This document shows, one piece after another, positions 1 to 64,000 of a stretch of 64,000 nucleotides of DNA. The notes under the pieces are model-generated. The model ran no database searches and was not told the DNA's origin. It was given only the letters and a program-made list of their open reading frames with translations. The translations under genes were made by a program, and so were the position numbers. Position 1 is the first letter of the stretch. The number at the start of each line of letters is the position of its first letter. Source of the DNA: Halohasta litorea (GTDB lineage: Archaea; Halobacteriota; Halobacteria; Halobacteriales; Haloferacaceae); NCBI RefSeq assembly GCF_024494645.1, contig NZ_JANHDJ010000002.1, positions 496,001 to 560,000 of the forward strand. The letters run 5' to 3'.

Positions 1-1187
1 TGGCGATGGCGAACCTCGCGGCGATCACCGGCAACCTCGGGAAGCCCGGCGCAGGCGTCTCGCCGTTCCGCGGGCAGAACAACGTCCAGGGTGGCGGCGG
101 CGATATGGGACCGCTCCCTGACAACTTCCCGGGCTATCAGGACATCGCGGATGACGAACTCCGTGCGAAGTTCGAAGACGCCTGGGACTGCGAGATTTCC
201 CCGGAGTACGGCTACTACACGACCCAGATGTTCCTCGCCGCGGATCGGGGTGACATCCGCGGGATGTACATCATCGGCGAGAACGCGGCACTCTCGGAGC
301 CGGGTGTCAACCACGCCGAGCAAGTCCTATCCGACCTCGATTTCCTCGTCGTCCAGGACCTCTTCGTCAACGAAACCGCCCAGTACGCCGACGTCGTTCT
401 TCCGGCCTGTAGTTTCGTCGAAAAGACGGGTACCTTCACCAACACCGACCGAACCGTCCAGATGGTCAAGCAGGTGATGGAGCCGAAGGGCGATTCGCGG
501 CCCGACTGGGAGATCCTCCAGGATCTCGCCAACCGAATGGGCAGAGAGTGGGACTACGAGTCGAGCGCCGAGATCATGGAGGAGGTGAACTCGGTGACGC
601 CGATCTACGGCGGGATGACCCACGAGCGGATCGAGGCCGAAGGCGGCCTCCAGTGGCCCTGTTGGGACGAAGACCATCCCGGAACGAAACGCCTCTATGA
701 GGAGCAGTTCAACACGGACAACGGCAAGGCGAACCTCCAGGCGGTCGGTTACAGCGAACCCGCCGAGACGCCGGACTCGGAGTACCCGCTGTCGCTGACG
801 ACCGGCCGCGTGCTGTATCAGTACCACACCGGCACAATGACCCACCGCTCGGACGGGATGATGCAGTACACGCCCAGCGACTTCGTCGAGGTCCACCCCG
901 AGACGGCCGGGGAGTTCGACATCGAGAGCGGCGAAATGGTCACAATCGAATCACGCCGCGGCGAGATCGTCGTTCCGGCACAGGTGACGGATCGCGTTGG
1001 TCCTGACACGGTCTTCGTCCCGATCCATTTCGCCGAGAGCGCGGTCAACCGGCTGACCGATGAGGAACATCTCGACCCTGCCGCGGCGACACCGGAGTAC
1101 AAGGTGTCGGCCGTGCGCATCAGCCCCGCCGACGGGACCGCCGAGCCGATCGAGGCTGCCGATATCGAAGCCGCGGGGGATGATTGA
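1..1187 (+). CDS. Formate dehydrogenase-like molybdopterin oxidoreductase, C-terminal part (5' end outside window)
   Basis: The reading frame is open from the window edge (codons begin at base 3), so the N-terminal Fe-S and active-site region is missing. The visible 394 residues belong to the MopB family. Near the start is a GNLGKPGAGVSPFRGQNNVQ stretch followed by GGGGDMGPLPDNFPGY, close to the bis-MGD binding region of formate dehydrogenase alpha subunits. The ADVVLPACSFVEKTGTFTNT signature follows. A molydopterin dinucleotide-binding C-terminal domain starts near residue 260. It would oxidise formate or a similar substrate in the cytoplasm. It is followed within 3 bases by the DUF1641 gene, a pairing seen for FdhA-type enzymes in other organisms. 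Whether it is a true formate dehydrogenase cannot be settled without the missing N-terminus. Confidence 0.85.
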   Translation, partial: AMANLAAITGNLGKPGAGVSPFRGQNNVQGGGGDMGPLPDNFPGYQDIADDELRAKFEDAWDCEISPEYGYYTTQMFLAADRGDIRGMYIIGENAALSEPGVNHAEQVLSDLDFLVVQDLFVNETAQYADVVLPACSFVEKTGTFTNTDRTVQMVKQVMEPKGDSRPDWEILQDLANRMGREWDYESSAEIMEEVNSVTPIYGGMTHERIEAEGGLQWPCWDEDHPGTKRLYEEQFNTDNGKANLQAVGYSEPAETPDSEYPLSLTTGRVLYQYHTGTMTHRSDGMMQYTPSDFVEVHPETAGEFDIESGEMVTIESRRGEIVVPAQVTDRVGPDTVFVPIHFAESAVNRLTDEEHLDPAAATPEYKVSAVRISPADGTAEPIEAADIEAAGDD

Positions 1188-1189
1188 TC

Positions 1190-1933
1190 ATGGCCGAGCC
1201 AACCGACTCCTACCCCCAGACCGCCACCAATCGAGCCCGGAAGAACGGCGACGCGGGCGATGGGGATGGCCAGGCCGCCATCCAGGACGCCCTCGCAACG
1301 AACGGCGAGCCCCTCGCGGCGCTGATAAACAACAGCGACGAGTTCGAGAACGCCCTCGAAACGGCGATTCTCGTCATCGCCAGCACGGACGACGAGGAAC
1401 TCGACGAGATCACCGACTCGACAGCAAACCTCGTGGCGGCTGCCGATGGGCTCTCGACCGACGACGCAGCCGCGTTGGCTACCGAGCTCGGTGAGAACGC
1501 CGACGAGCTTTCGGCGTCACTGGAGACCGTGGTCGCACTGCAGCAGGCGGGCCACCTCGATGACCTCGCTGCCCTCGTAACGGCGTTCACCGAATCGCTC
1601 TCGCCGGACGACATCGAGGCGCTGTCGGCGCTGCTCTCGGAGAACGGCCCCGAACTCGTCGACGCACTCGACACTGTGCTTGAACTCCAGCGGGAGGGAC
1701 AGCTCGAAGCCCTCGTCGGGACGGCCACGACGCTCTCGGCCATCGAGATCGACGAGGACGCAGTAGACGGAATGAACGACTTCTTGGGGGCGATCGGCGA
1801 GGCCCGCCGCGACTCGGAGCCGGTCGGACTCCGCGGAACGGTTCGCCATCTCAAAAGTCGAGATCTCAGAGCCGGAGTCGGCTATCTCCTCGCACTCCTG
1901 AAAGCACAGGGCCGCAGACTCAGGCTCGGCTAA
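1190..1933 (+). CDS. DUF1641 family protein, partner of the formate dehydrogenase-like subunit
   Basis: This is a 247-residue acidic, mostly alpha-helical protein. A TTG at 1184 overlaps the upstream stop, but the ATG at 1190 (MAEPTDSY) is the better start. The body contains repeated helical segments of the type LDDLAALV and LSPDDIEALSALL, and it ends in a basic helix (LLALLKAQGRRLRLG) typical of DUF1641 proteins. The family has no established biochemical role. It is regularly found next to formate dehydrogenase-like genes, which suggests an assembly, membrane-association or electron-transfer accessory function (inference). It lies between two molybdopterin oxidoreductase genes and is probably cotranscribed with both. 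Confidence 0.75.
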   Translation: MAEPTDSYPQTATNRARKNGDAGDGDGQAAIQDALATNGEPLAALINNSDEFENALETAILVIASTDDEELDEITDSTANLVAAADGLSTDDAAALATELGENADELSASLETVVALQQAGHLDDLAALVTAFTESLSPDDIEALSALLSENGPELVDALDTVLELQREGQLEALVGTATTLSAIEIDEDAVDGMNDFLGAIGEARRDSEPVGLRGTVRHLKSRDLRAGVGYLLALLKAQGRRLRLG

Positions 1934-1943
1934 CATCGTCACT

Positions 1944-3947
1944 GTGAGCGACAATCCACCACCCCAACCGTCGGTCTGTCCGCTCTGTGCGGTCGGCTGT
2001 CGACTCGTTCCTGGCGATGGAGACCGTGCTCGTGGTGTGGCTGGCCCCGCGAACCCGAACGGTCGACTCTGCCGGAAGGGCGTCGGTGCCTATCGGGTCG
2101 GCGACGGTGACGCCGACCGACTCACCGAGCCGCTGGTTCGTCGCGGTGGCGATCTCGAGGCCGTTTCGTGGGAGACGGCTTATGAACGCATCGTCGACGG
2201 CGTGGAGGATATAAAAGCGACACACGGCCCGAACGCGCTCGCCTTTCTCGGCGCGCCGCACTGCACGAACGAGGAGAACTACCTCCTCCAGAAACTCGCC
2301 CGGAGTCTCGGGACGAACAACGTCGACAACCGTGCCCGGCTCTGCCACGTCTCGTCGACGCGAGCCCTCTCCGAACGGGTCGGCTGGCCAGCAACAACCA
2401 ACAGCCTCTCCGACCTCGACGCAAGCGACGTAATCCTCGTCGCTGGGGCGAACCCGGCCGAACGCCAGCCCATCGCGTTCAACAGTTTCGTCCGCCCGGC
2501 AGTCCTCGACGGCGCAACGCTCGTCCACGTCGACCCGGTCGGCAACCGGACGACCCGGCTGGCCGACTATCACCTGGCCCCGCGGCCGGGGATGGACGGG
2601 CTGGTGTTCGACCTTCTGAGCGCTGCTGTGCTTGAGGAGTATATGGAGAGTGATCGAGGTGGCGTCGACCGCGTATTTATAAGCGAGCGAACGCGAGGCT
2701 ACGACTCGTTTGCGGCGTCGATCGCCGAGTTAGACCGCGAAAGCGTGGTGTCGACGGCTGACGTCGACGACACAACAATCGGGCAGGTCGTCGAGTGCAT
2801 CGCGACAGCCGACCGTGTCTCGGCGCTCGTCGGCACGGGCATCGAAGGCGACGAAGACGAGCCGAACGCGGCGGAGGCGCTGCTGAATCTCCTGTTGCTG
2901 ACCGGCAACCTCGGCCGCCGTGGAACGGGGCTGTACGTGCTCCGCGGGCTCGTCAACGAACAGGGCGCGACGGACGCCGGCTGTGTTCCCGACTGCCTCC
3001 CAGGTCACCAGCCGGTGACTGATTCGGCCGCCCGGTCTCGAATCGCCGCCGAGTGGGGAATCGACCCACCCGCTGTCCCGGGCAAGAATGCGAGCGAACT
3101 CCTTGCCTCGTTCGGCGACGATATCCGCGGTGCGGTCGTCGGCGGCGAGAACCCTGCGGTTTCGAAACGGGACCCCGAGTGGATTCGCCGCCGACTGGAT
3201 GCCCTGGACCTGCTCGTTGTGTGCGACATCGCGCCGAGCGAAACGACCAGCCACGCGGACATCGTCCTCCCTGTCGCCGCCGGTGTCGAGAAGACGGGGA
3301 CGTTCACAAACCTCGACCGACGCATCCAGCGGTCACGACCAACCAGCCCACCACCCGAGGGCGCTCGGTCCGACTTGGCTGTGCTCCAGGAGGTGGGGAG
3401 CCGACTGTTCGCGGACCGAGCGCTGTTCGACTATGCTGACGTCGGGGAGGTTTTCGACGAACTGACGCGCGTCGCCCCCACCCACAGCGGACTCTCATTC
3501 GACGAACTCGGCCCGGCGGGCTGCCAGTGGCCAGCCGACGCCGACGGTGTTCTCTACAGCGACTCCTTCGAGACGCCGGACGGACTGGCGGCGTTCGGGA
3601 CCGCACAGTACATCGTCGAAACCAGAGACGCGACCGTCGGCTCGAACACGGCGGGTCGACTGCAGTTGGTGGCCGGTGGCCGAGCCAGCGAGTTTGAGCT
3701 CGACCACGCTCATTCCGATCGACCGCTGCGGATGCATCCCGCCGACGCACGCGACCGCGGTATCGAGACGACTGATCATATCGTCATCTCCGACGGAAAG
3801 GTCACCGTCGGAACTGGGGTCGAGATCACAGACCGAATCCGACAGGGAACCGTCTATCTCCCGGCCGCGGTCGCCGACCCGTTTCTCAGAAGTGAGGGGT
3901 CGACAGTCACGGTGAGACCGGCTTCGGAGCCCACGGATGACAACTGA
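1944..3947 (+). CDS. Molybdopterin oxidoreductase (formate dehydrogenase / assimilatory nitrate reductase type)
   Basis: This 667-residue protein starts at a GTG, 10 bases after the DUF1641 stop. Cys12, Cys15, Cys19 and Cys43 form the N-terminal [4Fe-4S] site. The sequence ARLCHVSST places Cys134 where FdhF-type enzymes have Cys or selenocysteine as the molybdenum ligand. A second copy of the ADIVLPVAAGVEKTGTFTNL signature is present, and a short molydopterin-binding C-terminal domain ends the protein. Both FdhA and NarB relatives share this layout, and the substrate cannot be assigned from sequence alone. It is shorter than full NarB/NasA. The gene overlaps mobA by 11 bases, so cofactor maturation is encoded with the enzyme. 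Confidence 0.8.
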   Translation: MSDNPPPQPSVCPLCAVGCRLVPGDGDRARGVAGPANPNGRLCRKGVGAYRVGDGDADRLTEPLVRRGGDLEAVSWETAYERIVDGVEDIKATHGPNALAFLGAPHCTNEENYLLQKLARSLGTNNVDNRARLCHVSSTRALSERVGWPATTNSLSDLDASDVILVAGANPAERQPIAFNSFVRPAVLDGATLVHVDPVGNRTTRLADYHLAPRPGMDGLVFDLLSAAVLEEYMESDRGGVDRVFISERTRGYDSFAASIAELDRESVVSTADVDDTTIGQVVECIATADRVSALVGTGIEGDEDEPNAAEALLNLLLLTGNLGRRGTGLYVLRGLVNEQGATDAGCVPDCLPGHQPVTDSAARSRIAAEWGIDPPAVPGKNASELLASFGDDIRGAVVGGENPAVSKRDPEWIRRRLDALDLLVVCDIAPSETTSHADIVLPVAAGVEKTGTFTNLDRRIQRSRPTSPPPEGARSDLAVLQEVGSRLFADRALFDYADVGEVFDELTRVAPTHSGLSFDELGPAGCQWPADADGVLYSDSFETPDGLAAFGTAQYIVETRDATVGSNTAGRLQLVAGGRASEFELDHAHSDRPLRMHPADARDRGIETTDHIVISDGKVTVGTGVEITDRIRQGTVYLPAAVADPFLRSEGSTVTVRPASEPTDDN

Positions 3948-4608
3948 GCAGCCGGTCGCATCGGTGCGTGGTGTCGTGCTTGCCGGGGGAAACAGCAACC
4001 GATTCGCCGACGGCGATAAGGCAGTCGCGAGCGTTGCAGGGGAGCCACTGCTATCCCGGACCGTGACCGTACTCCGAGCAGCCACTCAACGGGAGCCGAT
4101 CATCGTCGTCGATACACAAGAAGAGCGGGCGACGTATGCTACTGCTGTCGAGGGAACCGACGTCCGATTCGTCTTCGATGCACCCGCCTACGACGGCCCC
4201 CTAGCCGGAATCGTCGGCGCTGCGAGGGCCCTCGACAGCCAGTGGCTGTTCTGCTGTGGCTGTGATATGCCGCTCCTTGCGCCGACGGCGGTGTCCTGGA
4301 TGATCGATCAGCTCCGCCGTACAGAGACGACCCGAGAGCCGCCGGTCGATGCTGTTGCTGTCGTACACCCGACCGGTGTTGTCGAACCGCTCCACACACT
4401 CTATCGTCGAGAGAGTGTGATCGGGCTGCAACAAAGCCTCTCGAACACCGCTGGCCCCCGTAGGCTGCTGTCGAAATTCGATCGCGTCTCAACCGTTTCC
4501 ATAGCTGACGTGCCAGCGCAGATTCCGATCGAACCGTCGACGACGAATGCCAATACTGTCGAAGAGTTGGACCGGATCCGGCACAACAGTGACTCTTTGT
4601 TACTATGA
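3937..4608 (+). CDS. mobA: Molybdenum cofactor guanylyltransferase MobA
   Basis: The 223-residue protein begins with the nucleotidyltransferase signature VVLAGGNSNRFADGDKA at residues 13-29, followed by GEPLLSRTV. This is the GTP-binding start of MobA. The FCCGCDMPLL stretch near residue 107 carries the conserved acidic metal-binding site. MobA adds GMP to molybdopterin to form the guanine dinucleotide cofactor used by enzymes of the DMSO-reductase family, which is exactly the type encoded by the two oxidoreductases upstream. The start overlaps the end of the preceding gene, indicating translational coupling. C-terminally it is a little divergent and ends in a short tail. Confidence 0.88.
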   Translation: MTTEQPVASVRGVVLAGGNSNRFADGDKAVASVAGEPLLSRTVTVLRAATQREPIIVVDTQEERATYATAVEGTDVRFVFDAPAYDGPLAGIVGAARALDSQWLFCCGCDMPLLAPTAVSWMIDQLRRTETTREPPVDAVAVVHPTGVVEPLHTLYRRESVIGLQQSLSNTAGPRRLLSKFDRVSTVSIADVPAQIPIEPSTTNANTVEELDRIRHNSDSLLL

Positions 4609-4666
4609 TCGGGTAAGATGGAATATCGATGTTCGTAGCTCTCGGTTCTACGCGGGTGCTCAGGTC

Positions 4667-4710
4667 ACAGTACAGATTCTCTATATCAAAATATGATTTA
4701 TAAGTACTGT
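4667..4710. promoter_or_regulatory. Inverted repeat in AT-rich gap upstream of the small zinc-ribbon gene
   Basis: ACAGTAC at 4667-4673 and GTACTGT at 4704-4710 form a perfect 7-bp inverted repeat around an AT-rich centre containing atgatttataag. It sits between the mobA stop and the small zinc-ribbon gene. It may be an operator or a transcript-end hairpin for the molybdenum block. The evidence is limited to the symmetry. Confidence 0.3.
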
Positions 4711-4775
4711 ATCAGACAGTCGACGGCCGCTGGCTGAACCGGTATTTTAATTCATCGCGGCGTTAACGGGCTCAT

Positions 4776-4940
4776 ATGAGCCTCGAACTCGAACACGACT
4801 GTCCCACCTGCGAGGACGAAGAGACCTTCTATCGAGCTGCCAGTACGACACTCCACCTCGGCGAAAAGACGAAATGGCGATGTCCGAACTGCAGTTATAC
4901 GTTCGTCAAAATCAACGGGATCGACAGTTCCGCGGTGTGA
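4776..4940 (+). CDS. Small zinc-ribbon protein, 54 aa (haloarchaeal DUF7838-like)
   Basis: The ORF encodes 54 residues: a CPTC pair at residues 9-12 and a second CPNC pair at residues 36-39, separated by FYRAASTTLHLGEKTKWR. Two CPxC knuckles 24 residues apart are the pattern of a zinc beta-ribbon. A TATA-like ggtattttaat at 4741-4751 lies 25-30 bases before the ATG, so the mRNA is probably leaderless. Small single-ribbon proteins of this kind are very common in haloarchaea and have no known function. Nothing in the surroundings assigns one here; the gene stands alone between mobA and a long non-coding stretch. Confidence 0.8.
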   Translation: MSLELEHDCPTCEDEETFYRAASTTLHLGEKTKWRCPNCSYTFVKINGIDSSAV

Positions 4941-5383
4941 GTTCAGCAGCCATCCGGCGATCGTTCTGATACCCGTCCGGCCTCGCGAAGTTCTCCAATC
5001 TTGTTGGCACCTATTTATATACTCGTGTGTGCGACAGAACAATTCCCAAACACCGATCTGTTGATACACTCTCCTGTTTTTTGATTTTTGGACGGGGATG
5101 CCATCGCGCGAGGTTTCTCGGTGTCCCACCGAGAGAGGAGACACCGTTCAACGAACGTGTAGCCCTCGGCACGACTACCCGTCGGTTGGCCCGTCTCTGA
5201 TGAACGCGACTGTAATGTGCGACAAAACCACCGACAGCGTCGGTAGAACCGCAAAACGCGTCTAAATAAACTGTATAATGATATACTAAACAACACGTGG
5301 TCATGGCCAGGAGACGCTTACTGTAGTCGGGTTAGCTGGCCCGGCTCATCGATTACAGAGGTCGAATAAGATCGTGTATAGCC

Positions 5384-5405
5384 ATTACAGACGTATGTTT
5401 GTAAA
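5384..5405. promoter_or_regulatory. Palindrome B, copy 1 (candidate operator)
   Basis: This 22-bp near-palindrome fits ATTACA-N4-TATG-N2-TGTAAT, with A instead of T at the last position. Copies 2 and 3 are at 16084 and 22814. Here it lies 60 bp from the nearest palindrome A copy. The binding protein is unknown. Confidence 0.5.
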
Positions 5406-5465
5406 CAATTATCAGGGAACTACGCTTGTCCGCCGTATGCAGCCCACCACTGATGAGACGGTTGT

Positions 5466-5482
5466 GTTCGAATATACTGAAC
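5466..5482. promoter_or_regulatory. Palindrome A, copy 1 (candidate cluster operator)
   Basis: The sequence GTTCGAATATACTGAAC matches the consensus GTTCG-NNATNNN-YGAAC shared by eight sites of this island. It is flanked by T and A, extending the dyad to 19 bp. It is the leftmost copy and, with copy 2, marks the left border of the island. Confidence 0.6.
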
Positions 5483-5613
5483 ATCTATCTACCCGAAGCG
5501 TACTATTCTCACCATCCGAATCGGCGTAGACGACCACAAGCCGGTACGTCCGTCGGTTTTGGTCCGTAGAGACCGTATTCCTGAGCGGTCTGGGTTGACT
5601 GTTGTGGGTTTCT

Positions 5614-5630
5614 GTTCGAATATACCGAAC
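5614..5630. promoter_or_regulatory. Palindrome A, copy 2 (candidate cluster operator)
   Basis: The sequence GTTCGAATATACCGAAC differs from copy 1 by a single base and has perfect arms. Its centre lies 148 bp from copy 1, about 14 helical turns, a spacing that could allow DNA looping. It is 43 bp beyond the 3' end of the thuA-like gene. Confidence 0.6.
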
Positions 5631-5672
5631 ACCGCTGCCCAAGCGTGGACGATCGCAACCGGCCTATCGGAT

Positions 5673-6386
5673 CTATTCGAGTGACTCCATCGACGTATTC
5701 TCGTTCGAAACCGTGTGGTCAGTACGCGGGACTGCCCACCGGACGGCGTTGTCGATCACATCGAGGACGACCGGTTCGTGGTAGACAGGGTAGGTTTCAT
5801 GGCCGGGTCGGAAGTAGAAGATCCGACCGTTGCCGCGCTGGTAGCAGCAGCCCGACCGGAACACCTCGCCGCCTTCGAACCACGAGACGAACACCAGCTG
5901 GTCCGGTTCGGGAACGGCGAACGGCTCGCCGTACATCTCGGTTTCCGGAATGACGAAAGACGTGTCGAGCCCCGCCGTAATCGGGTGGCTCGGGTCGACC
6001 GTCCAGACGCGCTCGCGTTCCCTGGACTCGCGGTAGGTCAGCGAGCAGGGGGTCCCCATCAGCCGCTTGAACGGTTTCGAGAAATGCGCCGAGTGCAGCG
6101 GGACGAACCCCATGCCGTCGTAGATCCGCTGGCAGACGCGGTCGACGATCTCGTCGTCTACGTCCTCGTGGGCGCGGTGCTCCCACCAGACGAGCACGTC
6201 GGTCTCGTCGAGAACCGCCTCGGTCAGCCCGTGGTCCGGCTCATCGAGCGTTGCTGTCCGAACGTCGTGGCCGCGATCGCGGAGTCCCGCCGCAAGGACC
6301 TCGTGAATCCCGTCGGGGTACACCGAGGCGACTTCATCGTTCGTTTGCTCTTCGAGAAACTCGTTCCAGACGGTAACTGAAACCAT
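5673..6386 (-). CDS. ThuA-like domain protein (glutamine amidotransferase-like fold)
   Basis: This 237-residue protein matches the ThuA family through [11 protein letters not shown] at the start, [15 protein letters not shown] near residue 80, [20 protein letters not shown] near residue 110, the [13 protein letters not shown] stretch and the [17 protein letters not shown]-terminus. ThuA was named for trehalose utilisation in rhizobia. Relatives occur in many sugar-uptake clusters, and the catalytic activity is generally unproven. The start ATG at 6386 is well placed. It is the first protein-coding gene of the catabolic island, with two palindrome A copies just past its 3' end. A role in handling the incoming sugar or sugar acid is inference. 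Confidence 0.8.
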
Positions 6387-6552
6387 ACGGCTACACTCTC
6401 AGCCCGTCTCCTAAACCTACCGCCCGCTCACCGTCGTCGGTCGGCAGTGGCTGTTGCCCGCGTCTGCAGTGTTTTGGATGATCGTTCATGCGGTTAATTT
6501 TCACGATCTTATACGCGCAAAATACTTATTTACCTCTGGGCCAAACGTAGAG

Positions 6553-6783
6553 ATGAGAATGTTCGTCCAGCTACCCAAACTCAACGCTGCCGCATCGATT
6601 GACGAATGGACCCAGGCCGTCGCTGAAGCGAACGACGTCGACGAGGCAATTGTCGAGGCCATCGTGACCGAACTCCGGAACGCTGAGGAGGCCGACGCCA
6701 CGACGCCGACCGAGACGCCGTGGGACTCCGAGAGCTCCGGAATGACGTATATGTGGCCGACCAACGAACACGGCGACTTCTAA
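6553..6783 (+). CDS. Small hypothetical protein, 76 aa
   Basis: An in-frame start exists at 6454, but a TATA-like aatacttattta about 25 bases before 6553 suggests a leaderless mRNA starting at ATG 6553 (MRMFVQLPKLNAA). The 76-residue product is acidic with one amphipathic helical stretch (SIDEWTQAVAEANDVDEAIVEAIVTELR) and a polar tail ending MTYMWPTNEHGDF. No cysteine pairs, membrane segments or known motifs are visible. It lies between two minus-strand genes of the island. I do not recognise the family. Confidence 0.6.
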   Translation: MRMFVQLPKLNAAASIDEWTQAVAEANDVDEAIVEAIVTELRNAEEADATTPTETPWDSESSGMTYMWPTNEHGDF

Positions 6784-6889
6784 CCGGGCACTCCACCACG
6801 ACACGCTGTTTTTGCGTGCTAAATCGGATCGTCGATGCTGGCGCCGATAGCGGTCGAAAAATGAGGTCGACTGGTGCGTAGCGAGCGGT

Positions 6890-7336
6890 TCAGTCGTGGC
6901 GGACGTCGACAGCGCCGTCTTCGACGAGTTGGTTCCATTTGTCGACGCCAGCCTCGGCGACTTCGCGGTCCTGGGAGACTTCGCCGCCGGAGACGCCGAT
7001 CGTGCCGACGATTTCGCCGTCGGCTTCCAGCGGGTAGCCGCCGCCGAAGACGACCATTCGGCCCTCGTCGCGGGTGTCGAGCCCGTACAGCGAGTTACCG
7101 GGCTCGGACGCCTCGGCGAGGTCGTGAGTCGGCATATCCAGTGCGGCCGACGTGTAGGCCTTGTTTTTCGAGATGTTGACCGACGCGAGCCACGCGCCGT
7201 CCATCCGGTGTTGGGCGATGAGGTTGCCCTCACTGTTGGCCACCGTGATCACCATCGGGTTGTCGATTTCGTCTGCCTTCTGCTCGGCTGCCTCGATGAG
7301 TTGCGTTGCTGTTGCCAGCGGGATAGATTCTACCAT
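6890..7336 (-). CDS. GlcG/HbpS family protein (DUF336)
   Basis: The 148-residue protein covers a full GlcG/HbpS domain: LATATQLIEAAEQKADEI at the N-terminus, MVITVANSEGNLIAQHRMDGAW, then ISKNKAYTSAALDMPTH and the glycine-rich core RMVVFGGGYPLEADGEIVGTIGVSGGE. The fold binds heme in HbpS and corresponds to the C-terminal domain of PduO. In glc and diol or polyol clusters its role is undefined. It sits just downstream of glpAB on the same strand, with 108 bp between them containing an AT-rich stretch near 7345-7400 that probably holds its own promoter. In this island it may be an accessory or heme-linked factor (inference). Confidence 0.82.
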   Translation of the reverse strand: MVESIPLATATQLIEAAEQKADEIDNPMVITVANSEGNLIAQHRMDGAWLASVNISKNKAYTSAALDMPTHDLAEASEPGNSLYGLDTRDEGRMVVFGGGYPLEADGEIVGTIGVSGGEVSQDREVAEAGVDKWNQLVEDGAVDVRHD

Positions 7337-7444
7337 GCAAGCTTTGATTTATTTCAATATCTTATAAGAGTTTGTATTTTCTTCATAGTTGAAATAGTAA
7401 AGTTACCAGACCGTCTCGATCCCAACCACCGAGATACGATACGA

Positions 7445-8821
7445 CTACTCGGCGCGGGGTGACGGCTCGTCGACCGGATCGGCAGCCATCCGGCCAGCGA
7501 CAACTCCTGTGGCCAGCGAGACGCCGCTGGCGGATTTCTCGCGGGCGATGTCCGCGCCACCGACGACTGACCCGGCCGCATAGAGGTTTGCGAACTCGGG
7601 CTCACCAGCGGCATCGAGCGGCTGCATCGATTCGTTGGGTCGGACGCCGAACCGCGCGTAGGGGTGGTCGCCGAAGGCGTCGTCGACGAACCAGTCGTAC
7701 CGGTCGGCGGGCTGTGGAACGTGACAGTCGAACACCGGCTCCTGGACACGCTGGCGGTCGGAGTCGAGTCCCTTGCCGACGAAGCCACCGGTCGCCAACA
7801 CGAACTGTTCGGCGCTGTAGGGAACCTCCCGTCCCTTGTGGTCGACCCACACTGACTCGATGCGGTTCGGATCGTCCTCGCTCGTCTCGTAGCCGACGAC
7901 CGGGTTCCCCGTCTCGAACCGCACGCCTTCGGCATCGAGAGCGTCGTACAGTCGATCCTCAAGCCGGAGTCCGAGCAGGCTCGGCGGCCCCATCGGGATC
8001 TCGAAGACGTCGACGCCGAGTCGGTCGCCGAGGTCCGCCCGCACCTCGGTGGTGTGGTCGTCGCCGAGCAGCGCGGGAAAGCCGACCCGTTCGGCGTCGC
8101 CCAGGTGCGGCTCGACGGCTTCCACGAGTGCCTGGCGGGCGGGTGTGCCGTCGATCGGCTCGTCGTGATCGAGGGCCTTCGCGACGCGGGTGATCTTGGC
8201 GTCCGCGCCGAAGGCCTCGGCGAACTCGACTTCCGCGCCGGTCACATCGAACGGGACTCCGGCCAGTTCGAGGGAATCGGCGACCTGTCGGGCGTCGAAC
8301 TCGGTGAACGAGCGAACGCCGATTATCGTCATGGGTCGGCTATCGCTGGCGAGCCCGGCTGCGACCGCGCGCGGATACCGAGCGGTCGGTTTGACCGTCC
8401 CGCCGAAGGTCGGGACGAGCGCGTTTTTCTCGGTGTGACTGCCGAGATACATCTCGCCGGTCATTTCGTCGAACAACGCCAACCCCTCGCGGAGTGCATC
8501 CTCGCCGAGAATCGAGTAGGGATGAGTCGGCGGCAACGCCTCGATTTCGGTAAACGGGGTGACGAGTGGACCAGTGTACTCGCTGCGAGACGAACGAACG
8601 GTTCGGAAATCCTTCCGTCGCTGGGTGATCGTCTCGGAGGCGGCAGTATCGGTACGACTGGGGACGTAGCCGAGGCCATCGATCAGTCCCGAAGCCTGCC
8701 GAAGCGAGGTGCGCTTGTGGCAGACTAGCCGCACGTCAGCCCCTTCGCGGGCGGCCGCGATCGCACTCGTGATTCCGGCGAGGCCGCCGCCGACCACCAG
8801 GACCTCGCTTTCAATCGCCAT
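7445..8821 (-). CDS. glpB: GlpB-like anaerobic glycerol-3-phosphate dehydrogenase subunit B
   Basis: The frame can be extended upstream to 8884, but the ATG at 8821 ([20 protein letters not shown]) starts directly at the FAD-binding Rossmann motif and overlaps the glpA stop by 11 bases, so it is the better start. The 458-residue product has the GlpB pattern: [10 protein letters not shown] near residue 45 and a C-terminal FAD-binding segment around [28 protein letters not shown]. GlpB works with GlpA to oxidise sn-glycerol 3-phosphate to dihydroxyacetone phosphate. A GlpC subunit normally follows but is absent here. In this island it could act on another polyol phosphate. Confidence 0.88.
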
Positions 8822-10502
8822 GACGCCCCTCGATGGGTTCGGCTCGGCCCCCGTCGAAGGCCGTGTAGTCGACGCTCGGGCCACCGACCGCGGGGTCGGC
8901 GTCGTGGTTCATCGTCGTCGCGTGCAGCAGGTGGTTGAGCATCGCCTGGGAGAGCTGTCGGCCCCACAGCGTGTGTCGCTGCCCTTTCCAGCGTTCCTGA
9001 TACAGCTGGTCGAGGGCATCGCGGGCGGTGACGGCGTCGTGTTTCGGGTAGATTTCGGCGCTGATCCGATGCGAGCAGAATCCCCCCTGACAGTTGCCCA
9101 TCGACGCGCGGGTCCGGAGCCGAATCCCGTTGGGGTCGGCCCCAACGTCGTCGATCGCGTCCTGGATCTCCGCGCGAGTGACGGCCTCGCACTCACAGAC
9201 CGTGGGGTTCGGCTCGTCGGTGTCCAGGACTTCCGGAGCACGGTCCCCGAGCCGCTGTGTGCTCCGGCGAGCGATCGGCGAGCGTAGCCCGAAATCGTCC
9301 ATCCGGTCTTCGAGCACCGAAATATCGCTGCTGCCGGGCAGCGGCTCCTCGTGGGTTCGGCAGTCGGCGTCGACACCCAGCACCTCACAGACGTGGTCGG
9401 CTGCGGATTCGGCCATCTCCCGGTAGGTGGTGAGTTTGCCGCCGACGATCGAACTGAATCCCCCGATCCCGTCGCGCTCGGCGTGATCCAGGACGAAGTA
9501 GTTCCGCGTCACGTCGCCGGAATCTTTGGTCGAGTCGGGGTTGGGATCGTACAGCGGTCTGACGCCCCAGTAGGCCCGGATCATCCGCGCCTCGGAGACG
9601 ATCGGTACCATCTCGCTGGCGATGTCGATCATCATATCGACCTCCCACTGTTCTTCGGGGTAGTCGTCGGGGTCCTCGACCGGGTCGTCGTTGGCCCCGA
9701 GCAGGACCGTGGTTTCGTGCGGAATGATGGTGTCGCCCTCGCCTTTCGGCAGACAGCGGTTGATCACCGTGTCGATCTGCCGGACGTTGGTGACGACCAT
9801 CGCGCCCTTCGAGATCGCCATCTCAAGGTCGATATCGGCCATCTCCGCGATCTGGCTCGCCCACGCGCCGGTCGCGCTGACGACGTAGTCGGCGTCGATC
9901 GTTTCGGTCTGGCCCTCACAGCCCTCGCCGAGGTAGTTGGGTCCCTGTCGCTCTATTTCGACGCCGGTTACCTGGTCGTCTTCGACGCGGAGGTCGACCA
10001 CCTCGGCGTGGGTTTCGACGGTCGCGCCGTGATCGACGGCGTCGGCGGCGTTGGCCACACAGAGCCGGAAGGGATCGATCGCGCCGTCGGGGACCCGGAT
10101 CGCGCGCTCGACGCGTTTTGTGAGATGCGGCTCTTGGCGGCGGGCCTCTTCGCCGGAGATGACCTCTGTCGGGATGTCACACTCCGCACAGCCCTCCAAC
10201 TTCTGTTGGAAGTACTCGTCGGAGTCGCCCTCCAGCTGGACGAACAGTCCGCCGGTGTCCTCGATGCAGTGGCCCGCGATCCGGTGGAGAATTCGGTTTT
10301 CTTCCATACAGTCGATTGCGCTTTCCTGGTCGGAGACGGCGTAGCGGCCCCCGCTGTGGAGGTGGCCGTGGGTGCGGCCGGTAGTGCCCTCGGTGAGGTT
10401 CCCCCGCTCGACGAGGGTAACGTCGAACCCCCGCATGGCGAGATCACGGGCAGTGCCCGTGCCAGTGGCTCCGCCGCCGATAACGACGACTGTGTGTGTC
10501 AT
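8811..10502 (-). CDS. glpA: GlpA-like FAD-dependent glycerol-3-phosphate dehydrogenase subunit A
   Basis: The 563-residue protein begins with an FAD motif ([20 protein letters not shown], residues 5-24). It contains [17 protein letters not shown] and the DAO-family core to about residue 380. It ends with a BFD-like [2Fe-2S] domain whose ligands are Cys435, Cys437, Cys471 and Cys476 (CEC then CQGGFC). This is the GlpA layout. A TATA-like ttataatt near 10524-10531 lies about 25 bases before the ATG, and palindrome A copy 3 lies about 100 bp before the ATG. It is the first gene of a glpA-glpB unit. The physiological substrate may be glycerol 3-phosphate or another polyol phosphate of the island. 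Confidence 0.88.
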
Positions 10503-10523
10503 GGTGACTGGTTGGTGAGAATC

Positions 10524-10531
10524 GTTATAAT
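10524..10531 (-). promoter_or_regulatory. TATA box of glpA
   Basis: On the minus strand this is aattataa, about 22-29 bases upstream of the glpA ATG. That spacing fits a leaderless archaeal promoter. Confidence 0.5.
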
Positions 10532-10600
10532 TGTTGCGACCAGCCAGCAGCGGCTGTCAGCTACCGGTATTCGGGAACGGAACACGACCTTGGGATGTCC

Positions 10601-10617
10601 GTTCGGCATTTCCGAAC
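10601..10617. promoter_or_regulatory. Palindrome A, copy 3 (upstream of glpA)
   Basis: GTTCGGCATTTCCGAAC has perfect 5-bp outer arms and fits the island consensus. It lies about 70 bp upstream of the putative glpA TATA box, a position more typical of activation or distal control than of steric repression. Confidence 0.65.
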
Positions 10618-11169
10618 ACCGAGTGTGAACTGGGTGTCTTAGCGTCGACGAGGGGGCTGTGGAGACCCCACTAGTCGCGCTATTTAACCACCAATGCCAG
10701 TGTTACACCACGTTCAGGTTTCGGCATAGCGATACGTCGGTGTCCACGTGCCGAATAATACGACAAGTATCGGTATAGGAGTAACATTTATGATGTACAT
10801 CAATGATGATTATCCGTGGTTACGGAAACGAGCCGTCGCGAATCGTTTCCGACCCGGGTACGGTGGGCTCCGCAGACCGGCTGAGGGATCACCGTAGCAG
10901 TGATCGAGACATCGGTTTCCAGCAGCGGCACGGTAGTACAGCGGCTCCGATGTCTCTCACACTCCCGGGAGCGGGGTTCGCGCGCCGTACCACCAGTGCT
11001 GTCCGCTCGTCGGTCGGAGACACCCGTCCGGGCGAAGACAGCGACATCGCTCACAGCAACGGACTACCGATATGATACCGAAACAACGCGGATCGAACCG
11101 ACGTACAGTGACGAACCAGACCGTATCGAACGACCGGACAGCTCACCGCTTCAAGCGAGGTGAGCCACA
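10618..11169. other. Non-coding region upstream of the polytopic membrane protein; probable long structured leader
   Basis: No convincing ORF is present. A TATA-like agtaacatttatgatg near 10781-10796 could start a transcript with a leader of roughly 370 bases. Within it is a perfect dyad GATCAC-N7-GTGATC at 10887-10905, and the region ends in the ribosome-binding-site hairpin described separately. A second possible TATA element (ctatttaacc) is near 10679. Confidence 0.45.
11141..11165 (+). promoter_or_regulatory. Hairpin sequestering the Shine-Dalgarno site of the membrane protein gene
   Basis: GCTCACC at 11141-11147 pairs perfectly with GGTGAGC at 11159-11165. Inside, GCT (11148-11150) can pair with AGC (11154-11156) over a TCA loop, leaving GA as a bulge. 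The right arm contains most of GAGGTGA (11157-11163), the strong Shine-Dalgarno sequence located 6 bases before the ATG at 11170. In the folded RNA the ribosome site would be masked, suggesting translational control. Confidence 0.5.
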
Positions 11170-12123
11170 ATGGTAACCGAAGCCCTCGTCGACCCGGTTT
11201 TCTGGCTTGCCAGCTTTGCGGGGGGTGCCTTCGGTGCGGCCATCGGCGGCCTGCCTGCGTTCATCTTTACCGGGCTCGCAGTTATCGCGGGTGAGGCAGC
11301 CGTCATTGCGGGTGCCGATGGGAACATCACGAACCTCATCGGTTTCGGCCCGATCTTCGGCCCCCATATCAGCTTCGCGGGCGGTGCCGCAGGAGCCGCC
11401 TACGCAGCCAAACAGGGATATCTCGAAGACGGGAAAGATATCCTCTCGCCGCTCGGGACACACCACACCGACGTACTGTTAGTCGGTGGACTCTTCGGAC
11501 TGTTCGGCTTTGCCGGTACTGAACTACTCAACTATATTCAGTTCGGCACGGACAACATCGCCCTGATGGTGTTCGTCTCGGCGATCGTCCACCGTCTCGC
11601 CTTCGGCTACAGCATCATCGGCGAGGTCTACGGCAACAGCGTCTTCGATATGGGGCCGTTCGAACGCGGCGAGGAGAACGCACCCGGCATCTGGCTGCCG
11701 TGGCAGTACAAGTGGAGCGGCGTCACGATGATCGGTATCATCGGCGGCCTCGTCGGCGGCTTCACCTACATCGCAACGGGGAGCGTCGTCCTGATCTTCG
11801 GTATCAGCGCGGCGAGCCTCGTGATACTCAACGCCGGTCTCGACAACTTCCCCGTTACCCACCATATCACGCTCCCCGGCGCGGTCGGTGCGGTGAGCGC
11901 GGATATGACGGGATTCAGCCCGACGGTCGTAATGCTCGTCGCACTCGCCTTCGGTGTGTTCGGTGCCCTCTTCGGAGAGGTCATCGAACGCATCTTCTAC
12001 GCCCACGGCAAGACCCACGTCGACCCACCGGCGGCCGCGATTGCCGCCTCCGGACTGCTTGCGACGCTGTTGGTCGCCGTCGGTGTCTTCTCGGGGACCT
12101 TCTGGCCAACCTTCGGCCTCTGA
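11170..12123 (+). CDS. Polytopic membrane protein of the catabolic island, possible solute transporter
   Basis: The 317-residue protein is rich in Gly and Ala and has about seven to nine hydrophobic segments (for example 9-35, 37-55, 105-125, 130-150, 185-210, 220-245, 258-280 and 292-312). Conserved-looking polar loops include FGPIFGPHISFAGGA, NFPVTHHITLPGAVGAV and IVHRLAFGYS. The repeated glycine-rich helices and His-containing loops suggest a channel or carrier. A gene of unknown function with similar character accompanies glycerol catabolism genes in Haloferax (from memory, not verified). It is preceded by a strong but possibly masked Shine-Dalgarno site, unusual in this window. The substrate is unknown; a role in polyol or acid uptake is inference. 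Confidence 0.7.
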   Translation: MVTEALVDPVFWLASFAGGAFGAAIGGLPAFIFTGLAVIAGEAAVIAGADGNITNLIGFGPIFGPHISFAGGAAGAAYAAKQGYLEDGKDILSPLGTHHTDVLLVGGLFGLFGFAGTELLNYIQFGTDNIALMVFVSAIVHRLAFGYSIIGEVYGNSVFDMGPFERGEENAPGIWLPWQYKWSGVTMIGIIGGLVGGFTYIATGSVVLIFGISAASLVILNAGLDNFPVTHHITLPGAVGAVSADMTGFSPTVVMLVALAFGVFGALFGEVIERIFYAHGKTHVDPPAAAIAASGLLATLLVAVGVFSGTFWPTFGL

Positions 12124-12142
12124 AGCCGACCACCCACACTCC

Positions 12143-12148
12143 TTTTTT
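12143..12148 (+). terminator. T-run terminator after the membrane protein gene
   Basis: Six consecutive T residues follow the stop codon by 20 bases, with no strong hairpin before them. Oligo-T signals alone are typical archaeal terminators. Confidence 0.4.
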
Positions 12149-12298
12149 CAGCGTCGATACCGCCGCCAGCGGCCGGAGATCGAACTGCGGGGAGATTGTC
12201 GTCGATCAGTAACGCATACCAACCTCGCGCGGCACTGGATTTGTTCGTGTCTCTGAGAGTCAAGAAAACGTTATTCCGGCCGACTTCGATATGTCGCT

Positions 12299-13060
12299 AT
12301 GCTCCCGCTCGAACGAAGACAGGAGATCGTTAATTTGGTCAACGATAGTCAGGGCTGTTCGGTCGAGGAACTCGCCTCGGAGTTCGGCGTCTCGGAGACG
12401 ACGATCCGCCGTGATCTCCAGGAACTCAGCGAGCAGAACCTCATCGAGCGAACCCGCGGGGGTGCGATGCCGACGGTCAGCCGTGGCAAGGACTACGACA
12501 ACCGGAAGATCCACAACCTCGAAGCGAAAGCCGCCATCGGAGCCCGGGCCGTCGAAGAGATCCACCAAGAGGAGATCGTCATCTTCGACTGCGGGACGAC
12601 GACGTTCGAAATCGCAAAACAGGTCTCCACGGACCAGTCGTTCGTGCCGATGACGCCGATGCCGCTGATCGGGCGGGAGCTCGCCCAAAAGGGGTTCGAA
12701 ACCCACGTCACCGGCGGGCTGTACCGTCCGGAAAACTACACGGCAGTCGGGCCGTGGGCCGAGAAGTTCATCCAACAGACCAACGCCGACCTCTTTTTCC
12801 TCGGGACCGACGGGATCGACACCGACGGGCTCACGGCTCGAAACGTCCACCAACACCGGCTCAAGGAGCTCATGATCGAAAACGCGAAGCGGACCGTACT
12901 CGTCTCGGATCACACGAAGTTCGGTGACAACCATACGTTCCGCTTCGCCGAGCTCGACGCCGTCGACCTGTTTATAACGGATCGGGAGATTCCGGTGGAT
13001 ATCCGAGAAGCGTTTCGCTCCGCGGGCGTCGATCTCGTCGAAAACACTGATTCGGGCTAA
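12299..13060 (+). CDS. DeoR/GlpR-family transcriptional regulator
   Basis: This 253-residue protein has an N-terminal DeoR helix-turn-helix (LPLERRQEIVNLVN, then VEELASEFGVSETTIRRDLQELSEQNLIERTRGGA, residues 2-57). A DeoR-C sugar-phosphate sensing domain follows, with FDCGTTTFEIAKQ near residue 97, DLFFLGTDGID near 164 and KRTVLVSDHTKFG near 200. DeoR-type proteins in haloarchaea, such as GlpR of Haloferax, repress sugar metabolism genes and respond to phosphorylated intermediates. It lies between the membrane protein and the FGGY kinase and probably controls part of the island. The stop codon is inside the first copy of a 27-bp tandem duplication. Confidence 0.85.
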   Translation: MLPLERRQEIVNLVNDSQGCSVEELASEFGVSETTIRRDLQELSEQNLIERTRGGAMPTVSRGKDYDNRKIHNLEAKAAIGARAVEEIHQEEIVIFDCGTTTFEIAKQVSTDQSFVPMTPMPLIGRELAQKGFETHVTGGLYRPENYTAVGPWAEKFIQQTNADLFFLGTDGIDTDGLTARNVHQHRLKELMIENAKRTVLVSDHTKFGDNHTFRFAELDAVDLFITDREIPVDIREAFRSAGVDLVENTDSG

Positions 13061-13088
13061 TTCGTCGAAAACACTGATTCGGGCTAAT
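13035..13088. repeat. 27-bp perfect tandem duplication across the DeoR gene stop codon
   Basis: Bases 13035-13061 are repeated exactly at 13062-13088. The first copy contains the last eight codons and TAA of the DeoR gene, so the protein is unaffected and the second copy is untranslated. This looks like a recent slippage or replication duplication. Confidence 0.85.
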
Positions 13089-13199
13089 TTCCGCGGAGAA
13101 CTGCTGTGTGACCGAAGAGCCGAATCACACAGCAGGTGCTACCCACACGCAGGCAGCCTTCGACTGCGTGATGACGATGTTCAGCTTCGGTGTGGTGGG

Positions 13200-14708
13200 C
13201 TATCGGGTACTCGTTCGGAGCGCCTCGTGTTCGTCCCAGGCGTCTTCCATCAGTACGGTGAGCTCCCGGAACGTCTCGTATTTCCGACCGAGATCCGTCT
13301 CGTTTGGCCGGTACTCCTCGGCGATCTCGACGTAGTCGGCGGTCTCTTCGAGGTCGTCGATCTCGCCGACGGCGATCGCCGCGAGCATGGCTGCACCGAA
13401 GCAGCCGGACTCTTCTTTGTCGGTGATCGTGATCGGCATCTCCAGGACGTCGGCGAACAGCTGCGACCAGAACTCGCTGCGGGCCGCCCCGCCGGTAAAG
13501 CGGATCTCATCGACGCCGAAGGCCTCGTCGTACTGCTCGATCTGCCAGCGGTGAACGAAGGCGATCCCCTCGTAGACCGCCCGGAGCATCTCCAGTCGGC
13601 CATCGGTCGCCGACAGCCCGGTGAAGCTCCCCGACGCGTTTTCCTGGTACATATAGCCGTAGGGGTTCCCGAAGAGGAACGGATGGAAGACGGCGTTGGT
13701 CTCGACGTCCTCGATCTGTTCCTCGATAATATCCCAGACCTCCATATCCTCGGCGTCGGCCTGCTGTTGTTCCGACTCGAAGAACTCGTCGACGAACCAG
13801 TCCGAGGAGATGGTGCCGGTCGGTTGGGCGATCTCCAACATCCACGTCCCGCGTTCGAGGAAGTTCTCACAACACCACGTATCGAGTTCAACCGAGGGCT
13901 CGTCGAGGACTTTCGTGCTGAGCGACCACGTGCCACCGGCGGTCGTGACGATATCACGGTCGATGGCACCGACACCCAGCGAGTTGACACAGGCGTCGTG
14001 GGCACCGGCGACCACGGGCGTGCCTTCGCTGATTCCCGTTTTCTCCTGGACTTCCTGGGTGGTGTAGCCGGCGATCTCGTGGCTCGATCCCTTCAGTTCG
14101 GGCAGTGCGTCGAAGGCGTCCGGCACGCCAGCGAGGTCAAAGATCTCCTCGTCGTAGTCCTGGGTCTGGTGGTGGGTGAAGCTGAACGTCGCATCGCTGA
14201 TCTCGAGGGCGAGCTCGCCGGTGAGCTTGTACCGCATGACGTCCTTGAGATTCAGGATGTGTTCGATCCGTTCGTAGCGCTCGGGTTCGTTTTCTTTCAG
14301 CCAGCGCAGCGAGAGGATCGCCGCCCCCGGCGGCACCGGAATCCCCGTCTTTTCGGAGATCGCAGTGTAGGTGCCATCTGATTTCCACTCCTGGATGATC
14401 CCCATCGCCCGTTCGTCGAGCAGCGGGATGCCGTTCATAAACGGCTCCCTGTTTTCATCGAGCGGATACAGCCCACCGCCGCCACCGCCCAGACCGATCC
14501 CCTCGACGGGTTCGTCGCCGGTCTGCGAGCGGAGTTCGCTGAGACACTCCAAGAGGAGATCCCACCGCTCGCCGATGGGGATCTCGTGGCGGTCTTCGCT
14601 CGTCGTTACCATTCCGGCCTCGATACCGTGTTTGCCGATCGTGTTCCACTCGGAGTCGAACGCGACGGCTTTCAGATTCGTGTGTCCGACGTCAATGCCG
14701 ATAAACAT
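13200..14708 (-). CDS. FGGY-family carbohydrate kinase (substrate unknown)
   Basis: The 502-residue protein has the two-domain FGGY layout. The N-terminal phosphate motif is MFIGIDVGHTNLKAVAFD. A glycine-rich GIGLGGGGGGLYPLDE stretch lies near residue 72. VVAGAHDACVNSLGVGAI near residue 236 supplies the catalytic Asp. FTGGAARSEFWSQLFADVLE near residue 402 forms the nucleotide-binding wall. It phosphorylates a polyol, ketose or sugar acid in the cytoplasm, and it does not resemble GlpK closely. It lies 104 bp downstream of the PdxA2-like gene on the same strand, with its own AT-rich promoter (near 14750-14770). A natural hypothesis is that it makes the 4-phosphate used by that enzyme. Confidence 0.85.
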   Translation of the reverse strand: MFIGIDVGHTNLKAVAFDSEWNTIGKHGIEAGMVTTSEDRHEIPIGERWDLLLECLSELRSQTGDEPVEGIGLGGGGGGLYPLDENREPFMNGIPLLDERAMGIIQEWKSDGTYTAISEKTGIPVPPGAAILSLRWLKENEPERYERIEHILNLKDVMRYKLTGELALEISDATFSFTHHQTQDYDEEIFDLAGVPDAFDALPELKGSSHEIAGYTTQEVQEKTGISEGTPVVAGAHDACVNSLGVGAIDRDIVTTAGGTWSLSTKVLDEPSVELDTWCCENFLERGTWMLEIAQPTGTISSDWFVDEFFESEQQQADAEDMEVWDIIEEQIEDVETNAVFHPFLFGNPYGYMYQENASGSFTGLSATDGRLEMLRAVYEGIAFVHRWQIEQYDEAFGVDEIRFTGGAARSEFWSQLFADVLEMPITITDKEESGCFGAAMLAAIAVGEIDDLEETADYVEIAEEYRPNETDLGRKYETFRELTVLMEDAWDEHEALRTSTR

Positions 14709-14744
14709 GGGTAGCCTCCTGTTGTGGCTGGTGAACCATACTGT

Positions 14745-14772
14745 GTGTATTTATAATCATTATATATTAACT
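14745..14772 (-). promoter_or_regulatory. AT-rich promoter of the FGGY kinase gene
   Basis: The gap between the PdxA2-like gene and the kinase contains overlapping TATA-like elements (tatttataatcattatatatt on the + strand). The kinase may therefore be transcribed independently as well as from the upstream gene. Confidence 0.4.
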
Positions 14773-14812
14773 TTACTGTCGTTGGTTGGCACGTTGGTCT
14801 GTGAGTACATGG

Positions 14813-15817
14813 TTATTGGGCAGCAATCGCAGCCTGTGTGGCCGCGTTGAGCGCATCGAGCATGCTGTCGGGATCGGCGATTCCCGTTCCGGCGATGTCG
14901 AAGGCCGTTCCGTGCATCGTACTCGTCCGGATGATCGGGAGGCCGATGGTCATGTTGACACCGGCGGTGCCACCGCTTTCGAGCAGGCCGTGGACGTAGA
15001 CCGGAATGTGTCCCTGGTCGTGGTACATGGCGACGACGCCATCACAGCGTCCGACCGCCGCCTGATTGAACAGGTTGTCCGGCGCGTGGGGTCCCGTCGC
15101 GTCGATCCCCTCCTCGACGGCCTGCTCGACTGCGGGTTCGATCTCCTCGATATCCCGCGTGCCGAGGACGCCGCCTTCGCCCGCGTGGGGGTTGAGTCCG
15201 GCAACCGCGATGTTCGGATCCTCGATACCGAGATCGCGGAGTCCATCCGCGGTTACTCTGATCGTGTCCAGGACGTTTTCGGTTGTTACCGTCTCGATGG
15301 CCTCTTCGAGCGGGACGTGTACCGAGACGTGGGTTACCCGAATGTCTTTCTGGATCAGCAGCATCGAGTAGTTCTCCGTCCCAGTTCGATCCGCCAGCAG
15401 GTTGGTGTGGCCCTTGTAGTCGCTGCCAGCGAGCTCCATCGCCTTCTTGTTGAGCGGGGCGTTGCACATCGCATCGATGGTGCCCTCCATGGCGAGATCG
15501 ATTGCGGTTTCGAGGTAGTCGATGCCAGCCTGTCCGTACTCGGCGCGTGTCTCGCCGCGGACGACCTCGTCGACGTTGTCGAAGTCGACGACATCGAGGA
15601 CGTCGCGGTCGGCGGCAGCGTCTTCGACCGAGGCCACCTCGCGGAGTTCGATGTCGACGTCACAGGCCGCTAGAGCGTCTTCCATGACGTCCATATCACC
15701 GAGGACGGCATACCGGGCGTCCGCACTGAGCTGGGGATACGATTTAACGATGATTTCGCTTCCGATACCTGCAGGGTCACCCATAGTGATACCTATGGTT
15801 GGCAGTCGATCTGACAT
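14813..15817 (-). CDS. PdxA2-type 4-phospho-tetronate dehydrogenase (decarboxylating)
   Basis: The 334-residue product carries all PdxA signatures: GITMGDPAGIGSE at residues 8-20, NAPLNKKAM near 118, KGHTNLLAD, GLNPHAGEGG near 210, MYHDQGHIPVYVHG near 265 and RTSTMHGTAFDIAGTG near 300. The metal-binding His residues are retained. Vitamin B6 genes are not nearby and the context is catabolic, so it is better read as a PdxA2. Enzymes of that group oxidise and decarboxylate 4-phospho-D-threonate or related acids to dihydroxyacetone phosphate. PdxA2 usually goes with a DUF1537 kinase, and here an FGGY kinase takes that place. A TATA-like gtatatttataaatt at 15839-15853 indicates a leaderless transcript. 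Confidence 0.82.
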   Translation of the reverse strand: MSDRLPTIGITMGDPAGIGSEIIVKSYPQLSADARYAVLGDMDVMEDALAACDVDIELREVASVEDAAADRDVLDVVDFDNVDEVVRGETRAEYGQAGIDYLETAIDLAMEGTIDAMCNAPLNKKAMELAGSDYKGHTNLLADRTGTENYSMLLIQKDIRVTHVSVHVPLEEAIETVTTENVLDTIRVTADGLRDLGIEDPNIAVAGLNPHAGEGGVLGTRDIEEIEPAVEQAVEEGIDATGPHAPDNLFNQAAVGRCDGVVAMYHDQGHIPVYVHGLLESGGTAGVNMTIGLPIIRTSTMHGTAFDIAGTGIADPDSMLDALNAATQAAIAAQ

Positions 15818-16083
15818 CGGTTCCGGATTATAGTTTCGTATATTTATAAATTGCCCAATTCAGGTGTCATCTCACGAGCGGCGAACCGCTTCGATCTACC
15901 GAAACGCAGCAGCGACCGAAACGCCGTTTTCACGCGTTTTGAGTGCTATTTGGCGGGAATCCTACTATCGAGACACAGCACACAGTATTCCCAGACTGTG
16001 GAGCTTCTCGTATATTTCTACACTATTAAAGTAAATATAATTTATAGTAACCAGTAATAATCGTCCACGCCTGCCGCCATACC

Positions 16084-16105
16084 ATTACAGAAATATGTAT
16101 GTAAT
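16084..16105. promoter_or_regulatory. Palindrome B, copy 2 (candidate operator)
   Basis: This copy is a 22-bp dyad with ATTACA at 16084-16089, TATG at 16094-16097 and TGTAAT at 16100-16105. It lies in the divergent region between the PdxA2-like and aldolase genes, where it could act on both. Confidence 0.55.
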
Positions 16106-16172
16106 AGTTTGCGTAGATACTTCCGGAAACATCGGCCTCGGAGGCCAGAACAAATCGTTGCCGCGCCGTATT

Positions 16173-16192
16173 CAACATTATTGTTAATGTTG
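16173..16192. promoter_or_regulatory. 20-bp dyad CAACATTA-N4-TAATGTTG
   Basis: Perfect 8-bp arms are separated by TTGT in the divergent gap. It is unrelated to palindromes A and B and may be the site of a third regulator, for example the DeoR protein. No second copy was noticed in the window. Confidence 0.4.
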
Positions 16193-16424
16193 GTCACATC
16201 ATATCTGTGTTAAAGAGCATAAAATTATACCTCATACACCAACAAAATTCTCTCCCGAATTCGGTTGTTAGTGGGTCTGCGGGGTGATTCCAGGCAGCTC
16301 GCGTTCTAGCCGCTGGAGTAACTATTAAATATGTGTGATCTAAACTGATAGCTGCGTTCGATCGTATCCAAACGAGTGCGTGCAGCGGAAGCGACTGTTG
16401 CACGAGACGGAGAGACAGCAATCA

Positions 16425-17078
16425 ATGACACAAGACCTCACACTACAGGAAGAACGGACCGCAGTAAGTGACCTCGGTCGACAGATGCTCGACCAGGGAC
16501 TGACGACCGGTACAGGCGGCAACATCAGCGCGCGTAACGGTGATCGAGTCGCGATCAGCCCCTCGGGAATGCCCTACGACGAGATCGACCCCGAAGACGT
16601 CCCGATCGTCGATCTCAACGGGAACCATCTCGAAGGCGACCGCAAGCCATCCAGCGAGTTCCGAATGCACACCGACGTCATCCGCGAACGCGACGATGTC
16701 GGCGGTGTCGTTCACACCCACTCGCCGTACGCCAGCACGTTCGCCAGCCTCGGTGAGCCGATTCCGGCCTCGCACTATCTGATCGCGTTTATCGGCAACA
16801 AAATCCCAGTGGCACCCTACGAGACGTATGGCACCGCCGAGCTCGCCGAGGCCGCCCTCGACGCCCTCGGCGAGGAGTACAACGCCTGTCTGCTGGAACA
16901 ACACGGTGTGCTGGCGGTCGGGGATTCGGTCGAAGCGGCCTTCGAGGTCGCGCTGATGGTCGAATACTGCGCCCGCATCCACTATCAGGCAGTGAGTATC
17001 GGTGAGCCGAATATCGTCCCCGACGAGGAGATCGAGACGCTGCTCGACCGCTTCGAGGACTACGGCCAGGACCACTAA
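16425..17078 (+). CDS. Class II aldolase (fuculose-phosphate aldolase / OtnC type), single domain
   Basis: The frame extends to a GTG at 16380, but the ATG at 16425 has a GGAGA-like site just upstream and matches the start of the paralogous domains. The 217-residue protein has the phosphate loop GTGGNIS near residue 29, catalytic Glu78 (SSEFRMH), zinc ligands His97 and His99 (VVHTHSPYAS) and His160 (LLEQHGVLAVG). Family members cleave ketose 1-phosphates to dihydroxyacetone phosphate and an aldehyde, epimerise pentulose phosphates, or decarboxylate 3-oxo-tetronate 4-phosphates. It faces the fused double-aldolase gene tail to tail and is closely similar to both of its domains. Confidence 0.85.
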   Translation: MTQDLTLQEERTAVSDLGRQMLDQGLTTGTGGNISARNGDRVAISPSGMPYDEIDPEDVPIVDLNGNHLEGDRKPSSEFRMHTDVIRERDDVGGVVHTHSPYASTFASLGEPIPASHYLIAFIGNKIPVAPYETYGTAELAEAALDALGEEYNACLLEQHGVLAVGDSVEAAFEVALMVEYCARIHYQAVSIGEPNIVPDEEIETLLDRFEDYGQDH

Positions 17079-17157
17079 CTCGACGCCCAACTGTCGAGAT
17101 CCCGCCGCGTGACGCCTGCGTCCGAGCGGTACACTAACCACACACCCACCACACTCT

Positions 17158-17174
17158 GTTCGATATTACCGAAC
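17158..17174. promoter_or_regulatory. Palindrome A, copy 4 (extended arms)
   Basis: GTTCGATATTACCGAAC sits inside a longer dyad with 9-bp arms (CTCTGTTCG at 17154-17162 and CGAACAGAG at 17170-17178). It lies 80 bp past the end of the single-domain aldolase gene. It could act as an operator, a hairpin, or both. Confidence 0.6.
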
Positions 17175-17285
17175 AGAGTCGCCTTTTGTTTCTGCTGCTA
17201 CTGTCCAAGCCACCTCACAGAACGGACCGACGGGGTAGTGCTCCCGGTCGAGTCGTACCGAATTGACGAGCGACCGAGGGTCAGT

Positions 17286-17302
17286 GTTCGCTATATGCGA
17301 AC
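17286..17302. promoter_or_regulatory. Palindrome A, copy 5
   Basis: GTTCGCTATATGCGAAC has perfect arms, flanked by T and A. It is spaced 128 bp from copy 4, similar to the 148-bp spacing of copies 1 and 2. Confidence 0.6.
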
Positions 17303-17483
17303 AACCATGCCCCGATACAGCGAGCTTCAGTCGACGATCCCAGCGACAGGATCGCAAGCCACGACCCGTGGGGTCCGATCCATCCGGCGTACGTTGGCCC
17401 GCAACCGAAGCATCCACCGGACTGTTCGCTATCGACACCGCACTCGTCGTTTCGAAGCCGTACTCGGCTCGTACGCTGGTCGA

Positions 17484-18827
17484 TCAGTGGTCCTGACCGT
17501 AATCGGCGAACCGCTCCAGGAGGGTGTCGATTTCGGCGTCGGCGAGCAGATTGGGCTCGCCGATGTTGCGCGCCTGGTAGTGGATTCTCGCGCAGTATTC
17601 GACCATCAGTGCCACCTCAAAGGCTTCCTCGACGCTGTCGCCGACCGCCAGCACGCCGTGGTTCTCTAAGAGGCAAGCGTTGTACTCTTCGCCGAGGGCG
17701 TCGAGGGCGACCTCGGCGAGTTCGGCCGTCCCGTAGGTCTCGTAGGGGGCGACCGGGATCTGATCGCCCGCGAAGGCGATGAGGTAGTGGGAGGCCTCGA
17801 TGGGCTCGTTGAGGCTGGCGAAGGCGCTGGCATAGGGCGAATGGTTGTGGACGACCGCGCCCACGTCCTCGCGCTCCCGGAGGATGTCGGTGTGCATCCG
17901 GAACTCGCTGGAGGGGTCCCGTTTCCCGGCGACGTGTTCGCCGTTGAGGTCGACGACAGACACGTCCTCGGTCTCGATTTCGTCGTAGGGCATTCCCGAG
18001 GGGCTGATCGCCACGAGATCGCCGTTCTGGGAGCTGATGTTGCCCCCGGTGCCCTCGGTGAGGCCTTGGTGGAGCATCTTCCGGCCGAACTCGCTGACGG
18101 CCTTGCGGTTGGCCCGCAGCTCGGTGAGTCGGTCGGCCGACACGCTCACACCGGAATCCGGCTCGGCTCCCTCGTCGTCGGCCGACTGGGTTTGGCCGTA
18201 GTCGGCGAAGCGCTCCAGGAGGGTGTCGATTTCGGCGTCGTCTAAGAGACTCGGCTCGCCGATCGACAGGGCGTGGTAGTGGATGCGGGCGCAGTATTCG
18301 ACCATCAGCGCGACCTCGTAGGCCGCCTCCGCGGTCGCGCCCGTCGCCAGGACGCCGTGGTTCTCTAAGAGACAGGCGTTGTACTCCTCGCCGAGGGCAT
18401 CGAGGGCGACCTCGGCGAGTTCGGCCGTCCCGTAGGTTTCGTAGGGGGCAACCGGGATCTCGTCGCCGATAAAGGCGATGAGGTAATGAGAGGGGCCGAC
18501 CGCCTCGCCGATGCTGGCGAAGGTGCTGGCATACGGCGAGTGAGTGTGGACGACCGCGCCCACGTCCTCGCGCTCCCGGAGAACGTCGGTGTGCATCCGG
18601 AACTCGCTGGAGGGTTTGCGGTCGCCTTCGAGCTGCGTGCCGTCGACGTCGACGATCGCCACGTCCTCGGGCTCGATTTCGTCGTAGGCCATTCCAGAGG
18701 GGCTGATCGCCACGTTCCCGTCGTCGGTTTTCACACTAATATTTCCGCCAGTACCTTTGGTGAGGCCGTCGGCGAGCATTCGGCGGCCGAGCTCACTGAC
18801 TACCTGCTGGGCAGATGGGTCTGTCAT
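17484..18827 (-). CDS. Tandem-fused double class II aldolase, 447 aa
   Basis: Two complete class II aldolase domains (residues about 1-213 and 236-447) are joined by an acidic linker (QSADDEGAEPDSGVSVSAD). Domain 1 has GTGGNIS, SSEFRMH, VVHTHSPYAS and LLENHGVLATG. Domain 2 has the same elements with VVHNHSPYAS and LLENHGVLAVG. All zinc-ligand His and the catalytic Glu are therefore kept in both, so neither half is an obvious pseudo-domain. Domain 2 ends like the single-domain aldolase (DYGQDH). Class II aldolases are normally homotetramers of about 215-residue chains, so a fused dimer could assemble as two chains. It is divergent from the FGGY kinase gene at 18992. Confidence 0.85.
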   Translation of the reverse strand: MTDPSAQQVVSELGRRMLADGLTKGTGGNISVKTDDGNVAISPSGMAYDEIEPEDVAIVDVDGTQLEGDRKPSSEFRMHTDVLREREDVGAVVHTHSPYASTFASIGEAVGPSHYLIAFIGDEIPVAPYETYGTAELAEVALDALGEEYNACLLENHGVLATGATAEAAYEVALMVEYCARIHYHALSIGEPSLLDDAEIDTLLERFADYGQTQSADDEGAEPDSGVSVSADRLTELRANRKAVSEFGRKMLHQGLTEGTGGNISSQNGDLVAISPSGMPYDEIETEDVSVVDLNGEHVAGKRDPSSEFRMHTDILREREDVGAVVHNHSPYASAFASLNEPIEASHYLIAFAGDQIPVAPYETYGTAELAEVALDALGEEYNACLLENHGVLAVGDSVEEAFEVALMVEYCARIHYQARNIGEPNLLADAEIDTLLERFADYGQDH

Positions 18828-18956
18828 GATCCGTACTCCCTCATTTGCGGAGGGGGGTGATTAATCTATGCCGTCACCGATTGTCACACTCACCGGAACT
18901 CGGCCGGGATTGACAACCGACCTACAAATGATAGCTACAGGACAGTAACCATGTAT

Positions 18957-18968
18957 AGTTATATATCA
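18957..18968 (+). promoter_or_regulatory. TATA box of the second FGGY kinase gene
   Basis: agttatatatca ends 23 bases before the ATG at 18992, giving a typical leaderless promoter in the 164-bp divergent gap shared with the double-aldolase gene. Confidence 0.5.
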
Positions 18969-18991
18969 GGGTTGATCATTGCTAACTGAGC

Positions 18992-20527
18992 ATGAGCCGA
19001 GTACTCATCGGTGTCGACGCAGGCACCTCTAACCTCAAAGCCGCAGCGTTCGATCTCGATGGCGAGCAGATCGAGGTCGCAACAATCGAAAACCCGGTCG
19101 AAACGCCCCAGTCAGGGTGGCAGGTGCAGAACATGACCACCAACTGGAAGAAGACCGCCACCGTCATCAGCGAGGTCGTCGAGGACCTCGGGGATCACCA
19201 CGAAATTCTCGGCATCGGGATCACGGGCCAGGGCGACGGCTGCTGGCTCATCGACGAAGACGGCGATCCGGTCCGCGATGCGATCCTCTGGTCTGACGGT
19301 CGGGCCTCCGAGATCGTCGACGACTGGGTCGACAACGGGAAGGCCGACGTGATCCGGGAGGCTACTGGCACCGACATCTTCCCCGGCGTCACGCTGCCGA
19401 TCATGCAGTGGCTGGTCGAAAACGAGCCCGAAACCCTCGAAGAAGCTGATACGGTCTTTTACTGTAAGGACTGGCTGAAATTCAAACTCACCGGCGAGCG
19501 GACGATGGACTACAGCGACGCGACCCTGCCGTTCCTGGATATCGAGTCCCGGGAGTACTCCGATGAAGTCCAGGAACTGGTCGACTTCGACGGCGTCGAC
19601 GATCTCCTCCCGCGGCTCGCGCCGCCGACCGAGATCATCGGCGAGGTGACCGGCGATGCCGCGGTCGAAACCGGACTCCCCGAAGGCACACCCGTTATTT
19701 CAGGTGTCTTCGACATCCCGGCCAACGCCATCGGCAGCGGCGCGGTCCGGCCCGGCGAGAGTTCCTCTATCGTGGGGACGACCTCGCTGAACCAGACCGT
19801 GCTAACCGAGCCGCCCGAGGAGCTACTGGGTCGGGGCTTTACGCTCGCGGTCGACGAGGGGTTCTACCTCCGATCGATGGCGTCGATGGCGGGCACACCC
19901 AACATCGACTGGTCCTACGAGAACATCGCCAACAACCGGGAGTTCGCCGATGTCGAAAGCGAGATCGAGGAGCTCCCTGTCGGCTCCGAGGGACTGCTGT
20001 ATCACCCCTACCTGAGCTCCTCGGGCGAGCGAAACCCGTTCCTCAAGACGAGCGCCCGCGCCCAGTTCATCGGGCTGTCGCCGGAACACGGCCAGAAACA
20101 CATGATGCGGGCGATCTACGAGGGCGTCGCCCTGGCGATGCGTGACTCCTTCGAACACATCCAAGTCGAGTCCGACCGGATCATGATCGCCGGCGGCGGC
20201 TCCCGCTCCGACTTTTGGTGTCAGATGTTCGCCGACTGTCTTGACGCCCCCATCGTCCTCCCGGAGGGCGACGAACTCGGCGCGAAAGGTGCGGCCCTCC
20301 TAACGGGGGTCGCCCTCGGCGAGTACGACGACCTCGAAGCGGCGGTCGACCGAACCGTTCGGACCACCGACCGCTTCGAGCCCGACCCGCAAAAAGTCCC
20401 CAAATACGACGAGTGGTACGAGTTCTACCACGACGCCTACCGGGCGATGTTCGACGTCTGGGACGACCGCGTCGAAACGCTCGAACGGCTCAAAGACAAA
20501 CAAAGTACGACGCCAGCAGCGCAGTGA
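18992..20527 (+). CDS. FGGY-family carbohydrate kinase (xylulokinase / erythritol-kinase-like)
   Basis: The 511-residue protein has GVDAGTSNLKAAAFDLDG at residues 7-24, GIGITGQGDGCWLIDEDGDP near residue 72, the domain-2 catalytic loop VISGVFDIPANAIGSGAV near 233 and AGGGSRSDFWCQMFADCLDAP near 396. The GQGDGCWL element resembles that of LyxK and EryA-type kinases rather than glycerol kinase, so a tetritol, ketose or similar polyol is a plausible substrate. It is only distantly similar to the other FGGY kinase of the island, so the two probably act on different compounds. It is followed on the same strand by the DgoD-like and IclR genes. Confidence 0.85.
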   Translation: MSRVLIGVDAGTSNLKAAAFDLDGEQIEVATIENPVETPQSGWQVQNMTTNWKKTATVISEVVEDLGDHHEILGIGITGQGDGCWLIDEDGDPVRDAILWSDGRASEIVDDWVDNGKADVIREATGTDIFPGVTLPIMQWLVENEPETLEEADTVFYCKDWLKFKLTGERTMDYSDATLPFLDIESREYSDEVQELVDFDGVDDLLPRLAPPTEIIGEVTGDAAVETGLPEGTPVISGVFDIPANAIGSGAVRPGESSSIVGTTSLNQTVLTEPPEELLGRGFTLAVDEGFYLRSMASMAGTPNIDWSYENIANNREFADVESEIEELPVGSEGLLYHPYLSSSGERNPFLKTSARAQFIGLSPEHGQKHMMRAIYEGVALAMRDSFEHIQVESDRIMIAGGGSRSDFWCQMFADCLDAPIVLPEGDELGAKGAALLTGVALGEYDDLEAAVDRTVRTTDRFEPDPQKVPKYDEWYEFYHDAYRAMFDVWDDRVETLERLKDKQSTTPAAQ

Positions 20528-20667
20528 GCAGACGGGCAACATAGAGGCACCCTATCGACCAAGACAGCTCCCGACCAGCCGAGTACGCTCGACGACCGCC
20601 GCCGGGCACGGGCTCGTCGACGCTCAGCGGGCACAACCTATTTCATCGGGACTTTCGTTGTCGCTGT

Positions 20668-21816
20668 ATGGAAATCACCGGCTACGAACTGTTCGCCGTG
20701 CCGCCACGGTGGCTCTTTCTCAAACTCGAAACCGACACCGGGATCTGCGGCTGGGGCGAACCCATCGTCGAAGGCCACACGAAGACGACCCGCGCGGCCG
20801 TCGAGGAGATCCTGGACAACTACCTGATCGGCAAAGATCCCCTGGAGATCGAGCGCCACTGGCAGGCGATGTATCGGGGTCGACACTTCCGCGGCGGCCC
20901 GATTCTGATGAGCGCCATCGGCGGCATCGACCAGGCGCTGTGGGATATCAAGGGCAAACGGTACGACGCGCCGGTGTACGAACTGCTCGGCGGGCGGGCC
21001 CGCGACCGAATCCGGACCTACCAGTGGATCGGCGGTGACACGCCCGAAGAGATCGCCGATGCGGCCGAAGCCGCCGTCGACAACGGCTACAAAACGCTGA
21101 AACTCTCGGTCTCACAGTTCCGCCGGATCGACTCCCCGGCTGCAGTCACCCACGCCCGCGACCGGCTCGCGGCGGTTCGAGAGCGGGTCGGCGACGGGAT
21201 CGACGTTGGCGTCGACTTCCGTGGCCGGGTCACCAAGTCGATGGCTCCATCGCTCGCCGAGAAACTGGCTCCCCTCGATCCGATGTTCTACGAGGAGCCC
21301 GTCCTCTCGGAGCACGCCGATTCTCTCGGCGACATTGCGGCCCACACGACCGTGCCGCTGGCGATCGGCCAGCGGCTCTACTCGCGGTGGGATGTCGCGC
21401 CCCTGATCGAAGACAGGGCGGTCGACGTCCTCCAGCCGTCGCCCTCACACGCGGGCGGCATCTCGGAGGTCCGCAAGATCGCCACCAGCGCCGAGGCCGC
21501 CGATATCCTCGTCTCGCTGCACTGTCCGCTCGGGCCGATCTCGCTTGCGGCCTGCCTCCAACTCGATATGGCGATCCCGAACGCGATCGTCCAGGCCCAG
21601 AGTCTCGATCTCCACCAACCCCAAGAGAACGATCTCCTGGCGTATCTCGACGATCCGACGGTGTTCGGCTTCGCCGACGGCTACCTCACTGCGCCCGACG
21701 CTCCCGGCCTCGGAATCGAGGTCGACGAGTCGGTCGTCCGCGAGCAGGCCCAGTCGGATATCAACTGGCAGAACCCGATCTGGTACCACGACGACGGCAG
21801 CATCGCCGAGTGGTAG
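20668..21816 (+). CDS. DgoD-like enolase-superfamily protein with substituted active-site residues
   Basis: This 382-residue protein is alignable end to end with D-galactonate dehydratase DgoD (PPRW, GGPILMSAIGGIDQALWDIKG, HCPLGPISLAACL, DGSIAEW). Asp183 and Glu209 metal ligands and His285 remain. However, the position of the general acid His185 is Arg (VDFRGRV), the third metal ligand Glu235 is Gln (IGQRLYSR), the Asp258 that supports His285 is Ser (LQPSPSHAGG), and Glu310 is Ala (VQAQSL). The DgoD numbering and sequence are recalled, not looked up. It is therefore unlikely to be a normal galactonate dehydratase and may be repurposed or non-catalytic. No 2-keto-3-deoxy-sugar acid kinase or aldolase is in the window. 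Confidence 0.85.
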   Translation: MEITGYELFAVPPRWLFLKLETDTGICGWGEPIVEGHTKTTRAAVEEILDNYLIGKDPLEIERHWQAMYRGRHFRGGPILMSAIGGIDQALWDIKGKRYDAPVYELLGGRARDRIRTYQWIGGDTPEEIADAAEAAVDNGYKTLKLSVSQFRRIDSPAAVTHARDRLAAVRERVGDGIDVGVDFRGRVTKSMAPSLAEKLAPLDPMFYEEPVLSEHADSLGDIAAHTTVPLAIGQRLYSRWDVAPLIEDRAVDVLQPSPSHAGGISEVRKIATSAEAADILVSLHCPLGPISLAACLQLDMAIPNAIVQAQSLDLHQPQENDLLAYLDDPTVFGFADGYLTAPDAPGLGIEVDESVVREQAQSDINWQNPIWYHDDGSIAEW

Positions 21817-21827
21817 TATATAAATGC

Positions 21828-21844
21828 GTTCGGTATTGGTGAAC
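21828..21844. promoter_or_regulatory. Palindrome A, copy 6 (in the IclR promoter)
   Basis: GTTCGGTATTGGTGAAC lies between two TATA-like elements (agtatataaatg at 21815-21826 and atttatatac at 21846-21855). The second is about 22-30 bases before the IclR ATG at 21877. The position abuts the promoter and fits autoregulation by IclR. Confidence 0.65.
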
Positions 21845-21876
21845 ACATTTATATACTGATCCGAAACAGATAGCGT

Positions 21877-22659
21877 ATGGTAGACGTCTCGGAGTTCCCA
21901 GTGACGGCGACAGGGACCAGCGTGCAGATCCTCGAAACGCTCATCGAACGCAACGGAGCGGGTGTGACCGAAATCGCGGACGTCCTGGACCGCTCGAAGA
22001 GTTCGGTACATAATCACCTGGAGACACTCACCGGCCTCGGATTCGTTATCAAAGACGGCTACGACTACCGCGTCAGCCTTCGGTTCCTGACGATCGGCTC
22101 GTATGCACGCTCGCAGTATCCGCTGTACGCAGCCGGGGTGAGCGAGGTCGCCCAACTGTCGACCGCTTCGGGCTGTTCGGCCGGGTTAGCGGTCCTCGAA
22201 GGCGACAGTGTGGTCTGTCTGCATCACCGGCTTGGCCCGGATACTGATACCCCGCGGGTCGAGGCGGGCGACCGGCTGCCGCTGGACTGTACGGCCGCCG
22301 GAAAGGCGATCCTCGCGGCGCTCGGCGAAGCGCGCCGCGACGAGCTGCTGGCGGGGCATACCTTCGACAGCGGCACCGGCCAGTCCCATTCGAGCCGGTC
22401 GGAACTCGACGCCGAACTCGGGACCGTCCGGACCCGCGGCCTCGCCGTCGACCGCGAGGAGTGGTATCCCGATCAGCGCGGGATCGCGGCCGCTGTCGAA
22501 GGTGTCGACGGCGAGCTGCGGGGGGCGATCTATCTGCTGACCGCCACCGAAGGTCTCTCCGGCAAGCGGTTCCAACAGGATCTGCCCGGACTCGTCATCA
22601 GTTCGGCCAATAGCATCCGGAACACGCTTCGAGAATCCGAAACAGGATGCCGAGAGTGA
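21877..22659 (+). CDS. IclR-family transcriptional regulator, candidate regulator of the island
   Basis: The 260-residue protein has an N-terminal winged HTH (SVQILETLIERNGAGVTEIADVLDRSKSSVHNHLETLTGLGFV, residues 12-54). An IclR effector domain follows, with LDCTAAGKAILAALGE near residue 138, RGLAVDREEWYPDQRGIAAAV near 188 and ISSANSIRNTL at the end. IclR proteins sense small carbon compounds, and haloarchaeal members control pentose and sugar-acid catabolism. One palindrome A copy lies in its promoter and two more lie within 120 bp of its stop codon, which makes it the leading candidate for the protein that binds this motif. It is probably leaderless. Confidence 0.88.
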   Translation: MVDVSEFPVTATGTSVQILETLIERNGAGVTEIADVLDRSKSSVHNHLETLTGLGFVIKDGYDYRVSLRFLTIGSYARSQYPLYAAGVSEVAQLSTASGCSAGLAVLEGDSVVCLHHRLGPDTDTPRVEAGDRLPLDCTAAGKAILAALGEARRDELLAGHTFDSGTGQSHSSRSELDAELGTVRTRGLAVDREEWYPDQRGIAAAVEGVDGELRGAIYLLTATEGLSGKRFQQDLPGLVISSANSIRNTLRESETGCRE

Positions 22660-22665
22660 CGCACT

Positions 22666-22682
22666 GTTCGGAATAAGCGAAC
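22666..22682. promoter_or_regulatory. Palindrome A, copy 7
   Basis: GTTCGGAATAAGCGAAC, flanked by T and A, starts 6 bases after the IclR stop codon and has perfect arms. It begins the long non-coding stretch upstream of the MFS gene. Confidence 0.6.
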
Positions 22683-22759
22683 ATAAGTGTGATTGGGAGC
22701 CGCAATCAGTCAGTCATATATAAGTAATCGCTGTATAACAGGATTAATTATTTTGTATT

Positions 22760-22776
22760 GTTCGTTATTACTGAAC
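22760..22776. promoter_or_regulatory. Palindrome A, copy 8
   Basis: GTTCGTTATTACTGAAC fits the island consensus and lies 94 bp from copy 7 and 37 bp before palindrome B copy 3. An AT-rich element (attaattattttgta) lies immediately before it. Confidence 0.6.
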
Positions 22777-22813
22777 GCAGTGAGAGCTCCCGCACGGGAC
22801 CCGGTCGACATAT

Positions 22814-22835
22814 ATTACAACAATATGCTTGTAAT
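22814..22835. promoter_or_regulatory. Palindrome B, copy 3
   Basis: This copy has perfect 7-bp arms (ATTACAA at 22814-22820 and TTGTAAT at 22829-22835) with TATG in the centre. It neighbours palindrome A copy 8, as copy 1 neighbours palindrome A copy 1, so the two motifs seem to be used together. Confidence 0.55.
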
Positions 22836-23261
22836 GGTTGGGGGTGGCTGCCCGAACTGCAACCAGGGGACGAGATCCGGATCAATACTAACTTATTTTG
22901 ATGTATATTATTTTCTACCAGATTTTATATCTGTTACGGATGTGAGGTTCTCGTCGGGATCGATCGAAGTCGACCGTCGGTTTCCGTCCTCTATCCAGCC
23001 AATTTAGATGGTATATTACCAATGCCGTCCAAAAGTGGCTTTTTTCTACAGATTGTATCAGCAGCCGTGCTATTGCTTGCCGATCGCTGCTCCGCCGACG
23101 ATCAGGTTCGGCATGATAGCGAACCGTCCATCAGCTCAAACTACCAAAATACATACTATAAAATAAAACTGGTATTTGTGTGGCCCCCCGGATGCGATTG
23201 GATATCGGAGTGCGACGAGGAAACCACAACCGTGTTGATGGGGCCACAGAGAGGATGTATT
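22836..23261. other. Long AT-rich leader upstream of the MFS transporter gene
   Basis: After the operators, 426 bp with lower GC than its surroundings precede the chosen MFS start. The frame is open from 23022, but the residues before 23262 look unlike transporter sequence. TATA-like elements occur near 22910-22930 (gtatattattttc, gattttatatctg), so the promoter could be here with a leader of 300 bases or so. Nothing else is recognisable. Confidence 0.45.
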
Positions 23262-24443
23262 ATGTCGACTTCACGGACGCGCGCAACGCTGTGGGTGATC
23301 CTGGCGTCGGCGACGCTGACGGTGATGGCGGGGGCGATCCTCGGGCCGATCGTCCCGGCGATCCAGTCGAGTCTCGGGGTATCGGAGTCCCGTGCCGGAC
23401 TCATCATCACCACCCACGGCGCGCTGATCGTCCTCGTGAGCCCGTTTGCGGGCGCGCTGATCGACCGGGTCGGCCCGCGCCGACCCTTCATCGCGGGCCT
23501 GCTGCTGTATGCGATTGGCGGCGGGGCGGGGTTGGGGATCGATTCGTTTTGGCCGCTGCTTGCCTCGCGGGCCGTCCTCGGCGTGGGCGTCGCCTTCGTC
23601 TACACCGGGATTACGGTCCTGATCTACGAACTTTATGAGGGCCAGCGGATGGACCGCGCCCTTGGGTTGCGGAGCAGCGCCAACAGCGTCGGCGCGGTGA
23701 TCTGGCCGCTGGTTGGCGGCGCGCTCGGCACGCTCTCGTGGCAGGCTCCCTTCGGCGTCTACCTGATCGCCCTGCCGCTGGGCCTGCTGGCGATTCTAAC
23801 GGTTCCCGAAACGGGTGGCCGGTCGGATAGCGATGGCGGGACCACCGACTCGGAGACGGGGCTCGCCGGAGTCGTCGGTGTGTTCCGCCGTCGACCGATG
23901 CTCCTCGGCGTCTATCTGCTCTACTTCGGAGCAAACACGCTGCTGTACACCATCGTCGTCTTCTATCCGCAACTGCTCGAAGGCGTCGGGGTTACCTCCT
24001 CGTTTTCGATCAGCCTCTATCTCGCCGCCAACGGATTGGCAGGCGGCGTCTCGGCGGCGCTCTACGACCGGCTCATCGCCCGGACGAGCCGACCCGTTCT
24101 CGTCACTGTGGCGCTCGTGCTGTGGGGCATCGCATTCGCCGGCGCGACGCTGGTCGACTCGCCTCTGTCGGCGGTTCCCCCAGTGGTCGCCTTTGGCCTC
24201 GGGTTGGGCCTCGTGTTCCCCTCGGCGTTCGGCTGGATCGAGGCGCTCGCGCCGGTCGACCGACAGGGTCAGTTCAGCTCCTATCTCGCCTCCGCGGGAT
24301 ATACGGGCCAGTTCATCTCTCCCGTGGTGTTCGGTCCTCTCGTCCCCGCCTTCGGGGTGCGTGGCGTCTTCGGCGCGGCGGCTCTCGTCTCGGTCGGAGG
24401 GCTCCTGGTGGTTGGAATACTCGGGCGCAGTCGGGCGGCGTGA
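23262..24443 (+). CDS. Major facilitator superfamily transporter
   Basis: The upstream in-frame extension to 23022 lacks transporter features, and the ATG at 23262 (MSTSRTRATLWVILASATLTVMAG) begins directly before the first membrane helix. The 393-residue protein has about 12 hydrophobic segments. The classical MFS loop 2-3 signature is present (FAGALIDRVGPRRPFIAG near residue 66), with a weaker repeat in the second half (ALYDRLIARTSRPVLV near 268) and a cytoplasmic linker rich in D, G and T near 190-205. It is the last gene of the island and the clearest importer for its substrate. The transported compound is unknown. Confidence 0.85.
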   Translation: MSTSRTRATLWVILASATLTVMAGAILGPIVPAIQSSLGVSESRAGLIITTHGALIVLVSPFAGALIDRVGPRRPFIAGLLLYAIGGGAGLGIDSFWPLLASRAVLGVGVAFVYTGITVLIYELYEGQRMDRALGLRSSANSVGAVIWPLVGGALGTLSWQAPFGVYLIALPLGLLAILTVPETGGRSDSDGGTTDSETGLAGVVGVFRRRPMLLGVYLLYFGANTLLYTIVVFYPQLLEGVGVTSSFSISLYLAANGLAGGVSAALYDRLIARTSRPVLVTVALVLWGIAFAGATLVDSPLSAVPPVVAFGLGLGLVFPSAFGWIEALAPVDRQGQFSSYLASAGYTGQFISPVVFGPLVPAFGVRGVFGAAALVSVGGLLVVGILGRSRAA

Positions 24444-24445
24444 GG

Positions 24446-24451
24446 AAAAAA
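24446..24451 (-). terminator. T-run terminator of the DtxR operon
   Basis: Six consecutive T residues on the minus strand lie 15 bases past the DtxR stop codon and fit an archaeal oligo-T terminator. Confidence 0.4.
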
Positions 24452-24466
24452 GGAGGCGACAGCCGG

Positions 24467-24907
24467 TCAGTCGGCGGGCTGTTCGGCTTCGAGTTCGACA
24501 TCCAGACAGCTGCAGGCGTCGAGTTCGGGGTCGAAACAGTCGGGGCACTCGGGTTTGCGGTCGATGATCGTATCCAGCCGTTCGGCGACCGTGCCGTCGA
24601 TCACGCTCTCTAGCTCGCGGGCCTCCTCGCGGAAGTTCTCGACACCGAGGACATTGACGAGGAAGCGCTCGATGATACAGTAGGTCTGGAGCGCATCCCG
24701 CGCGCGAACGATGCCGTCGTCGGTGAGGCTGACGCCCTTGTACTTCTCGTGTTCGGCCAGCCCGCGGTCTTCGAGTTTGCCGATCATTTCGTTGGCGCTG
24801 GCGGGGCTGACATCGAGCATATCGGCCACGCGGCCGGTGGCTGCGGGATTGTTGTCCTGCTGTTGGATCAGATAAATAGCTTTGAGATACTGGTTGGCCG
24901 TGTTCAT
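24467..24907 (-). CDS. DtxR/SirR-family metal-dependent transcriptional regulator
   Basis: The 146-residue protein starts with the DtxR winged helix (NQYLKAIYLIQQQ, then TGRVADMLDVSPASANEMIGKLEDRGLAEHEKYKGVSLTDDG, residues 5-65). The metal-sensing dimerisation domain follows (CIIERFLVNVLGV, EARELESVIDGTVAERL). The tail carries a Cys-rich ECPDCFDPELDACSC segment that may bind metal. Such proteins repress iron or manganese uptake genes in response to Fe(II) or Mn(II). Its start overlaps the preceding ferritin-like gene by 4 bases, so both are cotranscribed and the partner is probably linked to metal or oxidative stress. Confidence 0.88.
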   Translation of the reverse strand: MNTANQYLKAIYLIQQQDNNPAATGRVADMLDVSPASANEMIGKLEDRGLAEHEKYKGVSLTDDGIVRARDALQTYCIIERFLVNVLGVENFREEARELESVIDGTVAERLDTIIDRKPECPDCFDPELDACSCLDVELEAEQPAD

Positions 24908-25401
24908 TCGCGTTCCTCCATGATTTGTGTTACTTCCTCGACGCCGTCTCGCTCCTCTTCTCGCAGGCCGCGCAGTACCTCCAGGAGGCGCTGGCGGTCG
25001 ACGGAGAATTCGGCGTCGCTGGCTTCGATCGCCTCGATCAGATCGTCGTAAAACTTGTAGGCGGTTTCCTCGTTACACAGCTGATCGTACAGCACGCCGT
25101 CGAAATCCTCGGGTTTGGTCTGGCCGTAGCGGGCCTCGACCAGCGTTTCGATCTCGTCGAAGGGGACGCTGTCGACGGTCAACCCTTCGATGAGCGCTTC
25201 GAGTCGCTTGCGGTGGTCGGCGGACTCCGTGGCCGCGCCCTCTAGGAGCGCTTCGATCTCCGCGTCGAGCGTGCGGTCTTCCTCGGCGAGTGACTGATAA
25301 TGGCGGGAGGCACGGGCCTCGACGACCTCTTCGAGGACGATCCCGATCTGGAGCAGCCGGGCCAGTTGGCGGTCCGACCCCACCTGTTGACCGAGGCTCA
25401 C
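24904..25401 (-). CDS. Ferritin-like/rubrerythrin-fold helical protein cotranscribed with the DtxR regulator
   Basis: The 165-residue protein is almost entirely helical and acidic. It has Glu-rich helices such as GIVLEEVVEARASRHYQSL near residue 20, ESADHRKRLEALIEGL near 60 and DQLCNEETAYKFYDDLIEAI near 105, with E and H spacing that resembles a four-helix ferritin-like bundle. Diiron ligation looks plausible but is not certain. Its 4-base overlap with the DtxR-type regulator suggests iron handling or peroxide detoxification under that regulator. Exact function is unknown. Confidence 0.6.
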   Translation of the reverse strand: MSLGQQVGSDRQLARLLQIGIVLEEVVEARASRHYQSLAEEDRTLDAEIEALLEGAATESADHRKRLEALIEGLTVDSVPFDEIETLVEARYGQTKPEDFDGVLYDQLCNEETAYKFYDDLIEAIEASDAEFSVDRQRLLEVLRGLREEERDGVEEVTQIMEERE

Positions 25402-25494
25402 TGGCCGCCCCCGTTCGATACGACTGTAGTCATGGGTACCTCTCTGTGCGTCGGGGACTTACGGTTTTCCCTCGGAGTCGATGGGCCGCCGACC

Positions 25495-27795
25495 TTACCG
25501 GCCGAACAGCCGGTCGATCAGCGACCGCTCCTGTGGCCGTTCGGCCAGCAGTACCGATGAATCGACGTCGTTGAGCACGTCGAAGGCCAGCGAGCCGCGA
25601 ACCAGCCGCGAGAGCAGCCCCTCGCGGGTCGCGCCGATGATCACCATCGAGTGGTCGGTGGCATGGTGAGCGATCGCACCCTCGACGTCGCCGGAGGTGT
25701 CCACAGTCAGGTTGGCCGCATCAAGCCCGCGGTCGGCGGCCCACTCTTCGAGGAACGCCTCGCCGTCGGCCTGCTCGGATTCGTCGTCGGCGACGTACAG
25801 CAGCGAGACATTCGACCCTTCGTTGAGGAGGATCTCCGCGATTTCTGCACTGAGATCCGAACTGTAGCCACCTGCCGTCGGCACCAGCACGTCCGAGAGG
25901 TCGAACCCGCGGTCCTTCATCACGAGGAAGTCACACGGGAGGTCGCTGGTCAGTTCATCCAGCGGACTCTCGACGCGACCGGCCGACAGCGCCGAGTCGC
26001 TACCACCCCACCCCATCACGACCAGATCCGCGTTGTCCGTTTTCGCGGCGTCGAAGACTTCCTCGAAGGAGCGATGCGAGAGGATCGTCTTCGTCTCGAC
26101 GGGCGCGCCGAACGTTTCGGCGTCCTCGCGGGCGGCCTCCAGGAGCTTCTCGGATTCGGCATCGATCCGGTCGACGTGTTCGGAGCCCGCATACAGCGGC
26201 GTCTGATCGGGCACCTGGACGATATGCGTGGCGACGACAGTGCCGCCTTTCGCCTTGGCGATCAGGCTCCCGAGTTCGATCAGGTCTCGCTCGGTTCGAG
26301 GGTTCGACAGCGGCACCATCACACGGTACTCGCCGCCGTCGGGTTTGACCGAGGAGGCCGCAGAGACCGCGGCGTCGGGCATCTCCTCGGACTGCGAGAG
26401 GATGTACTCCGAGAGCACCCCCTCGGCGGTCGTCCGCGAGCGGGCGTAGGCGAAATACCAGACGACCGACAGCGCCACGAAGATCCCACAGAGGACGAGC
26501 GAACTCCGTGGCCGGATAAAGCCGATCAAGGCGAACGAGAGGACGGCACCGAGAATCGGGACGATCGGGTACAGCGGGACGGTAAACTCCGGCTCGTACT
26601 CGTCGGGGTCGGCCTCACGCATCACGACCAGTCCGATGTTCAACAGCCCGTAGACGACCAGATGAAGGACGCTCCCGGCAGTCGCCAGCAGTTCGAGGTT
26701 GCCGACGAGGATGAACAACACGATCAGCCCACCGGTGAGCGCGATCGATTTGTACGGCGTACCGAACCGGTCGTGGACCTCGTTGAGTTCCGGCGAGACG
26801 ATCTTATCGCGGCCCATCGCGAAGTTGATCCGCGACGACGAGAGGATCGAGGCATTGGCCGACGATGCGGTCGCCAACAGCCCGCCGAACAGCAGTGCCA
26901 GTGCTCCCAGCGGCCCCATCAGGAGCTGGGCGACATCGACTACTGCGGTATCGTTGCCAGCCACAACCTCGTTCGGCACGGCCGCCAACACCGCCAGCAG
27001 CACCAGCGCGTAGATCACCGTCACGATGACGACGCTGCCGACGATGGCGATCGGGAGATTGCGGCCGGGGTCCTGGATCTCCTCGGCGACCGAGGTAATC
27101 TGGACGAAACCGAGATAGGAGACGAAGATCAGCCCGGTCAGCGGGAGCAGTGGCGTGTATCCTTCCGGCGCGATCGGTCGCAGCGTTTCGAGATCGGCGT
27201 TGAGCACGCCGAACAGCGTGAAGACGGTCAGAATCCCCAGCAGCGTGAAGACGATGATGTTCTGCAGCTTCCCCGTCTCCTTTGCGCCGAAGTAGTTCAC
27301 CGAAACGAAGAATACGGCCCCCAGCAGGGCGATGATTTTGGCGCTCGACAGCGGGATCGGCGCGAGAAGCGTTCCCGGTACATTGAGAACCGTGATGAGC
27401 AGATCGCCGAACGGGGCCGCCTCGAAAATGGAGATGAACAGCGGTTTAAAAGCAATCACGTACTCGCCGAAGCCGAACATATAAAAGGCGGAGGCAAAAG
27501 TGAGCCCGATCCAGTTGCCCCACCCCGCGATGGAGCCGAACATCGGTCCGAGCGAGCGGTTGATATAGAAGTATGCGCCGCCCGATTTGGGCATCGCCGT
27601 CCCGAGTTCGCTGGCCGACAGCGCGGTAAAGATCGCAATGAAGCCGCCGAGAACGAATGCCCCGGCCGCGAGCGGTCCAGCCTGCTCGACGGCCGCCCCC
27701 GGCAGGACGAAGATCCCCGCGCCGATCATCGTCCCGATCCCGATGGTCAGCGCCGAGGTCAGTGTCAGGTCCTTGGCGAGTTCGTCGTCGCTCAT
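25495..27795 (-). CDS. APC-superfamily amino acid permease with two C-terminal Usp domains
   Basis: The 766-residue protein has an N-terminal permease of about 12 helices (residues 10-450), starting TSALTIGIGTMIGAGIFVLPG and containing the APC signature region PKSGGAYFYINRSLGPMFG near 70. Two universal-stress-protein domains follow, at about 490-620 (YRVMVPLSNPRTERDLIELG, DLVVMGWGG) and 630-750 (DVLVPTAGGYSSDLSAEIAE, SMVIIGATREGLLSRLVRGS). The second carries the Gly-rich ATP-binding pattern. Permeases of this layout are annotated as cationic amino acid transporters in haloarchaea. The Usp part probably regulates transport by nucleotide binding (inference). It is a tandem paralogue of the gene at 27945. 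Confidence 0.88.
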   Translation of the reverse strand: MSDDELAKDLTLTSALTIGIGTMIGAGIFVLPGAAVEQAGPLAAGAFVLGGFIAIFTALSASELGTAMPKSGGAYFYINRSLGPMFGSIAGWGNWIGLTFASAFYMFGFGEYVIAFKPLFISIFEAAPFGDLLITVLNVPGTLLAPIPLSSAKIIALLGAVFFVSVNYFGAKETGKLQNIIVFTLLGILTVFTLFGVLNADLETLRPIAPEGYTPLLPLTGLIFVSYLGFVQITSVAEEIQDPGRNLPIAIVGSVVIVTVIYALVLLAVLAAVPNEVVAGNDTAVVDVAQLLMGPLGALALLFGGLLATASSANASILSSSRINFAMGRDKIVSPELNEVHDRFGTPYKSIALTGGLIVLFILVGNLELLATAGSVLHLVVYGLLNIGLVVMREADPDEYEPEFTVPLYPIVPILGAVLSFALIGFIRPRSSLVLCGIFVALSVVWYFAYARSRTTAEGVLSEYILSQSEEMPDAAVSAASSVKPDGGEYRVMVPLSNPRTERDLIELGSLIAKAKGGTVVATHIVQVPDQTPLYAGSEHVDRIDAESEKLLEAAREDAETFGAPVETKTILSHRSFEEVFDAAKTDNADLVVMGWGGSDSALSAGRVESPLDELTSDLPCDFLVMKDRGFDLSDVLVPTAGGYSSDLSAEIAEILLNEGSNVSLLYVADDESEQADGEAFLEEWAADRGLDAANLTVDTSGDVEGAIAHHATDHSMVIIGATREGLLSRLVRGSLAFDVLNDVDSSVLLAERPQERSLIDRLFGR

Positions 27796-27944
27796 GTCGA
27801 CCCTCCAGTGAACGGGTGTCGAGATCTGCTTCCTCGTCCCGGTAGTATAGTCTCAGTGAAAAATATCCGACCAATCATACCAAAGGGTTAGGAGCGCCGC
27901 CCTTAATCCGTTCGACTGCGCTCTCGGAGAGGTGAGTCGCCGAA

Positions 27945-30191
27945 TTACCGGCCGAACAGTCGCTCTTTGAGCGACCGTTTCTGTGGCCGTTCGGCCAACA
28001 GCACCGACGAGTCGACGTCGTTGAGAACCTCGAAGGCCAGCGAGCCGCGGACCAGCCGCGAGAGCAGTCCCTCACGGGTGGCGCCGATAATGACCATCGA
28101 GCGGTCTTCGGCGTGGCGGGCGATGGCGTCCTCGACGTCGCCGGTGGTGTCGACGATCCGCTCGGCGTCGTCGAGCCCCCGTTCGGCGGCCCACTCCGAG
28201 AGGAACGTCTCGCCCTCGCTTTGTTCGGACTCGTCGTCGACGACGTACAGCAGCGAGACGTCCGACCCCTCTTCGAGGAGTACCTCGGCGACCTCGGCGC
28301 TGAGATCCGAGCTGTATCCGCCTGCAGTGGGAACCAACACATCCGAGAGGTCGAAGCTGCGGTCTTTCAGCACTAGGAAGTCACACGGCAGGTCGCCCGT
28401 GAGTTCGTCCAGCGGACTTTCGACGCGGCCCGCCGCCAGCGGGGAGTTCGGGTTCCACCCCATCACGACGAGATCGGCCTCGTCGCTCCGGGCGGCGTCG
28501 AAGACCTCCTCGAACGACCGATGAGAGACGACCGTTTTAGTCTCGACATCCGCGTCGAAGGTGTTGGCGTCCTCGCGGGCGGCCTCCAGGAGCTTCTTCG
28601 ATTCGGCATCGATCCGGTCGACGTGTTCGGAGCCCCCATACAGTGGCGTCTGATCGGGGACCTGGACGATGTGTGTGGCGACGACAGTGCCGCCCTTGGC
28701 TTTCGCGATGAGGCTACCGAGTTCGATCAGATCCTTCTCCGTTCGGGGGTTCGACAGCGGGACCATCACGCGATAATCGCTGTTGTCGGGCTGGACGGTC
28801 GAGGCAGCCGAGACGGCCGCGTCCGGCATTTCGTCGGCCCGATCCAACACGTACTGGCCGAGATAGCCCTGATGGTCGGTCTCGCCGCGCGCATAGAGGA
28901 AGTACCACGAGACCGCGACGACGACGAACAGCGCCGACAGCGCGATCTCGTTGGGATTCATAAAGCCGATCAGCGCCAGCGAGAGGATCGTTCCCACGAT
29001 GGGGGTGATCGGGTACAGCGGCACCCGGAAGTCCGGATCGTACCCCTCCGGATCAGTCTCCCGGAAGACGATGAGCGCGACGTTCATCAGCGCGTACACC
29101 ATCAAGTGGAGCACGCTCGCTGCCTTGGCGAGGATTTCGAGGTCCCGGCCGAGGAACGCGATCAACACGAGGATCATCCCGCCGGTGAGCGCGATCGAAC
29201 GGTACGGCGTCGCGTAGTTGGGGTGGATCTCGTTGAGCCAGTCGGTGACGATCTTGTCGCGGCCCATCGCGAAGTTGATCCGGGCCGACGAGAGGATCGA
29301 GGCATTCGCGCTTGAGGCGGTCGCCAACAGTGCGCCGAGCGTCATGATCGTCGCGGCGATTCCTGCCAGTCCGCCGGGGAAGGCGACACGTGCAGCGTCG
29401 GCGACCGGCGCGTCGAGGCTGAGTTCCGGCCACGGGACGACGCCGAGCATCACGGTGACGAGAATCGCATAGATGACCGTCACGATGCCGACACTGCCGA
29501 TGATCGCAATCGGCAAATTGCGTCCTGGATTCTTCATCTCCTCGGCGACGGTTGCGATCTTCGCATAGCCGAGAAACGAGACGAACACGAGCGCGGTCGC
29601 CGGAAGTATTGCGCCGTAGCCTTCGGGTGCGAGTCCCCCCTCGCTGATGAGCCTCGCGTAGTCGAACGAGAGCCAGCCAGCGATAGCGAACACACCGAGG
29701 ATCGCAAGCAGCGTAAAGACGATAACCGTCTGAATACTGCCGGTCTCCTTGGCTCCGATGTAGTTGATGGCGACGAAAATTCCGCCCGCAATCAGCGCGC
29801 CGATCTGGATGTCGTTGAGAAACAGGACGCCGGGGATCGGCGCGAGCGTCGACAGATACTGGCCGAAGCCGATGCTGTAAAACGCGCTCGCAAAGGCGAG
29901 TCCCATCCAGTCGCCGAGTCCCGCAATCGAGCCGAACATCGGCCCTAAGGCACGGTTGACGTAGTAGTAGCCCCCACCGGCTTTCGGCATCGCCGTCCCG
30001 AGTTCCGAGATCGACAAGGCGTTGACCATCGCGATCACGCCGCCGACAACAAAGGAAACGACGACGATCGGCCCGGCCTCCTGGGCCGCCACCCCAGGCA
30101 GCACGAAGATACCGGCCCCGATCATCGTCCCGATCCCGATGGTCATCGCCGAGACGAGGCCGAGGTCCTTGGCGAGTTCCTCGTCACCCAT
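27945..30191 (-). CDS. APC-superfamily amino acid permease with two C-terminal Usp domains (paralogue)
   Basis: The 748-residue protein has the same layout as its downstream neighbour: permease part at residues 10-430 (TIGIGTMIGAGIFVLPG, PKAGGGYYYVNRALGPMFGS) and two Usp domains near 475-605 and 610-740. The Usp halves of the two paralogues are much more alike than the membrane halves, with long identical stretches such as VPLSNPRTE and IELGSLIAKAKGG. This fits a tandem duplication followed by transporter divergence or by gene conversion at the 3' ends. The two genes are 149 bp apart and may form a unit. Substrate differences cannot be read from sequence. Confidence 0.88.
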   Translation of the reverse strand: MGDEELAKDLGLVSAMTIGIGTMIGAGIFVLPGVAAQEAGPIVVVSFVVGGVIAMVNALSISELGTAMPKAGGGYYYVNRALGPMFGSIAGLGDWMGLAFASAFYSIGFGQYLSTLAPIPGVLFLNDIQIGALIAGGIFVAINYIGAKETGSIQTVIVFTLLAILGVFAIAGWLSFDYARLISEGGLAPEGYGAILPATALVFVSFLGYAKIATVAEEMKNPGRNLPIAIIGSVGIVTVIYAILVTVMLGVVPWPELSLDAPVADAARVAFPGGLAGIAATIMTLGALLATASSANASILSSARINFAMGRDKIVTDWLNEIHPNYATPYRSIALTGGMILVLIAFLGRDLEILAKAASVLHLMVYALMNVALIVFRETDPEGYDPDFRVPLYPITPIVGTILSLALIGFMNPNEIALSALFVVVAVSWYFLYARGETDHQGYLGQYVLDRADEMPDAAVSAASTVQPDNSDYRVMVPLSNPRTEKDLIELGSLIAKAKGGTVVATHIVQVPDQTPLYGGSEHVDRIDAESKKLLEAAREDANTFDADVETKTVVSHRSFEEVFDAARSDEADLVVMGWNPNSPLAAGRVESPLDELTGDLPCDFLVLKDRSFDLSDVLVPTAGGYSSDLSAEVAEVLLEEGSDVSLLYVVDDESEQSEGETFLSEWAAERGLDDAERIVDTTGDVEDAIARHAEDRSMVIIGATREGLLSRLVRGSLAFEVLNDVDSSVLLAERPQKRSLKERLFGR

Positions 30192-30530
30192 CAGTACTCA
30201 CTCCTCGGCGTGGTCGACTCGGTGGCATCAGCTGTCCGACAGGCCGTCGATCCGTTGTGTGTCGTATCATCGCTGTGTTCGAAGCAGGCGAGACCCGATC
30301 GACCGACGCGGCGGCCCGCTGTCGTATCGACTCGCCGCATTGTGGCCACATATATCTGAGATCCCCTCTTAATTCGTTCGGCAGAGAGTTGCGTATTGAG
30401 TAGTTGTATATTTAAGTCCATTTTTGAATACCTAATTATATTGGTTTATAATACACGTAGTCGAAGCATTGTCGGCTGTCGTGTCCGGGTCGCACACAAT
30501 ACTTATCCGATCGGTTCGTGTTGGTTCGGT
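30192..30530. promoter_or_regulatory. Divergent promoter region between the permease and UspA genes
   Basis: This 339-bp gap has no ORF. It contains AT-rich elements (gtatatttaag near 30408, ttataatacac near 30448) and an acacaatacttatc element near 30493-30506 about 25 bases before the UspA ATG, indicating a leaderless UspA transcript. Confidence 0.45.
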
Positions 30531-30965
30531 ATGGATCAGTCAGTCGACACCGAACTCCTCTCGCATGTGCTCGTCCCCGTTGCGACCGAAAAAGACGCCC
30601 GGGTGACTGCCAAACAGCTCGCCCCGTACAGCCCGGATCATGTGACTGCCCTCCACGTCGTCGAAAAGGGCAGCGGCGTCCCGGACAAGACCCCGGTCGA
30701 GCAGTCCGAGGAAATCGCCGAGAAGGCGTTTGCGGCCGTCCGCGAGGAGTTCCCGGAGGCCGACGATCACACCGCCTACGCGCGGAACGTCGTCGAAGCC
30801 ATCTTCGAGGCCGCCGCCGAGGTCGAGGCCAGCGCGATCGCCTACCGTTCGCGTGGCGGCAACCGTCTCGTCCAGTTCCTCTCTGGGGATCGCTCGCTCA
30901 AGCTCGTCACGAACGCCGACCGCCCCGTGATCGCGCTCCCGAACGTCGAATCCGGCGACGAGTAG
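30531..30965 (+). CDS. Universal stress protein UspA family, single domain
   Basis: The frame is open from 30396, but the ATG at 30531 ([23 protein letters not shown]) begins at the Usp beta strand and is preceded by a TATA-like box. The 144-residue protein has the Usp alpha/beta fold with [20 protein letters not shown] and an atypical [38 protein letters not shown] end. The usual G-x2-G-x9-G-S/T ATP motif is only partly matched. Usp proteins bind nucleotides and act in stress responses. It lies between Usp-fused transporters and next to the Lrp regulator, suggesting a common theme. Confidence 0.8.
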
Positions 30966-30969
30966 TCGA

Positions 30970-31716
30970 CTAGTCTCGGTTCCGGAAGGCCGCGATCGTC
31001 TCGTCGCTGATCCCGCCCCGTGAAAACAGCGTAACCAGATCCCCCGCCTCGATCCGCGTCTCGCCATGGGGCGTCAGTACTTTTCCGTCGCGTTCGATGG
31101 CGATGACGAGCGTATCGTCATCGACGATACCACGACGGCTCGCCTGCGAGAGCTGTCGGCCGACGATCGGTGCCTCTCCGCCCGCCGTTACTTCGACGAT
31201 CTCGGAGCCGCCAGCCAGACTGGTGAAATCCGACAGCGTCTTGCGACGCTCCTCGGGTTCCGGGCCGTACGGCGAGTAGGGGTGAACTGACTCGGTCTGG
31301 ACCAGATCCTCGTCTTCGATCTCGATGCCGAGACTGGAGATGGCCCGGGCAATCCGCCGGAGGTCGTCGATCGACTCACCGACCGCCAGCACGTGGAGGT
31401 TCCGCCGACCGGTCATCAGTTCACGGACGTTGACCACGCCGGGAATCGCCCGCACCTTGCTCGCATACGACTCGCGTTCGGCCACTGGCGCGTTGCAGAG
31501 ATAGAGGTTGGTGAGTCGGCCGTCGGCGGCCTCGAAGTCGACGGTCGCGTGGTAGCCCGTGATCACGTCCCGTTCTTCGAGACGGGCGATCCGGTTGCGT
31601 ATCGTGGCGGCTGAAACATCGACTGCCTCGGCGATCTGTGGGGCCGAGGTGTTGCGGGCGTCGGCCATCAGCTCGTAGATCACCCGCTGGTCGATCGTAT
31701 CGAGTTGCTCGTCCAT
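30970..31716 (-). CDS. Lrp/AsnC-type regulator with C-terminal RCK_C (TrkA-C) domain
   Basis: The ATG at 31716 (MDEQLDTIDQRVIYELMADARNTSAPQIAEAVDVS) is preferred to 31740. Of 248 residues, 1-60 form an AsnC HTH, 65-140 an Lrp ligand-binding domain (LYLCNAPVAERESYASKVRAIPGV, GRRNLHVLAVG) and 165-245 an RCK_C domain (EIVEVTAGGEAPIVGRQLSQASRRGIV, TPHGETRIEAGDLVTLFSRG). RCK_C domains bind small ligands in potassium transport and related systems. The combination is typical of haloarchaeal regulators that respond to amino acids or nucleotides. It is next to the FNT-Usp transporter gene on the same strand, 42 bp away, and may regulate it. Confidence 0.85.
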   Translation of the reverse strand: MDEQLDTIDQRVIYELMADARNTSAPQIAEAVDVSAATIRNRIARLEERDVITGYHATVDFEAADGRLTNLYLCNAPVAERESYASKVRAIPGVVNVRELMTGRRNLHVLAVGESIDDLRRIARAISSLGIEIEDEDLVQTESVHPYSPYGPEPEERRKTLSDFTSLAGGSEIVEVTAGGEAPIVGRQLSQASRRGIVDDDTLVIAIERDGKVLTPHGETRIEAGDLVTLFSRGGISDETIAAFRNRD

Positions 31717-31758
31717 ACCTCGGCCACACAGCCGACTCAAAAGACGCTTGTCCTCCGG

Positions 31759-33603
31759 CTACGACTCCAGCTGCGGTTCGGTTCGTTCGTGTCGCCCCCG
31801 TCCGAACAGCCGCTTGAGCAGCGAGCGCGAGGAGGGCCGTTCGGCCAAGAGCACCGAACACTCGACGTCGTGGACGACGTCGAGATGGAGCGAATCGGTC
31901 GCCAGCCGCGAGAGCAGTCCCTTCTCGGTCGCGCCGATCGCGATCAGTGTCGCATCCCGGGCCTCGCGTTCGATGGCCGCCTCGACATCGCCGGAGTCGT
32001 CGACGATGAAGGCGGCGTCTTCGAGCCCGTGGTCCTCGGCCCACGTTTCCAGGAAGGCTTCGCCCACCTCGCGGTCGGCGGGACTGTCGACGACATGGAG
32101 CAGCGCGACCTCCGCGTCGGTCGTCGCCTGCAGGGCCGCCGCAACCTCGGCGCTGAGCCCCGAGTCCGGGCCCCCGGCGGTCGGAATCAGGATACGTGAG
32201 GTGTCGAGCCCGCGGTCGTTGATGATGGCGAAATCACAGGGCAGCTGGTTGGTGATCTCGTCGAGGGGTCGCTCGGCACGGGCGGCGTTCCAGAGCTGAT
32301 CCTCCCCCCACTCCATAACGACCATATTCGGTCGGGTGCGGCGGGCCATGTCGAAGACCTCCTCGAAGGAGTGGTGGCTGGCGAGCGACGAGACCCTGAT
32401 GTTGATGCCACACTCCTCGCCGAGGGCGTAGATATCGGCCATCCGCTTGTCGGATTCGGCCTCGATCCGTTCGGAGTTGCCGCCCGTTGCCAGCGACATC
32501 TTCTCGGGTGCCTGGACGATGTGGACGACGTGGACGGTGGCGTTTTCCCGGTTGCTGGCGACCCGGCAGGCGAGTTCGACGATCGGGATATCCGTCCGTG
32601 GGTTCGTGATCGGCACCATGATTCGGTAGCGGTCCTCGCCGACAAGGGCGGCCTCGGCGGCATCCAGGATCGGCACGTACGACCGGCCCGCAAACCGGCC
32701 GAAGGTCCATTCGGGAAGGGTGAGCCGACGGTCGAGCCCTTCGAACCGGGCGGATTCGAGCCGCTCTTCGCTCGTCTGGAAGTAGTTGACCACCGTCACC
32801 AACACCACCCCGCCGAGGGTGTTCCCAAGCAGGACGGGCAGTACGAAACTGGTCATCCCGGTGAACAGTGAGTAGTTCGTCTCCAAGACGAGATAGATGA
32901 CCTCGGTAAATGAAACCACAACGTGGAACAGGTTGCCGTTGGGGATCGCAAGGAAGGCGAGATAGACGACCAAGAGCCGCGAGACGGTATCACCTGCTGC
33001 AAACCCGACCCAGACGACACCGGCGACGATGAGTCCGGCGAAGACGGCCTTGAAAAACAGCGACCACCACTCGGTCTGCAGCGCCCCTTTCTCGGCGATC
33101 TCGATGGCTTTGAGTTGGCTTTCGGGTTCGAAAATTCCGCCGTAGACCAGCGAGACCGCACCCATTGCCCCCCCGAGGAAGTTGCCCGCCAGCACGATGC
33201 TCCAGTGGCGAAACAGCGTCGGAATACTCGCCAGCCGTTCGAGCGTCAGCGCGACCGGCGGCAGCGTGTTTTCGGTGTACAGCTGGTAGCCACCGATGAT
33301 GATATAAATAAATCCAAGCGGGTACAGCAGCGTGCCGACGACGGCGTTGTCGGCGGCCGCCGACATCGAGACATAAAGCAGGAAGGTGATCGTGATCGCA
33401 AAGCCAGCGGCGACTGCACTGAAGAACAGTTCGCGGCTCCCGGAGGTTACCTCCTCGTCGGCCGCCGCCACGACGCGCTGAAACACTTCATCCGCCGAAA
33501 ACCGGTCGCGGAGGACCTCGCCGACCGCGGGCGCGCCGCTCCTGGATCGCTCGACGGCATCCCGAACCGAATCTTCCGGTTCCCTCTCGTTCGACTCACT
33601 CAT
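31759..33603 (-). CDS. Formate/nitrite transporter (FNT) family protein fused to two Usp domains
   Basis: The 614-residue protein has an N-terminal FNT-type channel, residues about 55-285, with six hydrophobic segments (SAVAAGFAITITFLLYVSM, IVLAGNFLGGAMGAV, AIPNGNLFHVVVSFTEVIY, LLGNTLGGVVLVTVVNYF). The GNFLGG and GNTLGG turns match the FNT pore repeats. Two Usp domains follow (330-465 and 470-595, ending LIAIGATEKGLLSRLA). Canonical FNT proteins are about 270 residues and carry formate, nitrite or hydrosulphide, so the Usp extension is a haloarchaeal elaboration. The formate dehydrogenase-like genes at the start of the window make formate a possible substrate. Confidence 0.82.
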   Translation of the reverse strand: MSESNEREPEDSVRDAVERSRSGAPAVGEVLRDRFSADEVFQRVVAAADEEVTSGSRELFFSAVAAGFAITITFLLYVSMSAAADNAVVGTLLYPLGFIYIIIGGYQLYTENTLPPVALTLERLASIPTLFRHWSIVLAGNFLGGAMGAVSLVYGGIFEPESQLKAIEIAEKGALQTEWWSLFFKAVFAGLIVAGVVWVGFAAGDTVSRLLVVYLAFLAIPNGNLFHVVVSFTEVIYLVLETNYSLFTGMTSFVLPVLLGNTLGGVVLVTVVNYFQTSEERLESARFEGLDRRLTLPEWTFGRFAGRSYVPILDAAEAALVGEDRYRIMVPITNPRTDIPIVELACRVASNRENATVHVVHIVQAPEKMSLATGGNSERIEAESDKRMADIYALGEECGINIRVSSLASHHSFEEVFDMARRTRPNMVVMEWGEDQLWNAARAERPLDEITNQLPCDFAIINDRGLDTSRILIPTAGGPDSGLSAEVAAALQATTDAEVALLHVVDSPADREVGEAFLETWAEDHGLEDAAFIVDDSGDVEAAIEREARDATLIAIGATEKGLLSRLATDSLHLDVVHDVECSVLLAERPSSRSLLKRLFGRGRHERTEPQLES

Positions 33604-33668
33604 TACGGTGCCACAATCGGTTCCGAACCTAAGGTGTTGGCTTTTCGATTCGCTATCGGACCGCTCGG

Positions 33669-34316
33669 CTACTCCGGAGCTCCGGCGAGAACCTCGACCC
33701 CAGCCGAGGCCCCGATCCGCTCGGCTCCGGCCTCGATCATCCGGATCGTCGTCTCGTAGTCGCCGATGCCTCCGCTGGCCTTGACAGGGAGATACTCAGA
33801 CATGAGCGCGACGTCCGCGACGGTCGCCCCGCGTCGCTCGGCATCCGCAAAGCCGGTCGACGTCTTGACCATCGCGGCGTCGGCATCGACGGCTGCCTCA
33901 CAGGCGCGGTGTTTCTCCGCGTCGGTCAACAGCCCGGCCTCGATGATCACCTTCACCGGAATCGGTACGGAGGCCACGATAGCCGCCAGCTCGTCGGAGA
34001 CGGCCTCGGTGTCGCCTGCTTTGAGCCGACCGACGTTGATGACGACATCCAGCTCGTCGGCCCCGGACTTCCACGCCGAGGCCGCCGCTTCGCGTTTGAT
34101 TCGGCTGGTGTCTTGGCCGTGCGGGAAGCCGATAACGGTTCCAACGGTAAGCGTAGGCGGTGCCTTCTCGGCGGTAGCCTCGACATAACAGGGCGGAATA
34201 CAGACGTTCATCCCGTGGTCGACGGCTTCTTCGACCACGCGGTCGACATCCTTGGGGGTCGTCTCCGGCCCCAACACCGTGTGATCGATCCGGGCGGCGA
34301 GGTCCCTTCGGTCCAT
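33669..34316 (-). CDS. deoC: Deoxyribose-phosphate aldolase DeoC
   Basis: The start at 34316 ([20 protein letters not shown]) is chosen over 34343, matching the usual DeoC N-terminus. The 215-residue protein has the DeoC signatures VCIPPCYV near residue 45, TVIGFPHG near 65, [10 protein letters not shown] near 91, the Schiff-base lysine in MVKTSTGF near 153 and the second lysine in PVKASGGI near 179. It cleaves 2-deoxy-D-ribose 5-phosphate to glyceraldehyde 3-phosphate and acetaldehyde. The uridine phosphorylase 2.5 kb away belongs to the same nucleoside salvage pathway, although the genes are not contiguous. Confidence 0.93.
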
Positions 34317-34398
34317 AGGCGGTCGACGGGCGGGTGGGTTCATAAAGGTCGCTTCGGCCTTCGGTACTGTTTTTAAATCGAGCCGACTGCCCCCAAGT

Positions 34399-35223
34399 AT
34401 GGTCTTGCTCCCCGAAGGGTTCTCGCTGCCGCCGCTGCCGTATCTCCTCGGCCTGCTGGCCGCAGCCGTCGCCGTCGGCTACGGACTGGCCAGCCGACGG
34501 CCCCCGGTCACCGCCCGCCACATCGTTGGATTCGCACCGTGGATGGTCGTCGGCTCCGCGCTGCACGTGCTGTACGTGGTCGACGGGCTGCCGCCAGCGG
34601 TCGCGCCGCTCGGTGGGACGGCGGCGGTGTATCTGACAGTCGCGTCGCTCGCGGGGGCGGTCTGGCTGGGTGCGGCCTCGGTTCGTCCGGCCCGACAGGT
34701 GCCGCAGGCTATCGCCGGAAGCGGCCTGGTGGTCCTGCTGCCGGTGATCGGCAGTGCGCTCGCCGTCGGGGCCGACCGCGGCACGCTGGCCCTGGGTTGG
34801 CCTGCGGCGATCGCGGTCGGCTCGGTCGTCCTCACCGGGGTTGCGTGGGTCGTGCTACGGCAGCTCCGGCCCGCCGCGGCGGCTACCACCGGCTCGGTCG
34901 GCCTGTTGGCCGTCTTCGGCCACGCCCTCGACGGCGTTTCGACGGCGGTTGGGGTCGACGTGTTGGGCTTCGGCGAGCGGAGTCCGGTCTCGCGGTGGAT
35001 CATGGCGTTCGCCGACCGGCTGCCGACTGCTGAGGCGCTGGGCAGCGGCTGGCTGTTCGTACTGGTCAAACTGGCAATCGTCGGCGGTATCGTCGTCCTC
35101 TTTGCGGACTACATCGAGGAGGAGCCGACCGAGGGTCTCCTGCTGTTGGGCTTCATTGCAGCTGTCGGACTCGGCCCCGGCGTCCACAATCTGTTGCTGT
35201 TCGCTGTGACTGGCGGCGGCTGA
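34399..35223 (+). CDS. DUF63 family membrane protein
   Basis: The 274-residue protein has seven or eight hydrophobic segments, with the conserved features [21 protein letters not shown] near residue 39 and [29 protein letters not shown] near 175. The C-terminal helix ends [20 protein letters not shown]. These match DUF63, an archaeal integral membrane family of unknown function. A TATA-like gtttttaaatcg at 34368-34379 sits about 22-30 bases before the ATG, so the transcript is probably leaderless. It is followed by another small membrane protein on the same strand. Confidence 0.85.
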
Positions 35224-35320
35224 TCTCGCAACCCCGGTACGTTGATCGAACGGTCAGCCGAGGGCAGTCGGCTCGTGTGTCTGACAAGGTTATATACGTC
35301 CGATTGCGCAGTGTGTAGAT

Positions 35321-35839
35321 ATGCATCGCTTGCCGATCGTTGCTGTTACGGCCGCCGACCCGCTGTCATGGCAGGTGCTGGTCGCGGTCGGCGCGTTGGC
35401 CGGACTGGTGGCTGCGGTCGTGATGGACTGGCCGATGAGCCGCCAGCCCGACGGCTTCACCCCGGCGGCGGTCGCCGCAGGGATCGTCACCCGACAGCCA
35501 GTCGAGGCCGTCTCGTTTCCCGAGCTTCTCATCGTCCACCACGCCGCTGGCCTGCTTGCTGGTGTCCTCTATGGGGTCGTCGTACTCGGAGTTGCCTCGG
35601 GACTGCCGGAACTCGTCCGGATCGGCGGCCTCGATCTCGTCGCTCATCTGCTGGCGGTCGGCCTCGTCGTCGGCTTCATATACGTCTTTTTCGCCCACTT
35701 CGTCCTGCGGCGGGCCGGTGGAAAGAGCTACGAGGAACAGGCGACCGCGATTCGGGGCCAGTGGCTCCGGTCGTCGCTGGTCTTCGGCCTTACGCTGGCA
35801 GTAGTGGTGCCGCTGGTGGCACTCTCGCTGGCTGGCTGA
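35321..35839 (+). CDS. Small polytopic membrane protein, 172 aa, unknown function
   Basis: The protein has four hydrophobic segments (residues about 17-35, 67-90, 100-125 and 148-170). Polar loops contain DWPMSRQPDGFTPAAVAAGIV and a central FFAHFVLRRAGGKSYEEQATAIRGQWL. A TATA-like gttatatacg at 35289-35298 lies 23-32 bases before the ATG, suggesting a leaderless mRNA with its own promoter. I do not recognise a named family. The orientation and proximity to the DUF63 gene suggest no more than shared membrane location. Confidence 0.7.
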   Translation: MHRLPIVAVTAADPLSWQVLVAVGALAGLVAAVVMDWPMSRQPDGFTPAAVAAGIVTRQPVEAVSFPELLIVHHAAGLLAGVLYGVVVLGVASGLPELVRIGGLDLVAHLLAVGLVVGFIYVFFAHFVLRRAGGKSYEEQATAIRGQWLRSSLVFGLTLAVVVPLVALSLAG

Positions 35840-35845
35840 TCGGGA

Positions 35846-36481
35846 TCAGTCGTCCGTTTTGTCGGTCTTTTCCTCGATCTTGCTTTCGATTTCCTCGGTC
35901 TGTGCTTCGAGTTTCTCCTCGACTTTCTCCTCGACCTCGTCTGTTCGGGGCCGCCGGTCGACCCGGTCGTTGATGGCTTCGAGCTTCTCGATGACCTCCG
36001 AGACCTCCTTGCTGACGGTCCGTTCGACCGTCTCTTCGACCGTCTCGTCTACGGTTTTGCCGACCGTCTCGTCGACCGTTTTCTCGACGGTTTCGCCGAC
36101 CGTTTTTTCGACTGTCTCGCCGACCGTTTCGTCTACGGTCTTCTCGACTGCCTCGTCGACTGTCTTGCTGACCGTTTCGTCTACGGTCTTCTCGACGGTT
36201 TCGCCGACCGTTTCATCTACAGTCTTCTCGACTGCCTCGTCGACTGTCTTGCTGACCGTTTCGTCTACGGTTTTCTCGACGGTCTCGGCGACCTCCCGCG
36301 TCATCCAGTCGGGGTCGAAGCGGGCCATCTTCCAGACGACGTGGAGGATGTACGACAGCAGGACGCCGAGGCCGAAGGCGACGCCGACACGGTTGCCGAC
36401 GACGACGAAAAGCGAGATCGCCGCGAACAGCAACAGCCCGTAGGCCAGATCGACCAAGAAGTCGACGCGGTTCGGATTCAT
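35846..36481 (-). CDS. Membrane-anchored protein with TV/EK tetrapeptide-periodic repeat stalk
   Basis: The 211-residue protein has two N-terminal membrane helices (residues about 8-29 and 32-51). A polyampholytic stalk from about residue 64 to 155 is built of ETVEKTVD-like units in which a TV pair recurs every four residues. A charged coiled coil (160-211) ends it. A 28-residue block at 66-93 is repeated exactly at 94-121. Hydrophobic positions every four residues differ from a classical heptad, implying a right-handed or irregular coil. No enzymatic domain is present. A structural or scaffold role at the membrane is inference. Confidence 0.75.
   Translation of the reverse strand: MNPNRVDFLVDLAYGLLLFAAISLFVVVGNRVGVAFGLGVLLSYILHVVWKMARFDPDWMTREVAETVEKTVDETVSKTVDEAVEKTVDETVGETVEKTVDETVSKTVDEAVEKTVDETVGETVEKTVGETVEKTVDETVGKTVDETVEETVERTVSKEVSEVIEKLEAINDRVDRRPRTDEVEEKVEEKLEAQTEEIESKIEEKTDKTDD
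36119..36286. repeat. Two tandem 84-bp units inside the stalk-protein gene
   Basis: Units 36203-36286 and 36119-36202 encode the same 28 residues, followed by further degenerate 12- and 24-bp repeats to about 36010. Such arrays are prone to length change between strains. Confidence 0.7.
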
Positions 36482-36622
36482 CGATACTCACCGGCTGATT
36501 GCGGCTGTTTCTCCATCATATACTGGCTATTTGCGTTCAACGGGGGAAAAGGACGTGATTGGGCCGCGGGCCGCGACTACCGACATCGGACGGTTTTTGT
36601 CGTCACCGCCGGACCGGTAGCT

Positions 36623-37348
36623 ATGGCCAAACAGCCGCATCTGCTGATCGAGACGGGCGATGTACACGATCTGGCGATCATCCCGGGAGACCCCGGCCGC
36701 GTCGACCGGATCGCCGAGCAGTGTACGAACGTCGAGTTCATCGCCGAAAACCGCGAATATAAACTGATTAACGCCACCTACGAAGGCCGAGAACTGACCA
36801 TCTGTTCGACCGGGATCGGCTGTCCGTCGGCCGCGATCGCCATCGAGGAACTTCAGGCCGCGGGCGTCGAGACGGTGATCCGGTGTGGGACTACTGGCGC
36901 ACTGCAGGCCGACATGGAGATCGGCGATATGGTCGTCGCTACCGGCGCGGCCAAGGAGGAGGGAACCACGAAACGCTACGAGTCGGCGACCTACCCCGCG
37001 GTACCGGACTACGAGGTTCTTCAGGGACTTGTCGACGCCGCCGAAGCAAATGACGAAGACGTTCACATTGGGCCGATCGTCTCCGACGATGCCTTCTATG
37101 CCGAAAGCGACGACTACGTCGACGACTGGGAGGAAGCCAATCTCCTCGCTATCGAGATGGAAGCCGCCGCAGTCTTCTCGCTCGCACGACGCAAGGGGAT
37201 GCGCGCCGGTGCGATCTGTACGGTCGACGGCAACCTCGTCGAAGGCACCCAGAAAGGGGCCGATGGCGACGAGGAGCTGCCCGAAAAGGCGAAAAACAAC
37301 GTCGAACGCGCGATTGCGATTACGCTGGCTGCGGCCGCCGAGTTATAA
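36623..37348 (+). CDS. udp: Uridine phosphorylase / nucleoside phosphorylase family
   Basis: The frame is open far upstream, but the ATG at 36623 (MAKQPHLLIETGDVHDLAIIPGDPGRVDRIA) matches the family N-terminus. The 241-residue enzyme has the phosphate-binding GDPGR at residues 21-25, STGIGCPSAAIAIEEL near 62, RCGTTGALQ near 86 and the ribose/base site EMEAAAVFSLARRKG near 177. This NP-1 family pattern fits uridine phosphorylase, which splits uridine with phosphate to uracil and ribose 1-phosphate. Specificity between uridine and purine nucleosides cannot be fixed by eye. Confidence 0.88.
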   Translation: MAKQPHLLIETGDVHDLAIIPGDPGRVDRIAEQCTNVEFIAENREYKLINATYEGRELTICSTGIGCPSAAIAIEELQAAGVETVIRCGTTGALQADMEIGDMVVATGAAKEEGTTKRYESATYPAVPDYEVLQGLVDAAEANDEDVHIGPIVSDDAFYAESDDYVDDWEEANLLAIEMEAAAVFSLARRKGMRAGAICTVDGNLVEGTQKGADGDEELPEKAKNNVERAIAITLAAAAEL

Positions 37349-37463
37349 GCCGATTTCAGCGACCAAGGTTTATAAATAATATAAAAAGGAAACCAACGGG
37401 TATGTCGGTATCCGAACTCATTTATAACTGGTCGTGGCTCGTCGGTCGGCGGGGTGCCGACTG

Positions 37464-38180
37464 ATGTGGCTCGCCGCCCTCGGGGTCGTCTTCGTCGGTC
37501 TGGGCGTCGCTATGGGTTGGTACGGGCTTCGACCGCTCGCGGTAGTTCCGCGACTCCTTCGGCGCGGGGTCCAGGAGCCCTCGACTGTCTCCGAGCGTTC
37601 GTTCGTCGTCTGTCGTGGGACTGCGACCCCAGGCGAGGAGGGACCGATTGCCGCGCCGTTTACCGGCCGGGAGTGTCTCGGTTTCGAGTTCGAGGTGACC
37701 GAACGCCAACCCTCGGTCGTCGGCCTCCCGTGGTTCGACAGCTACCTCGACGACGGCGTCGCGACGACGGCGTTCGAACTCGACGGCAGCCACGGCAGCC
37801 TCGCGGTCGACCCCTCGCCGCGCCGCTTTTCGCTGGATACCGAGCCGACGGTTACCACCGTCGGCCCAAGCGAGACGCCGTCGGATCGAATCCAGCAGTT
37901 CCTGGAGGTTCGTGAACTCCCGGCGGTCGCCCGCTGGCTCGCGGCGATTCCGTTCTTCGGTCGCCGCCGCTTCGTCGAACGTCGGATCGACCCCGGTGAG
38001 GAGTATCTCATCGCCGGGACCGTCGACCACCGGGCAGGGCGGCCCACGTTCACGGACGATCACGTGATCACCGATCGCTCGCCGTGGGAGTTCGCACTCG
38101 GTCGGCTTCGGACTGCCGTGCTTCCGGTGGTCGTTGCTGTCGTGTTCGTCGCGATGGGGTCATGGGCACTGCTCGCATAG
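37464..38180 (+). CDS. Membrane protein of the GIDE-like haloarchaeal family, unknown function
   Basis: The ATG at 37464 (MWLAALGVVFVGLGVAMGWYGLRPL) begins directly at the first membrane helix and is preferred over 37434. The 238-residue protein has one N-terminal and one C-terminal membrane helix (last about 22 residues, VLPVVVAVVFVAMGSWAL). Between them is a soluble beta-rich domain with RSFVVCRGTATPGEEGPIAAPFTGRECLGFEFEV, resembling the GIDE domain of membrane-bound proteins. The protein at 49085 has a comparable layout. The family has no known activity in archaea. Confidence 0.6.
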   Translation: MWLAALGVVFVGLGVAMGWYGLRPLAVVPRLLRRGVQEPSTVSERSFVVCRGTATPGEEGPIAAPFTGRECLGFEFEVTERQPSVVGLPWFDSYLDDGVATTAFELDGSHGSLAVDPSPRRFSLDTEPTVTTVGPSETPSDRIQQFLEVRELPAVARWLAAIPFFGRRRFVERRIDPGEEYLIAGTVDHRAGRPTFTDDHVITDRSPWEFALGRLRTAVLPVVVAVVFVAMGSWALLA

Positions 38181-38290
38181 GGGAGGAGCGTCTTGTCGGC
38201 TGGCTACGCGACACCAGCGTGTTCGCAGCGGATGTTCGTTGATAGTCTCCGGATAGAGAAGCTTATGCTGTCGAGTAGCGCCGACAGCGT

Positions 38291-38830
38291 ATGGTATCCC
38301 GTCGAACACTACTGTCGGCGCTCGGTGGAGCAGTAGCAATTGCTGGCTGTCTCTCGGGAGGGCCAGACCCCGACCCCGTGGCAGTCGCCGAGCCAGCCGA
38401 GACGGACGAACCCGATGACCGCGCGGCGGCCGTCGAGCCGACCGACCCCGAGTCGGCGGCGTGGCGGTTCTACGAGGCGCTGCTCGGCGGGGAGGCCGAT
38501 GCGCTAAACGACCGGCTGGTCCACCCCGAGTCGCCGGGCTACCCGGTCGCGGCCGCCGACCTGCCGCCCGAACGGTTCAGCCAGTTCGAGACGGTCCGGA
38601 TCGCCGACACCGAGGCGGTCTCGGTCCAGGATCGGGTCGTCCAGGAGCTCTACCCGAACGTGACTCGGACCTCCCGCACTCGGAAGGCGATGGGGGCCGA
38701 CCGGATGCAGTACGTCCACACTCGGTTTTATATTACGCGCCCCGACGACGACGGCGTCTACGAGGCCGATACCGTCGACTATCTCGTCGAAGACGACGGC
38801 CGGTGGTACGTCCGCTATGAGGGCCCGTAG
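38291..38830 (+). CDS. Tat-exported lipoprotein with NTF2-like domain, unknown function
   Basis: The 179-residue protein starts MVSRRTLLSALGGAVAIAGC: a twin-arginine signal followed by a lipobox with Cys20 as the predicted lipid anchor. After a Pro/Asp/Glu-rich linker (residues 24-55), a globular domain of about 115 residues (SAAWRFYEALLGGEADALNDRL to YLVEDDGRWYVRYEGP) resembles NTF2-like or SnoaL-type folds. It is predicted to sit on the outer face of the cell membrane. Ligand and function are unknown. Confidence 0.72.
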   Translation: MVSRRTLLSALGGAVAIAGCLSGGPDPDPVAVAEPAETDEPDDRAAAVEPTDPESAAWRFYEALLGGEADALNDRLVHPESPGYPVAAADLPPERFSQFETVRIADTEAVSVQDRVVQELYPNVTRTSRTRKAMGADRMQYVHTRFYITRPDDDGVYEADTVDYLVEDDGRWYVRYEGP

Positions 38831-38902
38831 GACTGCCGCATCCCCGGCGAGGCTCCCGCATTGTGGTCGCGTCGACGGCCACACAGAACGCTCCCAGTGT
38901 CG

Positions 38903-39604
38903 CTACTCGTCTTTCCACTCGCCCGATTCTTCGCCGTGGATTTCGCCTTTGGCCTCTCGGCGCAAGGGCCATTTGGCAACCACGAAGACGCCGAGGTAGA
39001 ACATGCCGAGTAGCGTGGCGACAACGATGCCATCCACGCCGGGGAGTGCTGCGGCCTCGGTCCACTGTGATTCGGGGGTAAACAGCGTCACCTTCGCCAC
39101 CCATGCTGCGCCGACAATGACGTACAACAGTGCGTAAATCCGACGAACACGTCGGGAGAGCGCCTCCAGTGTGGTTACTTTGAACGTTTGGTTCCGGAGG
39201 TCCTCGCTCAACTCTTCACGCCACGCCTCGTGTTCGACGCCCGTTGGATCGATCGCGTTGGCGAAGACGTTCTCCTGGAAAAAGCGCACTCGCGCCCGGT
39301 AGACATCGTAGAACCGGTAGCGCCGGATCTCGAACCACAGAAAGACACTGAGTATAAGGATGCCGACGAGCAGGAGGAAGGCGGGCATCTCCGGGCTCGC
39401 AAACACGACCGACAGCAACGCGGCCAACACCGTAATCGCCCAGTTCGTCGTCTGATCGATCCGATCCTGCGCGGTGGTGGCCTGACTGATCTCCCCCCGG
39501 TAGTAGTGGGGAAGCACCGACAACAGGGTCTCCGGATCCTCCGCGACCCGCGCGCCGACCTCTTGGTCGGGTGAATTCTCCGTGCTATCGTAATCATCAG
39601 CCAT
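38903..39604 (-). CDS. DUF2270 family membrane protein
   Basis: The start at 39604 (MADDYDSTENSPDQEVG) is chosen over 39631. The 233-residue protein has an acidic N-terminus and the motif HYYRGEISQATTAQDRIDQTTNWAITVL near residue 43. Two membrane helices follow (residues about 61-100), then IRRYRFYDVYRARVRFFQENVFA and two more helices near 165-215. These are DUF2270 features. The family is widespread in haloarchaea and some bacteria, with no known function. Confidence 0.82.
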   Translation of the reverse strand: MADDYDSTENSPDQEVGARVAEDPETLLSVLPHYYRGEISQATTAQDRIDQTTNWAITVLAALLSVVFASPEMPAFLLLVGILILSVFLWFEIRRYRFYDVYRARVRFFQENVFANAIDPTGVEHEAWREELSEDLRNQTFKVTTLEALSRRVRRIYALLYVIVGAAWVAKVTLFTPESQWTEAAALPGVDGIVVATLLGMFYLGVFVVAKWPLRREAKGEIHGEESGEWKDE

Positions 39605-39680
39605 GGACGAGACGACGACCGCAACGTCCATAGAACCATGTTGTCACTCGGCCCAGTGCCGAACCACAGCCGCGAACGAG

Positions 39681-41165
39681 TCAGTGTGACCGGGTTTCGC
39701 TGTCGACTGTCTCGGTCGTCTCCGACGGCGAACGGGTCGCTTTCTCGGGCGGATCGTCGGGATCCGACAGACTGGCAGCGAGAAGCGAAAGCGGGAGCAT
39801 GAGGACGCCGACGACACCTATGATGACTGGGAGCACAAACAGAATCAGGAAGGACGGTCGGCTATCGAACGGGACGAAGGCCCCACCGGCGACGACGAAC
39901 GCGGCCACCGCGCCACAGAGGGCGGCCACCGCCGACCGCGTCACGTCGAACCCATCCCCATCGACCGCGAGTCCGAAGGCCGGAGCAACCGCAAACGGGA
40001 GATGGATCGCCATCGCGTGGATGACCGTCGGTACGAGTCCCGTGAACCGCGGGTTGCCAGTGCCGAGTCCCGGCAACAGCCCGCCGACCGCGAGCGTGGC
40101 GGCGAGACCGACCGCCAGCGCGCCGCGAACCGAGCGGAGCCAGTCGGGACGCTCGATGGCCGCTGCGCCGGTACCGAGGTAGATCACCCCGACGCCGAGG
40201 AGGGTCGCTGGGAGCACCCGGAGGGCGGCGAGCAGCCCGACGGCGAGGCCGATTCCGGTGACGCCAGCGGCGAACCAGTTGACATCGGTCGGGAGTCGGT
40301 CGGTATCGAACAGGAGTGGGTCGACGTCGGAGCGAAGCAGGTCGGCCTCGGTCGGCGTCCAAACAGTCCAGCGCACCACGGCGGCGATACCGATCAGGAC
40401 GAGCCCGAAGACGACTGCCGCGGGGAGCACGATGTCCCGCACGTTCGAGAGCCAGATCGGCAGCGACGCCAGCGTGAGCGCCGCGTCGACGCGAGTCGAG
40501 CCGGTTCCCGGTTCCGCATAGGCGATATAAAACTCGTGGTACAGCTCCGCCCGGTCCTCGGTCGCTGCCGTTCGTTGCCACGTCACTGTTCCCTCGGAGA
40601 CGGTCGGCAGCTCGCTGTCGGTCGCGTACTCGTCGTCGATGATCGAGCGGGGATCGTTGGCCACGACCGCCCCCTCGGGGCCGCTAATCGAAACCCGATC
40701 GGCGTTGAGAACCAACCCCCAACTGCCGCCTGAATGGAAGTAGTCGGCGACGAGCACGCCAGCATGGCGGCTCCCGGCGTCGGGGTCGTGGAACCGGATC
40801 TGGGCCGTCCCGTTGTCGACGGTCGCCGACTTGAGCCGCACCGACCCCGCCGACTCCGCTGCCACCCCCTCACTGACGGTCGCCTCCCGCGCGATGGGCC
40901 TGAGCCGTTCGGGGTTGGCTGCAAGCCGCTCGGCGCTCGCCTCGGTAAGTCGGTTCGTGACCATCCACGTCGCCGATCCGTTGGCGTCGAGCCGGATCTC
41001 GGCTGTAGAGTGGGTGACGTTGACTGAAACTCCCTGCTGTCCGGCGGCCTCCTCGAAGGACGAGCCGCACGGCCCACAGACCGGTTCCGGCGGTGAGCTG
41101 GCGATCGCCGGTGCGGCGAGACACACCACGGCAAGGAGACCAACCAGGAGACCAACGCGTTTCAC
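39681..41165 (-). CDS. Exported membrane protein with extracytoplasmic N-terminal domain, unknown function
   Basis: The 494-residue protein begins with a Sec-type signal peptide (MKRVGLLVGLLAVVCLAAPAIA). An extracytoplasmic domain of about 220 residues follows, with Cys30 and Cys33 (PVCGPCGSSFEEA) and repeated beta segments. After about residue 240 there are eight or so membrane helices and a polar Thr/Glu-rich tail. Similar proteins occur in haloarchaea as uncharacterised membrane proteins. The Cys pair resembles a metal or redox site but is not sufficient for a call. It is divergent from the large Bat-type regulator gene. Confidence 0.6.
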   Translation of the reverse strand: MKRVGLLVGLLAVVCLAAPAIASSPPEPVCGPCGSSFEEAAGQQGVSVNVTHSTAEIRLDANGSATWMVTNRLTEASAERLAANPERLRPIAREATVSEGVAAESAGSVRLKSATVDNGTAQIRFHDPDAGSRHAGVLVADYFHSGGSWGLVLNADRVSISGPEGAVVANDPRSIIDDEYATDSELPTVSEGTVTWQRTAATEDRAELYHEFYIAYAEPGTGSTRVDAALTLASLPIWLSNVRDIVLPAAVVFGLVLIGIAAVVRWTVWTPTEADLLRSDVDPLLFDTDRLPTDVNWFAAGVTGIGLAVGLLAALRVLPATLLGVGVIYLGTGAAAIERPDWLRSVRGALAVGLAATLAVGGLLPGLGTGNPRFTGLVPTVIHAMAIHLPFAVAPAFGLAVDGDGFDVTRSAVAALCGAVAAFVVAGGAFVPFDSRPSFLILFVLPVIIGVVGVLMLPLSLLAASLSDPDDPPEKATRSPSETTETVDSETRSH

Positions 41166-41321
41166 TGCCTCTACGTGTCAGCCACCCGAATAAATGTCTT
41201 CTGGACGGAATCTCACGCCAGCTACTACATCGTCCGGGATGAGACGCTTGTAAACGCGCCAAGTAGTTGAGTGGCTTTTATATTTCTCCCAGAAGTTCAT
41301 TCGAACGATACACTGCTACAT

Positions 41322-44300
41322 ATGAGTGGACCCCGCCAGCAACTACAGGTGACGGTGGTCGGCAACGGGGATGTGGCGTCCCTCGACAGCACGGCGGCCA
41401 CCGACCGGAGCGTGTCGGTTTCGACGACGGGGGTCGATGGGCTCTCGCCGCAGGGCATTGAGGCCGACTGTCTGGTCGTCGACGGACCGAACATCGAGTC
41501 GTGGGACGGGCTCGTCGACCGCGTTACTGACCGCCGCCCACGGCTGCCTGTCGTCGTTCTCGTCGAGGGGAGCGTCGCCGCCGGGACGGTCGGCGACGCC
41601 ATCGAAGCCGGGGCGGCCGACTACCTCCCCCGGTCGCTCTGGTCCGAGCGGCCGTCGCTGGTGGCGCGCCGACTGGCCTCGGTCGTCGACGAATCCGAAT
41701 CGGTCTCCGCCGACGAACCCCCGGCGAATCCCGACGCGGGAACGGACTCGTCGGCCGACCGGCTGCTCGATGGGACCGCTCGCGGCCTCTTCGAGAGCGT
41801 CTCCGACGGCCTCGTGATCCACGAGACGGAGACGGGGACGATCCTGGACTGCAACAGCCGCTTTTGTGAGCTAACCGACTACAGCTGCGCGGAACTGCTC
41901 GGCCGGACAGTCGACTGCGTGGTCGCGACCGGCGAGGAGTACTCCTACGAGCAGGCCAGAGCGCGGATCAGACGCGCGGCCGAAGCGGGGCCACAGCTCT
42001 TCGAGTGGCGCGGCGAAACACAGAGCGGCGAGACGTTTCCGGTCGAAGTCCATCTGGATCAGACGACTCTCGACGACACCGAGTGTGTGGTGGCGAGCGT
42101 CCGGGATATCACCGATCGCCGGGCCCGACAGCAACGACTGGAGGCTGCCCGCGACCGCCGGTCGGTGCTGTTCGAGAACTCGCCTGACCCTATCGTCACG
42201 GTCGCCCGCGAGGATGGCCAGCCCCACATCACCGAGGTCAACACCGCTTTCGAGGAGACGTTCGGCTTCGACGAAACGACGGCGGTCGATCGGCCGCTGT
42301 CGGAGGTTGTCGTCCCCGAGGAGCGCCAGGATCGCCACCGACAGCTTCGGGCCCGCGCGCAGTCGGGGGACTCCCTCGAAGCCGAGGTCAGGCGGGAGAC
42401 TGCCGACGGGCTCAGGGATTTCCTGATCCGGGTCCTCCCATACCAGACCGACGACGACAGCCGCGCCTACGTCTGGTATACCGACATCACCGACCGGAAG
42501 GAACGCGAGCGGGCTCTCGAACGCGAGCGCGACCAGCGGTCGGTGCTGTTCGAGAACAACCCCGACCCTGTCGCTGGCCTCGAATTCGTCGACGGAGAGC
42601 CGATCATCCGCGAGGTCAACCCCGCCTTCGAGAACGTCTTCGGCTTCGACGCCGAAACGGTGCTTGGCGCGACCGTCGAGGAGGCCGTGGTGCCCGAAGG
42701 CGAACGCGAGGCCCACGATCGGATTCGCAGGCAGGCGGCGGCGGGCGAAACCATCGAGGACGAAGGTCCCCGGCGGACTGCCGACGGCCTCCGGCAGTTC
42801 GTCTTTCGGGTGATCCAGTTCAACGACGATCCAGGAACGACCGACGCCTACGTCTGGTATACCGACGTGACCGAGCGCCGACGCCACGAACGGGCCGTCG
42901 AGACGCTCCAGGAGGCCACCGGGCAGATGCAGCGGGTCAACAGCCACGAGGCGGTGACCGATATTGCGGTCGAGGCCGCCCGCGAGGCGCTCGACCTCCC
43001 GGTGACGATCTGCTGGCTCCAGGACGACGAGACCGCCCGCCTCGATCCGGTTGCGGCGACCGACGCAGCCCACGAGCGGGGGCTGTGGAAGGCAGTCACA
43101 CCGGAGTGTGCGGTGTACGATTCCTTCGAGGCCGACGAGATGGCCCAGTACGGCCCGGACGAACACGGTGTAGATAGCCCGCTGTCTGGACTCTTTTTGC
43201 CGCTTGGAGACCACGGACTGCTCGCGGCGGGCCACGAGAACGGTTCGTATGACGACGTAATTCTCGACGTCGCCGCCACGCTGGCCGAGCAGACCGAGAC
43301 CGCACTGAGTCGGGTGCAACGCGCCCAGGAGGTCCGTGAGAGCGAGCGCCGCCTCCAGGCGATCGTCGACCGGATCGACGAGGCGATCTTCCTGGCGCCG
43401 GTGCCGGATCTGAACGCGACCGACATCGAGCCGGACTTCGTGAGTTCGGGCTACGAGGATATCTGGGGCCAATCGCTCGAAACCATCCACGACCGCCACG
43501 AGGAGGGGTTTTTCGGGACGATCCACCCCGAGGATTACGAGGGGTACGTCGGGTTCATCCAGCGGCTCATGGCGGCGGTCGAAGCCGGTGATCCGGCCGC
43601 CAGCTACAGCCGCGAGTACCGAATCCAGCGACCCGACGGCGAGGTTCGGTGGGTCCACTCGGATTTCTACCCGACCGACTGGGCCGAGGGGCCGCGGCGA
43701 ATGGTGATCGCCAGCCGGGATATTACCGCCAGGAAGGAGCGCCACCGCACTCTCGAATCGTTCCACGACGCGACCGCCGAGCTGACGACTGCCGACACCG
43801 TCGACGAGGCGGGGCGGCTGGCCGTCGAGGCCGCCGCCTCGGTTTTCGAGCTTCCGGCAACGGCGGTCTACCACTACGACGCCGATACCGCCACCCTCGA
43901 CCCGCGGGCGACCGGCCCCGAACTGCCGCCGCCAGCGGAGCTACCGCCGCTTGATGCCGACTACGAGCAGGTCTGGGAGGCGTTCATCGGCGAGGGAATG
44001 ACACGGGTGACCGTCGACGACGAGCCACCCCTCGCGGTCGGCCCCGCCGAGGAGCTGTTGGTGTTCCCGCTGGGCGGCAACGGCGTGTTGGCTGTCTGGC
44101 GCTCCGGCGAAACGTTCGACACCGACGCCGCCAGCATCCTCGCAGCGACCCTTGAAGCCGCCCTCAACCGCCTCCGCGGCGAGCGGCAGCTCGAGTCCCG
44201 CCGGAAGGAGCTGGAGGCCCAGACCGAACGCGCCCAGCGCCTCGATGCGGTCGCCGAACTCACCCAGCGCGTCGAGGCCGCCATCACGACGACCTCCTCT

Positions 44301-45416
44301 CGGGAGGGGATCCAGGAGGCCGTCTGCGCCGAACTGGTCGATGTCGAACCCATCTCGGGGGCGTGGATCGCCGCCGCCGAGGTCGGCACCGACCGGCTGA
44401 CGCCGCGGGCGGTCGCCGGGGTCGACCGTGATCACGTCGAGCAGGCCCTCGCAAGCAGTGCCGACGGCACCGATCCCCATCCCGCCGTCGAGGCGTGGCA
44501 GCGCGGCGAGGTGCGGGTAGTCTCGGATCTCGTCGGGAGCGGTCGGCGGAGCGACTGGCGGCAGCTCCTGCTGAAAAACAGTGTGGGCGCAGTGTGTGCG
44601 GTGCCGCTGGCCTACAGTTCGGTCACCTACGGCGTGGTGACGATCCTCGCCGACGATCCCGACGCCTTCGGCCAGCGCGAACGGGAGGTGCTAGCCCAGC
44701 TCAGCCGGTCGATCGGCTACGCCATCACCGCCATCGAGCGACGGCGGGCGCTCGAATCCGACGACACCGTCGAGTTGGAGTTCGAGGGTCGGGAGATGGA
44801 TCTGCCTGTCGCTCGACTCGCCGCCGAGACGGGTTGTCAGGTTCGCCACGAGCGGACGGTGCGCCGACAGGACGGCTCGGTCAGCGTCTACTACAGCCTG
44901 CGCGGCGAGCTGCCCGAAGAGATCGAGACCGACGCCGCCGAGATCCTTCCTGGATCGGTCACGGTCGTCTCACGCCAGGAGGGCGAACTCGTCGTCGAGC
45001 GGCAGGGATCGTCGTGGTTCGGCTCGCTGATCTCCGAGTACGGCGGCGTGCTCCGGCGTGGCCGGGCGACTCCCAGCGGGCTCTCCCTGCTTGTCGAACT
45101 TCCCCAGGAGGCCGATGTGCGAACGATCGTCGAGCGCCTCCAGGCGGCGTTCCCGGCCCTGGAGCTCACCGCCAAACGCCAACATCGGGAGACGACATCG
45201 ACGCCGAGCGATGCCCGCAGCCGGATCGAACAGCGGCTGACCGACAGACAGTACGAGGCCATCGAGACGGCCCACGCGATGGGCTACTTCGAGTGGCCCC
45301 GGGAGAACAGCGGCGAGGAGGTCGCCGACAGCCTCGGGATCACCCAGCCCACCGTCAACAAACACATCCGGCTCGGCGAGCGCAAGGTGTTCGACTTCCT
45401 TTTCGACGGCGAGTAA
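41322..45416 (+). CDS. Large PAS/GAF/Bat multi-sensor regulator with HTH_10 domain
   Basis: The ATG at 41322 (MSGPRQQLQVTVVGN) is preferred over 41271 because a TATA-like tttatattt lies around 41277-41285. The 1364-residue protein has a degenerate receiver-like domain (1-125, with IEAGAADYLPRSL), four PAS domains (about 150-270, 280-400, 405-525 and 670-800) and GAF domains (525-665, 810-950, 970-1125). A BAT domain (1140-1290) and a C-terminal HTH_10 (LTDRQYEAIETAHAMGYFEWPRENSGEEVADSLGI) end it. This is the layout of bacterioopsin-activator-like regulators, which sense redox, light or small ligands and act on transcription. The target genes are unknown. Confidence 0.85.
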   Translation: MSGPRQQLQVTVVGNGDVASLDSTAATDRSVSVSTTGVDGLSPQGIEADCLVVDGPNIESWDGLVDRVTDRRPRLPVVVLVEGSVAAGTVGDAIEAGAADYLPRSLWSERPSLVARRLASVVDESESVSADEPPANPDAGTDSSADRLLDGTARGLFESVSDGLVIHETETGTILDCNSRFCELTDYSCAELLGRTVDCVVATGEEYSYEQARARIRRAAEAGPQLFEWRGETQSGETFPVEVHLDQTTLDDTECVVASVRDITDRRARQQRLEAARDRRSVLFENSPDPIVTVAREDGQPHITEVNTAFEETFGFDETTAVDRPLSEVVVPEERQDRHRQLRARAQSGDSLEAEVRRETADGLRDFLIRVLPYQTDDDSRAYVWYTDITDRKERERALERERDQRSVLFENNPDPVAGLEFVDGEPIIREVNPAFENVFGFDAETVLGATVEEAVVPEGEREAHDRIRRQAAAGETIEDEGPRRTADGLRQFVFRVIQFNDDPGTTDAYVWYTDVTERRRHERAVETLQEATGQMQRVNSHEAVTDIAVEAAREALDLPVTICWLQDDETARLDPVAATDAAHERGLWKAVTPECAVYDSFEADEMAQYGPDEHGVDSPLSGLFLPLGDHGLLAAGHENGSYDDVILDVAATLAEQTETALSRVQRAQEVRESERRLQAIVDRIDEAIFLAPVPDLNATDIEPDFVSSGYEDIWGQSLETIHDRHEEGFFGTIHPEDYEGYVGFIQRLMAAVEAGDPAASYSREYRIQRPDGEVRWVHSDFYPTDWAEGPRRMVIASRDITARKERHRTLESFHDATAELTTADTVDEAGRLAVEAAASVFELPATAVYHYDADTATLDPRATGPELPPPAELPPLDADYEQVWEAFIGEGMTRVTVDDEPPLAVGPAEELLVFPLGGNGVLAVWRSGETFDTDAASILAATLEAALNRLRGERQLESRRKELEAQTERAQRLDAVAELTQRVEAAITTTSSREGIQEAVCAELVDVEPISGAWIAAAEVGTDRLTPRAVAGVDRDHVEQALASSADGTDPHPAVEAWQRGEVRVVSDLVGSGRRSDWRQLLLKNSVGAVCAVPLAYSSVTYGVVTILADDPDAFGQREREVLAQLSRSIGYAITAIERRRALESDDTVELEFEGREMDLPVARLAAETGCQVRHERTVRRQDGSVSVYYSLRGELPEEIETDAAEILPGSVTVVSRQEGELVVERQGSSWFGSLISEYGGVLRRGRATPSGLSLLVELPQEADVRTIVERLQAAFPALELTAKRQHRETTSTPSDARSRIEQRLTDRQYEAIETAHAMGYFEWPRENSGEEVADSLGITQPTVNKHIRLGERKVFDFLFDGE

Positions 45417-45467
45417 GCTCCGGTGGTGACGGTCCCGGTTCGAGACGACCGAACAAGGGGAGAAGAT

Positions 45468-45560
45468 GCGGAACGAGTGTGGGAAGTGAGTTTGATAGAG
45501 AGTTAGGGAAGCGAGTGTTGGAAAATGAGTTTGGGAAGTGAGTGTGGGGAGAAGTGATGA
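45468..45560 (+). repeat. Degenerate tandem repeat (GAAGTGAGTNTGGG-like, one strand purine-rich)
   Basis: Following the Bat-type gene, about 90 bp contain six or so imperfect copies of a 13-15 bp unit (gtgtgggaagtgagt, gttagggaagcgagt, gttggaaaatgagt, ttgggaagtgagt, gtggggagaagtga). One strand is almost free of C. It could be a decayed satellite or a structural element. No protein is encoded. Confidence 0.6.
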
Positions 45561-45575
45561 CGGCCGCACGGAGAA

Positions 45576-45977
45576 CTAGTGGGTGTGGGTGGAATGGACG
45601 GTCCCGTCGAGGCCGTCCTCGCAGATTCGAACCGACAGCCCTCCGAGGGTGCGGCGGAACTCCCGTTTGTGGTGGCCATCGGTCGAGGAGGCAGGCTGAG
45701 CGTCGACGATCCCCGCGTCGATCAGCTGCTCTAAGCGACGGTACACCGTCGGACGGGACATCTCACACCGCGCGACGAGGTCGTCGGCCGACAGCGGCTC
45801 ATCGTCCAGCGCACAGAGGATCCGACAGGCGTACTCGTCGCTGAGCAGCGCGAGCAGCTCGTCGATCCCCGTCGCCGTGGCGACACTGCGGTCGGTCGAC
45901 TCGGAGTCCGAACCGCTTTCGGGCGTCGAATCCGTCTCCGACGGGGCGTCCGTTGTGGGGAGTGGCTGGGCCGTCAT
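45576..45977 (-). CDS. ArsR-like winged-helix transcriptional regulator
   Basis: The ATG at 45977 is preferred over the GTG three bases earlier. The 133-residue protein has a disordered Ser/Asp/Glu-rich N-terminus (1-40). A winged helix follows (LLALLSDEYACRILCALDDEPLSADDLVARCEMSRPTVYRRLEQLIDAGIV) and a beta wing with HKREFRRTL. It is a paralogue of the protein at 47450, with the same SDEYACRIL/DDEYARRIL start and SRPTVYRRL recognition helix. The two regulators flank the flavoprotein gene at 46176. Effector and targets are unknown. Confidence 0.78.
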   Translation of the reverse strand: MTAQPLPTTDAPSETDSTPESGSDSESTDRSVATATGIDELLALLSDEYACRILCALDDEPLSADDLVARCEMSRPTVYRRLEQLIDAGIVDAQPASSTDGHHKREFRRTLGGLSVRICEDGLDGTVHSTHTH

Positions 45978-46175
45978 CACCTAGGGACAGCACCGTCTCT
46001 CACCCAAAGCTACTGGAAACACAGATTACCATTCTCTCTGAAAGGGGGCTATACATATTGATACGGACCGCGCGTTCGATCCCGCGCCGACGGGCCACCA
46101 GTCGGCAGCTACGAACTTTCTGACTCAGAAACACCCGCGCCCGCTTTAGGGAGGTGGCCCCCCGTCAGTCGACCC

Positions 46176-47333
46176 ATGTCACAGTCGCCGCTCGGACGAC
46201 AGCGGTCGGTGTTGGTCGTGGGACGCGGCCTCACCGCTGCGGCGACTGCTGGCTTTCTGGAGCAGGCGGGGCTTGATCCGGTGGTGGCATCGACCCCTAC
46301 GGGTAAGACGCCCACGGGCGGAACGGTGCTGTGGCGGCCGGGGTTGGTGTTGCTCGAACGGATCGGCCTCCGGCGGCCGGTCGAGCGGCTCGGGACCCAC
46401 CTTCTGGACCGTCACTGTCTCACAGCCGATCGATCCTGGACGGCCGAGAACGGCGACCGGCCCTCGCTGGTCGCCATCGACGACAAGCGACTCAGCGAAC
46501 TGCTCGACCAGTACGTTCGGACAGGAATCCGGGAGATCGACAGAGCGGTGAGCGCCGTCGAGCCGACAGATGGCGGCGTGCGTACGACGTTCGAGGGGGG
46601 AGTGACTGAACTGTTCGACGCGGTGGTAACGGCCACCCCATCGCTGGTATCGGATCGGCCCGAGGCGTCGAAGGCCGTCCACAGCTGGCGGTTCAGCTGG
46701 CCAGCTGGACTTCCGGACCCGCCCGCCCCCGCCGAGGCGTGGGCCGAGGGCCGTGCGGCACTGTTCGATCCGGTCTCCGAGGGAGTTCACGTCAGTCTGG
46801 TCTCGACGGCCGACGTCGACGCCGCGGCCGCACTCTCCCTCGGCGAGCTCGACCGACGGTTCGGTCGCCTGGTCTCGTTCCCCCTCGCCGCAGCCGACCG
46901 GCCGAGTGCGGCCGACCAGCCGAGTGGGCCGTTCGCGGCACTCGACCAGCGGGAGCTTCGATACAGTCGGAACCGGCTCCAGGAGCCGACGACGATTGCC
47001 GACCGTGGGATCGTCCGCGTCGGCTCGGCGGCCCGCAGCTCGATTCCCGGCGACCCGCTGACTGCCGCACTCGGGATCGAAGACGGCTGGGTGCTCGCCG
47101 ACGCGTTGGCCTACGGCCCCGACAGTGTCGGGGCGGCACTCGCCGACTACGAGCGCCGCCGCCGTCATCGGGAGCGTGCGCTCGCCGCGGCCGTCGGCGA
47201 GGCGGCCGAGGCCTGTCCCGCCGACCGATCGCCGCCACTCGCTCAGCTCGCGGCCCGCCGACGGCTCGCGTTCGGTCACGTTCACGACGGCCAGCCCCAC
47301 CCGCTGGCCGAGTCGATCCCACAGCGGCTCTGA
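46176..47333 (+). CDS. FAD-dependent oxidoreductase (monooxygenase-like), divergent
   Basis: The 385-residue protein has an N-terminal dinucleotide fold, VLVVGRGLTAAATAGFLEQAG at residues 12-32. The usual GxGxxG is altered to GRGLTA. A C-terminal FAD-contact region resembles PheA/UbiH-type monooxygenases (GIVRVGSAARSSIPGDPLTAALGIEDGWVLADAL, about 277-310). The middle part is weakly conserved. The GD-like motif is degraded (GSAAR in place of GDAAH), so catalytic competence is uncertain. It is placed between two paralogous winged-helix regulators, and the second begins about 116 bp downstream. The substrate is unknown. Confidence 0.65.
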   Translation: MSQSPLGRQRSVLVVGRGLTAAATAGFLEQAGLDPVVASTPTGKTPTGGTVLWRPGLVLLERIGLRRPVERLGTHLLDRHCLTADRSWTAENGDRPSLVAIDDKRLSELLDQYVRTGIREIDRAVSAVEPTDGGVRTTFEGGVTELFDAVVTATPSLVSDRPEASKAVHSWRFSWPAGLPDPPAPAEAWAEGRAALFDPVSEGVHVSLVSTADVDAAAALSLGELDRRFGRLVSFPLAAADRPSAADQPSGPFAALDQRELRYSRNRLQEPTTIADRGIVRVGSAARSSIPGDPLTAALGIEDGWVLADALAYGPDSVGAALADYERRRRHRERALAAAVGEAAEACPADRSPPLAQLAARRRLAFGHVHDGQPHPLAESIPQRL

Positions 47334-47449
47334 GCGGTCGTCTCCCCGCCTGCATGGCCGACATCAATATAGATAGCCTCCTGGAGCAGGCGCTATCAGT
47401 CTACAATGACCGCACGGATAGGGGGCGCAGTGGACTACGGTGGGATACG

Positions 47450-47851
47450 ATGTCGATGAGCCACGATGACACAGTCGTCCAGTCGCGCGAACCGCGATCC
47501 GAGTCGAGCGACGAGTCGCCCGACGAGCCGGTCGTCGCCCGGACGAGCGGCGAGCCGCCGGAGTTGCTCACGCTGTTGGACGACGAGTACGCCCGACGGA
47601 TTCTCGGGCTCCTCAGCGAGGGGGCCCATCGGGGGCGGGAGCTCAGCGAGCGCTGTGAGTTCTCCCGACCCACGGTCTACCGGCGACTCAACCGTCTCGA
47701 AGACGCGGGACTGGTCAGAAGCGAGCTCCGCCTCGATCCGGACGGGAACCACTGCAAGGAGTTCACCCTCGCCCGCGATGCCCTCCGGATCACGTTCGAT
47801 GACGGCGGCCTCACGGTGACCGCCCACACCGAGGCCGCCGAGCCACGCTAA
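47450..47851 (+). CDS. ArsR-like winged-helix transcriptional regulator (paralogue)
   Basis: In-frame starts exist at 47354 and further upstream. The ATG at 47450 (MSMSHDDTVVQSREPRSESS) gives a 133-residue protein of the same length and layout as the paralogue at 45576: an acidic disordered N-terminus followed by a winged helix (LLTLLDDEYARRILGLLSEGAHRGRELSERCEFSRPTVYRRLNRLEDAGLV) and a wing with CKEFTLARDAL. The start at 47354 would add 32 residues and cannot be excluded. It lies just downstream of the flavoprotein gene on the same strand. Its ligand is unknown. Confidence 0.72.
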   Translation: MSMSHDDTVVQSREPRSESSDESPDEPVVARTSGEPPELLTLLDDEYARRILGLLSEGAHRGRELSERCEFSRPTVYRRLNRLEDAGLVRSELRLDPDGNHCKEFTLARDALRITFDDGGLTVTAHTEAAEPR

Positions 47852-47908
47852 AGAAAGACCGACCTTGTAGAAGCGACTGCGAGAGCGATTGAGCTGGCCG
47901 CGCCTCTC

Positions 47909-48871
47909 TTACAGCGAGTCGACGCGTTCCAACCGGTCGGCGTATTCTTCCATGCGGACGAAATCGACGGTCACCCAGTAGTCGGTGCCGTCGTAGGCGA
48001 GGAGCCACTCGCCCTCGCGGGCATCGACGAACAGGGCCGGTTCCGCGACGAGCCGGTCGGCGATGCTCTCGAAGGCCGCCTCGTGGTCGGCGTCGAGACT
48101 CCCCTGAAAGTACGAACCGTCCTCGATGACGGTTTCGAAGAACGCCCGTTCGGACTCGCTCAGCCCGGTCAACGAAAACCGGTGGCGCTCCCGGAGTTCG
48201 CGGCCGAACGCCGCCAGCGTCGGGGCGCGTTCGGTCGTCGTGTAGCGGTAGATGTCCTGTTCGACCGTCGTCGACCGGACGTCGACGCTCACCGGGTAGC
48301 CTGCGATGGCGATGGTGTCGTACTCCGGCTCCGGGACCAACGCGGAGTCGGCCTGCTCGGCGTCCGAATACCGGTGCTGGAACGTCGCCCGTGGCGGCGA
48401 CTCCTCGGCAGCGTCCTCGTCGGCGTAGCGTTCGACCCGCCGCCGAAAGAGCTCCAGCCGGTCGCGGTCGATCTCCGGCAGCTCGTCGAACGCGACGTCC
48501 GTCTCGCGGTCGTCTTCGTGGACGGAAAGCGAGACGACGTACTCGGTTCGGGTCTCGAAGCGGCCGGTCGACTCCCAGTGGAGGTCGTACACCGTTCCGT
48601 TGGCGACGACCGGTCGATTCGGCTCGAACGGCGGCCGCTCGGCGGGGCCGTCGGTCGCGGCCTCCGTGGCGTTGGCGGTCGCGTTCGCTACGATCGCCGC
48701 GTCCTCCCCACCGGGTTCGGGCCGGATCGTCGCCCGCTGGCCGATCTCCCGGTCGGTCGAGACCCGATCGACGAACATGGCGACATCGGGGTCCGCACAG
48801 CCTGCCAGCCCGGCCATCATGCCCGCCGCGCAGGTCGCCAGCAGCTGGCGTCTCGAAACCTTCTGCTTCAT
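47909..48871 (-). CDS. Tat-exported lipoprotein, unknown function
   Basis: The ATG at 48871 (MKQKVSRRQLLATCAAGMMA) begins a twin-arginine signal with lipobox LAGC, and the longer frame to 49051 has no export features. The mature 320-residue part is acidic, with a long beta-rich body (ANGTVYDLHWESTGRFETRTEYVVSLSV near residue 100) and a C-terminal segment DAREGEWLLAYDGTDYWVTVDFVRMEEYADRLE. I do not recognise a named domain. It is predicted to be lipid-anchored on the outer surface. Confidence 0.7.
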   Translation of the reverse strand: MKQKVSRRQLLATCAAGMMAGLAGCADPDVAMFVDRVSTDREIGQRATIRPEPGGEDAAIVANATANATEAATDGPAERPPFEPNRPVVANGTVYDLHWESTGRFETRTEYVVSLSVHEDDRETDVAFDELPEIDRDRLELFRRRVERYADEDAAEESPPRATFQHRYSDAEQADSALVPEPEYDTIAIAGYPVSVDVRSTTVEQDIYRYTTTERAPTLAAFGRELRERHRFSLTGLSESERAFFETVIEDGSYFQGSLDADHEAAFESIADRLVAEPALFVDAREGEWLLAYDGTDYWVTVDFVRMEEYADRLERVDSL

Positions 48872-48912
48872 GGTCGACCCAACACCTGCCGATCCTATAA
48901 CCCTCAGCCACT

Positions 48913-48929
48913 GTTTCAGGAAGTGAAAC
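48913..48929. promoter_or_regulatory. Dyad GTTTCA-N5-TGAAAC upstream of the lipoprotein gene
   Basis: Perfect 6-bp arms are centred 50 bp before the lipoprotein start codon, and the sequence could be an operator. No other copy was noticed in the window. Confidence 0.3.
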
Positions 48930-49084
48930 GTCAGTGGTCGCCCTGTCGACTGCGATAGAACGGACCCAGATCTCGGACGGCGTGGTCTTTGGCCTCGGCG
49001 GTCGTCTTTGTATCGAAGCGGTTGCACCGAGCGGTTCGCCTCCGGCGGCACGGTGAGACCGATCGTGTTCTCAGCCGTGAGAGC

Positions 49085-49996
49085 CTAGTCCCGAACCCAC
49101 TGGAGGAAGATGTCCAGATCCTGGACGAAGCTGTAGGCGATATACCCGAGCAAGCCGACGATCAGGACGGCCAGTGGAACGTACCGTTCGAACCACAGGC
49201 TACCGGCCACAGCGAGGAGCCCCCCGACAACGGCTCCCTTCCGCAGGACCTGCCGCCGGAGCCAGCGTCGATGTCCGTCGAACCCCTGATCGGAGACCAA
49301 GAGCGGCCTCTCGGCAGTACCATGGAGCACTGGCTCGCCCTGCTCGATACGGAGTTCACCGCTGACGCTGACGGTCGTTCCCTCACAGAGCGGTCGTGCT
49401 TCCAACAGATAGCGATCCAGATTCACGTCGTCGTTGTGTCGCTGCATGTGGCCAGCAAACCGGCGGAAAGAGCGATGCTCAAGACTGTTCCGGAGATACG
49501 TGTACCACGAGTTCCACAGATTCACCGAGAACCGCTGGGTGTTCGTGATGCCGCCGATTTCCAGCTCCGCGATCTCATCGCCCCCGGTCGTTTCGACGAG
49601 CCATCCTGGATCGATGCGAACCGTCCCGCCGTCGATGTCGACACCGACTCGACCCCACTCGATCCCGGAGGCGAAGGTGTGCCAATGCTGGCGTTCCCAC
49701 CCCCACTCACTGATCGTGAGATCGCTGTTGGTGTTGTCCGGCAACCGGGCCCGCCAGAGGTAGCCACCGACTGGTCGCGTGGCGGTTTCGACGACTGCCT
49801 CGCCGGTTTCGACCGGGGCTTCGACGACGAGCTCACCGGTGAGTGCAGCTGGCTCCCCGTCGACGATCGTCAGTTCGTTCGTCTCGGTCGAGGGGAGTGA
49901 CCGGAGCACGAACAGCCCAGCGAGCAGTCGATAGCCGTGCACCGATGAGACGACCCCGAGGATGGTGATTACAATGAGGACGATTGTTGGCGGCAT
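49085..49996 (-). CDS. Membrane protein with GIDE-like soluble domain, unknown function
   Basis: The 303-residue protein has one N-terminal helix (TIVLIVITILGVVSSVHGYRLLAGLFVL) and two C-terminal helices (about 247-290, GAVVGGLLAVAGSLWFERYVPLAVLIVGLLGYIAYSF). A beta-rich region between them (GEPAALTGELVVEAPVETGEAVVETATRPVGGYLWRARL and later CEGTTVSVSGELRIEQGEPVLHGTAERPLLVS) resembles the domain in the protein at 37464. No catalytic residues are evident. It may be a membrane stress or quality-control component (inference). Confidence 0.6.
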   Translation of the reverse strand: MPPTIVLIVITILGVVSSVHGYRLLAGLFVLRSLPSTETNELTIVDGEPAALTGELVVEAPVETGEAVVETATRPVGGYLWRARLPDNTNSDLTISEWGWERQHWHTFASGIEWGRVGVDIDGGTVRIDPGWLVETTGGDEIAELEIGGITNTQRFSVNLWNSWYTYLRNSLEHRSFRRFAGHMQRHNDDVNLDRYLLEARPLCEGTTVSVSGELRIEQGEPVLHGTAERPLLVSDQGFDGHRRWLRRQVLRKGAVVGGLLAVAGSLWFERYVPLAVLIVGLLGYIAYSFVQDLDIFLQWVRD

Positions 49997-50104
49997 CCGT
50001 GTGGATGATCGTATGAGACGGCCGCTGTTTGAAACCAGTGAACGGTTCTATTCTCCATTGGGACTGGTCTCTCCTTCGGTCGGCTTGGAGCTGCCCGGGG
50101 TAAT

Positions 50105-50182
50105 TCAGTCCCGCCAGCGCCGGACGACCGCGACCAAGAGCAGCGCGCTCAGGGCGGCCGCGGCGAGCTTTTTAGTACTCAT
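50105..50182 (-). CDS. Candidate 25-aa microprotein with membrane helix, overlapping the HTH gene
   Basis: The ATG at 50180-50182 lies inside the last codons of the HTH regulator gene (11-base overlap) and is followed by 25 codons and TGA. The peptide has a short basic start (MSTKK), a hydrophobic stretch of Ala, Leu and Val for 16 residues, and a basic end (RRWRD), as in a single-span membrane peptide. The overlap suggests translational coupling. It is too short for statistical support, so expression is unproven. Confidence 0.4.
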   Translation of the reverse strand: MSTKKLAAAALSALLLVAVVRRWRD

Positions 50183-50531
50183 CGCCATACTCCTCCGGCT
50201 GTGCGGTTTCGAGCAGCAGCGCGGTGTCGACGGCGTAGTAGAGGTTCATCTCACAGCCCTTCTCGGAGTAGACGGTGTCGACCACGCGGATCAGCCCCAC
50301 ATCGGTGAGTGTCCGGAGGTGATAGCTGGCGTTTTGGATCGAGGTGTCGGCACGCTCGGCGATCTCGGAGGCGGTCAGCGGTTCGGTTTGGACGCTCCGG
50401 AGGATCGTTCGGGCGGTATCCGAACCCAGCGCGTCGAGTACCTCGTCGAAGCCGTCGGTGCCGAACTGGATCGTCCGCGGTTCGGATTTCGACTCTCCGG
50501 CAAGATCGGGACGCGTCGAGAGGGTATGCAT
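50172..50531 (-). CDS. ArsR/HTH_20-type winged-helix transcriptional regulator
   Basis: The ATG at 50531 (MHTLSTRPDLAGES) is chosen because the upstream frame (to 50771) overlaps the neighbouring creatininase-family gene out of frame and lacks domain features. The 119-residue protein has a winged helix: FDEVLDALGSDTARTILRSVQTEPLTASEIAERADTSIQNASYHLRTLTDVGLIRVVDTVYSEKGCEMNLYYAV. This is the ArsR-type fold used by haloarchaeal regulators that act on nearby genes. Its 3' end overlaps a putative 25-residue microprotein gene. No metal-binding Cys motif is present except one Cys in the wing, so classical metal sensing is unlikely. Confidence 0.8.
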   Translation of the reverse strand: MHTLSTRPDLAGESKSEPRTIQFGTDGFDEVLDALGSDTARTILRSVQTEPLTASEIAERADTSIQNASYHLRTLTDVGLIRVVDTVYSEKGCEMNLYYAVDTALLLETAQPEEYGDEY

Positions 50532-50719
50532 CAGTCGCTCACCTCCTGGATGGCTCTCGGTGCCCGTCCTGATCGATAGCCCGTTCGGCCGCTCGTCTGT
50601 CGGTTTCGATACATTGTCTCTGTCGAGTCCGACGGTCGGATGCGGGTTAAATCGGACCGACCAGTTTCTGGGTGAGAAACTCACGTCTCCGATCGCGTCG
50701 GCACAAGTAGCGAGGCGGT

Positions 50720-51490
50720 TCAGACGTGATCTTTCGGCATGAGCTCCGCAAACGGCCGAGCGGCCAGCCACTCCGAGAGGTCGACCAGTTGGTCGCTCGC
50801 CGCCTCGAACAGTCGTCGGCCGGTTTCGGCCGTTGCGTCGGTTTGGTCGCCGAGGACGCCGTTGTCGGTGTTGTCGATGGCGTCATAGAACGTCCGGGCT
50901 CCGTGCTGTCGCATGGTCGCCTCATCGAAGCTCGTCAGCCCGCCGTCGCGTGCCGCTTCGAGTCGGTCATCGTGGACCAGCTCCGGCCGGAGATGCTGGA
51001 TCAGTGCGGTCTCCTTCGGCCCGCCGTGGGGGCCGTTCTGGGCAAACGCCTCGTCGACGAGGTCGGGAATACTCTCGTTCCACATCCACTCGATGGCGTA
51101 GATCGTCCCGTCGTCGCGGAGCCGTCGGCCGACCTCGCGGAGATGTTGGACGTTGCCGCCATGGGCGTTGACGAAGATCACCCGGTCGATGCCGTGGTAC
51201 GCGAGGTTCCGAGTGAACGATTCGACGTAGTCGCGGAACACCGGGGGTTCGACCCACATCGTGCCGTGGAACTGGCGGTGGTGTGGGCTGACACCGATGT
51301 TGATCGTCGGTGTACAGAGGAAGCCCGTCCGCTCTGCGGCAGCGCGGGCGAACCCCTCGGCGATGATGTGGTCGGTGCCTTCGGGAAGGTGCGGCCCGTG
51401 TTGTTCGGTCGATCCCAGCGGGACGATCGCCAGCGACTCCTCGTCAAAGTAGCGTTCCAGATCCGGCCACGCTTCGTCGGCGAGATACAT
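50720..51490 (-). CDS. Creatininase family hydrolase
   Basis: The ATG at 51490 (MYLADEAWPDLERYFDEESLAIVPLGSTEQHGPHLPEGTDHIIA) is preferred to a GTG two codons earlier. The 256-residue protein has the creatininase motif GSTEQHGPHLPEGTD (Glu and His metal ligands), GVSPHHRQFHGTMWV near residue 67 and FVNAHGGN near 105, with the conserved Asp/His pattern. The family includes creatinine amidohydrolase, the F420-synthesis enzyme MftE and FAPy deformylases, all metal-dependent cyclic amidases. Which reaction is catalysed here is not decidable. Confidence 0.85.
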   Translation of the reverse strand: MYLADEAWPDLERYFDEESLAIVPLGSTEQHGPHLPEGTDHIIAEGFARAAAERTGFLCTPTINIGVSPHHRQFHGTMWVEPPVFRDYVESFTRNLAYHGIDRVIFVNAHGGNVQHLREVGRRLRDDGTIYAIEWMWNESIPDLVDEAFAQNGPHGGPKETALIQHLRPELVHDDRLEAARDGGLTSFDEATMRQHGARTFYDAIDNTDNGVLGDQTDATAETGRRLFEAASDQLVDLSEWLAARPFAELMPKDHV

Positions 51491-51581
51491 ACGCACAGGA
51501 GACTCTCTGGGTACATGGGTCTTGAGGACGTGACAGTCTCGGGTGCGTCCGGTGCTTTTGGAGTCAACGAGGCCAGCCGAC

Positions 51582-53303
51582 TCAGTCGGCCGCCGACCAC
51601 TGTTTGCTGATATCCCCGATCTCGAATCGCGCGCCCCCGCTGTCGCTGTCGGTCACAGCCATCGTCCAACCGTGGGCGTCGACGATCTGGTCGACGATCG
51701 CCAACCCGAGGCCCGTGCCGTCATCGTCGGTCGAGTAGCCGTCTTCGAGTACCCGATCGCGGTCGCTTTCGGGAATCCCAACGCCGTCGTCGGCGACGTA
51801 GATCGTCGCTTTCGTCGGCGTCTCCTCGCCGATCCCGACAGCGATCGTCAACGGGGCGGACTCATCAGCCTCGCCAGCATCGCCGTCGCCATCTGCCGTC
51901 CCATCGGTGCCGTGGTCGATCGCGTTCCGCATGAGGTTCTCGAACAGTCGCGTGAGTCGATCGGGGTCGGCGATGATCCGGGCGTCGCCGTCGATCGACA
52001 GCGCGGCCCCGTTTGTCTCGGTGTGGTCCCACGCCTCGCGGGCAATAGTCTCGACGGAGACGGGCTCGGGTTCGGTTACCTCCTGTCCTTCGCGTGCCAG
52101 TTCGAGCACGTCGTCGATGATCTCCTCCATGCGCTCGGTGGCCCGCTCGATATCGTCGAGGTGGTCGAGATCGCCCGTGATTCGGGTCTGTTCGATGTAG
52201 CCGTTGGCGACGTTGATCGGGCTCCGGAGGTCGTGGCTGACGAGGCTGGCGAACTCGTCGAGCTTCTCGATCTGGCCTTCGAGTTCCCGCTCGTAGCGCT
52301 TCTGCTCGGTGACGTCCTGGAGCAAGAACAGCCAGCCGACGTGGTGGTCCCGGCCATCGCGGATCGGCGTCGACTCGATGTGGTAGTAGACATCACCGAG
52401 TTCAACCGTCTGCTCGCTGGTGTCGACCGTTTCGGTGAGTTCCTCGTAGGCGACCTGCGACTCCGGTAGATCGAGGGCATCAGCCACGCTTGAGCCGATT
52501 ATCGACGGCTCGACGTTGATCATCTTCCGGCCCGCCGGATTGATGTCGATGATCCGGTCGTCGGTATCGACGACGACGATCCCGTCTCTGACAGTATCGA
52601 TCACCTTCTCGCGGGCGATCGGCGAGAGGTCGACGAAGCGGTACTTGATGATTGCGACGGCGAAGAAGGCACACATGAACACGAATCCCAGCGGCGTGGT
52701 GTCGAAGGCGACCAGTTCCGAGAGGAAGACGGCGTTCATCGGCAGCGGCGCGAAAACCCCGGCCGCCAGCAGGACGGCCTGCCCCCGGTAGAGCGCGCGG
52801 TTCGTCCTGACCAGCAGGTCGGCGACGAGCAGCGCGGTGATCAACACCAGTAGATAGGCGTACGTCGAGTGAATCCAGAAGGCCGGACCCCACTGCTGGT
52901 CGACGCCCAGCGGTGCGGCCGGATCGAGACTGACAAAAAAGAGGTCGCCGGGGTTGAGGAAGACGAACACCACGAGCAAGAGGGGATGGATCGCCAACAG
53001 TTTCAGCACGGTCGGCGTCACGTACCCCTCGCGGCCGGTGTATTCGAGTGCGAAGACGACCACCGCGGGGAGCCCGACGGCGACCCCGAGATACAGCACC
53101 CGAATTCCGGCGAGGGCGACTGCCTCCCAGGGGAGCGTCGTCAGGAACAGCCCGAACGACCAGACGGCCGCCGAAACCCCGGCGACGCTCAACGGACGGG
53201 CGGCGGTCGTCTCGCGGTGCCGCCAGAGGACCACGCCAGTTACGAGGGCGATCAGGGTGGCGACGATATAGATCCCGCCAACCGTGAAGTCGCTCACAAC
53301 CAT
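51582..53303 (-). CDS. Sensor histidine kinase with N-terminal seven-helix region and PAS domain
   Basis: The 573-residue protein has seven membrane helices (residues 5-225), a PAS domain (235-335, GIVVVDTDDRIIDINPAGRKM), HisKA with the phosphorylation site His357 (FASLVSHDLRSPINVANG), and an HATPase_c domain with NAIDHG, ADDGVGIPES and GTGLGLAIVDQIVDAHGW. It autophosphorylates and would relay a signal to an unlinked response regulator; none is encoded nearby. The helical part matches the haloarchaeal 7TM histidine-kinase N-terminal region. A TATA-like ttatatatt near 53333-53341 is on the promoter side. Confidence 0.9.
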   Translation of the reverse strand: MVVSDFTVGGIYIVATLIALVTGVVLWRHRETTAARPLSVAGVSAAVWSFGLFLTTLPWEAVALAGIRVLYLGVAVGLPAVVVFALEYTGREGYVTPTVLKLLAIHPLLLVVFVFLNPGDLFFVSLDPAAPLGVDQQWGPAFWIHSTYAYLLVLITALLVADLLVRTNRALYRGQAVLLAAGVFAPLPMNAVFLSELVAFDTTPLGFVFMCAFFAVAIIKYRFVDLSPIAREKVIDTVRDGIVVVDTDDRIIDINPAGRKMINVEPSIIGSSVADALDLPESQVAYEELTETVDTSEQTVELGDVYYHIESTPIRDGRDHHVGWLFLLQDVTEQKRYERELEGQIEKLDEFASLVSHDLRSPINVANGYIEQTRITGDLDHLDDIERATERMEEIIDDVLELAREGQEVTEPEPVSVETIAREAWDHTETNGAALSIDGDARIIADPDRLTRLFENLMRNAIDHGTDGTADGDGDAGEADESAPLTIAVGIGEETPTKATIYVADDGVGIPESDRDRVLEDGYSTDDDGTGLGLAIVDQIVDAHGWTMAVTDSDSGGARFEIGDISKQWSAAD

Positions 53304-53486
53304 TTTGACGTCTCGTCTTTCGTGGGTAGCTCGTTATATATTGCGCTACCTGACTGTTCGTTGTCGAATACTGTCGCGGTGAGCGAGACCACAGCATCGG
53401 GGGTAGCATACCCGCTGCCCGCCTTCGGTGGCCAGTAGTCCCACGGAACCGCACGCTTCAAACCGGTGGCCGACCCAAATCGGGCA

Positions 53487-54539
53487 ATGACCGAGGATCA
53501 CGAGTCAACAGACGAAGGCGACGAGGCCACCGGATACGAGGAGCCCGAACGTACCACCTTCGATCACGACCCGATCGGCCACAGCCACGTCTGGGGCGGA
53601 ATGAGCGTCGGCGACCTGGCCGACCAGTACGGCCACGCCGGAATCGGCGCGGCGGGCGTCCACGAGGCGGTCGACATCTACACCGAAATGCTGGCGGACG
53701 ACGACTGCACCGTCTTCATGTCGCTGGCGGGCGCGATGGTCCCCACTGGAATGCGGCAGATCGTCGCTGACCTGATCCGCGATGGCCACGTCGACGTGTT
53801 GGTCACCACCGGCGCAAACCTCACCCACGACTCCATCGAGGCCATCGGCGGTAAGCATCACCACGGCGACCACGAGCATCCCGACCTCGACGAGCGGGAG
53901 TTCGACGAGCAACTGCGCGACGAGCAGGTCGACCGTATTTATAACGTCTACCTTCCCCAGGAGTACTTTTCGCTCCTGGAGTCCCACCTCCGCGACAACG
54001 TCTTTCCGCCGCTCGCGGACAAGGACTCCGTCGGCATCGCCGAACTCTGCAAGCAACTCGGGAAGGCGAACGCCGAGCGCAACGAACAAGAGGATATCGA
54101 AGAGGACGCCGGGATCGCGGCGGCGGCCTACGAAAACGACGTGCCGATCTACTGTCCGGCGGTCCAGGACTCGGTCTTCGGCCTGCAGGCCTGGATGTAC
54201 TCCCAGATTTCGGATCTCACCCTCGACGCGCTGGCGGATATGACCCCCCTCACGGATTTGGCCTACGACGCCGACACCGCGGGCTGTCTGCTGGTCGGCG
54301 GCGGCGTGCCGAAGAACTTCACGCTCCAGACGATGCTCGTGACGCCCGGCGCGTACGATTACGGCGTCCAGATCACGATGGATTCGTCGTCGACGGGCGG
54401 GCTCTCCGGGGCGACCCTCGACGAGGCGCGCTCCTGGGGGAAAATGACGAAAGAGGCGCGCAACGTGACGGTGCTTGGGGATGCGACCGTACATCTCCCG
54501 CTGATCGTGGCCGCGGCACGTGAGCGACTAGAAGCCTAA
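53487..54539 (+). CDS. dys: Deoxyhypusine synthase
   Basis: The ATG at 53487 (MTEDHESTDEGDEATGYEE) is chosen over a GTG at 53466. The 350-residue enzyme has GGMSVGDLADQYGHAGIGAAGVHEAV near 40, MSLAGAMVPTGMRQIVADLI near 84, TTGANLTHDSIEAIGGKHHHG near 110, NDVPIYCPAVQDSVFGLQAW near 219 and LVGGGVPKNFTLQ near 273, which contains the conserved lysine that forms the enzyme-imine intermediate. It transfers the aminobutyl group of spermidine, or agmatine-derived groups in haloarchaea, to a lysine of aIF5A, using NAD. It is an essential translation-modification enzyme. Confidence 0.93.
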   Translation: MTEDHESTDEGDEATGYEEPERTTFDHDPIGHSHVWGGMSVGDLADQYGHAGIGAAGVHEAVDIYTEMLADDDCTVFMSLAGAMVPTGMRQIVADLIRDGHVDVLVTTGANLTHDSIEAIGGKHHHGDHEHPDLDEREFDEQLRDEQVDRIYNVYLPQEYFSLLESHLRDNVFPPLADKDSVGIAELCKQLGKANAERNEQEDIEEDAGIAAAAYENDVPIYCPAVQDSVFGLQAWMYSQISDLTLDALADMTPLTDLAYDADTAGCLLVGGGVPKNFTLQTMLVTPGAYDYGVQITMDSSSTGGLSGATLDEARSWGKMTKEARNVTVLGDATVHLPLIVAAARERLEA

Positions 54540-54568
54540 CGACTGGGATGCCGTTACGGCACTGACGG

Positions 54569-55210
54569 CTACTCCAATGATATCGAGAACCCCCACGCTG
54601 CGGACGATTCTGCCTCGGCATCGTCTCCGACGATCCCGATCGTCGACTCGAAGCGATACTCTCCCACAGGCAAACAGCCATCAGCGTCGGGTGTGGCATA
54701 CAGATCGACGAGCCGACTGCTCGACTCACCGGCGTCGATCTCGAACGTCCGGTACTCCTCGGTAATGGCGATTCCCTCGGTCAGCCGCCAGCAGTCGGCC
54801 TCGGCCGGATACTCGCTGTCGCTGTCACCCGGGAGGAGTGTGAGTACCCCGGAGTCGTCGGCGACGTACTCGAAGTGGACCGCCCGGCCCTCGCCGACGC
54901 TCACCGGTTCGTCGCCCGTGTTGGTGAGCGTCGTCCGGAGCCGCGGCGGGTGATCTTCGGTGGCGGTATCGCGGACGAGTTCGACCGTCGGCTCGACAGG
55001 GAGGTCCGGAGCCTCGTCAGTCGAGGCGATGGTGACTCCAGGACCGCCGGTCCCTTCGGGGCGCGTTTCGCCGGAGCCGTTCGTCTCAGGCGGCGTTTCG
55101 TTCGGGCTGTCGTCGGGTCCGCTGCCGCCGGTACAGCCAGCGAGCCCAGCGATAAGGACGGAGCCGCCCCCACCGAAAAACCGAAGATACCGTCGACGTG
55201 TGTGATGCAT
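54569..55210 (-). CDS. Tat-exported lipoprotein, unknown function
   Basis: The 213-residue protein starts MHHTRRRYLRFFGGGGSVLIAGLAGC: a twin-arginine-like signal with a lipobox. A low-complexity linker of Ser, Pro, Glu and Gly (residues 27-65) follows, then a beta-sandwich-like domain (VEPTVELVRDTATEDHPPRLRTTLTNTGDEPVSVGEG to YRFESTIGIVGDD) with paired Cys near 140 and 180. It is typical of haloarchaeal surface lipoproteins. No function is assigned. Confidence 0.7.
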   Translation of the reverse strand: MHHTRRRYLRFFGGGGSVLIAGLAGCTGGSGPDDSPNETPPETNGSGETRPEGTGGPGVTIASTDEAPDLPVEPTVELVRDTATEDHPPRLRTTLTNTGDEPVSVGEGRAVHFEYVADDSGVLTLLPGDSDSEYPAEADCWRLTEGIAITEEYRTFEIDAGESSSRLVDLYATPDADGCLPVGEYRFESTIGIVGDDAEAESSAAWGFSISLE

Positions 55211-55398
55211 ACGCCCATCATAGCGATCCGAACTATGTAATCCTACCTGCGGTTGAGCGGGTACGGCACGGTTCGATCATGCGACCTGCACTGTCGTCGA
55301 GTCAGTCGTGGGAACGCCGTTGGGAGCTGCTGTCGAACCCGAGCGGTAGTCACGTCGACGGACAAAGCCATCAAGTACGGCGGGCGTGATTGTCACGT

Positions 55399-55851
55399 AT
55401 GCTTGAACCCGGTGACCCAGCACCCGAGATTACTGCAGCCAACCAGTACGGCGAGGATATCACACCGACATTCGACGAGCCAACAGTCGTCTACTTCTAT
55501 CCGAAGGATTTCACCGGCGGCTGTACCATCGAAGCCAACGACTTCCAGGACCTCCTCCCTCAATATCGGGAAGCGGGGATCGCGGTGTACGGCGTCTCGA
55601 TGGACGACGTCGACAGCCACGCCGAGTTCGCCGACGAGGAGGGGATTCTGTTCGATCTGCTTGCAGATCCCGACGGTGCTGTCGCCGAGGCCTTCGGTCT
55701 CGACACCACAGAGGGCACCACCGACCGCCGAACGTTCGTCCTCGCCGACGGAGCGGTGTTCGCGACCTACGACCCCGAACTCGCCGACCCGGCCGGTCAT
55801 GCCCGTGAGGTGCTGAACGATACGCGAAACGAGTTCATTACTGGCGGCTAG
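55399..55851 (+). CDS. Bcp/AhpC-TSA peroxiredoxin
   Basis: The ATG at 55399 (MLEPGDPAPEITAANQYGEDI) is chosen over a TTG at 55390. The 150-residue thioredoxin-fold protein carries the peroxidatic Cys in VVYFYPKDFTGGCTIEANDF. The second Cys five residues later, present in the GCTxEAC form of E. coli Bcp, is Asn here, so it should be a 1-Cys enzyme or resolve through a partner thiol. It would reduce hydrogen peroxide and organic hydroperoxides. The rest of the fold is complete (GVSMDDVDSHAEFADEEG and RTFVLADGAVFATY). Confidence 0.9.
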   Translation: MLEPGDPAPEITAANQYGEDITPTFDEPTVVYFYPKDFTGGCTIEANDFQDLLPQYREAGIAVYGVSMDDVDSHAEFADEEGILFDLLADPDGAVAEAFGLDTTEGTTDRRTFVLADGAVFATYDPELADPAGHAREVLNDTRNEFITGG

Positions 55852-55885
55852 CTCGTGGCTTTGTAGCCCGCTGTCTCGCGAACGA

Positions 55886-57235
55886 TCACTCTTCGAGATC
55901 CGCCTCGGTTCCGGCCGGATGGTCGCTGTCGGCCCGTCGGCGCACATCCACCCGATAATGCTGCAGAATATCCCGCCCGAGCAGCAGCGGATAGTCCATA
56001 TGCCCGCGGTCCTCGACGCTCGCGGTGACGGTGTGTTGGTTGCCGCCGATCCCGATCACGAGGTCGACCACGGGCCGCGCTTTGCCAGTTTTACTACTTC
56101 CAGAGCGCACCCGCGTCATGCTTTTAATCGGTCCGGCCCCGATCTCGGCGGCGAGACTGGTGTCGATACTGCTGCGGGTCGCGCCCGTATCAGACTTGGC
56201 GAGGGTCTGCCGGGAACCGCTGGTGCCGATGACGACAACGTCCTCGATGTAGCCGATCATCGGGATCTCCTCGCTCGTCGGCGGCTCGGGCCGGGGCATC
56301 GACGACGGCATCGAGTCGTCGAGCGTGTTCGACAGCCCCTCGACGCGCTCGGGGTCGACCTCGCCGCCAGCGCGCTCGATGGCCAGCTGGGCGATGTAGG
56401 GCGCGGGACTCGTCTCGGTCGCCTCGTAGAGCCCTTTAAATCCGGCCGTGGGGTTGACCTCCAGGACGAACCAACCGTCGTGGCCCTCGACGAGGTCGAC
56501 GCCCGCGTAGTCGAGACCCAACACGTCTGCCGCATAGAGCGCGGTTTCGGCGGCCTCCTCGGGGAGGTCATTGCTGGCGTCCTGCACGGAGCCGCCGAGG
56601 GCGACGTTCGTTCGCCAATCCCCTTCGGGGGCGTAGCGGTACATCGCGCCGATGATCTCGTCGCCGACCGTGTAGATCCGGAGATCCCGGTGGGCCTCGT
56701 CGTCGCGGTCGATCATCTCCTGGAGGAACGCCTGCCGGTTGCCGACTTTCGGGTTGACCGGCTCGGTGAGATCGACCTTCCAGGTGCCGCCACCGTGGGT
56801 GCCGATGGCAGTTTTATAAACGCCGACGTCGCCGAACCGCTCCCGTCCCTCGTTGAGCCGGTCGTTCGACAGCGCGAGCAGGGCGTCAGGCACTCGAATG
56901 TTCCAGTCGGCCAGCGTCGCGCCGGTGGCGAACTTGTGGATCGCCCCCAGCACGGCGTCGGGCGTGTTGAGCATCGGGCGAATCCGCTCGAAGGTCGTTG
57001 CGAGTCCGAGCCCCTCGGCTGGTTCTTCGGTGTTCGACAGCAGCAGCCGGTTGGCGATGATGTCCACATCAGGTTCGAGGGTGACCTCGCTGTTTTCGAT
57101 GCTGATGGCGGTGTTTTCCCGGCGGAGCCACACCGGCTCGTGGCCCAGGTCTTCGACCGCGTTGAGGATCGCCTTTGTCTCTTTGCTGGTGTGGAGTGAC
57201 AGAACCCCGACTCGAACGGGCGCGTCGTCAGTCAT
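55886..57235 (-). CDS. RimK-like ATP-grasp ligase fused to an aspartyl/zinc-protease-like domain
   Basis: The ATG at 57235 (MTDDAPVRVGVLSLHTSKETKA) is chosen over 57262. Residues 1-285 form a RimK/LysX-type ATP-grasp ligase (GVYKTAIGTHGGGTWKVDL, LDYAGVDLVEGHDGWFVLEVNPTAGFKGLYEATE). Residues 315-440 form a retropepsin-like domain (VVIGTSGSRQTLAKSDTGATRSSI, with the DTGA motif, to MDYPLLLGRDIL), the family called ATP-dependent zinc protease or RimB. RimK-type ligases add amino acids to carboxyl groups. The partner AstE/AspA-type hydrolase is 1.4 kb away. The target molecule is unknown. Confidence 0.85.
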   Translation of the reverse strand: MTDDAPVRVGVLSLHTSKETKAILNAVEDLGHEPVWLRRENTAISIENSEVTLEPDVDIIANRLLLSNTEEPAEGLGLATTFERIRPMLNTPDAVLGAIHKFATGATLADWNIRVPDALLALSNDRLNEGRERFGDVGVYKTAIGTHGGGTWKVDLTEPVNPKVGNRQAFLQEMIDRDDEAHRDLRIYTVGDEIIGAMYRYAPEGDWRTNVALGGSVQDASNDLPEEAAETALYAADVLGLDYAGVDLVEGHDGWFVLEVNPTAGFKGLYEATETSPAPYIAQLAIERAGGEVDPERVEGLSNTLDDSMPSSMPRPEPPTSEEIPMIGYIEDVVVIGTSGSRQTLAKSDTGATRSSIDTSLAAEIGAGPIKSMTRVRSGSSKTGKARPVVDLVIGIGGNQHTVTASVEDRGHMDYPLLLGRDILQHYRVDVRRRADSDHPAGTEADLEE

Positions 57236-57381
57236 ACGGATACTTACCAGAGACATACGCAAAGAAACATCGGTACGACAACGGGGTAGACGGACGGTAT
57301 CACTGATCTATCCTCTCGCAGGACTCTCCGCGGGCCGTGACTGCCAACAAGTAATTGTATCAGTCAATGTATGATGCTCAC

Positions 57382-57999
57382 ATGGCACAGACAGTCTGGG
57401 TTGTGCGGCACGGACAGCGGCAGGATACGGTCGACCCCGACTGGGAGCTGACTGCCGACCGGGTTCACGATCCAGGACTCACCGAACTCGGCCGGTGGCA
57501 GGCCTGGCGCGTCGGCCGCTTCTTCGCCGATCAGGGAGTCGACTTCGAGGCGATCTACTGCTCGCCGTTCCTGCGGGCGGTCCAGACGACAGCCGAAATC
57601 TACGGGGTGCTCGGTCGGGAAGCGTGGCTTGAACCCGGGCTCGGCGAGCACCGCAACGCCGAGTGGTTCGACAGCGAGCCCGAGACGCTGTCGACCGAGA
57701 CGCTGGTCGACTACTTCGACCCCATTCGACCGGATCACGCGCCCTTCGTCGAACCGGGATTTCCCGAGGACCACCACGAGGCCGAACGGCGGGCGGGCGA
57801 GGCCGCCCGGCGGATCGCCGCGGCTCACGATGGGCGGGTCCTCATGGTCGGCCACGGGCTCACGATCGGCGGCGTGACTCGTGTGCTAGTCGGGTCGACC
57901 GAGGGTGTCGACGCGCCGCTGTGTGGGCTGACGCGGATCGAGCAGCACGGTAGTGAGTGGCAGTTGGACTTCTCGGGGAAGATCGACCATCTCGAATAG
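57382..57999 (+). CDS. Histidine phosphatase superfamily protein
   Basis: The ATG at 57382 (MAQTVWVVRHGQRQDTVDPDWEL) is chosen over 57355. The 205-residue protein has the RHG catalytic signature (residues 9-11, phosphohistidine), FEAIYCSPFLRAVQTTAEIYG near 56, and a second His in LMVGHGLTIGGVTRVL near 155. The fold is that of phosphoglycerate mutase-like phosphatases. The substrate is not assigned. It is placed between the RimK-protease fusion and the AstE/AspA-type gene but has no obvious link to either. Confidence 0.88.
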   Translation: MAQTVWVVRHGQRQDTVDPDWELTADRVHDPGLTELGRWQAWRVGRFFADQGVDFEAIYCSPFLRAVQTTAEIYGVLGREAWLEPGLGEHRNAEWFDSEPETLSTETLVDYFDPIRPDHAPFVEPGFPEDHHEAERRAGEAARRIAAAHDGRVLMVGHGLTIGGVTRVLVGSTEGVDAPLCGLTRIEQHGSEWQLDFSGKIDHLE

Positions 58000-58074
58000 G
58001 TGACGGCACCATCATCGGCACCACCCGATTCGAGCGTAAGAAACTGTTATTTGATTGTGGCATCTGGTTGCGAT

Positions 58075-58506
58075 ATGGGTCTCCGGACCAGACTGACGAC
58101 GTACGTCCCGGACCGCCCGCCGACGTGGTTGGAGGTCGGGCTTGCGGTGTTGATTCTCGTTGTGTATGGCTTGTCGCTCACTACTCGGTCGCTGTGGATT
58201 CCCGCAGTCGTCGCCGGGTTCGTCCTGTTCGCACTCGGTCTCGGGCCGGTATCGAACTCGGCTGTCGGCCGCCGGTTTGGCAACTGGTTCCGGGGAATCG
58301 GCTACAGCGGTCGGGGGACACTTATCGTTCTCTTTGCTGTTGGGGTCGCAGTTGGCTCACAGTCTCCGCTGTTTCCGACACTGTTGCTTGCCGACATCGC
58401 ATACGGCGGCCTCGGTGCCTGTGTGCTGTTTACCGCACTTCATCTAGCCGTGGCCCGTGACGTGTCGGGCTGGTCGACCCCTCGATCGGACGCCGATAAA
58501 CCGTAG
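58075..58506 (+). CDS. Small polytopic membrane protein, 143 aa, unknown function
   Basis: The ATG at 58075 (MGLRTRLTTYVPDRPPTWLEVGLAVLILVVYGLSL) is chosen over a GTG at 58000 that lacks domain features. The protein has four hydrophobic segments (about 20-36, 42-60, 85-100 and 108-128) and a polar middle loop (NSAVGRRFGNWFRGIGYSGRG). Nothing more can be said. It is unrelated in sequence to its neighbours. Confidence 0.65.
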   Translation: MGLRTRLTTYVPDRPPTWLEVGLAVLILVVYGLSLTTRSLWIPAVVAGFVLFALGLGPVSNSAVGRRFGNWFRGIGYSGRGTLIVLFAVGVAVGSQSPLFPTLLLADIAYGGLGACVLFTALHLAVARDVSGWSTPRSDADKP

Positions 58507-58672
58507 GTGGCGACTCCATCTCACTGTTTATAAATAATATCCAGGACGGCCGCGTGGGTCCTGGAGGCCCATACAGTAGTTCGGTACAAAGTCGACGCAT
58601 CCCGGCCCGAGAGCGGCCACTGCGAGACCGACCGCGCGTGGATTTATATATAACCCCTCTAACCAGACAGCC

Positions 58673-59698
58673 ATGAGCAACGACGGGGCCTTCACCTACA
58701 ACGGGGGGAAGGTCGACCCTGGCGAAACCCAAAACGTTCGCTACGGGATCAGCGAGACCTATCTCGGCGATCCGATCCGGATTCCGGTCACGATCATCAA
58801 CGGCAGCGAGCCCGGCCCCACGGCCTTCCTCTCGGCGGCGGCCCACGGCGACGAACTCAACGGGATCGAAGTGGTCCGGGAGGTCGCCCACGACTGGGAC
58901 CTCTCGGAGCTGGCGGGCACGCTGGTCTGTATGCCGGTGCTCAACGTCCCCGGCTTTCTCGCCCAGCAGCGCTACCTCCCGATCTACGATCGGGACCTCA
59001 ACCGCTCGTTTCCGGGGCGACAGGGCTCGACGAGCGCCAAACGGATGGCCCACCAGATATACACCAACTTCATCGAACCCTGTGATTTCGGTATCGATCT
59101 CCACACGTCCACGCGCGGGCGAACCAATATGCTCCACGTCCGGGCGGATATGACCGACCCCGATGTCCACCGCCTCGCACTCGCGTTCGGCACCAACGTC
59201 GTCATCGACAGCGACGGCTCAGATGGGACGCTCCGCGGGGAGGCCAGCCGCGACGGGATTCCGACGATCACCATCGAGATGGGCGAGGCCCACCGCTTCC
59301 AGCGCACGCTGATCGACGAGGCGCTGGCGGGCGTCGAGAGCGTCTTCGCCGAGTACGAAATGCTCGATGAGGCGACCGTGCGGTGGCCCGGCTGGCGGAC
59401 CATTATCACCGGCGACCACGAGAAGACCTGGATTCGCGCCGACGTGGGCGGCATCGTCGACATGCACCACGACCGCGGGGCGTTAGTCCACGAGGGCGAC
59501 GTGATCTGTACGATCACCAACCCGTTCAAGGACGACAACATCGCGGTCACCGCCCCCTTTACCGGGCTGATGGTCGGTATCCTGGAGAACCCGGTCGTCT
59601 ATCCGGGCAATCCGCTGTGCCATCTGGTCGAGCTCGGCGGCCGGACACGGCGCGTCGTCGAACGCCAGCAGAGCCCACAGGCCGTCGACGCGACCTAA
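58673..59698 (+). CDS. AstE/AspA-family zinc metallohydrolase (succinylglutamate desuccinylase / aspartoacylase)
   Basis: The 341-residue protein has the metal-binding HGDE motif (AAAHGDELNGIEV, residues about 56-68), NRSFPGRQGS near 110 and DFGIDLHTSTRGRTNM near 138, with the Arg-rich substrate pocket. Its C-terminal part (about 245-320, IRADVGGIVDMHHDRGALVHEGDVICTITNPFKDDNI) adds a biotinyl-lipoyl-like barrel. Family members remove acyl groups from amino acids. In other genomes this family accompanies RimK-type ligase plus pepsin-like protease genes, as here, suggesting a shared amino acid modification pathway. Confidence 0.85.
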   Translation: MSNDGAFTYNGGKVDPGETQNVRYGISETYLGDPIRIPVTIINGSEPGPTAFLSAAAHGDELNGIEVVREVAHDWDLSELAGTLVCMPVLNVPGFLAQQRYLPIYDRDLNRSFPGRQGSTSAKRMAHQIYTNFIEPCDFGIDLHTSTRGRTNMLHVRADMTDPDVHRLALAFGTNVVIDSDGSDGTLRGEASRDGIPTITIEMGEAHRFQRTLIDEALAGVESVFAEYEMLDEATVRWPGWRTIITGDHEKTWIRADVGGIVDMHHDRGALVHEGDVICTITNPFKDDNIAVTAPFTGLMVGILENPVVYPGNPLCHLVELGGRTRRVVERQQSPQAVDAT

Positions 59699-59712
59699 TA
59701 ACCCACTGCGAC

Positions 59713-60540
59713 CTACCGAGTCGTTGTGGAGGCTTCTGCGGGAACCCACGCCGGTTTGCTCACGTTCGAGGCATCGGTTTCGGAGTCGTAGTCGATCCGG
59801 TAGCGTTGTGGCTGGTCGCCGAACAGCCGCGCGAGGCGGGTGTGGGCGTAGGTGTCGGCCGGTTGCGTGAGCCCCCAGGAAACGGTGGCCGACTGGACGG
59901 CCCCCGTCTCGCTGTCGACGCGTACCTGTCCCGACGCATCCGAGATCCGGTAGGCCGACTCCTCGTCGAACCAGCCGTTTTGTGGTTCGAATGTGGCTGT
60001 TTCGTCACCCTCTCCTGGACCATCGACCCGCTCGTAGGCGGGCAACTGGAGGCTGTTGACGAAGACTGAGGCCGACCCCGAGAGCTCGGCGGCGAAATCG
60101 ATGGAGTCGTTCGTCCGGACGACGAACACCGCCCCTCTGTCGGTCTCCGTCTCCCGAAGGAGTTCCCGGTCGGCGTCGGATTCGATCGCTGTTCGCCGCG
60201 AGTCGGCCCGCGATTCCGACCAGTCCGTGATTCGGGTATAAACCGTCGCGTTCGGTCCTGCCTGATACGTTTCCACAACCGAATCCGAGCCCCAGCGCAG
60301 ACGCATATACCGTGGTCCGTCGGCGGTCGCAGTCCCGTCGAGTGCGAGTGTCGTCTCGCCATCGACTGTGAGCCGCGTCTCGACACTGAACGCCTCACGG
60401 TCGCCCGGCGAGAACTGCTCGTCGGGCGGCAGCGAGGCGTGGGGCGTCGATGTCGAGAGCGGATAGACGACCGATGCCACGAGCCCGAAACAGACGACTG
60501 CGAGAATACCGATGATCAGACGGGCCGTTCGCCAGTTCAT
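59713..60540 (-). CDS. Exported protein with one membrane helix, unknown function
   Basis: The 275-residue protein has an N-terminal signal-anchor (MNWRTARLIIGILAVVCFGLVASVVYPL). A polar, beta-rich extracytoplasmic domain follows, with EAFSVETRLTVDGETTLALDGTATAD near residue 49 and YERVDGPGEGDETATFEPQNGWFDEESAYRISDASGQVRVDSETG near 174. It resembles haloarchaeal secreted lipoprotein-like proteins but lacks a lipobox. It lies convergent to the AstE/AspA-type gene (14 bp apart) and divergent from sdhC. Confidence 0.6.
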   Translation of the reverse strand: MNWRTARLIIGILAVVCFGLVASVVYPLSTSTPHASLPPDEQFSPGDREAFSVETRLTVDGETTLALDGTATADGPRYMRLRWGSDSVVETYQAGPNATVYTRITDWSESRADSRRTAIESDADRELLRETETDRGAVFVVRTNDSIDFAAELSGSASVFVNSLQLPAYERVDGPGEGDETATFEPQNGWFDEESAYRISDASGQVRVDSETGAVQSATVSWGLTQPADTYAHTRLARLFGDQPQRYRIDYDSETDASNVSKPAWVPAEASTTTR

Positions 60541-60736
60541 GTGTGGACTGATTTATAAGTGACCCACGACCAACATAACAGTATTGGTGATTCTAACAGG
60601 GGCTTGATCGGGTGGGTACGGTGTTCGCGGCTTGGGGCGTGGCCTCCGTTGCCCCGGATATATTCGATCACTGTCAGTCGACTGTCGGCGCGACGACGTA
60701 ACTTCTATACCACCCCGGTACGCATCCTCACACGAC

Positions 60737-61165
60737 ATGAGTCAGTCGTACAATCGGGGCCTTATCGAGGACTTCGGCCGCTGGCGGGAGTTCTCCGCGG
60801 GGATGTGGGCATGGATCTTTCACAAGTTCACCGGCTGGGTGCTTGTGGGATACCTGTTTACCCATATCGCCGTCCTCAGCACGTCGATCCCGGCAAGCGC
60901 CGGAGAGACCGTCGTGTACGAGGGAACCCAAGTGGACGTGTACACCGGGACGATCGTCGCGCTCGAAAGCCTCCTCGTGGTGCGGATTCTCGAGGTGGGC
61001 TTGCTCGCGGTCGCCGTCTTCCACATCCTCAACGGGCTCCGCCTACTGTTCGTCGACCTCGGAATCGGGCTGGAATCACAGGACAAGAGTTTCTACGCAT
61101 CCCTGATCCTCACTGGAGCGATCACGGTTGCCTCTGTCCCGACGTTCATCGCGGGGGCGTTCTAA
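60737..61165 (+). CDS. sdhC: Succinate dehydrogenase cytochrome b556 subunit SdhC
   Basis: The ATG at 60737 ([36 protein letters not shown]) is chosen over 60632. The 142-residue protein has three membrane helices. The [19 protein letters not shown] stretch carries candidate heme and quinone site residues. It anchors complex II and passes electrons to menaquinone. A methionine-rich start and a DMS-like end (FIAGAF) are typical of haloarchaeal SdhC. It abuts sdhD directly (the ATG follows the stop codon without a gap), consistent with a single operon. Confidence 0.9.
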
Positions 61166-61540
61166 ATGGCTGAGCACTACTCCTCGTTCACGAAGGGCGG
61201 ACGGCTCTGGCTCTGGCAGCGCATCACGGCGGCGTTCCTCGTCGTCGTGCTCGCGTTCCACTTCTTCCTGTTGCACTTCGTCTACCACGCCGACGAAGTC
61301 ACCTTCGCGCTGAGTCAGGCACGGATGGAGACGCTGACCTACTACTCGCTGATGATCCTGTTCCTGTTCACCGCGACGTTCCACGGGGTCAACGGTGTTT
61401 ATAATGCCTTGGTCAACCAAGGGTTAACAGGTACCAAGCGCCAAGCTGTCAAATGGACGCTCGTCGCCGCCAGCGTCGTGCTGCTGGTCCAGGGAGTCCG
61501 CACGGCAAACGCGTGGGCCGGATTCACGACGTTCTTCTAA
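61166..61540 (+). CDS. sdhD: Succinate dehydrogenase membrane anchor subunit SdhD
   Basis: The 124-residue protein has three membrane helices and matches the haloarchaeal SdhD pattern: WLWQRITAAFLVVVLAFHFFLLHFVYH at residues 14-40 and LFTATFHGVNGVYNALVNQG near 71. His residues in helices 1 and 2 are candidate heme or quinone ligands. It pairs with SdhC to hold the complex in the membrane. The gene starts directly at the end of sdhC and is followed 2 bases later by the sdhB ATG, indicating tight coupling. Confidence 0.9.
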   Translation: MAEHYSSFTKGGRLWLWQRITAAFLVVVLAFHFFLLHFVYHADEVTFALSQARMETLTYYSLMILFLFTATFHGVNGVYNALVNQGLTGTKRQAVKWTLVAASVVLLVQGVRTANAWAGFTTFF

Positions 61541-61542
61541 CC

Positions 61543-62439
61543 ATGAGCACACAGCCACCACAACACGAACACGAGGAATCGCCCGCCGATGGGGTCGACG
61601 ACGCCGAGTCGACGCCACCGGCCCAACAGCGGCGCGAAGACGCCAAAGCCGACAAGCGCAGTCGGGACGCCCAACGACAGGCCGAAGCCGACGACGCGGC
61701 CAAACGCGACGAGCCGACGCGGCACATCAAGGTGTTCCGCTACGATCCCGAGATCGAGGGCAAACAGGAGCCGCGGTTCGACGACTTCCACGTCCCCTTC
61801 GAGAAGGGGATGACCGTCCTCGACGCGCTGATCTACGCCCGCGACCAGTACGACCCGTCGCTGACCTTCCGGCACTCCTGTCGACAGGCAGTCTGTGGGT
61901 CGGACGCCTTCTTCGTCAACGGCGACCAGCGGTTGGGCTGCAAAACCCAGCTCTCCGAACTCGACGATCCGGTCCGGATCGAACCGCTGCCACACCAGGA
62001 GGTCGTCAAGGACCTGGTCGTCGACATGGACCACTTCTACGAGGAGATGGAGGCGGTCGACCCCTACTTCGACCCCGACGAGACGCCCGATGGCGAACTC
62101 GAAGAGCAGCGCCAGTCCAGAGAAAACAGAGAGAAGGTGAAGATGTCGACGCGGTGTATCTGGTGTGGGGCCTGCTTTTCGTCCTGTAACATCGCTGCCG
62201 GGGACAACCAGTATCTCGGCCCGGCGGCCCTTAATAAGGCCTACCGGTTTGCGATGGACGACCGCGAGGGCGAGAGCCGCAAAACCGAGCGGCTCGAAAC
62301 CATCGAACAGGAACACGGCGTCTGGCGGTGTCAGACCCAGTTCTCCTGTACCAACGTCTGTCCCAAGGACATCCCACTGACCGAGCACATCCAGGAACTG
62401 AAACGCGAAGCGGTCAAGAAGAATCTGAAGTTCTGGTAG
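61543..62439 (+). CDS. sdhB: Succinate dehydrogenase iron-sulfur subunit SdhB
   Basis: The ATG at 61543 is two bases after the sdhD stop. The 298-residue protein has a long acidic N-terminal extension (1-55, rich in Q, E, D and K), a [2Fe-2S] domain with CRQAVCGSDAFFVNGDQRLGC, and a C-terminal ferredoxin-like domain with CIWCGACFSSC and CQTQFSCTNVCP for [4Fe-4S] and [3Fe-4S]. The Asp in CGSD replaces a Cys ligand, as in E. coli SdhB. It carries electrons from SdhA flavin to the membrane subunits. The N-terminal extension is unusual in length but common in haloarchaea. Confidence 0.93.
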   Translation: MSTQPPQHEHEESPADGVDDAESTPPAQQRREDAKADKRSRDAQRQAEADDAAKRDEPTRHIKVFRYDPEIEGKQEPRFDDFHVPFEKGMTVLDALIYARDQYDPSLTFRHSCRQAVCGSDAFFVNGDQRLGCKTQLSELDDPVRIEPLPHQEVVKDLVVDMDHFYEEMEAVDPYFDPDETPDGELEEQRQSRENREKVKMSTRCIWCGACFSSCNIAAGDNQYLGPAALNKAYRFAMDDREGESRKTERLETIEQEHGVWRCQTQFSCTNVCPKDIPLTEHIQELKREAVKKNLKFW

Positions 62440-62482
62440 TCAGTATCAAGAGCCTTCAGACCCAATAAACCAACAATCAATT

Positions 62483-64000
62483 ATGTACGAACACGACGTA
62501 ATCGTGGTCGGTGCGGGCGGTGCCGGGCTTCGAGCAGCGATTGCCGCCGACGAGGCCGGTGCCGACGTAGCGATCGTCTCGAAACTCCACCCGGTGCGGA
62601 GCCACACGGGCGCAGCCGAGGGCGGCATTAATGCTGCACTCCGGGATGCGGACTCCTGGGAGGATCACGCCTACGATACGATGAAGGGGTCGGACTATCT
62701 GGGCGATGCCCCGGCGATCGAAACGCTCTGTCAGGACAGCCCCTACGAGGTCATCCAGCTCGAACACTGGGGGATGGCCTTCTCCCGCGAGGAGGACGGC
62801 CGCGTCTCCCAGCGACCCTTTGGAGGACTGTCGTTCCCACGGACTACCTACGCGGGCGCAGAGACGGGCCACCAGCTACTCCACACGCTGTACGAACAGC
62901 TCGTCAAACGCGGCATTCAGGTGTACGACGAGTGGTACGTGATGAACCTCGCGGTCACCGACGAGGAGCGGCCCGAGGACCGCCACTGTCACGGCGTCGT
63001 CGCCTATGACGTCCAGACCAGCGAAGTGGCTGGCTTCAAGGCCCGTGACGGCGTAATCCTCGCGACCGGCGGTCCCGGACAGGCGTTCGATCACACGACC
63101 AACGCGGTCTCCTGTACCGGCGACGGCCAGGCGATGGCCTACCGCGCGGGCGTCCCCCTCGAAGATATGGAATTCATTCAGTTCCACCCGACGACGCTCC
63201 CCTCTACCGGGGTGCTGATCTCCGAGGGTGTCCGCGGCGAGGGTGGGATCCTCTACAACGAGGAGGGCGAGCGCTTCATGTACGAACGCGGCTACGCCAA
63301 CAACGACGGCGAACTCGCCTCCCGCGACGTGGTCTCCCGCGCGGAGTTGACGGAGGTCAACGAAGGGAGAGGGATCGAAGACGAGTACGTTCACCTCGAT
63401 ATGCGCCACCTCGGCGAGGACCGTATCATGGATCGGCTCGAAAACATCCTCCACCTCGCGGAGGACTTTGAGGGCGCGGATGGGATCGAGGAGCCGATGC
63501 CGGTCAAACCCGGCCAACACTACGCGATGGGCGGCATCGAGACCGACGAGAACGGCGAGACCTGTGTCGGTGGGCTCTACGCTGCCGGTGAGTGTGCCTG
63601 TGCGTCGGTCCACGGCGCGAACCGCCTCGGCGGCAACGCGCTGCCCGAACTCATCGTCCTGGGCAAACGCGCGGGCTACCACGCCGCGGGCAAGGAGATC
63701 GAGGAGGCGAAAGTCGAGACCGGCAAACGCGGCGAGTACGAAACCGCGACGATCGACTCCCCGGTCGAACTCGGCGAGGGCGGCTCGCCCGGCGACGCTG
63801 TCGCCGACGGCGGCGCGGTCGCCGCGGGCGGGTCGGCCGACCCCGACACGCTGCTCGAACAAACGGTGGAATCCGAGCGCCAGCGCGTCGACGAGCTCCA
63901 GTCGGGCGAAGATGGCATCCACCACTCGGAGGTTCGCTCGAAGGTCCAGGAGACGATGACCGACCACGTCAACGTCTTCCGCGAGGAGGAGGGGCTCAAA
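62483..64000 (+). CDS. sdhA: Succinate dehydrogenase flavoprotein subunit SdhA (3' end outside window)
   Basis: The ATG at 62483 starts MYEHDVIVVGAGGAGLRAAI, an FAD Rossmann motif, and the frame stays open to the window edge (506 codons seen). The flavin-binding HTGAAEGGINAAL segment, the substrate site RPFGG, the FIQFHPTTLP stretch near residue 231, SEGVRGEGG, the catalytic Arg region YERGYANNDGELASRDVVSRA and GLYAAGECACASVHGANRLGGNALPELIV near 374 are all present. It oxidises succinate to fumarate. It follows sdhB by 43 bp and completes the sdhCDBA operon. The missing part is the C-terminal tail. Confidence 0.95.
   Translation, partial: MYEHDVIVVGAGGAGLRAAIAADEAGADVAIVSKLHPVRSHTGAAEGGINAALRDADSWEDHAYDTMKGSDYLGDAPAIETLCQDSPYEVIQLEHWGMAFSREEDGRVSQRPFGGLSFPRTTYAGAETGHQLLHTLYEQLVKRGIQVYDEWYVMNLAVTDEERPEDRHCHGVVAYDVQTSEVAGFKARDGVILATGGPGQAFDHTTNAVSCTGDGQAMAYRAGVPLEDMEFIQFHPTTLPSTGVLISEGVRGEGGILYNEEGERFMYERGYANNDGELASRDVVSRAELTEVNEGRGIEDEYVHLDMRHLGEDRIMDRLENILHLAEDFEGADGIEEPMPVKPGQHYAMGGIETDENGETCVGGLYAAGECACASVHGANRLGGNALPELIVLGKRAGYHAAGKEIEEAKVETGKRGEYETATIDSPVELGEGGSPGDAVADGGAVAAGGSADPDTLLEQTVESERQRVDELQSGEDGIHHSEVRSKVQETMTDHVNVFREEEGLK

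Follow-up and report, generated by a model that had tools for sequence, protein, structure and literature searches.

A long leader before a membrane protein gene of Halohasta litorea and its relation to the glycerol kinase leaders of haloarchaea

The membrane protein gene and its leader

The window analysed here is a stretch of 64,000 nucleotides from Halohasta litorea (contig NZ_JANHDJ010000002.1, positions 496,001 to 560,000 of the forward strand), and our subject is the DNA in front of a gene for a 317-aa membrane protein. No Pfam or NCBIfam family covers this protein. Relatives of it are found in 134 of 170 genomes from the family; its own genome has them at four places (five matches, two of which are pieces of one gene). 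The glycerol kinase gene (glpK) ends at most 120 nt upstream in 30 of the 35 distinct relatives that have enough upstream DNA. The window gene stands without glpK upstream; it is divergent from GlpA- and GlpB-like genes and is followed by the gene of a GlpR-type regulator. The features are as follows.

8811-10502, minus strand: gene for a GlpA-like glycerol-3-phosphate dehydrogenase subunit, the divergent neighbour (TIGR03377, 691 bits against a cut-off of 553)
10787-10794, plus strand: TATA box TTTATGAT, from an alignment with Halohasta and Halonotius glpK promoters
10791-10802, either strand: 12-bp perfect palindrome TGATGTACATCA between the TATA box and the predicted start, read in the sequence
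10808-10813, plus strand: degenerate GATTAT, aligned where glpK promoters have the conserved GTTTAY
10818 (10814-10818 plausible), plus strand: predicted transcript start, from a pyrimidine-purine step present in 65 of 66 glpK leaders
10823-10851, plus strand: 5' hairpin CGGAAACGA / TCGTTTCCG, from folding and compensatory changes
10855-11140, plus strand: rest of the leader, with no similar DNA found in relatives and no coding signal
10887-10905, plus strand: second dyad GATCAC/GTGATC, which differs from the fold predicted in isolation
11141-11165, plus strand: hairpin with the Shine-Dalgarno (SD) sequence GAGGTGA (11157-11163), from folding; no counterpart in 35 relatives
11170-12123, plus strand: membrane protein gene, 317 aa, paralogue of the gene that follows glpK in relatives
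12299-13060, plus strand: gene for a GlpR-type regulator (DeoR family), downstream (NF041397, 358 bits against a cut-off of 300)

The preliminary description of this DNA proposed that the membrane protein gene has a long structured leader. Our analysis supports this, because there is a TATA-like word at 10787 and the stretch 10851-11140 contains not one of the six AT-rich words looked for, but the conserved part lies at the 5' end of the leader (10818-10854) and not over the SD sequence. The leader would be about 352 nt long if transcription starts near 10818; the leaderless ORFs, which are few (6 of 160), point to a start 27-28 nt from the TATA box. In Haloferax volcanii 72% of the protein-coding transcripts are leaderless, and translational control through structured leaders was judged not typical for haloarchaea, according to the available text of PMC4983044.

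Coding upstream ORFs at 10803-11075 and 10900-11163 were rejected, their GC being flat over the codon positions, and a remnant of glpK in the leader was rejected with the best glpK similarity at E 0.61. Rfam gave no match at E≤1 for 10500-11300. None of the 7 promoter homologues in the alignment has the palindrome TGATGTACATCA. The second dyad at 10887-10905, also pointed out earlier, does exist, but the predicted fold of this region in isolation is an overlapping alternative and not GATCAC/GTGATC.

Several other features of the window were seen in passing. An inverted repeat, GTTCGGCATTTCCGAAC, lies at 10601-10617, about 100 bp before the GlpA-like gene; together with the words TTCGGCA and TGCCGAA found at 10720 and 10749, it could mark a regulator site in the DNA that separates the divergent genes. 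At 13035-13088 the stop codon of the GlpR-type gene is spanned by a 27-bp tandem repeat (by eye, two copies of TCGTCGAAAACACTGATTCGGGCTAAT). Further on, a 447-aa ORF at 17484-18827 seems by eye to contain a tandem pair of class II aldolase domains, and another aldolase gene lies at 16425-17075.

The 5' hairpin and the glpK leader element

When the 667-bp upstream region was searched in 167 genomes, only 10750-10833 matched elsewhere (E≤0.001). The matches fall in 6 genomes including its own, at an orphan place in the own genome (L064) and in the regions upstream of glpK in Halohasta and Halonotius. The alignment takes in the promoter first and then extends into an inverted repeat, the sequence of which varies by place while its pairing is retained. 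In the window copy the stem is perfect over 9 bp and is extended by GGT at 10818-10820 pairing with ACC at 10852-10854. Folded as 10818-10855 this hairpin reaches -16.3 kcal/mol (z -3.07, none of 200 shuffles as good), and within 10814-10862 it has a z of -2.31 (4 of 200 shuffles); in the 50-nt stretch from the predicted start it is no better than simple shuffles (z -0.97, p 0.17). Judged by these predicted folds, the hairpin at 10818-10855 appears to be a better case than the one over the SD sequence.

Eight direct homologues were compared, namely the window copy, L064, the L008 copy before another paralogue, and five glpK leaders. Paired cells make up 88.9% of the total, and 9 cells in five of the nine pairs have both sides changed. 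With stems that were taken from the very sequences tested, the covariation score of 0.381 exceeds all 500 shuffles, and it falls to 0.198 or 0.087 when the partner is slid by one position; the pair count is reached by 6 and the pair types by 64 of the 500 shuffles. The window and L064 copies retain the TATA spacing and the hairpin without GTTTAY or TAAA. In the window the first T of the TATA box lies 21 nt from the GTTTAY position (10787 to 10808), as in 67 of 71 glpK leaders, GATTAT stands at that position and the copy has no TAAA, which would be expected 26 or 27 nt on. The L008 copy keeps TATA and hairpin with 2 nt fewer between them.

The orphan promoter and hairpin at L064 (G000:C8, about 17930-18007, minus strand) is 81% identical to that of the window over 78 bp. 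It lies directly after a 338-aa ORF that resembles, by eye, a transporter binding protein, with the next coding-like ORF of at least 90 aa on its strand about 1 kb away, and is perhaps a relic or a small RNA.

Haloarchaeal glpK leaders share an arrangement TATA-21-GTTTAY-26-TAAA together with a covarying hairpin. Among leaders collected from 110 places in haloarchaea, TTTA occurs 18-24 nt before NTTTAY in 71, at a distance of 21 nt in 67 of these. TAAA, which was allowed 6-49 nt further on in the 71 leaders, is found at 26 nt in 63; 4 leaders have it at 27 nt, one has it at 30 nt, and no other distance occurs. A separate count places it at 26 nt in 57 of 62 leaders. Both half-sites are mostly STTTAY. 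The spaced motif is missing from 44 of the 110 leaders, and in Halohasta the GTTTAY-TAAA spacing is 27, outside the exact spaced pattern. That pattern is present in 159 of 391 genomes, with one site each among the matches listed, and some of these matches are due to chance given the roughly 20 hits of a reversed control. The search pattern gave 82 distinct cores with a preset spacing of 26 or 27 nt, so the claim about spacing rests on the 6-49 nt count. Removal of near duplicates at 88% identity reduced the cores to 66. In all of these a purine stands 10 nt into the GTTTAY block, and in 65 the base before it is a pyrimidine.

Eight glpK leaders of genus g9 (L074, L076, L081, L082, L086, L087, L089 and L094) look different. 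In five of them GTTTGT replaces GTTTAC, and no TAAA was seen, yet they have a tight hairpin such as GGACTCTC/GAGAGTTC (L089 folded).

Of the 110 leaders, 66 were chosen by the motif words alone, with the stem no criterion, and in them the helix bracketing TAAA scores a mean z of 1.97 over shuffles, with p≤0.05 in 36. In the 53 of 82 leaders with a clear helix, TAAA is separated from the two arms of the stem by 5.6 (sd 1.8) and 3.6 (sd 2.5) nt. Two structure-free alignments were made, A1 with the 66 cores left after removal of near duplicates and A2 with 62 of these, from which L060 and L067 (Halonotius and Halohasta) were held out for testing and L103 and L186 were also omitted. In both, the covariation score exceeds that of every one of 500 shuffles and of the six slid versions; the shuffle counts overstate independence because the leaders share descent. 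Only 61% (66 leaders) and 57% (62 leaders) of the cells pair, and the doubly changed pairs are not above shuffles, 377 and 422 of 500 of which reach the count. RNAalifold predicted no structure on A1, in which the registers of the 3' arm are mixed among sequences, and the helices tabulated for L079, L080 and L088 are doubtful.

A first model, R1, was dropped for searching as too weak (0.5 bits per position). With strict filters and 12 scored candidates per genome, the covariance model R2 gave one match each in 201 of 391 genomes, from 57 of 86 genera, and no match in 190. The position of glpK was compared for 92 of the 201 matches, and 89 of these lie 5-56 nt before the gene; of the three others, the one examined (G039) is just before a second glpK. 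R2 was trained without Halohasta and Halonotius and scores the held-out glpK leaders of both at 42.8-45.6 bits. A scan of the phylum, counted irrespective of glpK content, gave matches in 10 of 196 genomes, all of them its own, of the same family or of the same order, and Rfam had no match at E≤1 for 13 glpK loci. Applied to the window copy, R2 reaches 12.4 bits (E 0.78) with a match that stops at 10828 and skips most of the hairpin. The L008 place (L066) scores a weak 13.2 bits and the L064 copy was not found by the search, which points to the three copies being derived relatives of the glpK leader element, not members of it by this model.

By eye, the glpK leaders L060 and L067-L069 (Halohasta, Halonotius) have a second, C/G-rich hairpin (GGGGG...CCCCC) after the first and before the start codon.

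Proposed DNA and RNA signals at the glpK promoter

The reading that we favour, with a probability of about 0.55, is that the window leader descends from the haloarchaeal glpK promoter and leader, in which a 5' RNA hairpin for control at the mRNA level overlaps a DNA site locked to the promoter. In many haloarchaea glpK has an element that combines TATA, GTTTAY and TAAA at fixed distances with a hairpin that brackets TAAA. TAAA stands at a set distance from GTTTAY but at varying distances from the stem, so two overlapping signals are suggested, a DNA inverted repeat and a 5' RNA hairpin. The stretch GTTTAY...RTAAA is probably a separate DNA site round the start point, since the position of TAAA follows the promoter rather than the stem; it is likely an operator and would have been lost in the window copy. 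The hairpin varies in sequence but tends to preserve its pairing, an indication that it acts as RNA, and three copies without the DNA half-sites kept a hairpin, which supports the split into DNA and RNA signals.

The location of the start point is central to this reading. Transcription would begin about 28-31 nt after TATA, as the pyrimidine-purine step 31 nt after the TATA box is a plausible start point in glpK leaders, with another 3 nt earlier. From either start GTTTAY would be untranscribed and the hairpin would begin a few bases from the predicted 5' end, which places it at the very 5' end of the mRNA. There it would most likely set the life of the glycerol-gene mRNA or the access of ribosomes to it. 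An RNA pseudoknot of GTTTAC with a loop GTAAAC was rejected because GTTTAY precedes the predicted start; its outer positions also lack covariation (by eye, G facing G and C facing A are common).

It is conceivable, although we put this forward tentatively, that a dedicated cis-regulatory RNA lies at the 5' end of haloarchaeal glpK mRNA, where its loop would be read by a protein or a metabolite, and that it was copied with the promoter onto other genes including that of the window.

An unlikely alternative is that the whole element is a DNA regulatory site, in which the inverted repeat GTTTAY-N19-RTAAA is bound by a regulator across the start point, with no RNA function for the hairpin. The spacing would fit this, being fixed relative to TATA (21 nt in 67 of 71) and from one half-site to the other (26 nt in 63, 27 nt in 4) but not relative to the stem, as would the palindromic half-sites and the presence of one strong site in each matching genome. 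A fixed DNA site, however, leaves unexplained the stem arms, which vary between species and copies with compensatory changes, and the hairpin persists in the three copies without both half-sites. Additionally, 25 bp between the centres is an unusual distance for a single dimer. As for the regulator, the comparison with Haloferax GlpR operators is invited by the GlpR-type gene that adjoins the membrane gene in the window. The targets of Haloferax GlpR are fructose and glucose genes, and the GTTTAY-N19-RTAAA site is unlike what we take to be its motif. A protein-binding site, which was among the roles suggested at the outset, is a possible candidate chiefly at the promoter end of the leader.

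Still more doubtful is that the leader is a relic, with glpK lost or never copied, the promoter kept and neither hairpin of any consequence. The position of glpK just upstream in 30 of 35 relatives could be taken this way, as could the loss of GTTTAY and TAAA from the leader, most of which is unconserved. Set against this are a 5' stem that is perfect over 9 bp with compensatory changes relative to L064 and L008, and a leader that holds no recognisable remnant of glpK.

The Shine-Dalgarno hairpin and control of the glycerol genes

The feature that first drew attention to this leader was its masked ribosome-binding site, and the pairing itself is as it had been read. GCTCACC (11141-11147) pairs with GGTGAGC (11159-11165) over a perfect 7 bp with three inner pairs, both in the sequence and when folded. 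GAGGTGA sits in the 3' part of the hairpin, whose end is 4 bases before the ATG at 11170. In 40 nt the fold has -13.3 kcal/mol and a z of -1.8 (12 of 200 shuffles as good), and in longer context the z is -2.2 for 66 nt (4 of 200) and -1.2 for 101 nt (21 of 200). We compared it to 64 coding-like ORFs of the same genome, taken from the window, L066 and L067. Six of these have a start region as stable and two have a 7-bp perfect inverted repeat in -40..0, the window gene included in both counts; of the two it is the window gene that has an SD-like sequence. The exact dyad with a loop of 1-20 nt occurs at 4 places genome-wide against 2 for a reversed control. The structured start is real and somewhat unusual, but with z between -1.2 and -2.2 and 6 of 64 ORFs equally stable it is not extreme.

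Conservation of this hairpin was looked for in the 35 relatives of the membrane gene, the start codons of which were picked by script, with several GTG choices without a nearby stop being doubtful. None of the 35 has a 7-bp perfect inverted repeat before the start codon, which rules the hairpin out as a conserved element, and the stem is missing even in L008, the 85% paralogue from the same genome. Equal predicted stability of the start region is reached through other pairings in 8 of the 35. GGTGA within the last 24 nt before the start was likewise read in 8 of the 35 with the perfect stem in none, so the SD sequence of the window may be old and its hairpin newer. One hypothesis is that the hairpin at 11141-11165 arose later, in this copy alone, and reduces the translation of the membrane protein.

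That this hairpin is the expression platform of a riboswitch or an RNA thermometer opening on a signal, the metabolite- or temperature-responsive element of the preliminary description, is very unlikely: the whole SD is base-paired in a hairpin of -13.3 kcal/mol and a synthetic riboswitch functions in Haloferax volcanii according to the available text of PMC8241225, but the stem is in none of 35 relatives nor in the same-genome paralogue L008, no Rfam family matches, and 6 of 64 ORFs of the genome, window gene included, are as stable. Bacterial riboswitches and thermometers of the SD-masking type do cover the SD as the hairpin at 11141-11165 does; the window hairpin differs in having no homologous structure in the 35 relatives and no Rfam match. 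The preliminary interpretation is partly supported, with the emphasis moving away from the SD hairpin: a conserved glycerol-gene element of haloarchaea is found at the leader's 5' end, and the window has a degenerate copy of it.

There are some known systems with which the 5' hairpin can be compared. The leader of glpD in Bacillus holds the target of the GlpP antiterminator, and this is a structured leader in glycerol catabolism as here, in a different domain of life. A closer setting is that of HVO_0721 (hp) in Haloferax volcanii, whose transcript has a stem-loop in the 5'-UTR; altering its stability altered translation (PMC2636863, as far as its available text goes). Like the glycerol-gene hairpin it sits in a haloarchaeal leader, and it is a precedent for translation control. 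It differs in being one gene of one species, with a stem-loop of -7.4 kcal/mol and no link to glycerol named in that text, and the two are likened here by description. Among the open-licence literature matches listed there was no glpK leader element in haloarchaea, and a prior description elsewhere is possible.

If the favoured reading is true, a covarying 5' hairpin fixed to the glpK promoter, and matched by the model in 57 of 86 genera, would amount to a leader RNA that is conserved broadly across the class. As an element of glycerol kinase, it would concern a main carbon pathway of hypersaline waters.

Follow-up and report, generated by a model that had tools for sequence, protein, structure and literature searches.

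A haloarchaeal relative of D-galactonate dehydratase with four replaced active-site residues, possibly a ligand-binding pseudoenzyme beside kinase and aldolase genes

The gene at 20668-21816 of the window (the whole 64,000-nucleotide stretch of Halohasta litorea DNA that was analysed) encodes a protein that would usually be named galactonate dehydratase. This name is almost certainly wrong, because the residues needed for the reaction are mostly lost and the neighbouring genes belong to a different sugar-breakdown route. Judged from its residues, the protein is very unlikely to dehydrate galactonate, since the general acid, the partner of the base and the enolate-stabilising Glu have been lost. 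Our preferred reading, to which we give a probability of about 0.5, is that the protein is a ligand-binding pseudoenzyme in a kinase-aldolase sugar pathway; the loss of catalysis, the ligand binding and the pathway substrate are the parts that we infer. A sequence-only reading of this DNA had proposed a non-dehydratase. That proposal is now well supported by the replacement of the acid, the dyad Asp, the third metal ligand and E310, by the placement of the protein in a distinct clade (clade A), and by a different gene neighbourhood, with KDPG(al) aldolase genes not beside clade-A copies.

The open reading frame starts with ATG and encodes 382 amino acids with both domains of the enolase superfamily (Pfam MR_MLE_N/C) and the fold of the mandelate racemase subgroup. 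The product is accepted by the NCBIfam galactonate dehydratase equivalog NF010624, with a score of 562.7 bits against a cut-off of 311. The best PDB match found by phmmer was 3rr1 (412 bits over residues 3-382; next-best match, 189 bits), the structure of the Ralstonia pickettii enolase PRK14017, which we take to represent D-galactonate dehydratase DgoD (PRK14017 / NF010624). The alignment to 3rr1 contained only two compensating one-residue gaps; an alignment to the 382-residue DgoD had earlier been described as gapless, and its register holds apart from these two indels. The AlphaFold model of the product (pLDDT 90.7, pTM 0.90) matched 3rr1 in Foldseek with a TM score of 0.92 and 48% identity over 382 columns, confirming the DgoD fold and register. 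Because the phmmer alignment is near-gapless and the structure matches, the register and the residue numbering are secure, and a shifted alignment is ruled out. The numbering used in the earlier reading agrees with the 3rr1 alignment, and the superposition that had been proposed as a check does not support shifted catalytic positions. The gene and its key codons are as follows.

20668-21816, + strand: DgoD-derived protein of clade A ("DgoD-R"), identified by ORF and translation, Pfam MR_MLE_N/C, NF010624 and PDB 3rr1
21214-21216, + strand: codon 183, metal ligand Asp183 retained (invariant)
21220-21222, + strand: codon 185, Arg replacing the general acid His185 (clade A, R in 14/17 and S in 3/17; ordinary relatives, H in 76/76)
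21292-21294, + strand: codon 209, metal ligand Glu209 retained (invariant)
21370-21372, + strand: codon 235, Gln replacing the third metal ligand Glu235 (Q in Halohasta only, 4/4; E in 12/17 of clade A)
21439-21441, + strand: codon 258, Ser replacing the dyad Asp258 (Ser shared by Halohasta and Haloferax massiliensis; two further clade-A lineages have N)
21520-21522, + strand: codon 285, base His285 retained (H in 16/17 of clade A)
21595-21597, + strand: codon 310, Ala replacing Glu310 (A, S or G throughout clade A)

The roles given to these residues (acid, dyad, metal ligands, enolate-stabilising Glu310) are presumed from family knowledge of DgoD. The residues at positions 183/185/209/235/258/285/310 are D R E Q S H A in this protein and D H E E D H E in ordinary relatives. 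Thus, the third of the acidic metal ligands D183/E209/E235 is Gln, the general acid His185 is Arg, the His285-Asp258 base dyad has its His but Ser in place of Asp, and Glu310 is Ala. These four replacements, with D183, E209 and H285 kept, were as the earlier reading had listed them; the alignment added one pocket change that it had missed, N147 to Ser. The motifs flanking each replaced site are intact (DFRGR, AIGQR, QPSPSHAGG and QAQS). All four replacements are identical in the four Halohasta genomes examined, indicating that they arose neither by chance nor by sequencing error. The metal ligand had also been called lost. Glu235 is indeed replaced, but loss is less certain, as the side-chain oxygen of Gln can ligate Mg and an L004-type haloarchaeal family, described below, also has Gln at this position.

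Relatives were collected by scanning genome contigs and by searching genomes at class, order and genus level, giving 106 distinct full-length sequences. The 76 ordinary relatives compared, haloarchaeal and bacterial, all have the pattern D H E E D H E at the seven positions. The corresponding residues are D R E E S H A in Haloferax massiliensis, D R E E D H A in Halobellus and genome G132, D R E E D H S in Natrialba (clade A) and genome G087, D S E E D H G in Halapricum and relatives, and D R E G D Q A in a Halobacteriales MAG (clade A). D R E E D N D is the pattern of a second group, clade B, found in Natrialba, Natrinema, Halomicrobium and others. In a tree computed with six key catalytic columns left out, support was 100/99 for clade A (17 rows), 100/98 for clade B (8 rows) and 100/99 for Halohasta, and Haloferax massiliensis was the sister of Halohasta (89/90). 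A single origin of H185R for clades A and B was not rejected (p-AU 0.265). A literature search found no paper on clade A.

The tree and the residue states together give the order of loss along the Halohasta lineage: H185 and E310 were lost first, then D258, and E235 last. Clade A shares H185R/S and E310A/S/G, D258S is confined to Halohasta and Haloferax massiliensis, and E235Q to Halohasta. The phylogeny that had been suggested thus reveals a haloarchaeal clade sharing two of the changes, but the full set only in Halohasta, and the four replacements, earlier treated as one event, are layered in time. Other lineages of clade A lost the same residues separately: Gly replaced E235 in that of the MAG, and Asn replaced D258 in two more. 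Over a tree length of 9.9, ordinary relatives showed zero changes at positions 185/235/258/285/310; clade A showed ten over a tree length of 5.5, with E235 lost twice and D258 three times. K145, D183 and E209 did not change anywhere on the tree.

The firm contrast is the one between clade A and the ordinary relatives, in which these positions stay constant across a tree nearly twice as long. Within clade A, a small sample of 17 distinct sequences, the excess of events at catalytic over other conserved positions was weak (P = 0.07, or 0.12 for positions 235/258/285 alone). By entropy, catalytic positions were more variable than other conserved ones (P = 0.002), but this contrast ignores kinship and includes N147, which was picked after seeing the data. 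A strong statistical claim of catalytic erosion was dropped on account of the event-based P of 0.07.

Gene linkage was counted within 8 kb of the DgoD-type gene for 15 clade-A, 42 ordinary and 13 clade-B genes, sorted by residue state. The neighbours in the window are listed here with these counts.

6890-7336, - strand: HbpS/GlcG-like protein (Pfam HbpS-like), in the conserved cluster by synteny
7445-8884, - strand: GlpB-like subunit, start codon uncertain, overlapping GlpA (NCBIfam NF003722, 690 bits); near 7/15 clade-A genes
8811-10502, - strand: GlpA-like FAD glycerol-3-phosphate dehydrogenase (NCBIfam TIGR03377, 691 bits); near 9/15 clade-A genes
12299-13060, + strand: GlpR-type DeoR-family regulator (NCBIfam NF041397, 358 bits, cut-off 300)
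13200-14708, - strand: second FGGY kinase (Pfam FGGY), adjoining PdxA
14813-15817, - strand: PdxA-type dehydrogenase (Pfam PdxA; NCBIfam TIGR00557, 340.9 bits)
16380-17078, + strand: single-domain class II aldolase (Pfam Aldolase_II)
17484-18827, - strand: two-domain class II (FucA-like) aldolase (Pfam Aldolase_II, two stretches); near 13/15 clade-A genes
18992-20527, + strand: FGGY carbohydrate kinase, 140 bp upstream on the same strand (Pfam FGGY_N/FGGY_C); near 12/15 clade-A and 0/42 ordinary genes
21877-22659, + strand: IclR-type transcriptional regulator, 60 bp downstream on the same strand (Pfam IclR_C, HTH_IclR); near 14/15 clade-A and 0/42 ordinary genes

PdxA was near 2/15 clade-A genes, and the kinase-PdxA pair also adjoins the clade-A gene in Halobellus. 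Kinase, aldolase, IclR, GlpA and PdxA genes were all missing within 8 kb of the 42 ordinary and the 13 clade-B genes. In several genomes the clade-A cluster also contains a D-2-hydroxyacid dehydrogenase and an ABC transporter. The two-domain aldolase exceeds the cut-offs of both the fuculose-phosphate aldolase (NF005302) and the ribulose-1-phosphate aldolase (NF053831) models when scores are summed over both domains. It adjoins the single-domain aldolase on the opposite strand, and the similar opening motifs of the two suggest a local duplication and fusion. The GlpA gene has a 64% identical paralogue in the same genome (G000:C28:304494-306155), which adjoins a glycerol-kinase-like FGGY gene. 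The PdxA family includes D-threonate 4-phosphate dehydrogenase; the PdxA-type protein here scored 273 bits with the D-threonate model, below the cut-off of 583. Farther along the window, 25495-27795 (-) and 27945-30191 (-) encode, in tandem, two closely similar transporter-like proteins (766 and 748 amino acids), apparently with amino-acid permease and stress-protein domains; the next transporter, at 31759-33603, is of the formate/nitrite type with Usp domains.

In six genomes (G105, G200, G267, G286, G348 and G384), ordinary copies have a KDPG(al) aldolase gene (PF01081) at a distance of 2-12 kb; no such gene was found adjoining any clade-A copy. Two of these genomes, G267 and G348, carry a clade-A copy elsewhere besides the aldolase-linked ordinary copy. 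The earlier observation that 2-keto-3-deoxy-acid genes are absent nearby extends to the window's contig (C23), on which no PF01081 or PF00701 gene was found. On another contig of the same genome (G000:C2:2144-3817), two stretches of the DHDPS family contain in-frame TAG codons and are probably broken genes. Ordinary haloarchaeal DgoD copies are likewise linked to KDPG(al) aldolase genes in published work (PMC3102087). A haloarchaeal FucA-type ribulose-1-phosphate aldolase yields dihydroxyacetone phosphate, and a Halohasta FucA homologue was left without assignment in the same study (PMC9700705). By analogy with these data, dihydroxyacetone phosphate is a likely product of the Halohasta pathway.

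The DgoD-like protein is maintained by purifying selection. Among pairs of the four Halohasta genomes its gene showed dN/dS of 0.06-0.19, compared with a median of 0.22 for ordinary relatives at similar dS. The adjacent kinase, aldolase and GlpA genes are more strongly conserved (0.05-0.10), and the DgoD-like protein changes about twice as fast as their products (85% vs 90-96% identity). The frame is intact and full-length in all four Halohasta genomes and in every other clade-A genome, and 116 of the 143 positions conserved in ordinary relatives are unaltered in all four Halohasta proteins. Several pocket residues have changed across clade A: R37H (14/17), V41T (15/17), F73H (14/17), Y74F (16/17) and P284L (16/17), all of them present in Halohasta. 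Since the N-terminal capping domain contributes specificity in the enolase superfamily, the changes suggest that the ligand is a different one. The retention of R37H, V41T, F73H and Y74F in Halohasta argues that ligand binding may still be under selection.

We propose that the gene descends from that of a haloarchaeal D-galactonate dehydratase, an enzyme that it would no longer encode. In the ancestor of clade A, H185 and E310 would have been replaced and the substrate pocket remodelled. The gene would then have become tied to a phosphorylative route with an FGGY kinase, a FucA-like aldolase, a GlpA-like flavin dehydrogenase and an IclR regulator, in which the aldolase would yield dihydroxyacetone phosphate. 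On the branch leading to Haloferax and Halohasta, Ser took the place of the Asp that pairs with the base (D258S), and Gln later replaced the third metal ligand in Halohasta. With H185, E310, D258 and E235 lost step by step, the Halohasta protein would most likely no longer carry out enolisation. It is probably a stably folded protein whose ligand is a sugar acid or a sugar phosphate from the pathway, and which relays a signal to its neighbours or assists them.

Features expected of a pseudoenzyme in this superfamily are found here: the fold is kept, essential catalytic residues are lost and the gene is conserved by selection. Counting against it, D183, E209, K145 and H285 are retained and 12/17 clade-A members have all three metal ligands, so that an altered metal-dependent enzyme is possible. 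We rank the pseudoenzyme above an active enzyme with a new reaction, which is nevertheless a serious, if tentative, candidate because Gln can ligate metal and the clade-A pocket is remodelled. Clade A would then have been re-specialised on another sugar acid and would feed the kinase-aldolase route, for example as a C2 epimerase, an isomerase or a different lyase, with Arg185, Lys145 and His285 as acid/base and Gln235 ligating Mg through its amide oxygen. The invariance of K145, D183 and E209 and the near-invariance of H285 in clade A fit such an activity, as do a pocket that is remodelled yet conserved across the clade, purifying selection as strong as among ordinary relatives, and the L004-type family, in which Gln occupies the third-ligand site and the dyad Asp is replaced by Ser, Thr or Ala. 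Glucarate dehydratase, with Asn as third metal ligand, offers a further precedent. However, clade A, unlike clade B, has not fixed its new residues (185 R/S, 310 A/S/G, 258 D/S/N, 235 E/Q/G, 285 H/Q), and a protein without the E310 equivalent and the Asp that pairs with the base should be far poorer at enolisation.

A relic, that is, a dispensable duplicate losing its function and retained through linkage to useful neighbours, would explain why catalytic residues disappeared stepwise in this lineage and why the protein changes faster than its neighbours. It is improbable in view of the intact full-length genes in Halohasta and the rest of clade A, the low dN/dS and the many conserved positions left unaltered; the dN/dS values and intact frames also disfavour a decaying pseudogene. 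Least probable is a still-working dehydratase of D-galactonate or a similar aldonate with catalytic residues supplied from shifted positions. The NF010624 score far above cut-off speaks for it, but the register is fixed by alignment and structure, the motifs at each site are intact, and KDPG(al) aldolase genes are absent nearby. Searches of the Halohasta genomes turned up no ordinary DgoD, which also makes an inactive or regulatory subunit of an active DgoD unlikely. The second copy in Halohasta genome G068 also belongs to clade A (L117, in L122; R185, N258, A310; 63% identity); it lies about 11 kb from L007 and is accompanied by an IclR regulator, an aldolase and a 2-hydroxyacid dehydrogenase of its own.

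The equivalog model NF010624 accepts clade-A and clade-B proteins at 556-564 bits despite their missing catalytic residues, and so gives the name galactonate dehydratase to at least two haloarchaeal groups without essential dehydratase residues. A class for such cases, "missing functionally important residues", exists in the literature (PMC2781113). Clade A provides a natural series of intermediate states derived from a well-studied dehydratase within a conserved gene cluster, and since the series exists in present genes, the order in which catalytic residues become dispensable is directly testable. The enolase superfamily is a textbook case for new reactions evolving on one fold. More tentatively still, the residue patterns may reflect a living series from enzyme to pseudoenzyme in one conserved cluster, with the Halohasta protein as a sugar-acid or sugar-phosphate sensor for the kinase-aldolase pathway. 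If so, the successive states across related haloarchaea would be loss of the acid and E310, then of the dyad Asp, then of the metal ligand.

Compared with DgoD (3rr1), the Halohasta protein has the same fold, length and register, 48% identity, the ligands D183 and E209 and the base H285. It differs in H185R, E235Q, D258S, E310A and N147S, in the capping-domain pocket (R37H, V41T, F73H, Y74F), and in lying amid FGGY kinase, FucA-like aldolase, GlpAB and IclR genes. Clade B is similar in H185R, the loss of E310, acceptance by NF010624 and a common origin with clade A that was not rejected. It differs in its retained metal ligands, in H285N, E310D and N147D, and in its neighbours, which include a DgaE-like lyase, a BshB-like deacetylase and a solute-binding protein. 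The residues 147D, 185R, 285N and 310D are fixed in clade B, as would be expected of a re-specialised enzyme. Its genes lie in the match regions L082, L083, L085, L087, L089, L090, L094-L097, L100, L102 and L105; several of them adjoin the DgaE-like PLP lyase and the BshB-like deacetylase, and clade B is possibly a new aminosugar-acid enzyme that is also misnamed galactonate dehydratase. A second enolase-superfamily gene in the Halohasta litorea genome, L004 (G000:C29:253822-254832, -), encodes a protein 27% identical to the DgoD-like protein. Like the latter, the conserved L004-type haloarchaeal family carries Gln in place of the third ligand in every member seen, combined with Ser, Thr or Ala where the dyad Asp would be, and retains Asp, Glu and His, but it is an unrelated subfamily; by sequence inspection, the neighbours of L004 resemble an SDR, a TctC-type binding protein and an MmgE/PrpD-like protein. 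The ManD / RspA subgroup has a related mandelate-racemase-subgroup fold but keeps the third Glu ligand and the acid His, and has a long insertion missing from the Halohasta protein. Aligned RspA-type proteins have Thr at the position of Asp258, indicating that the His-Asp dyad is not universal.
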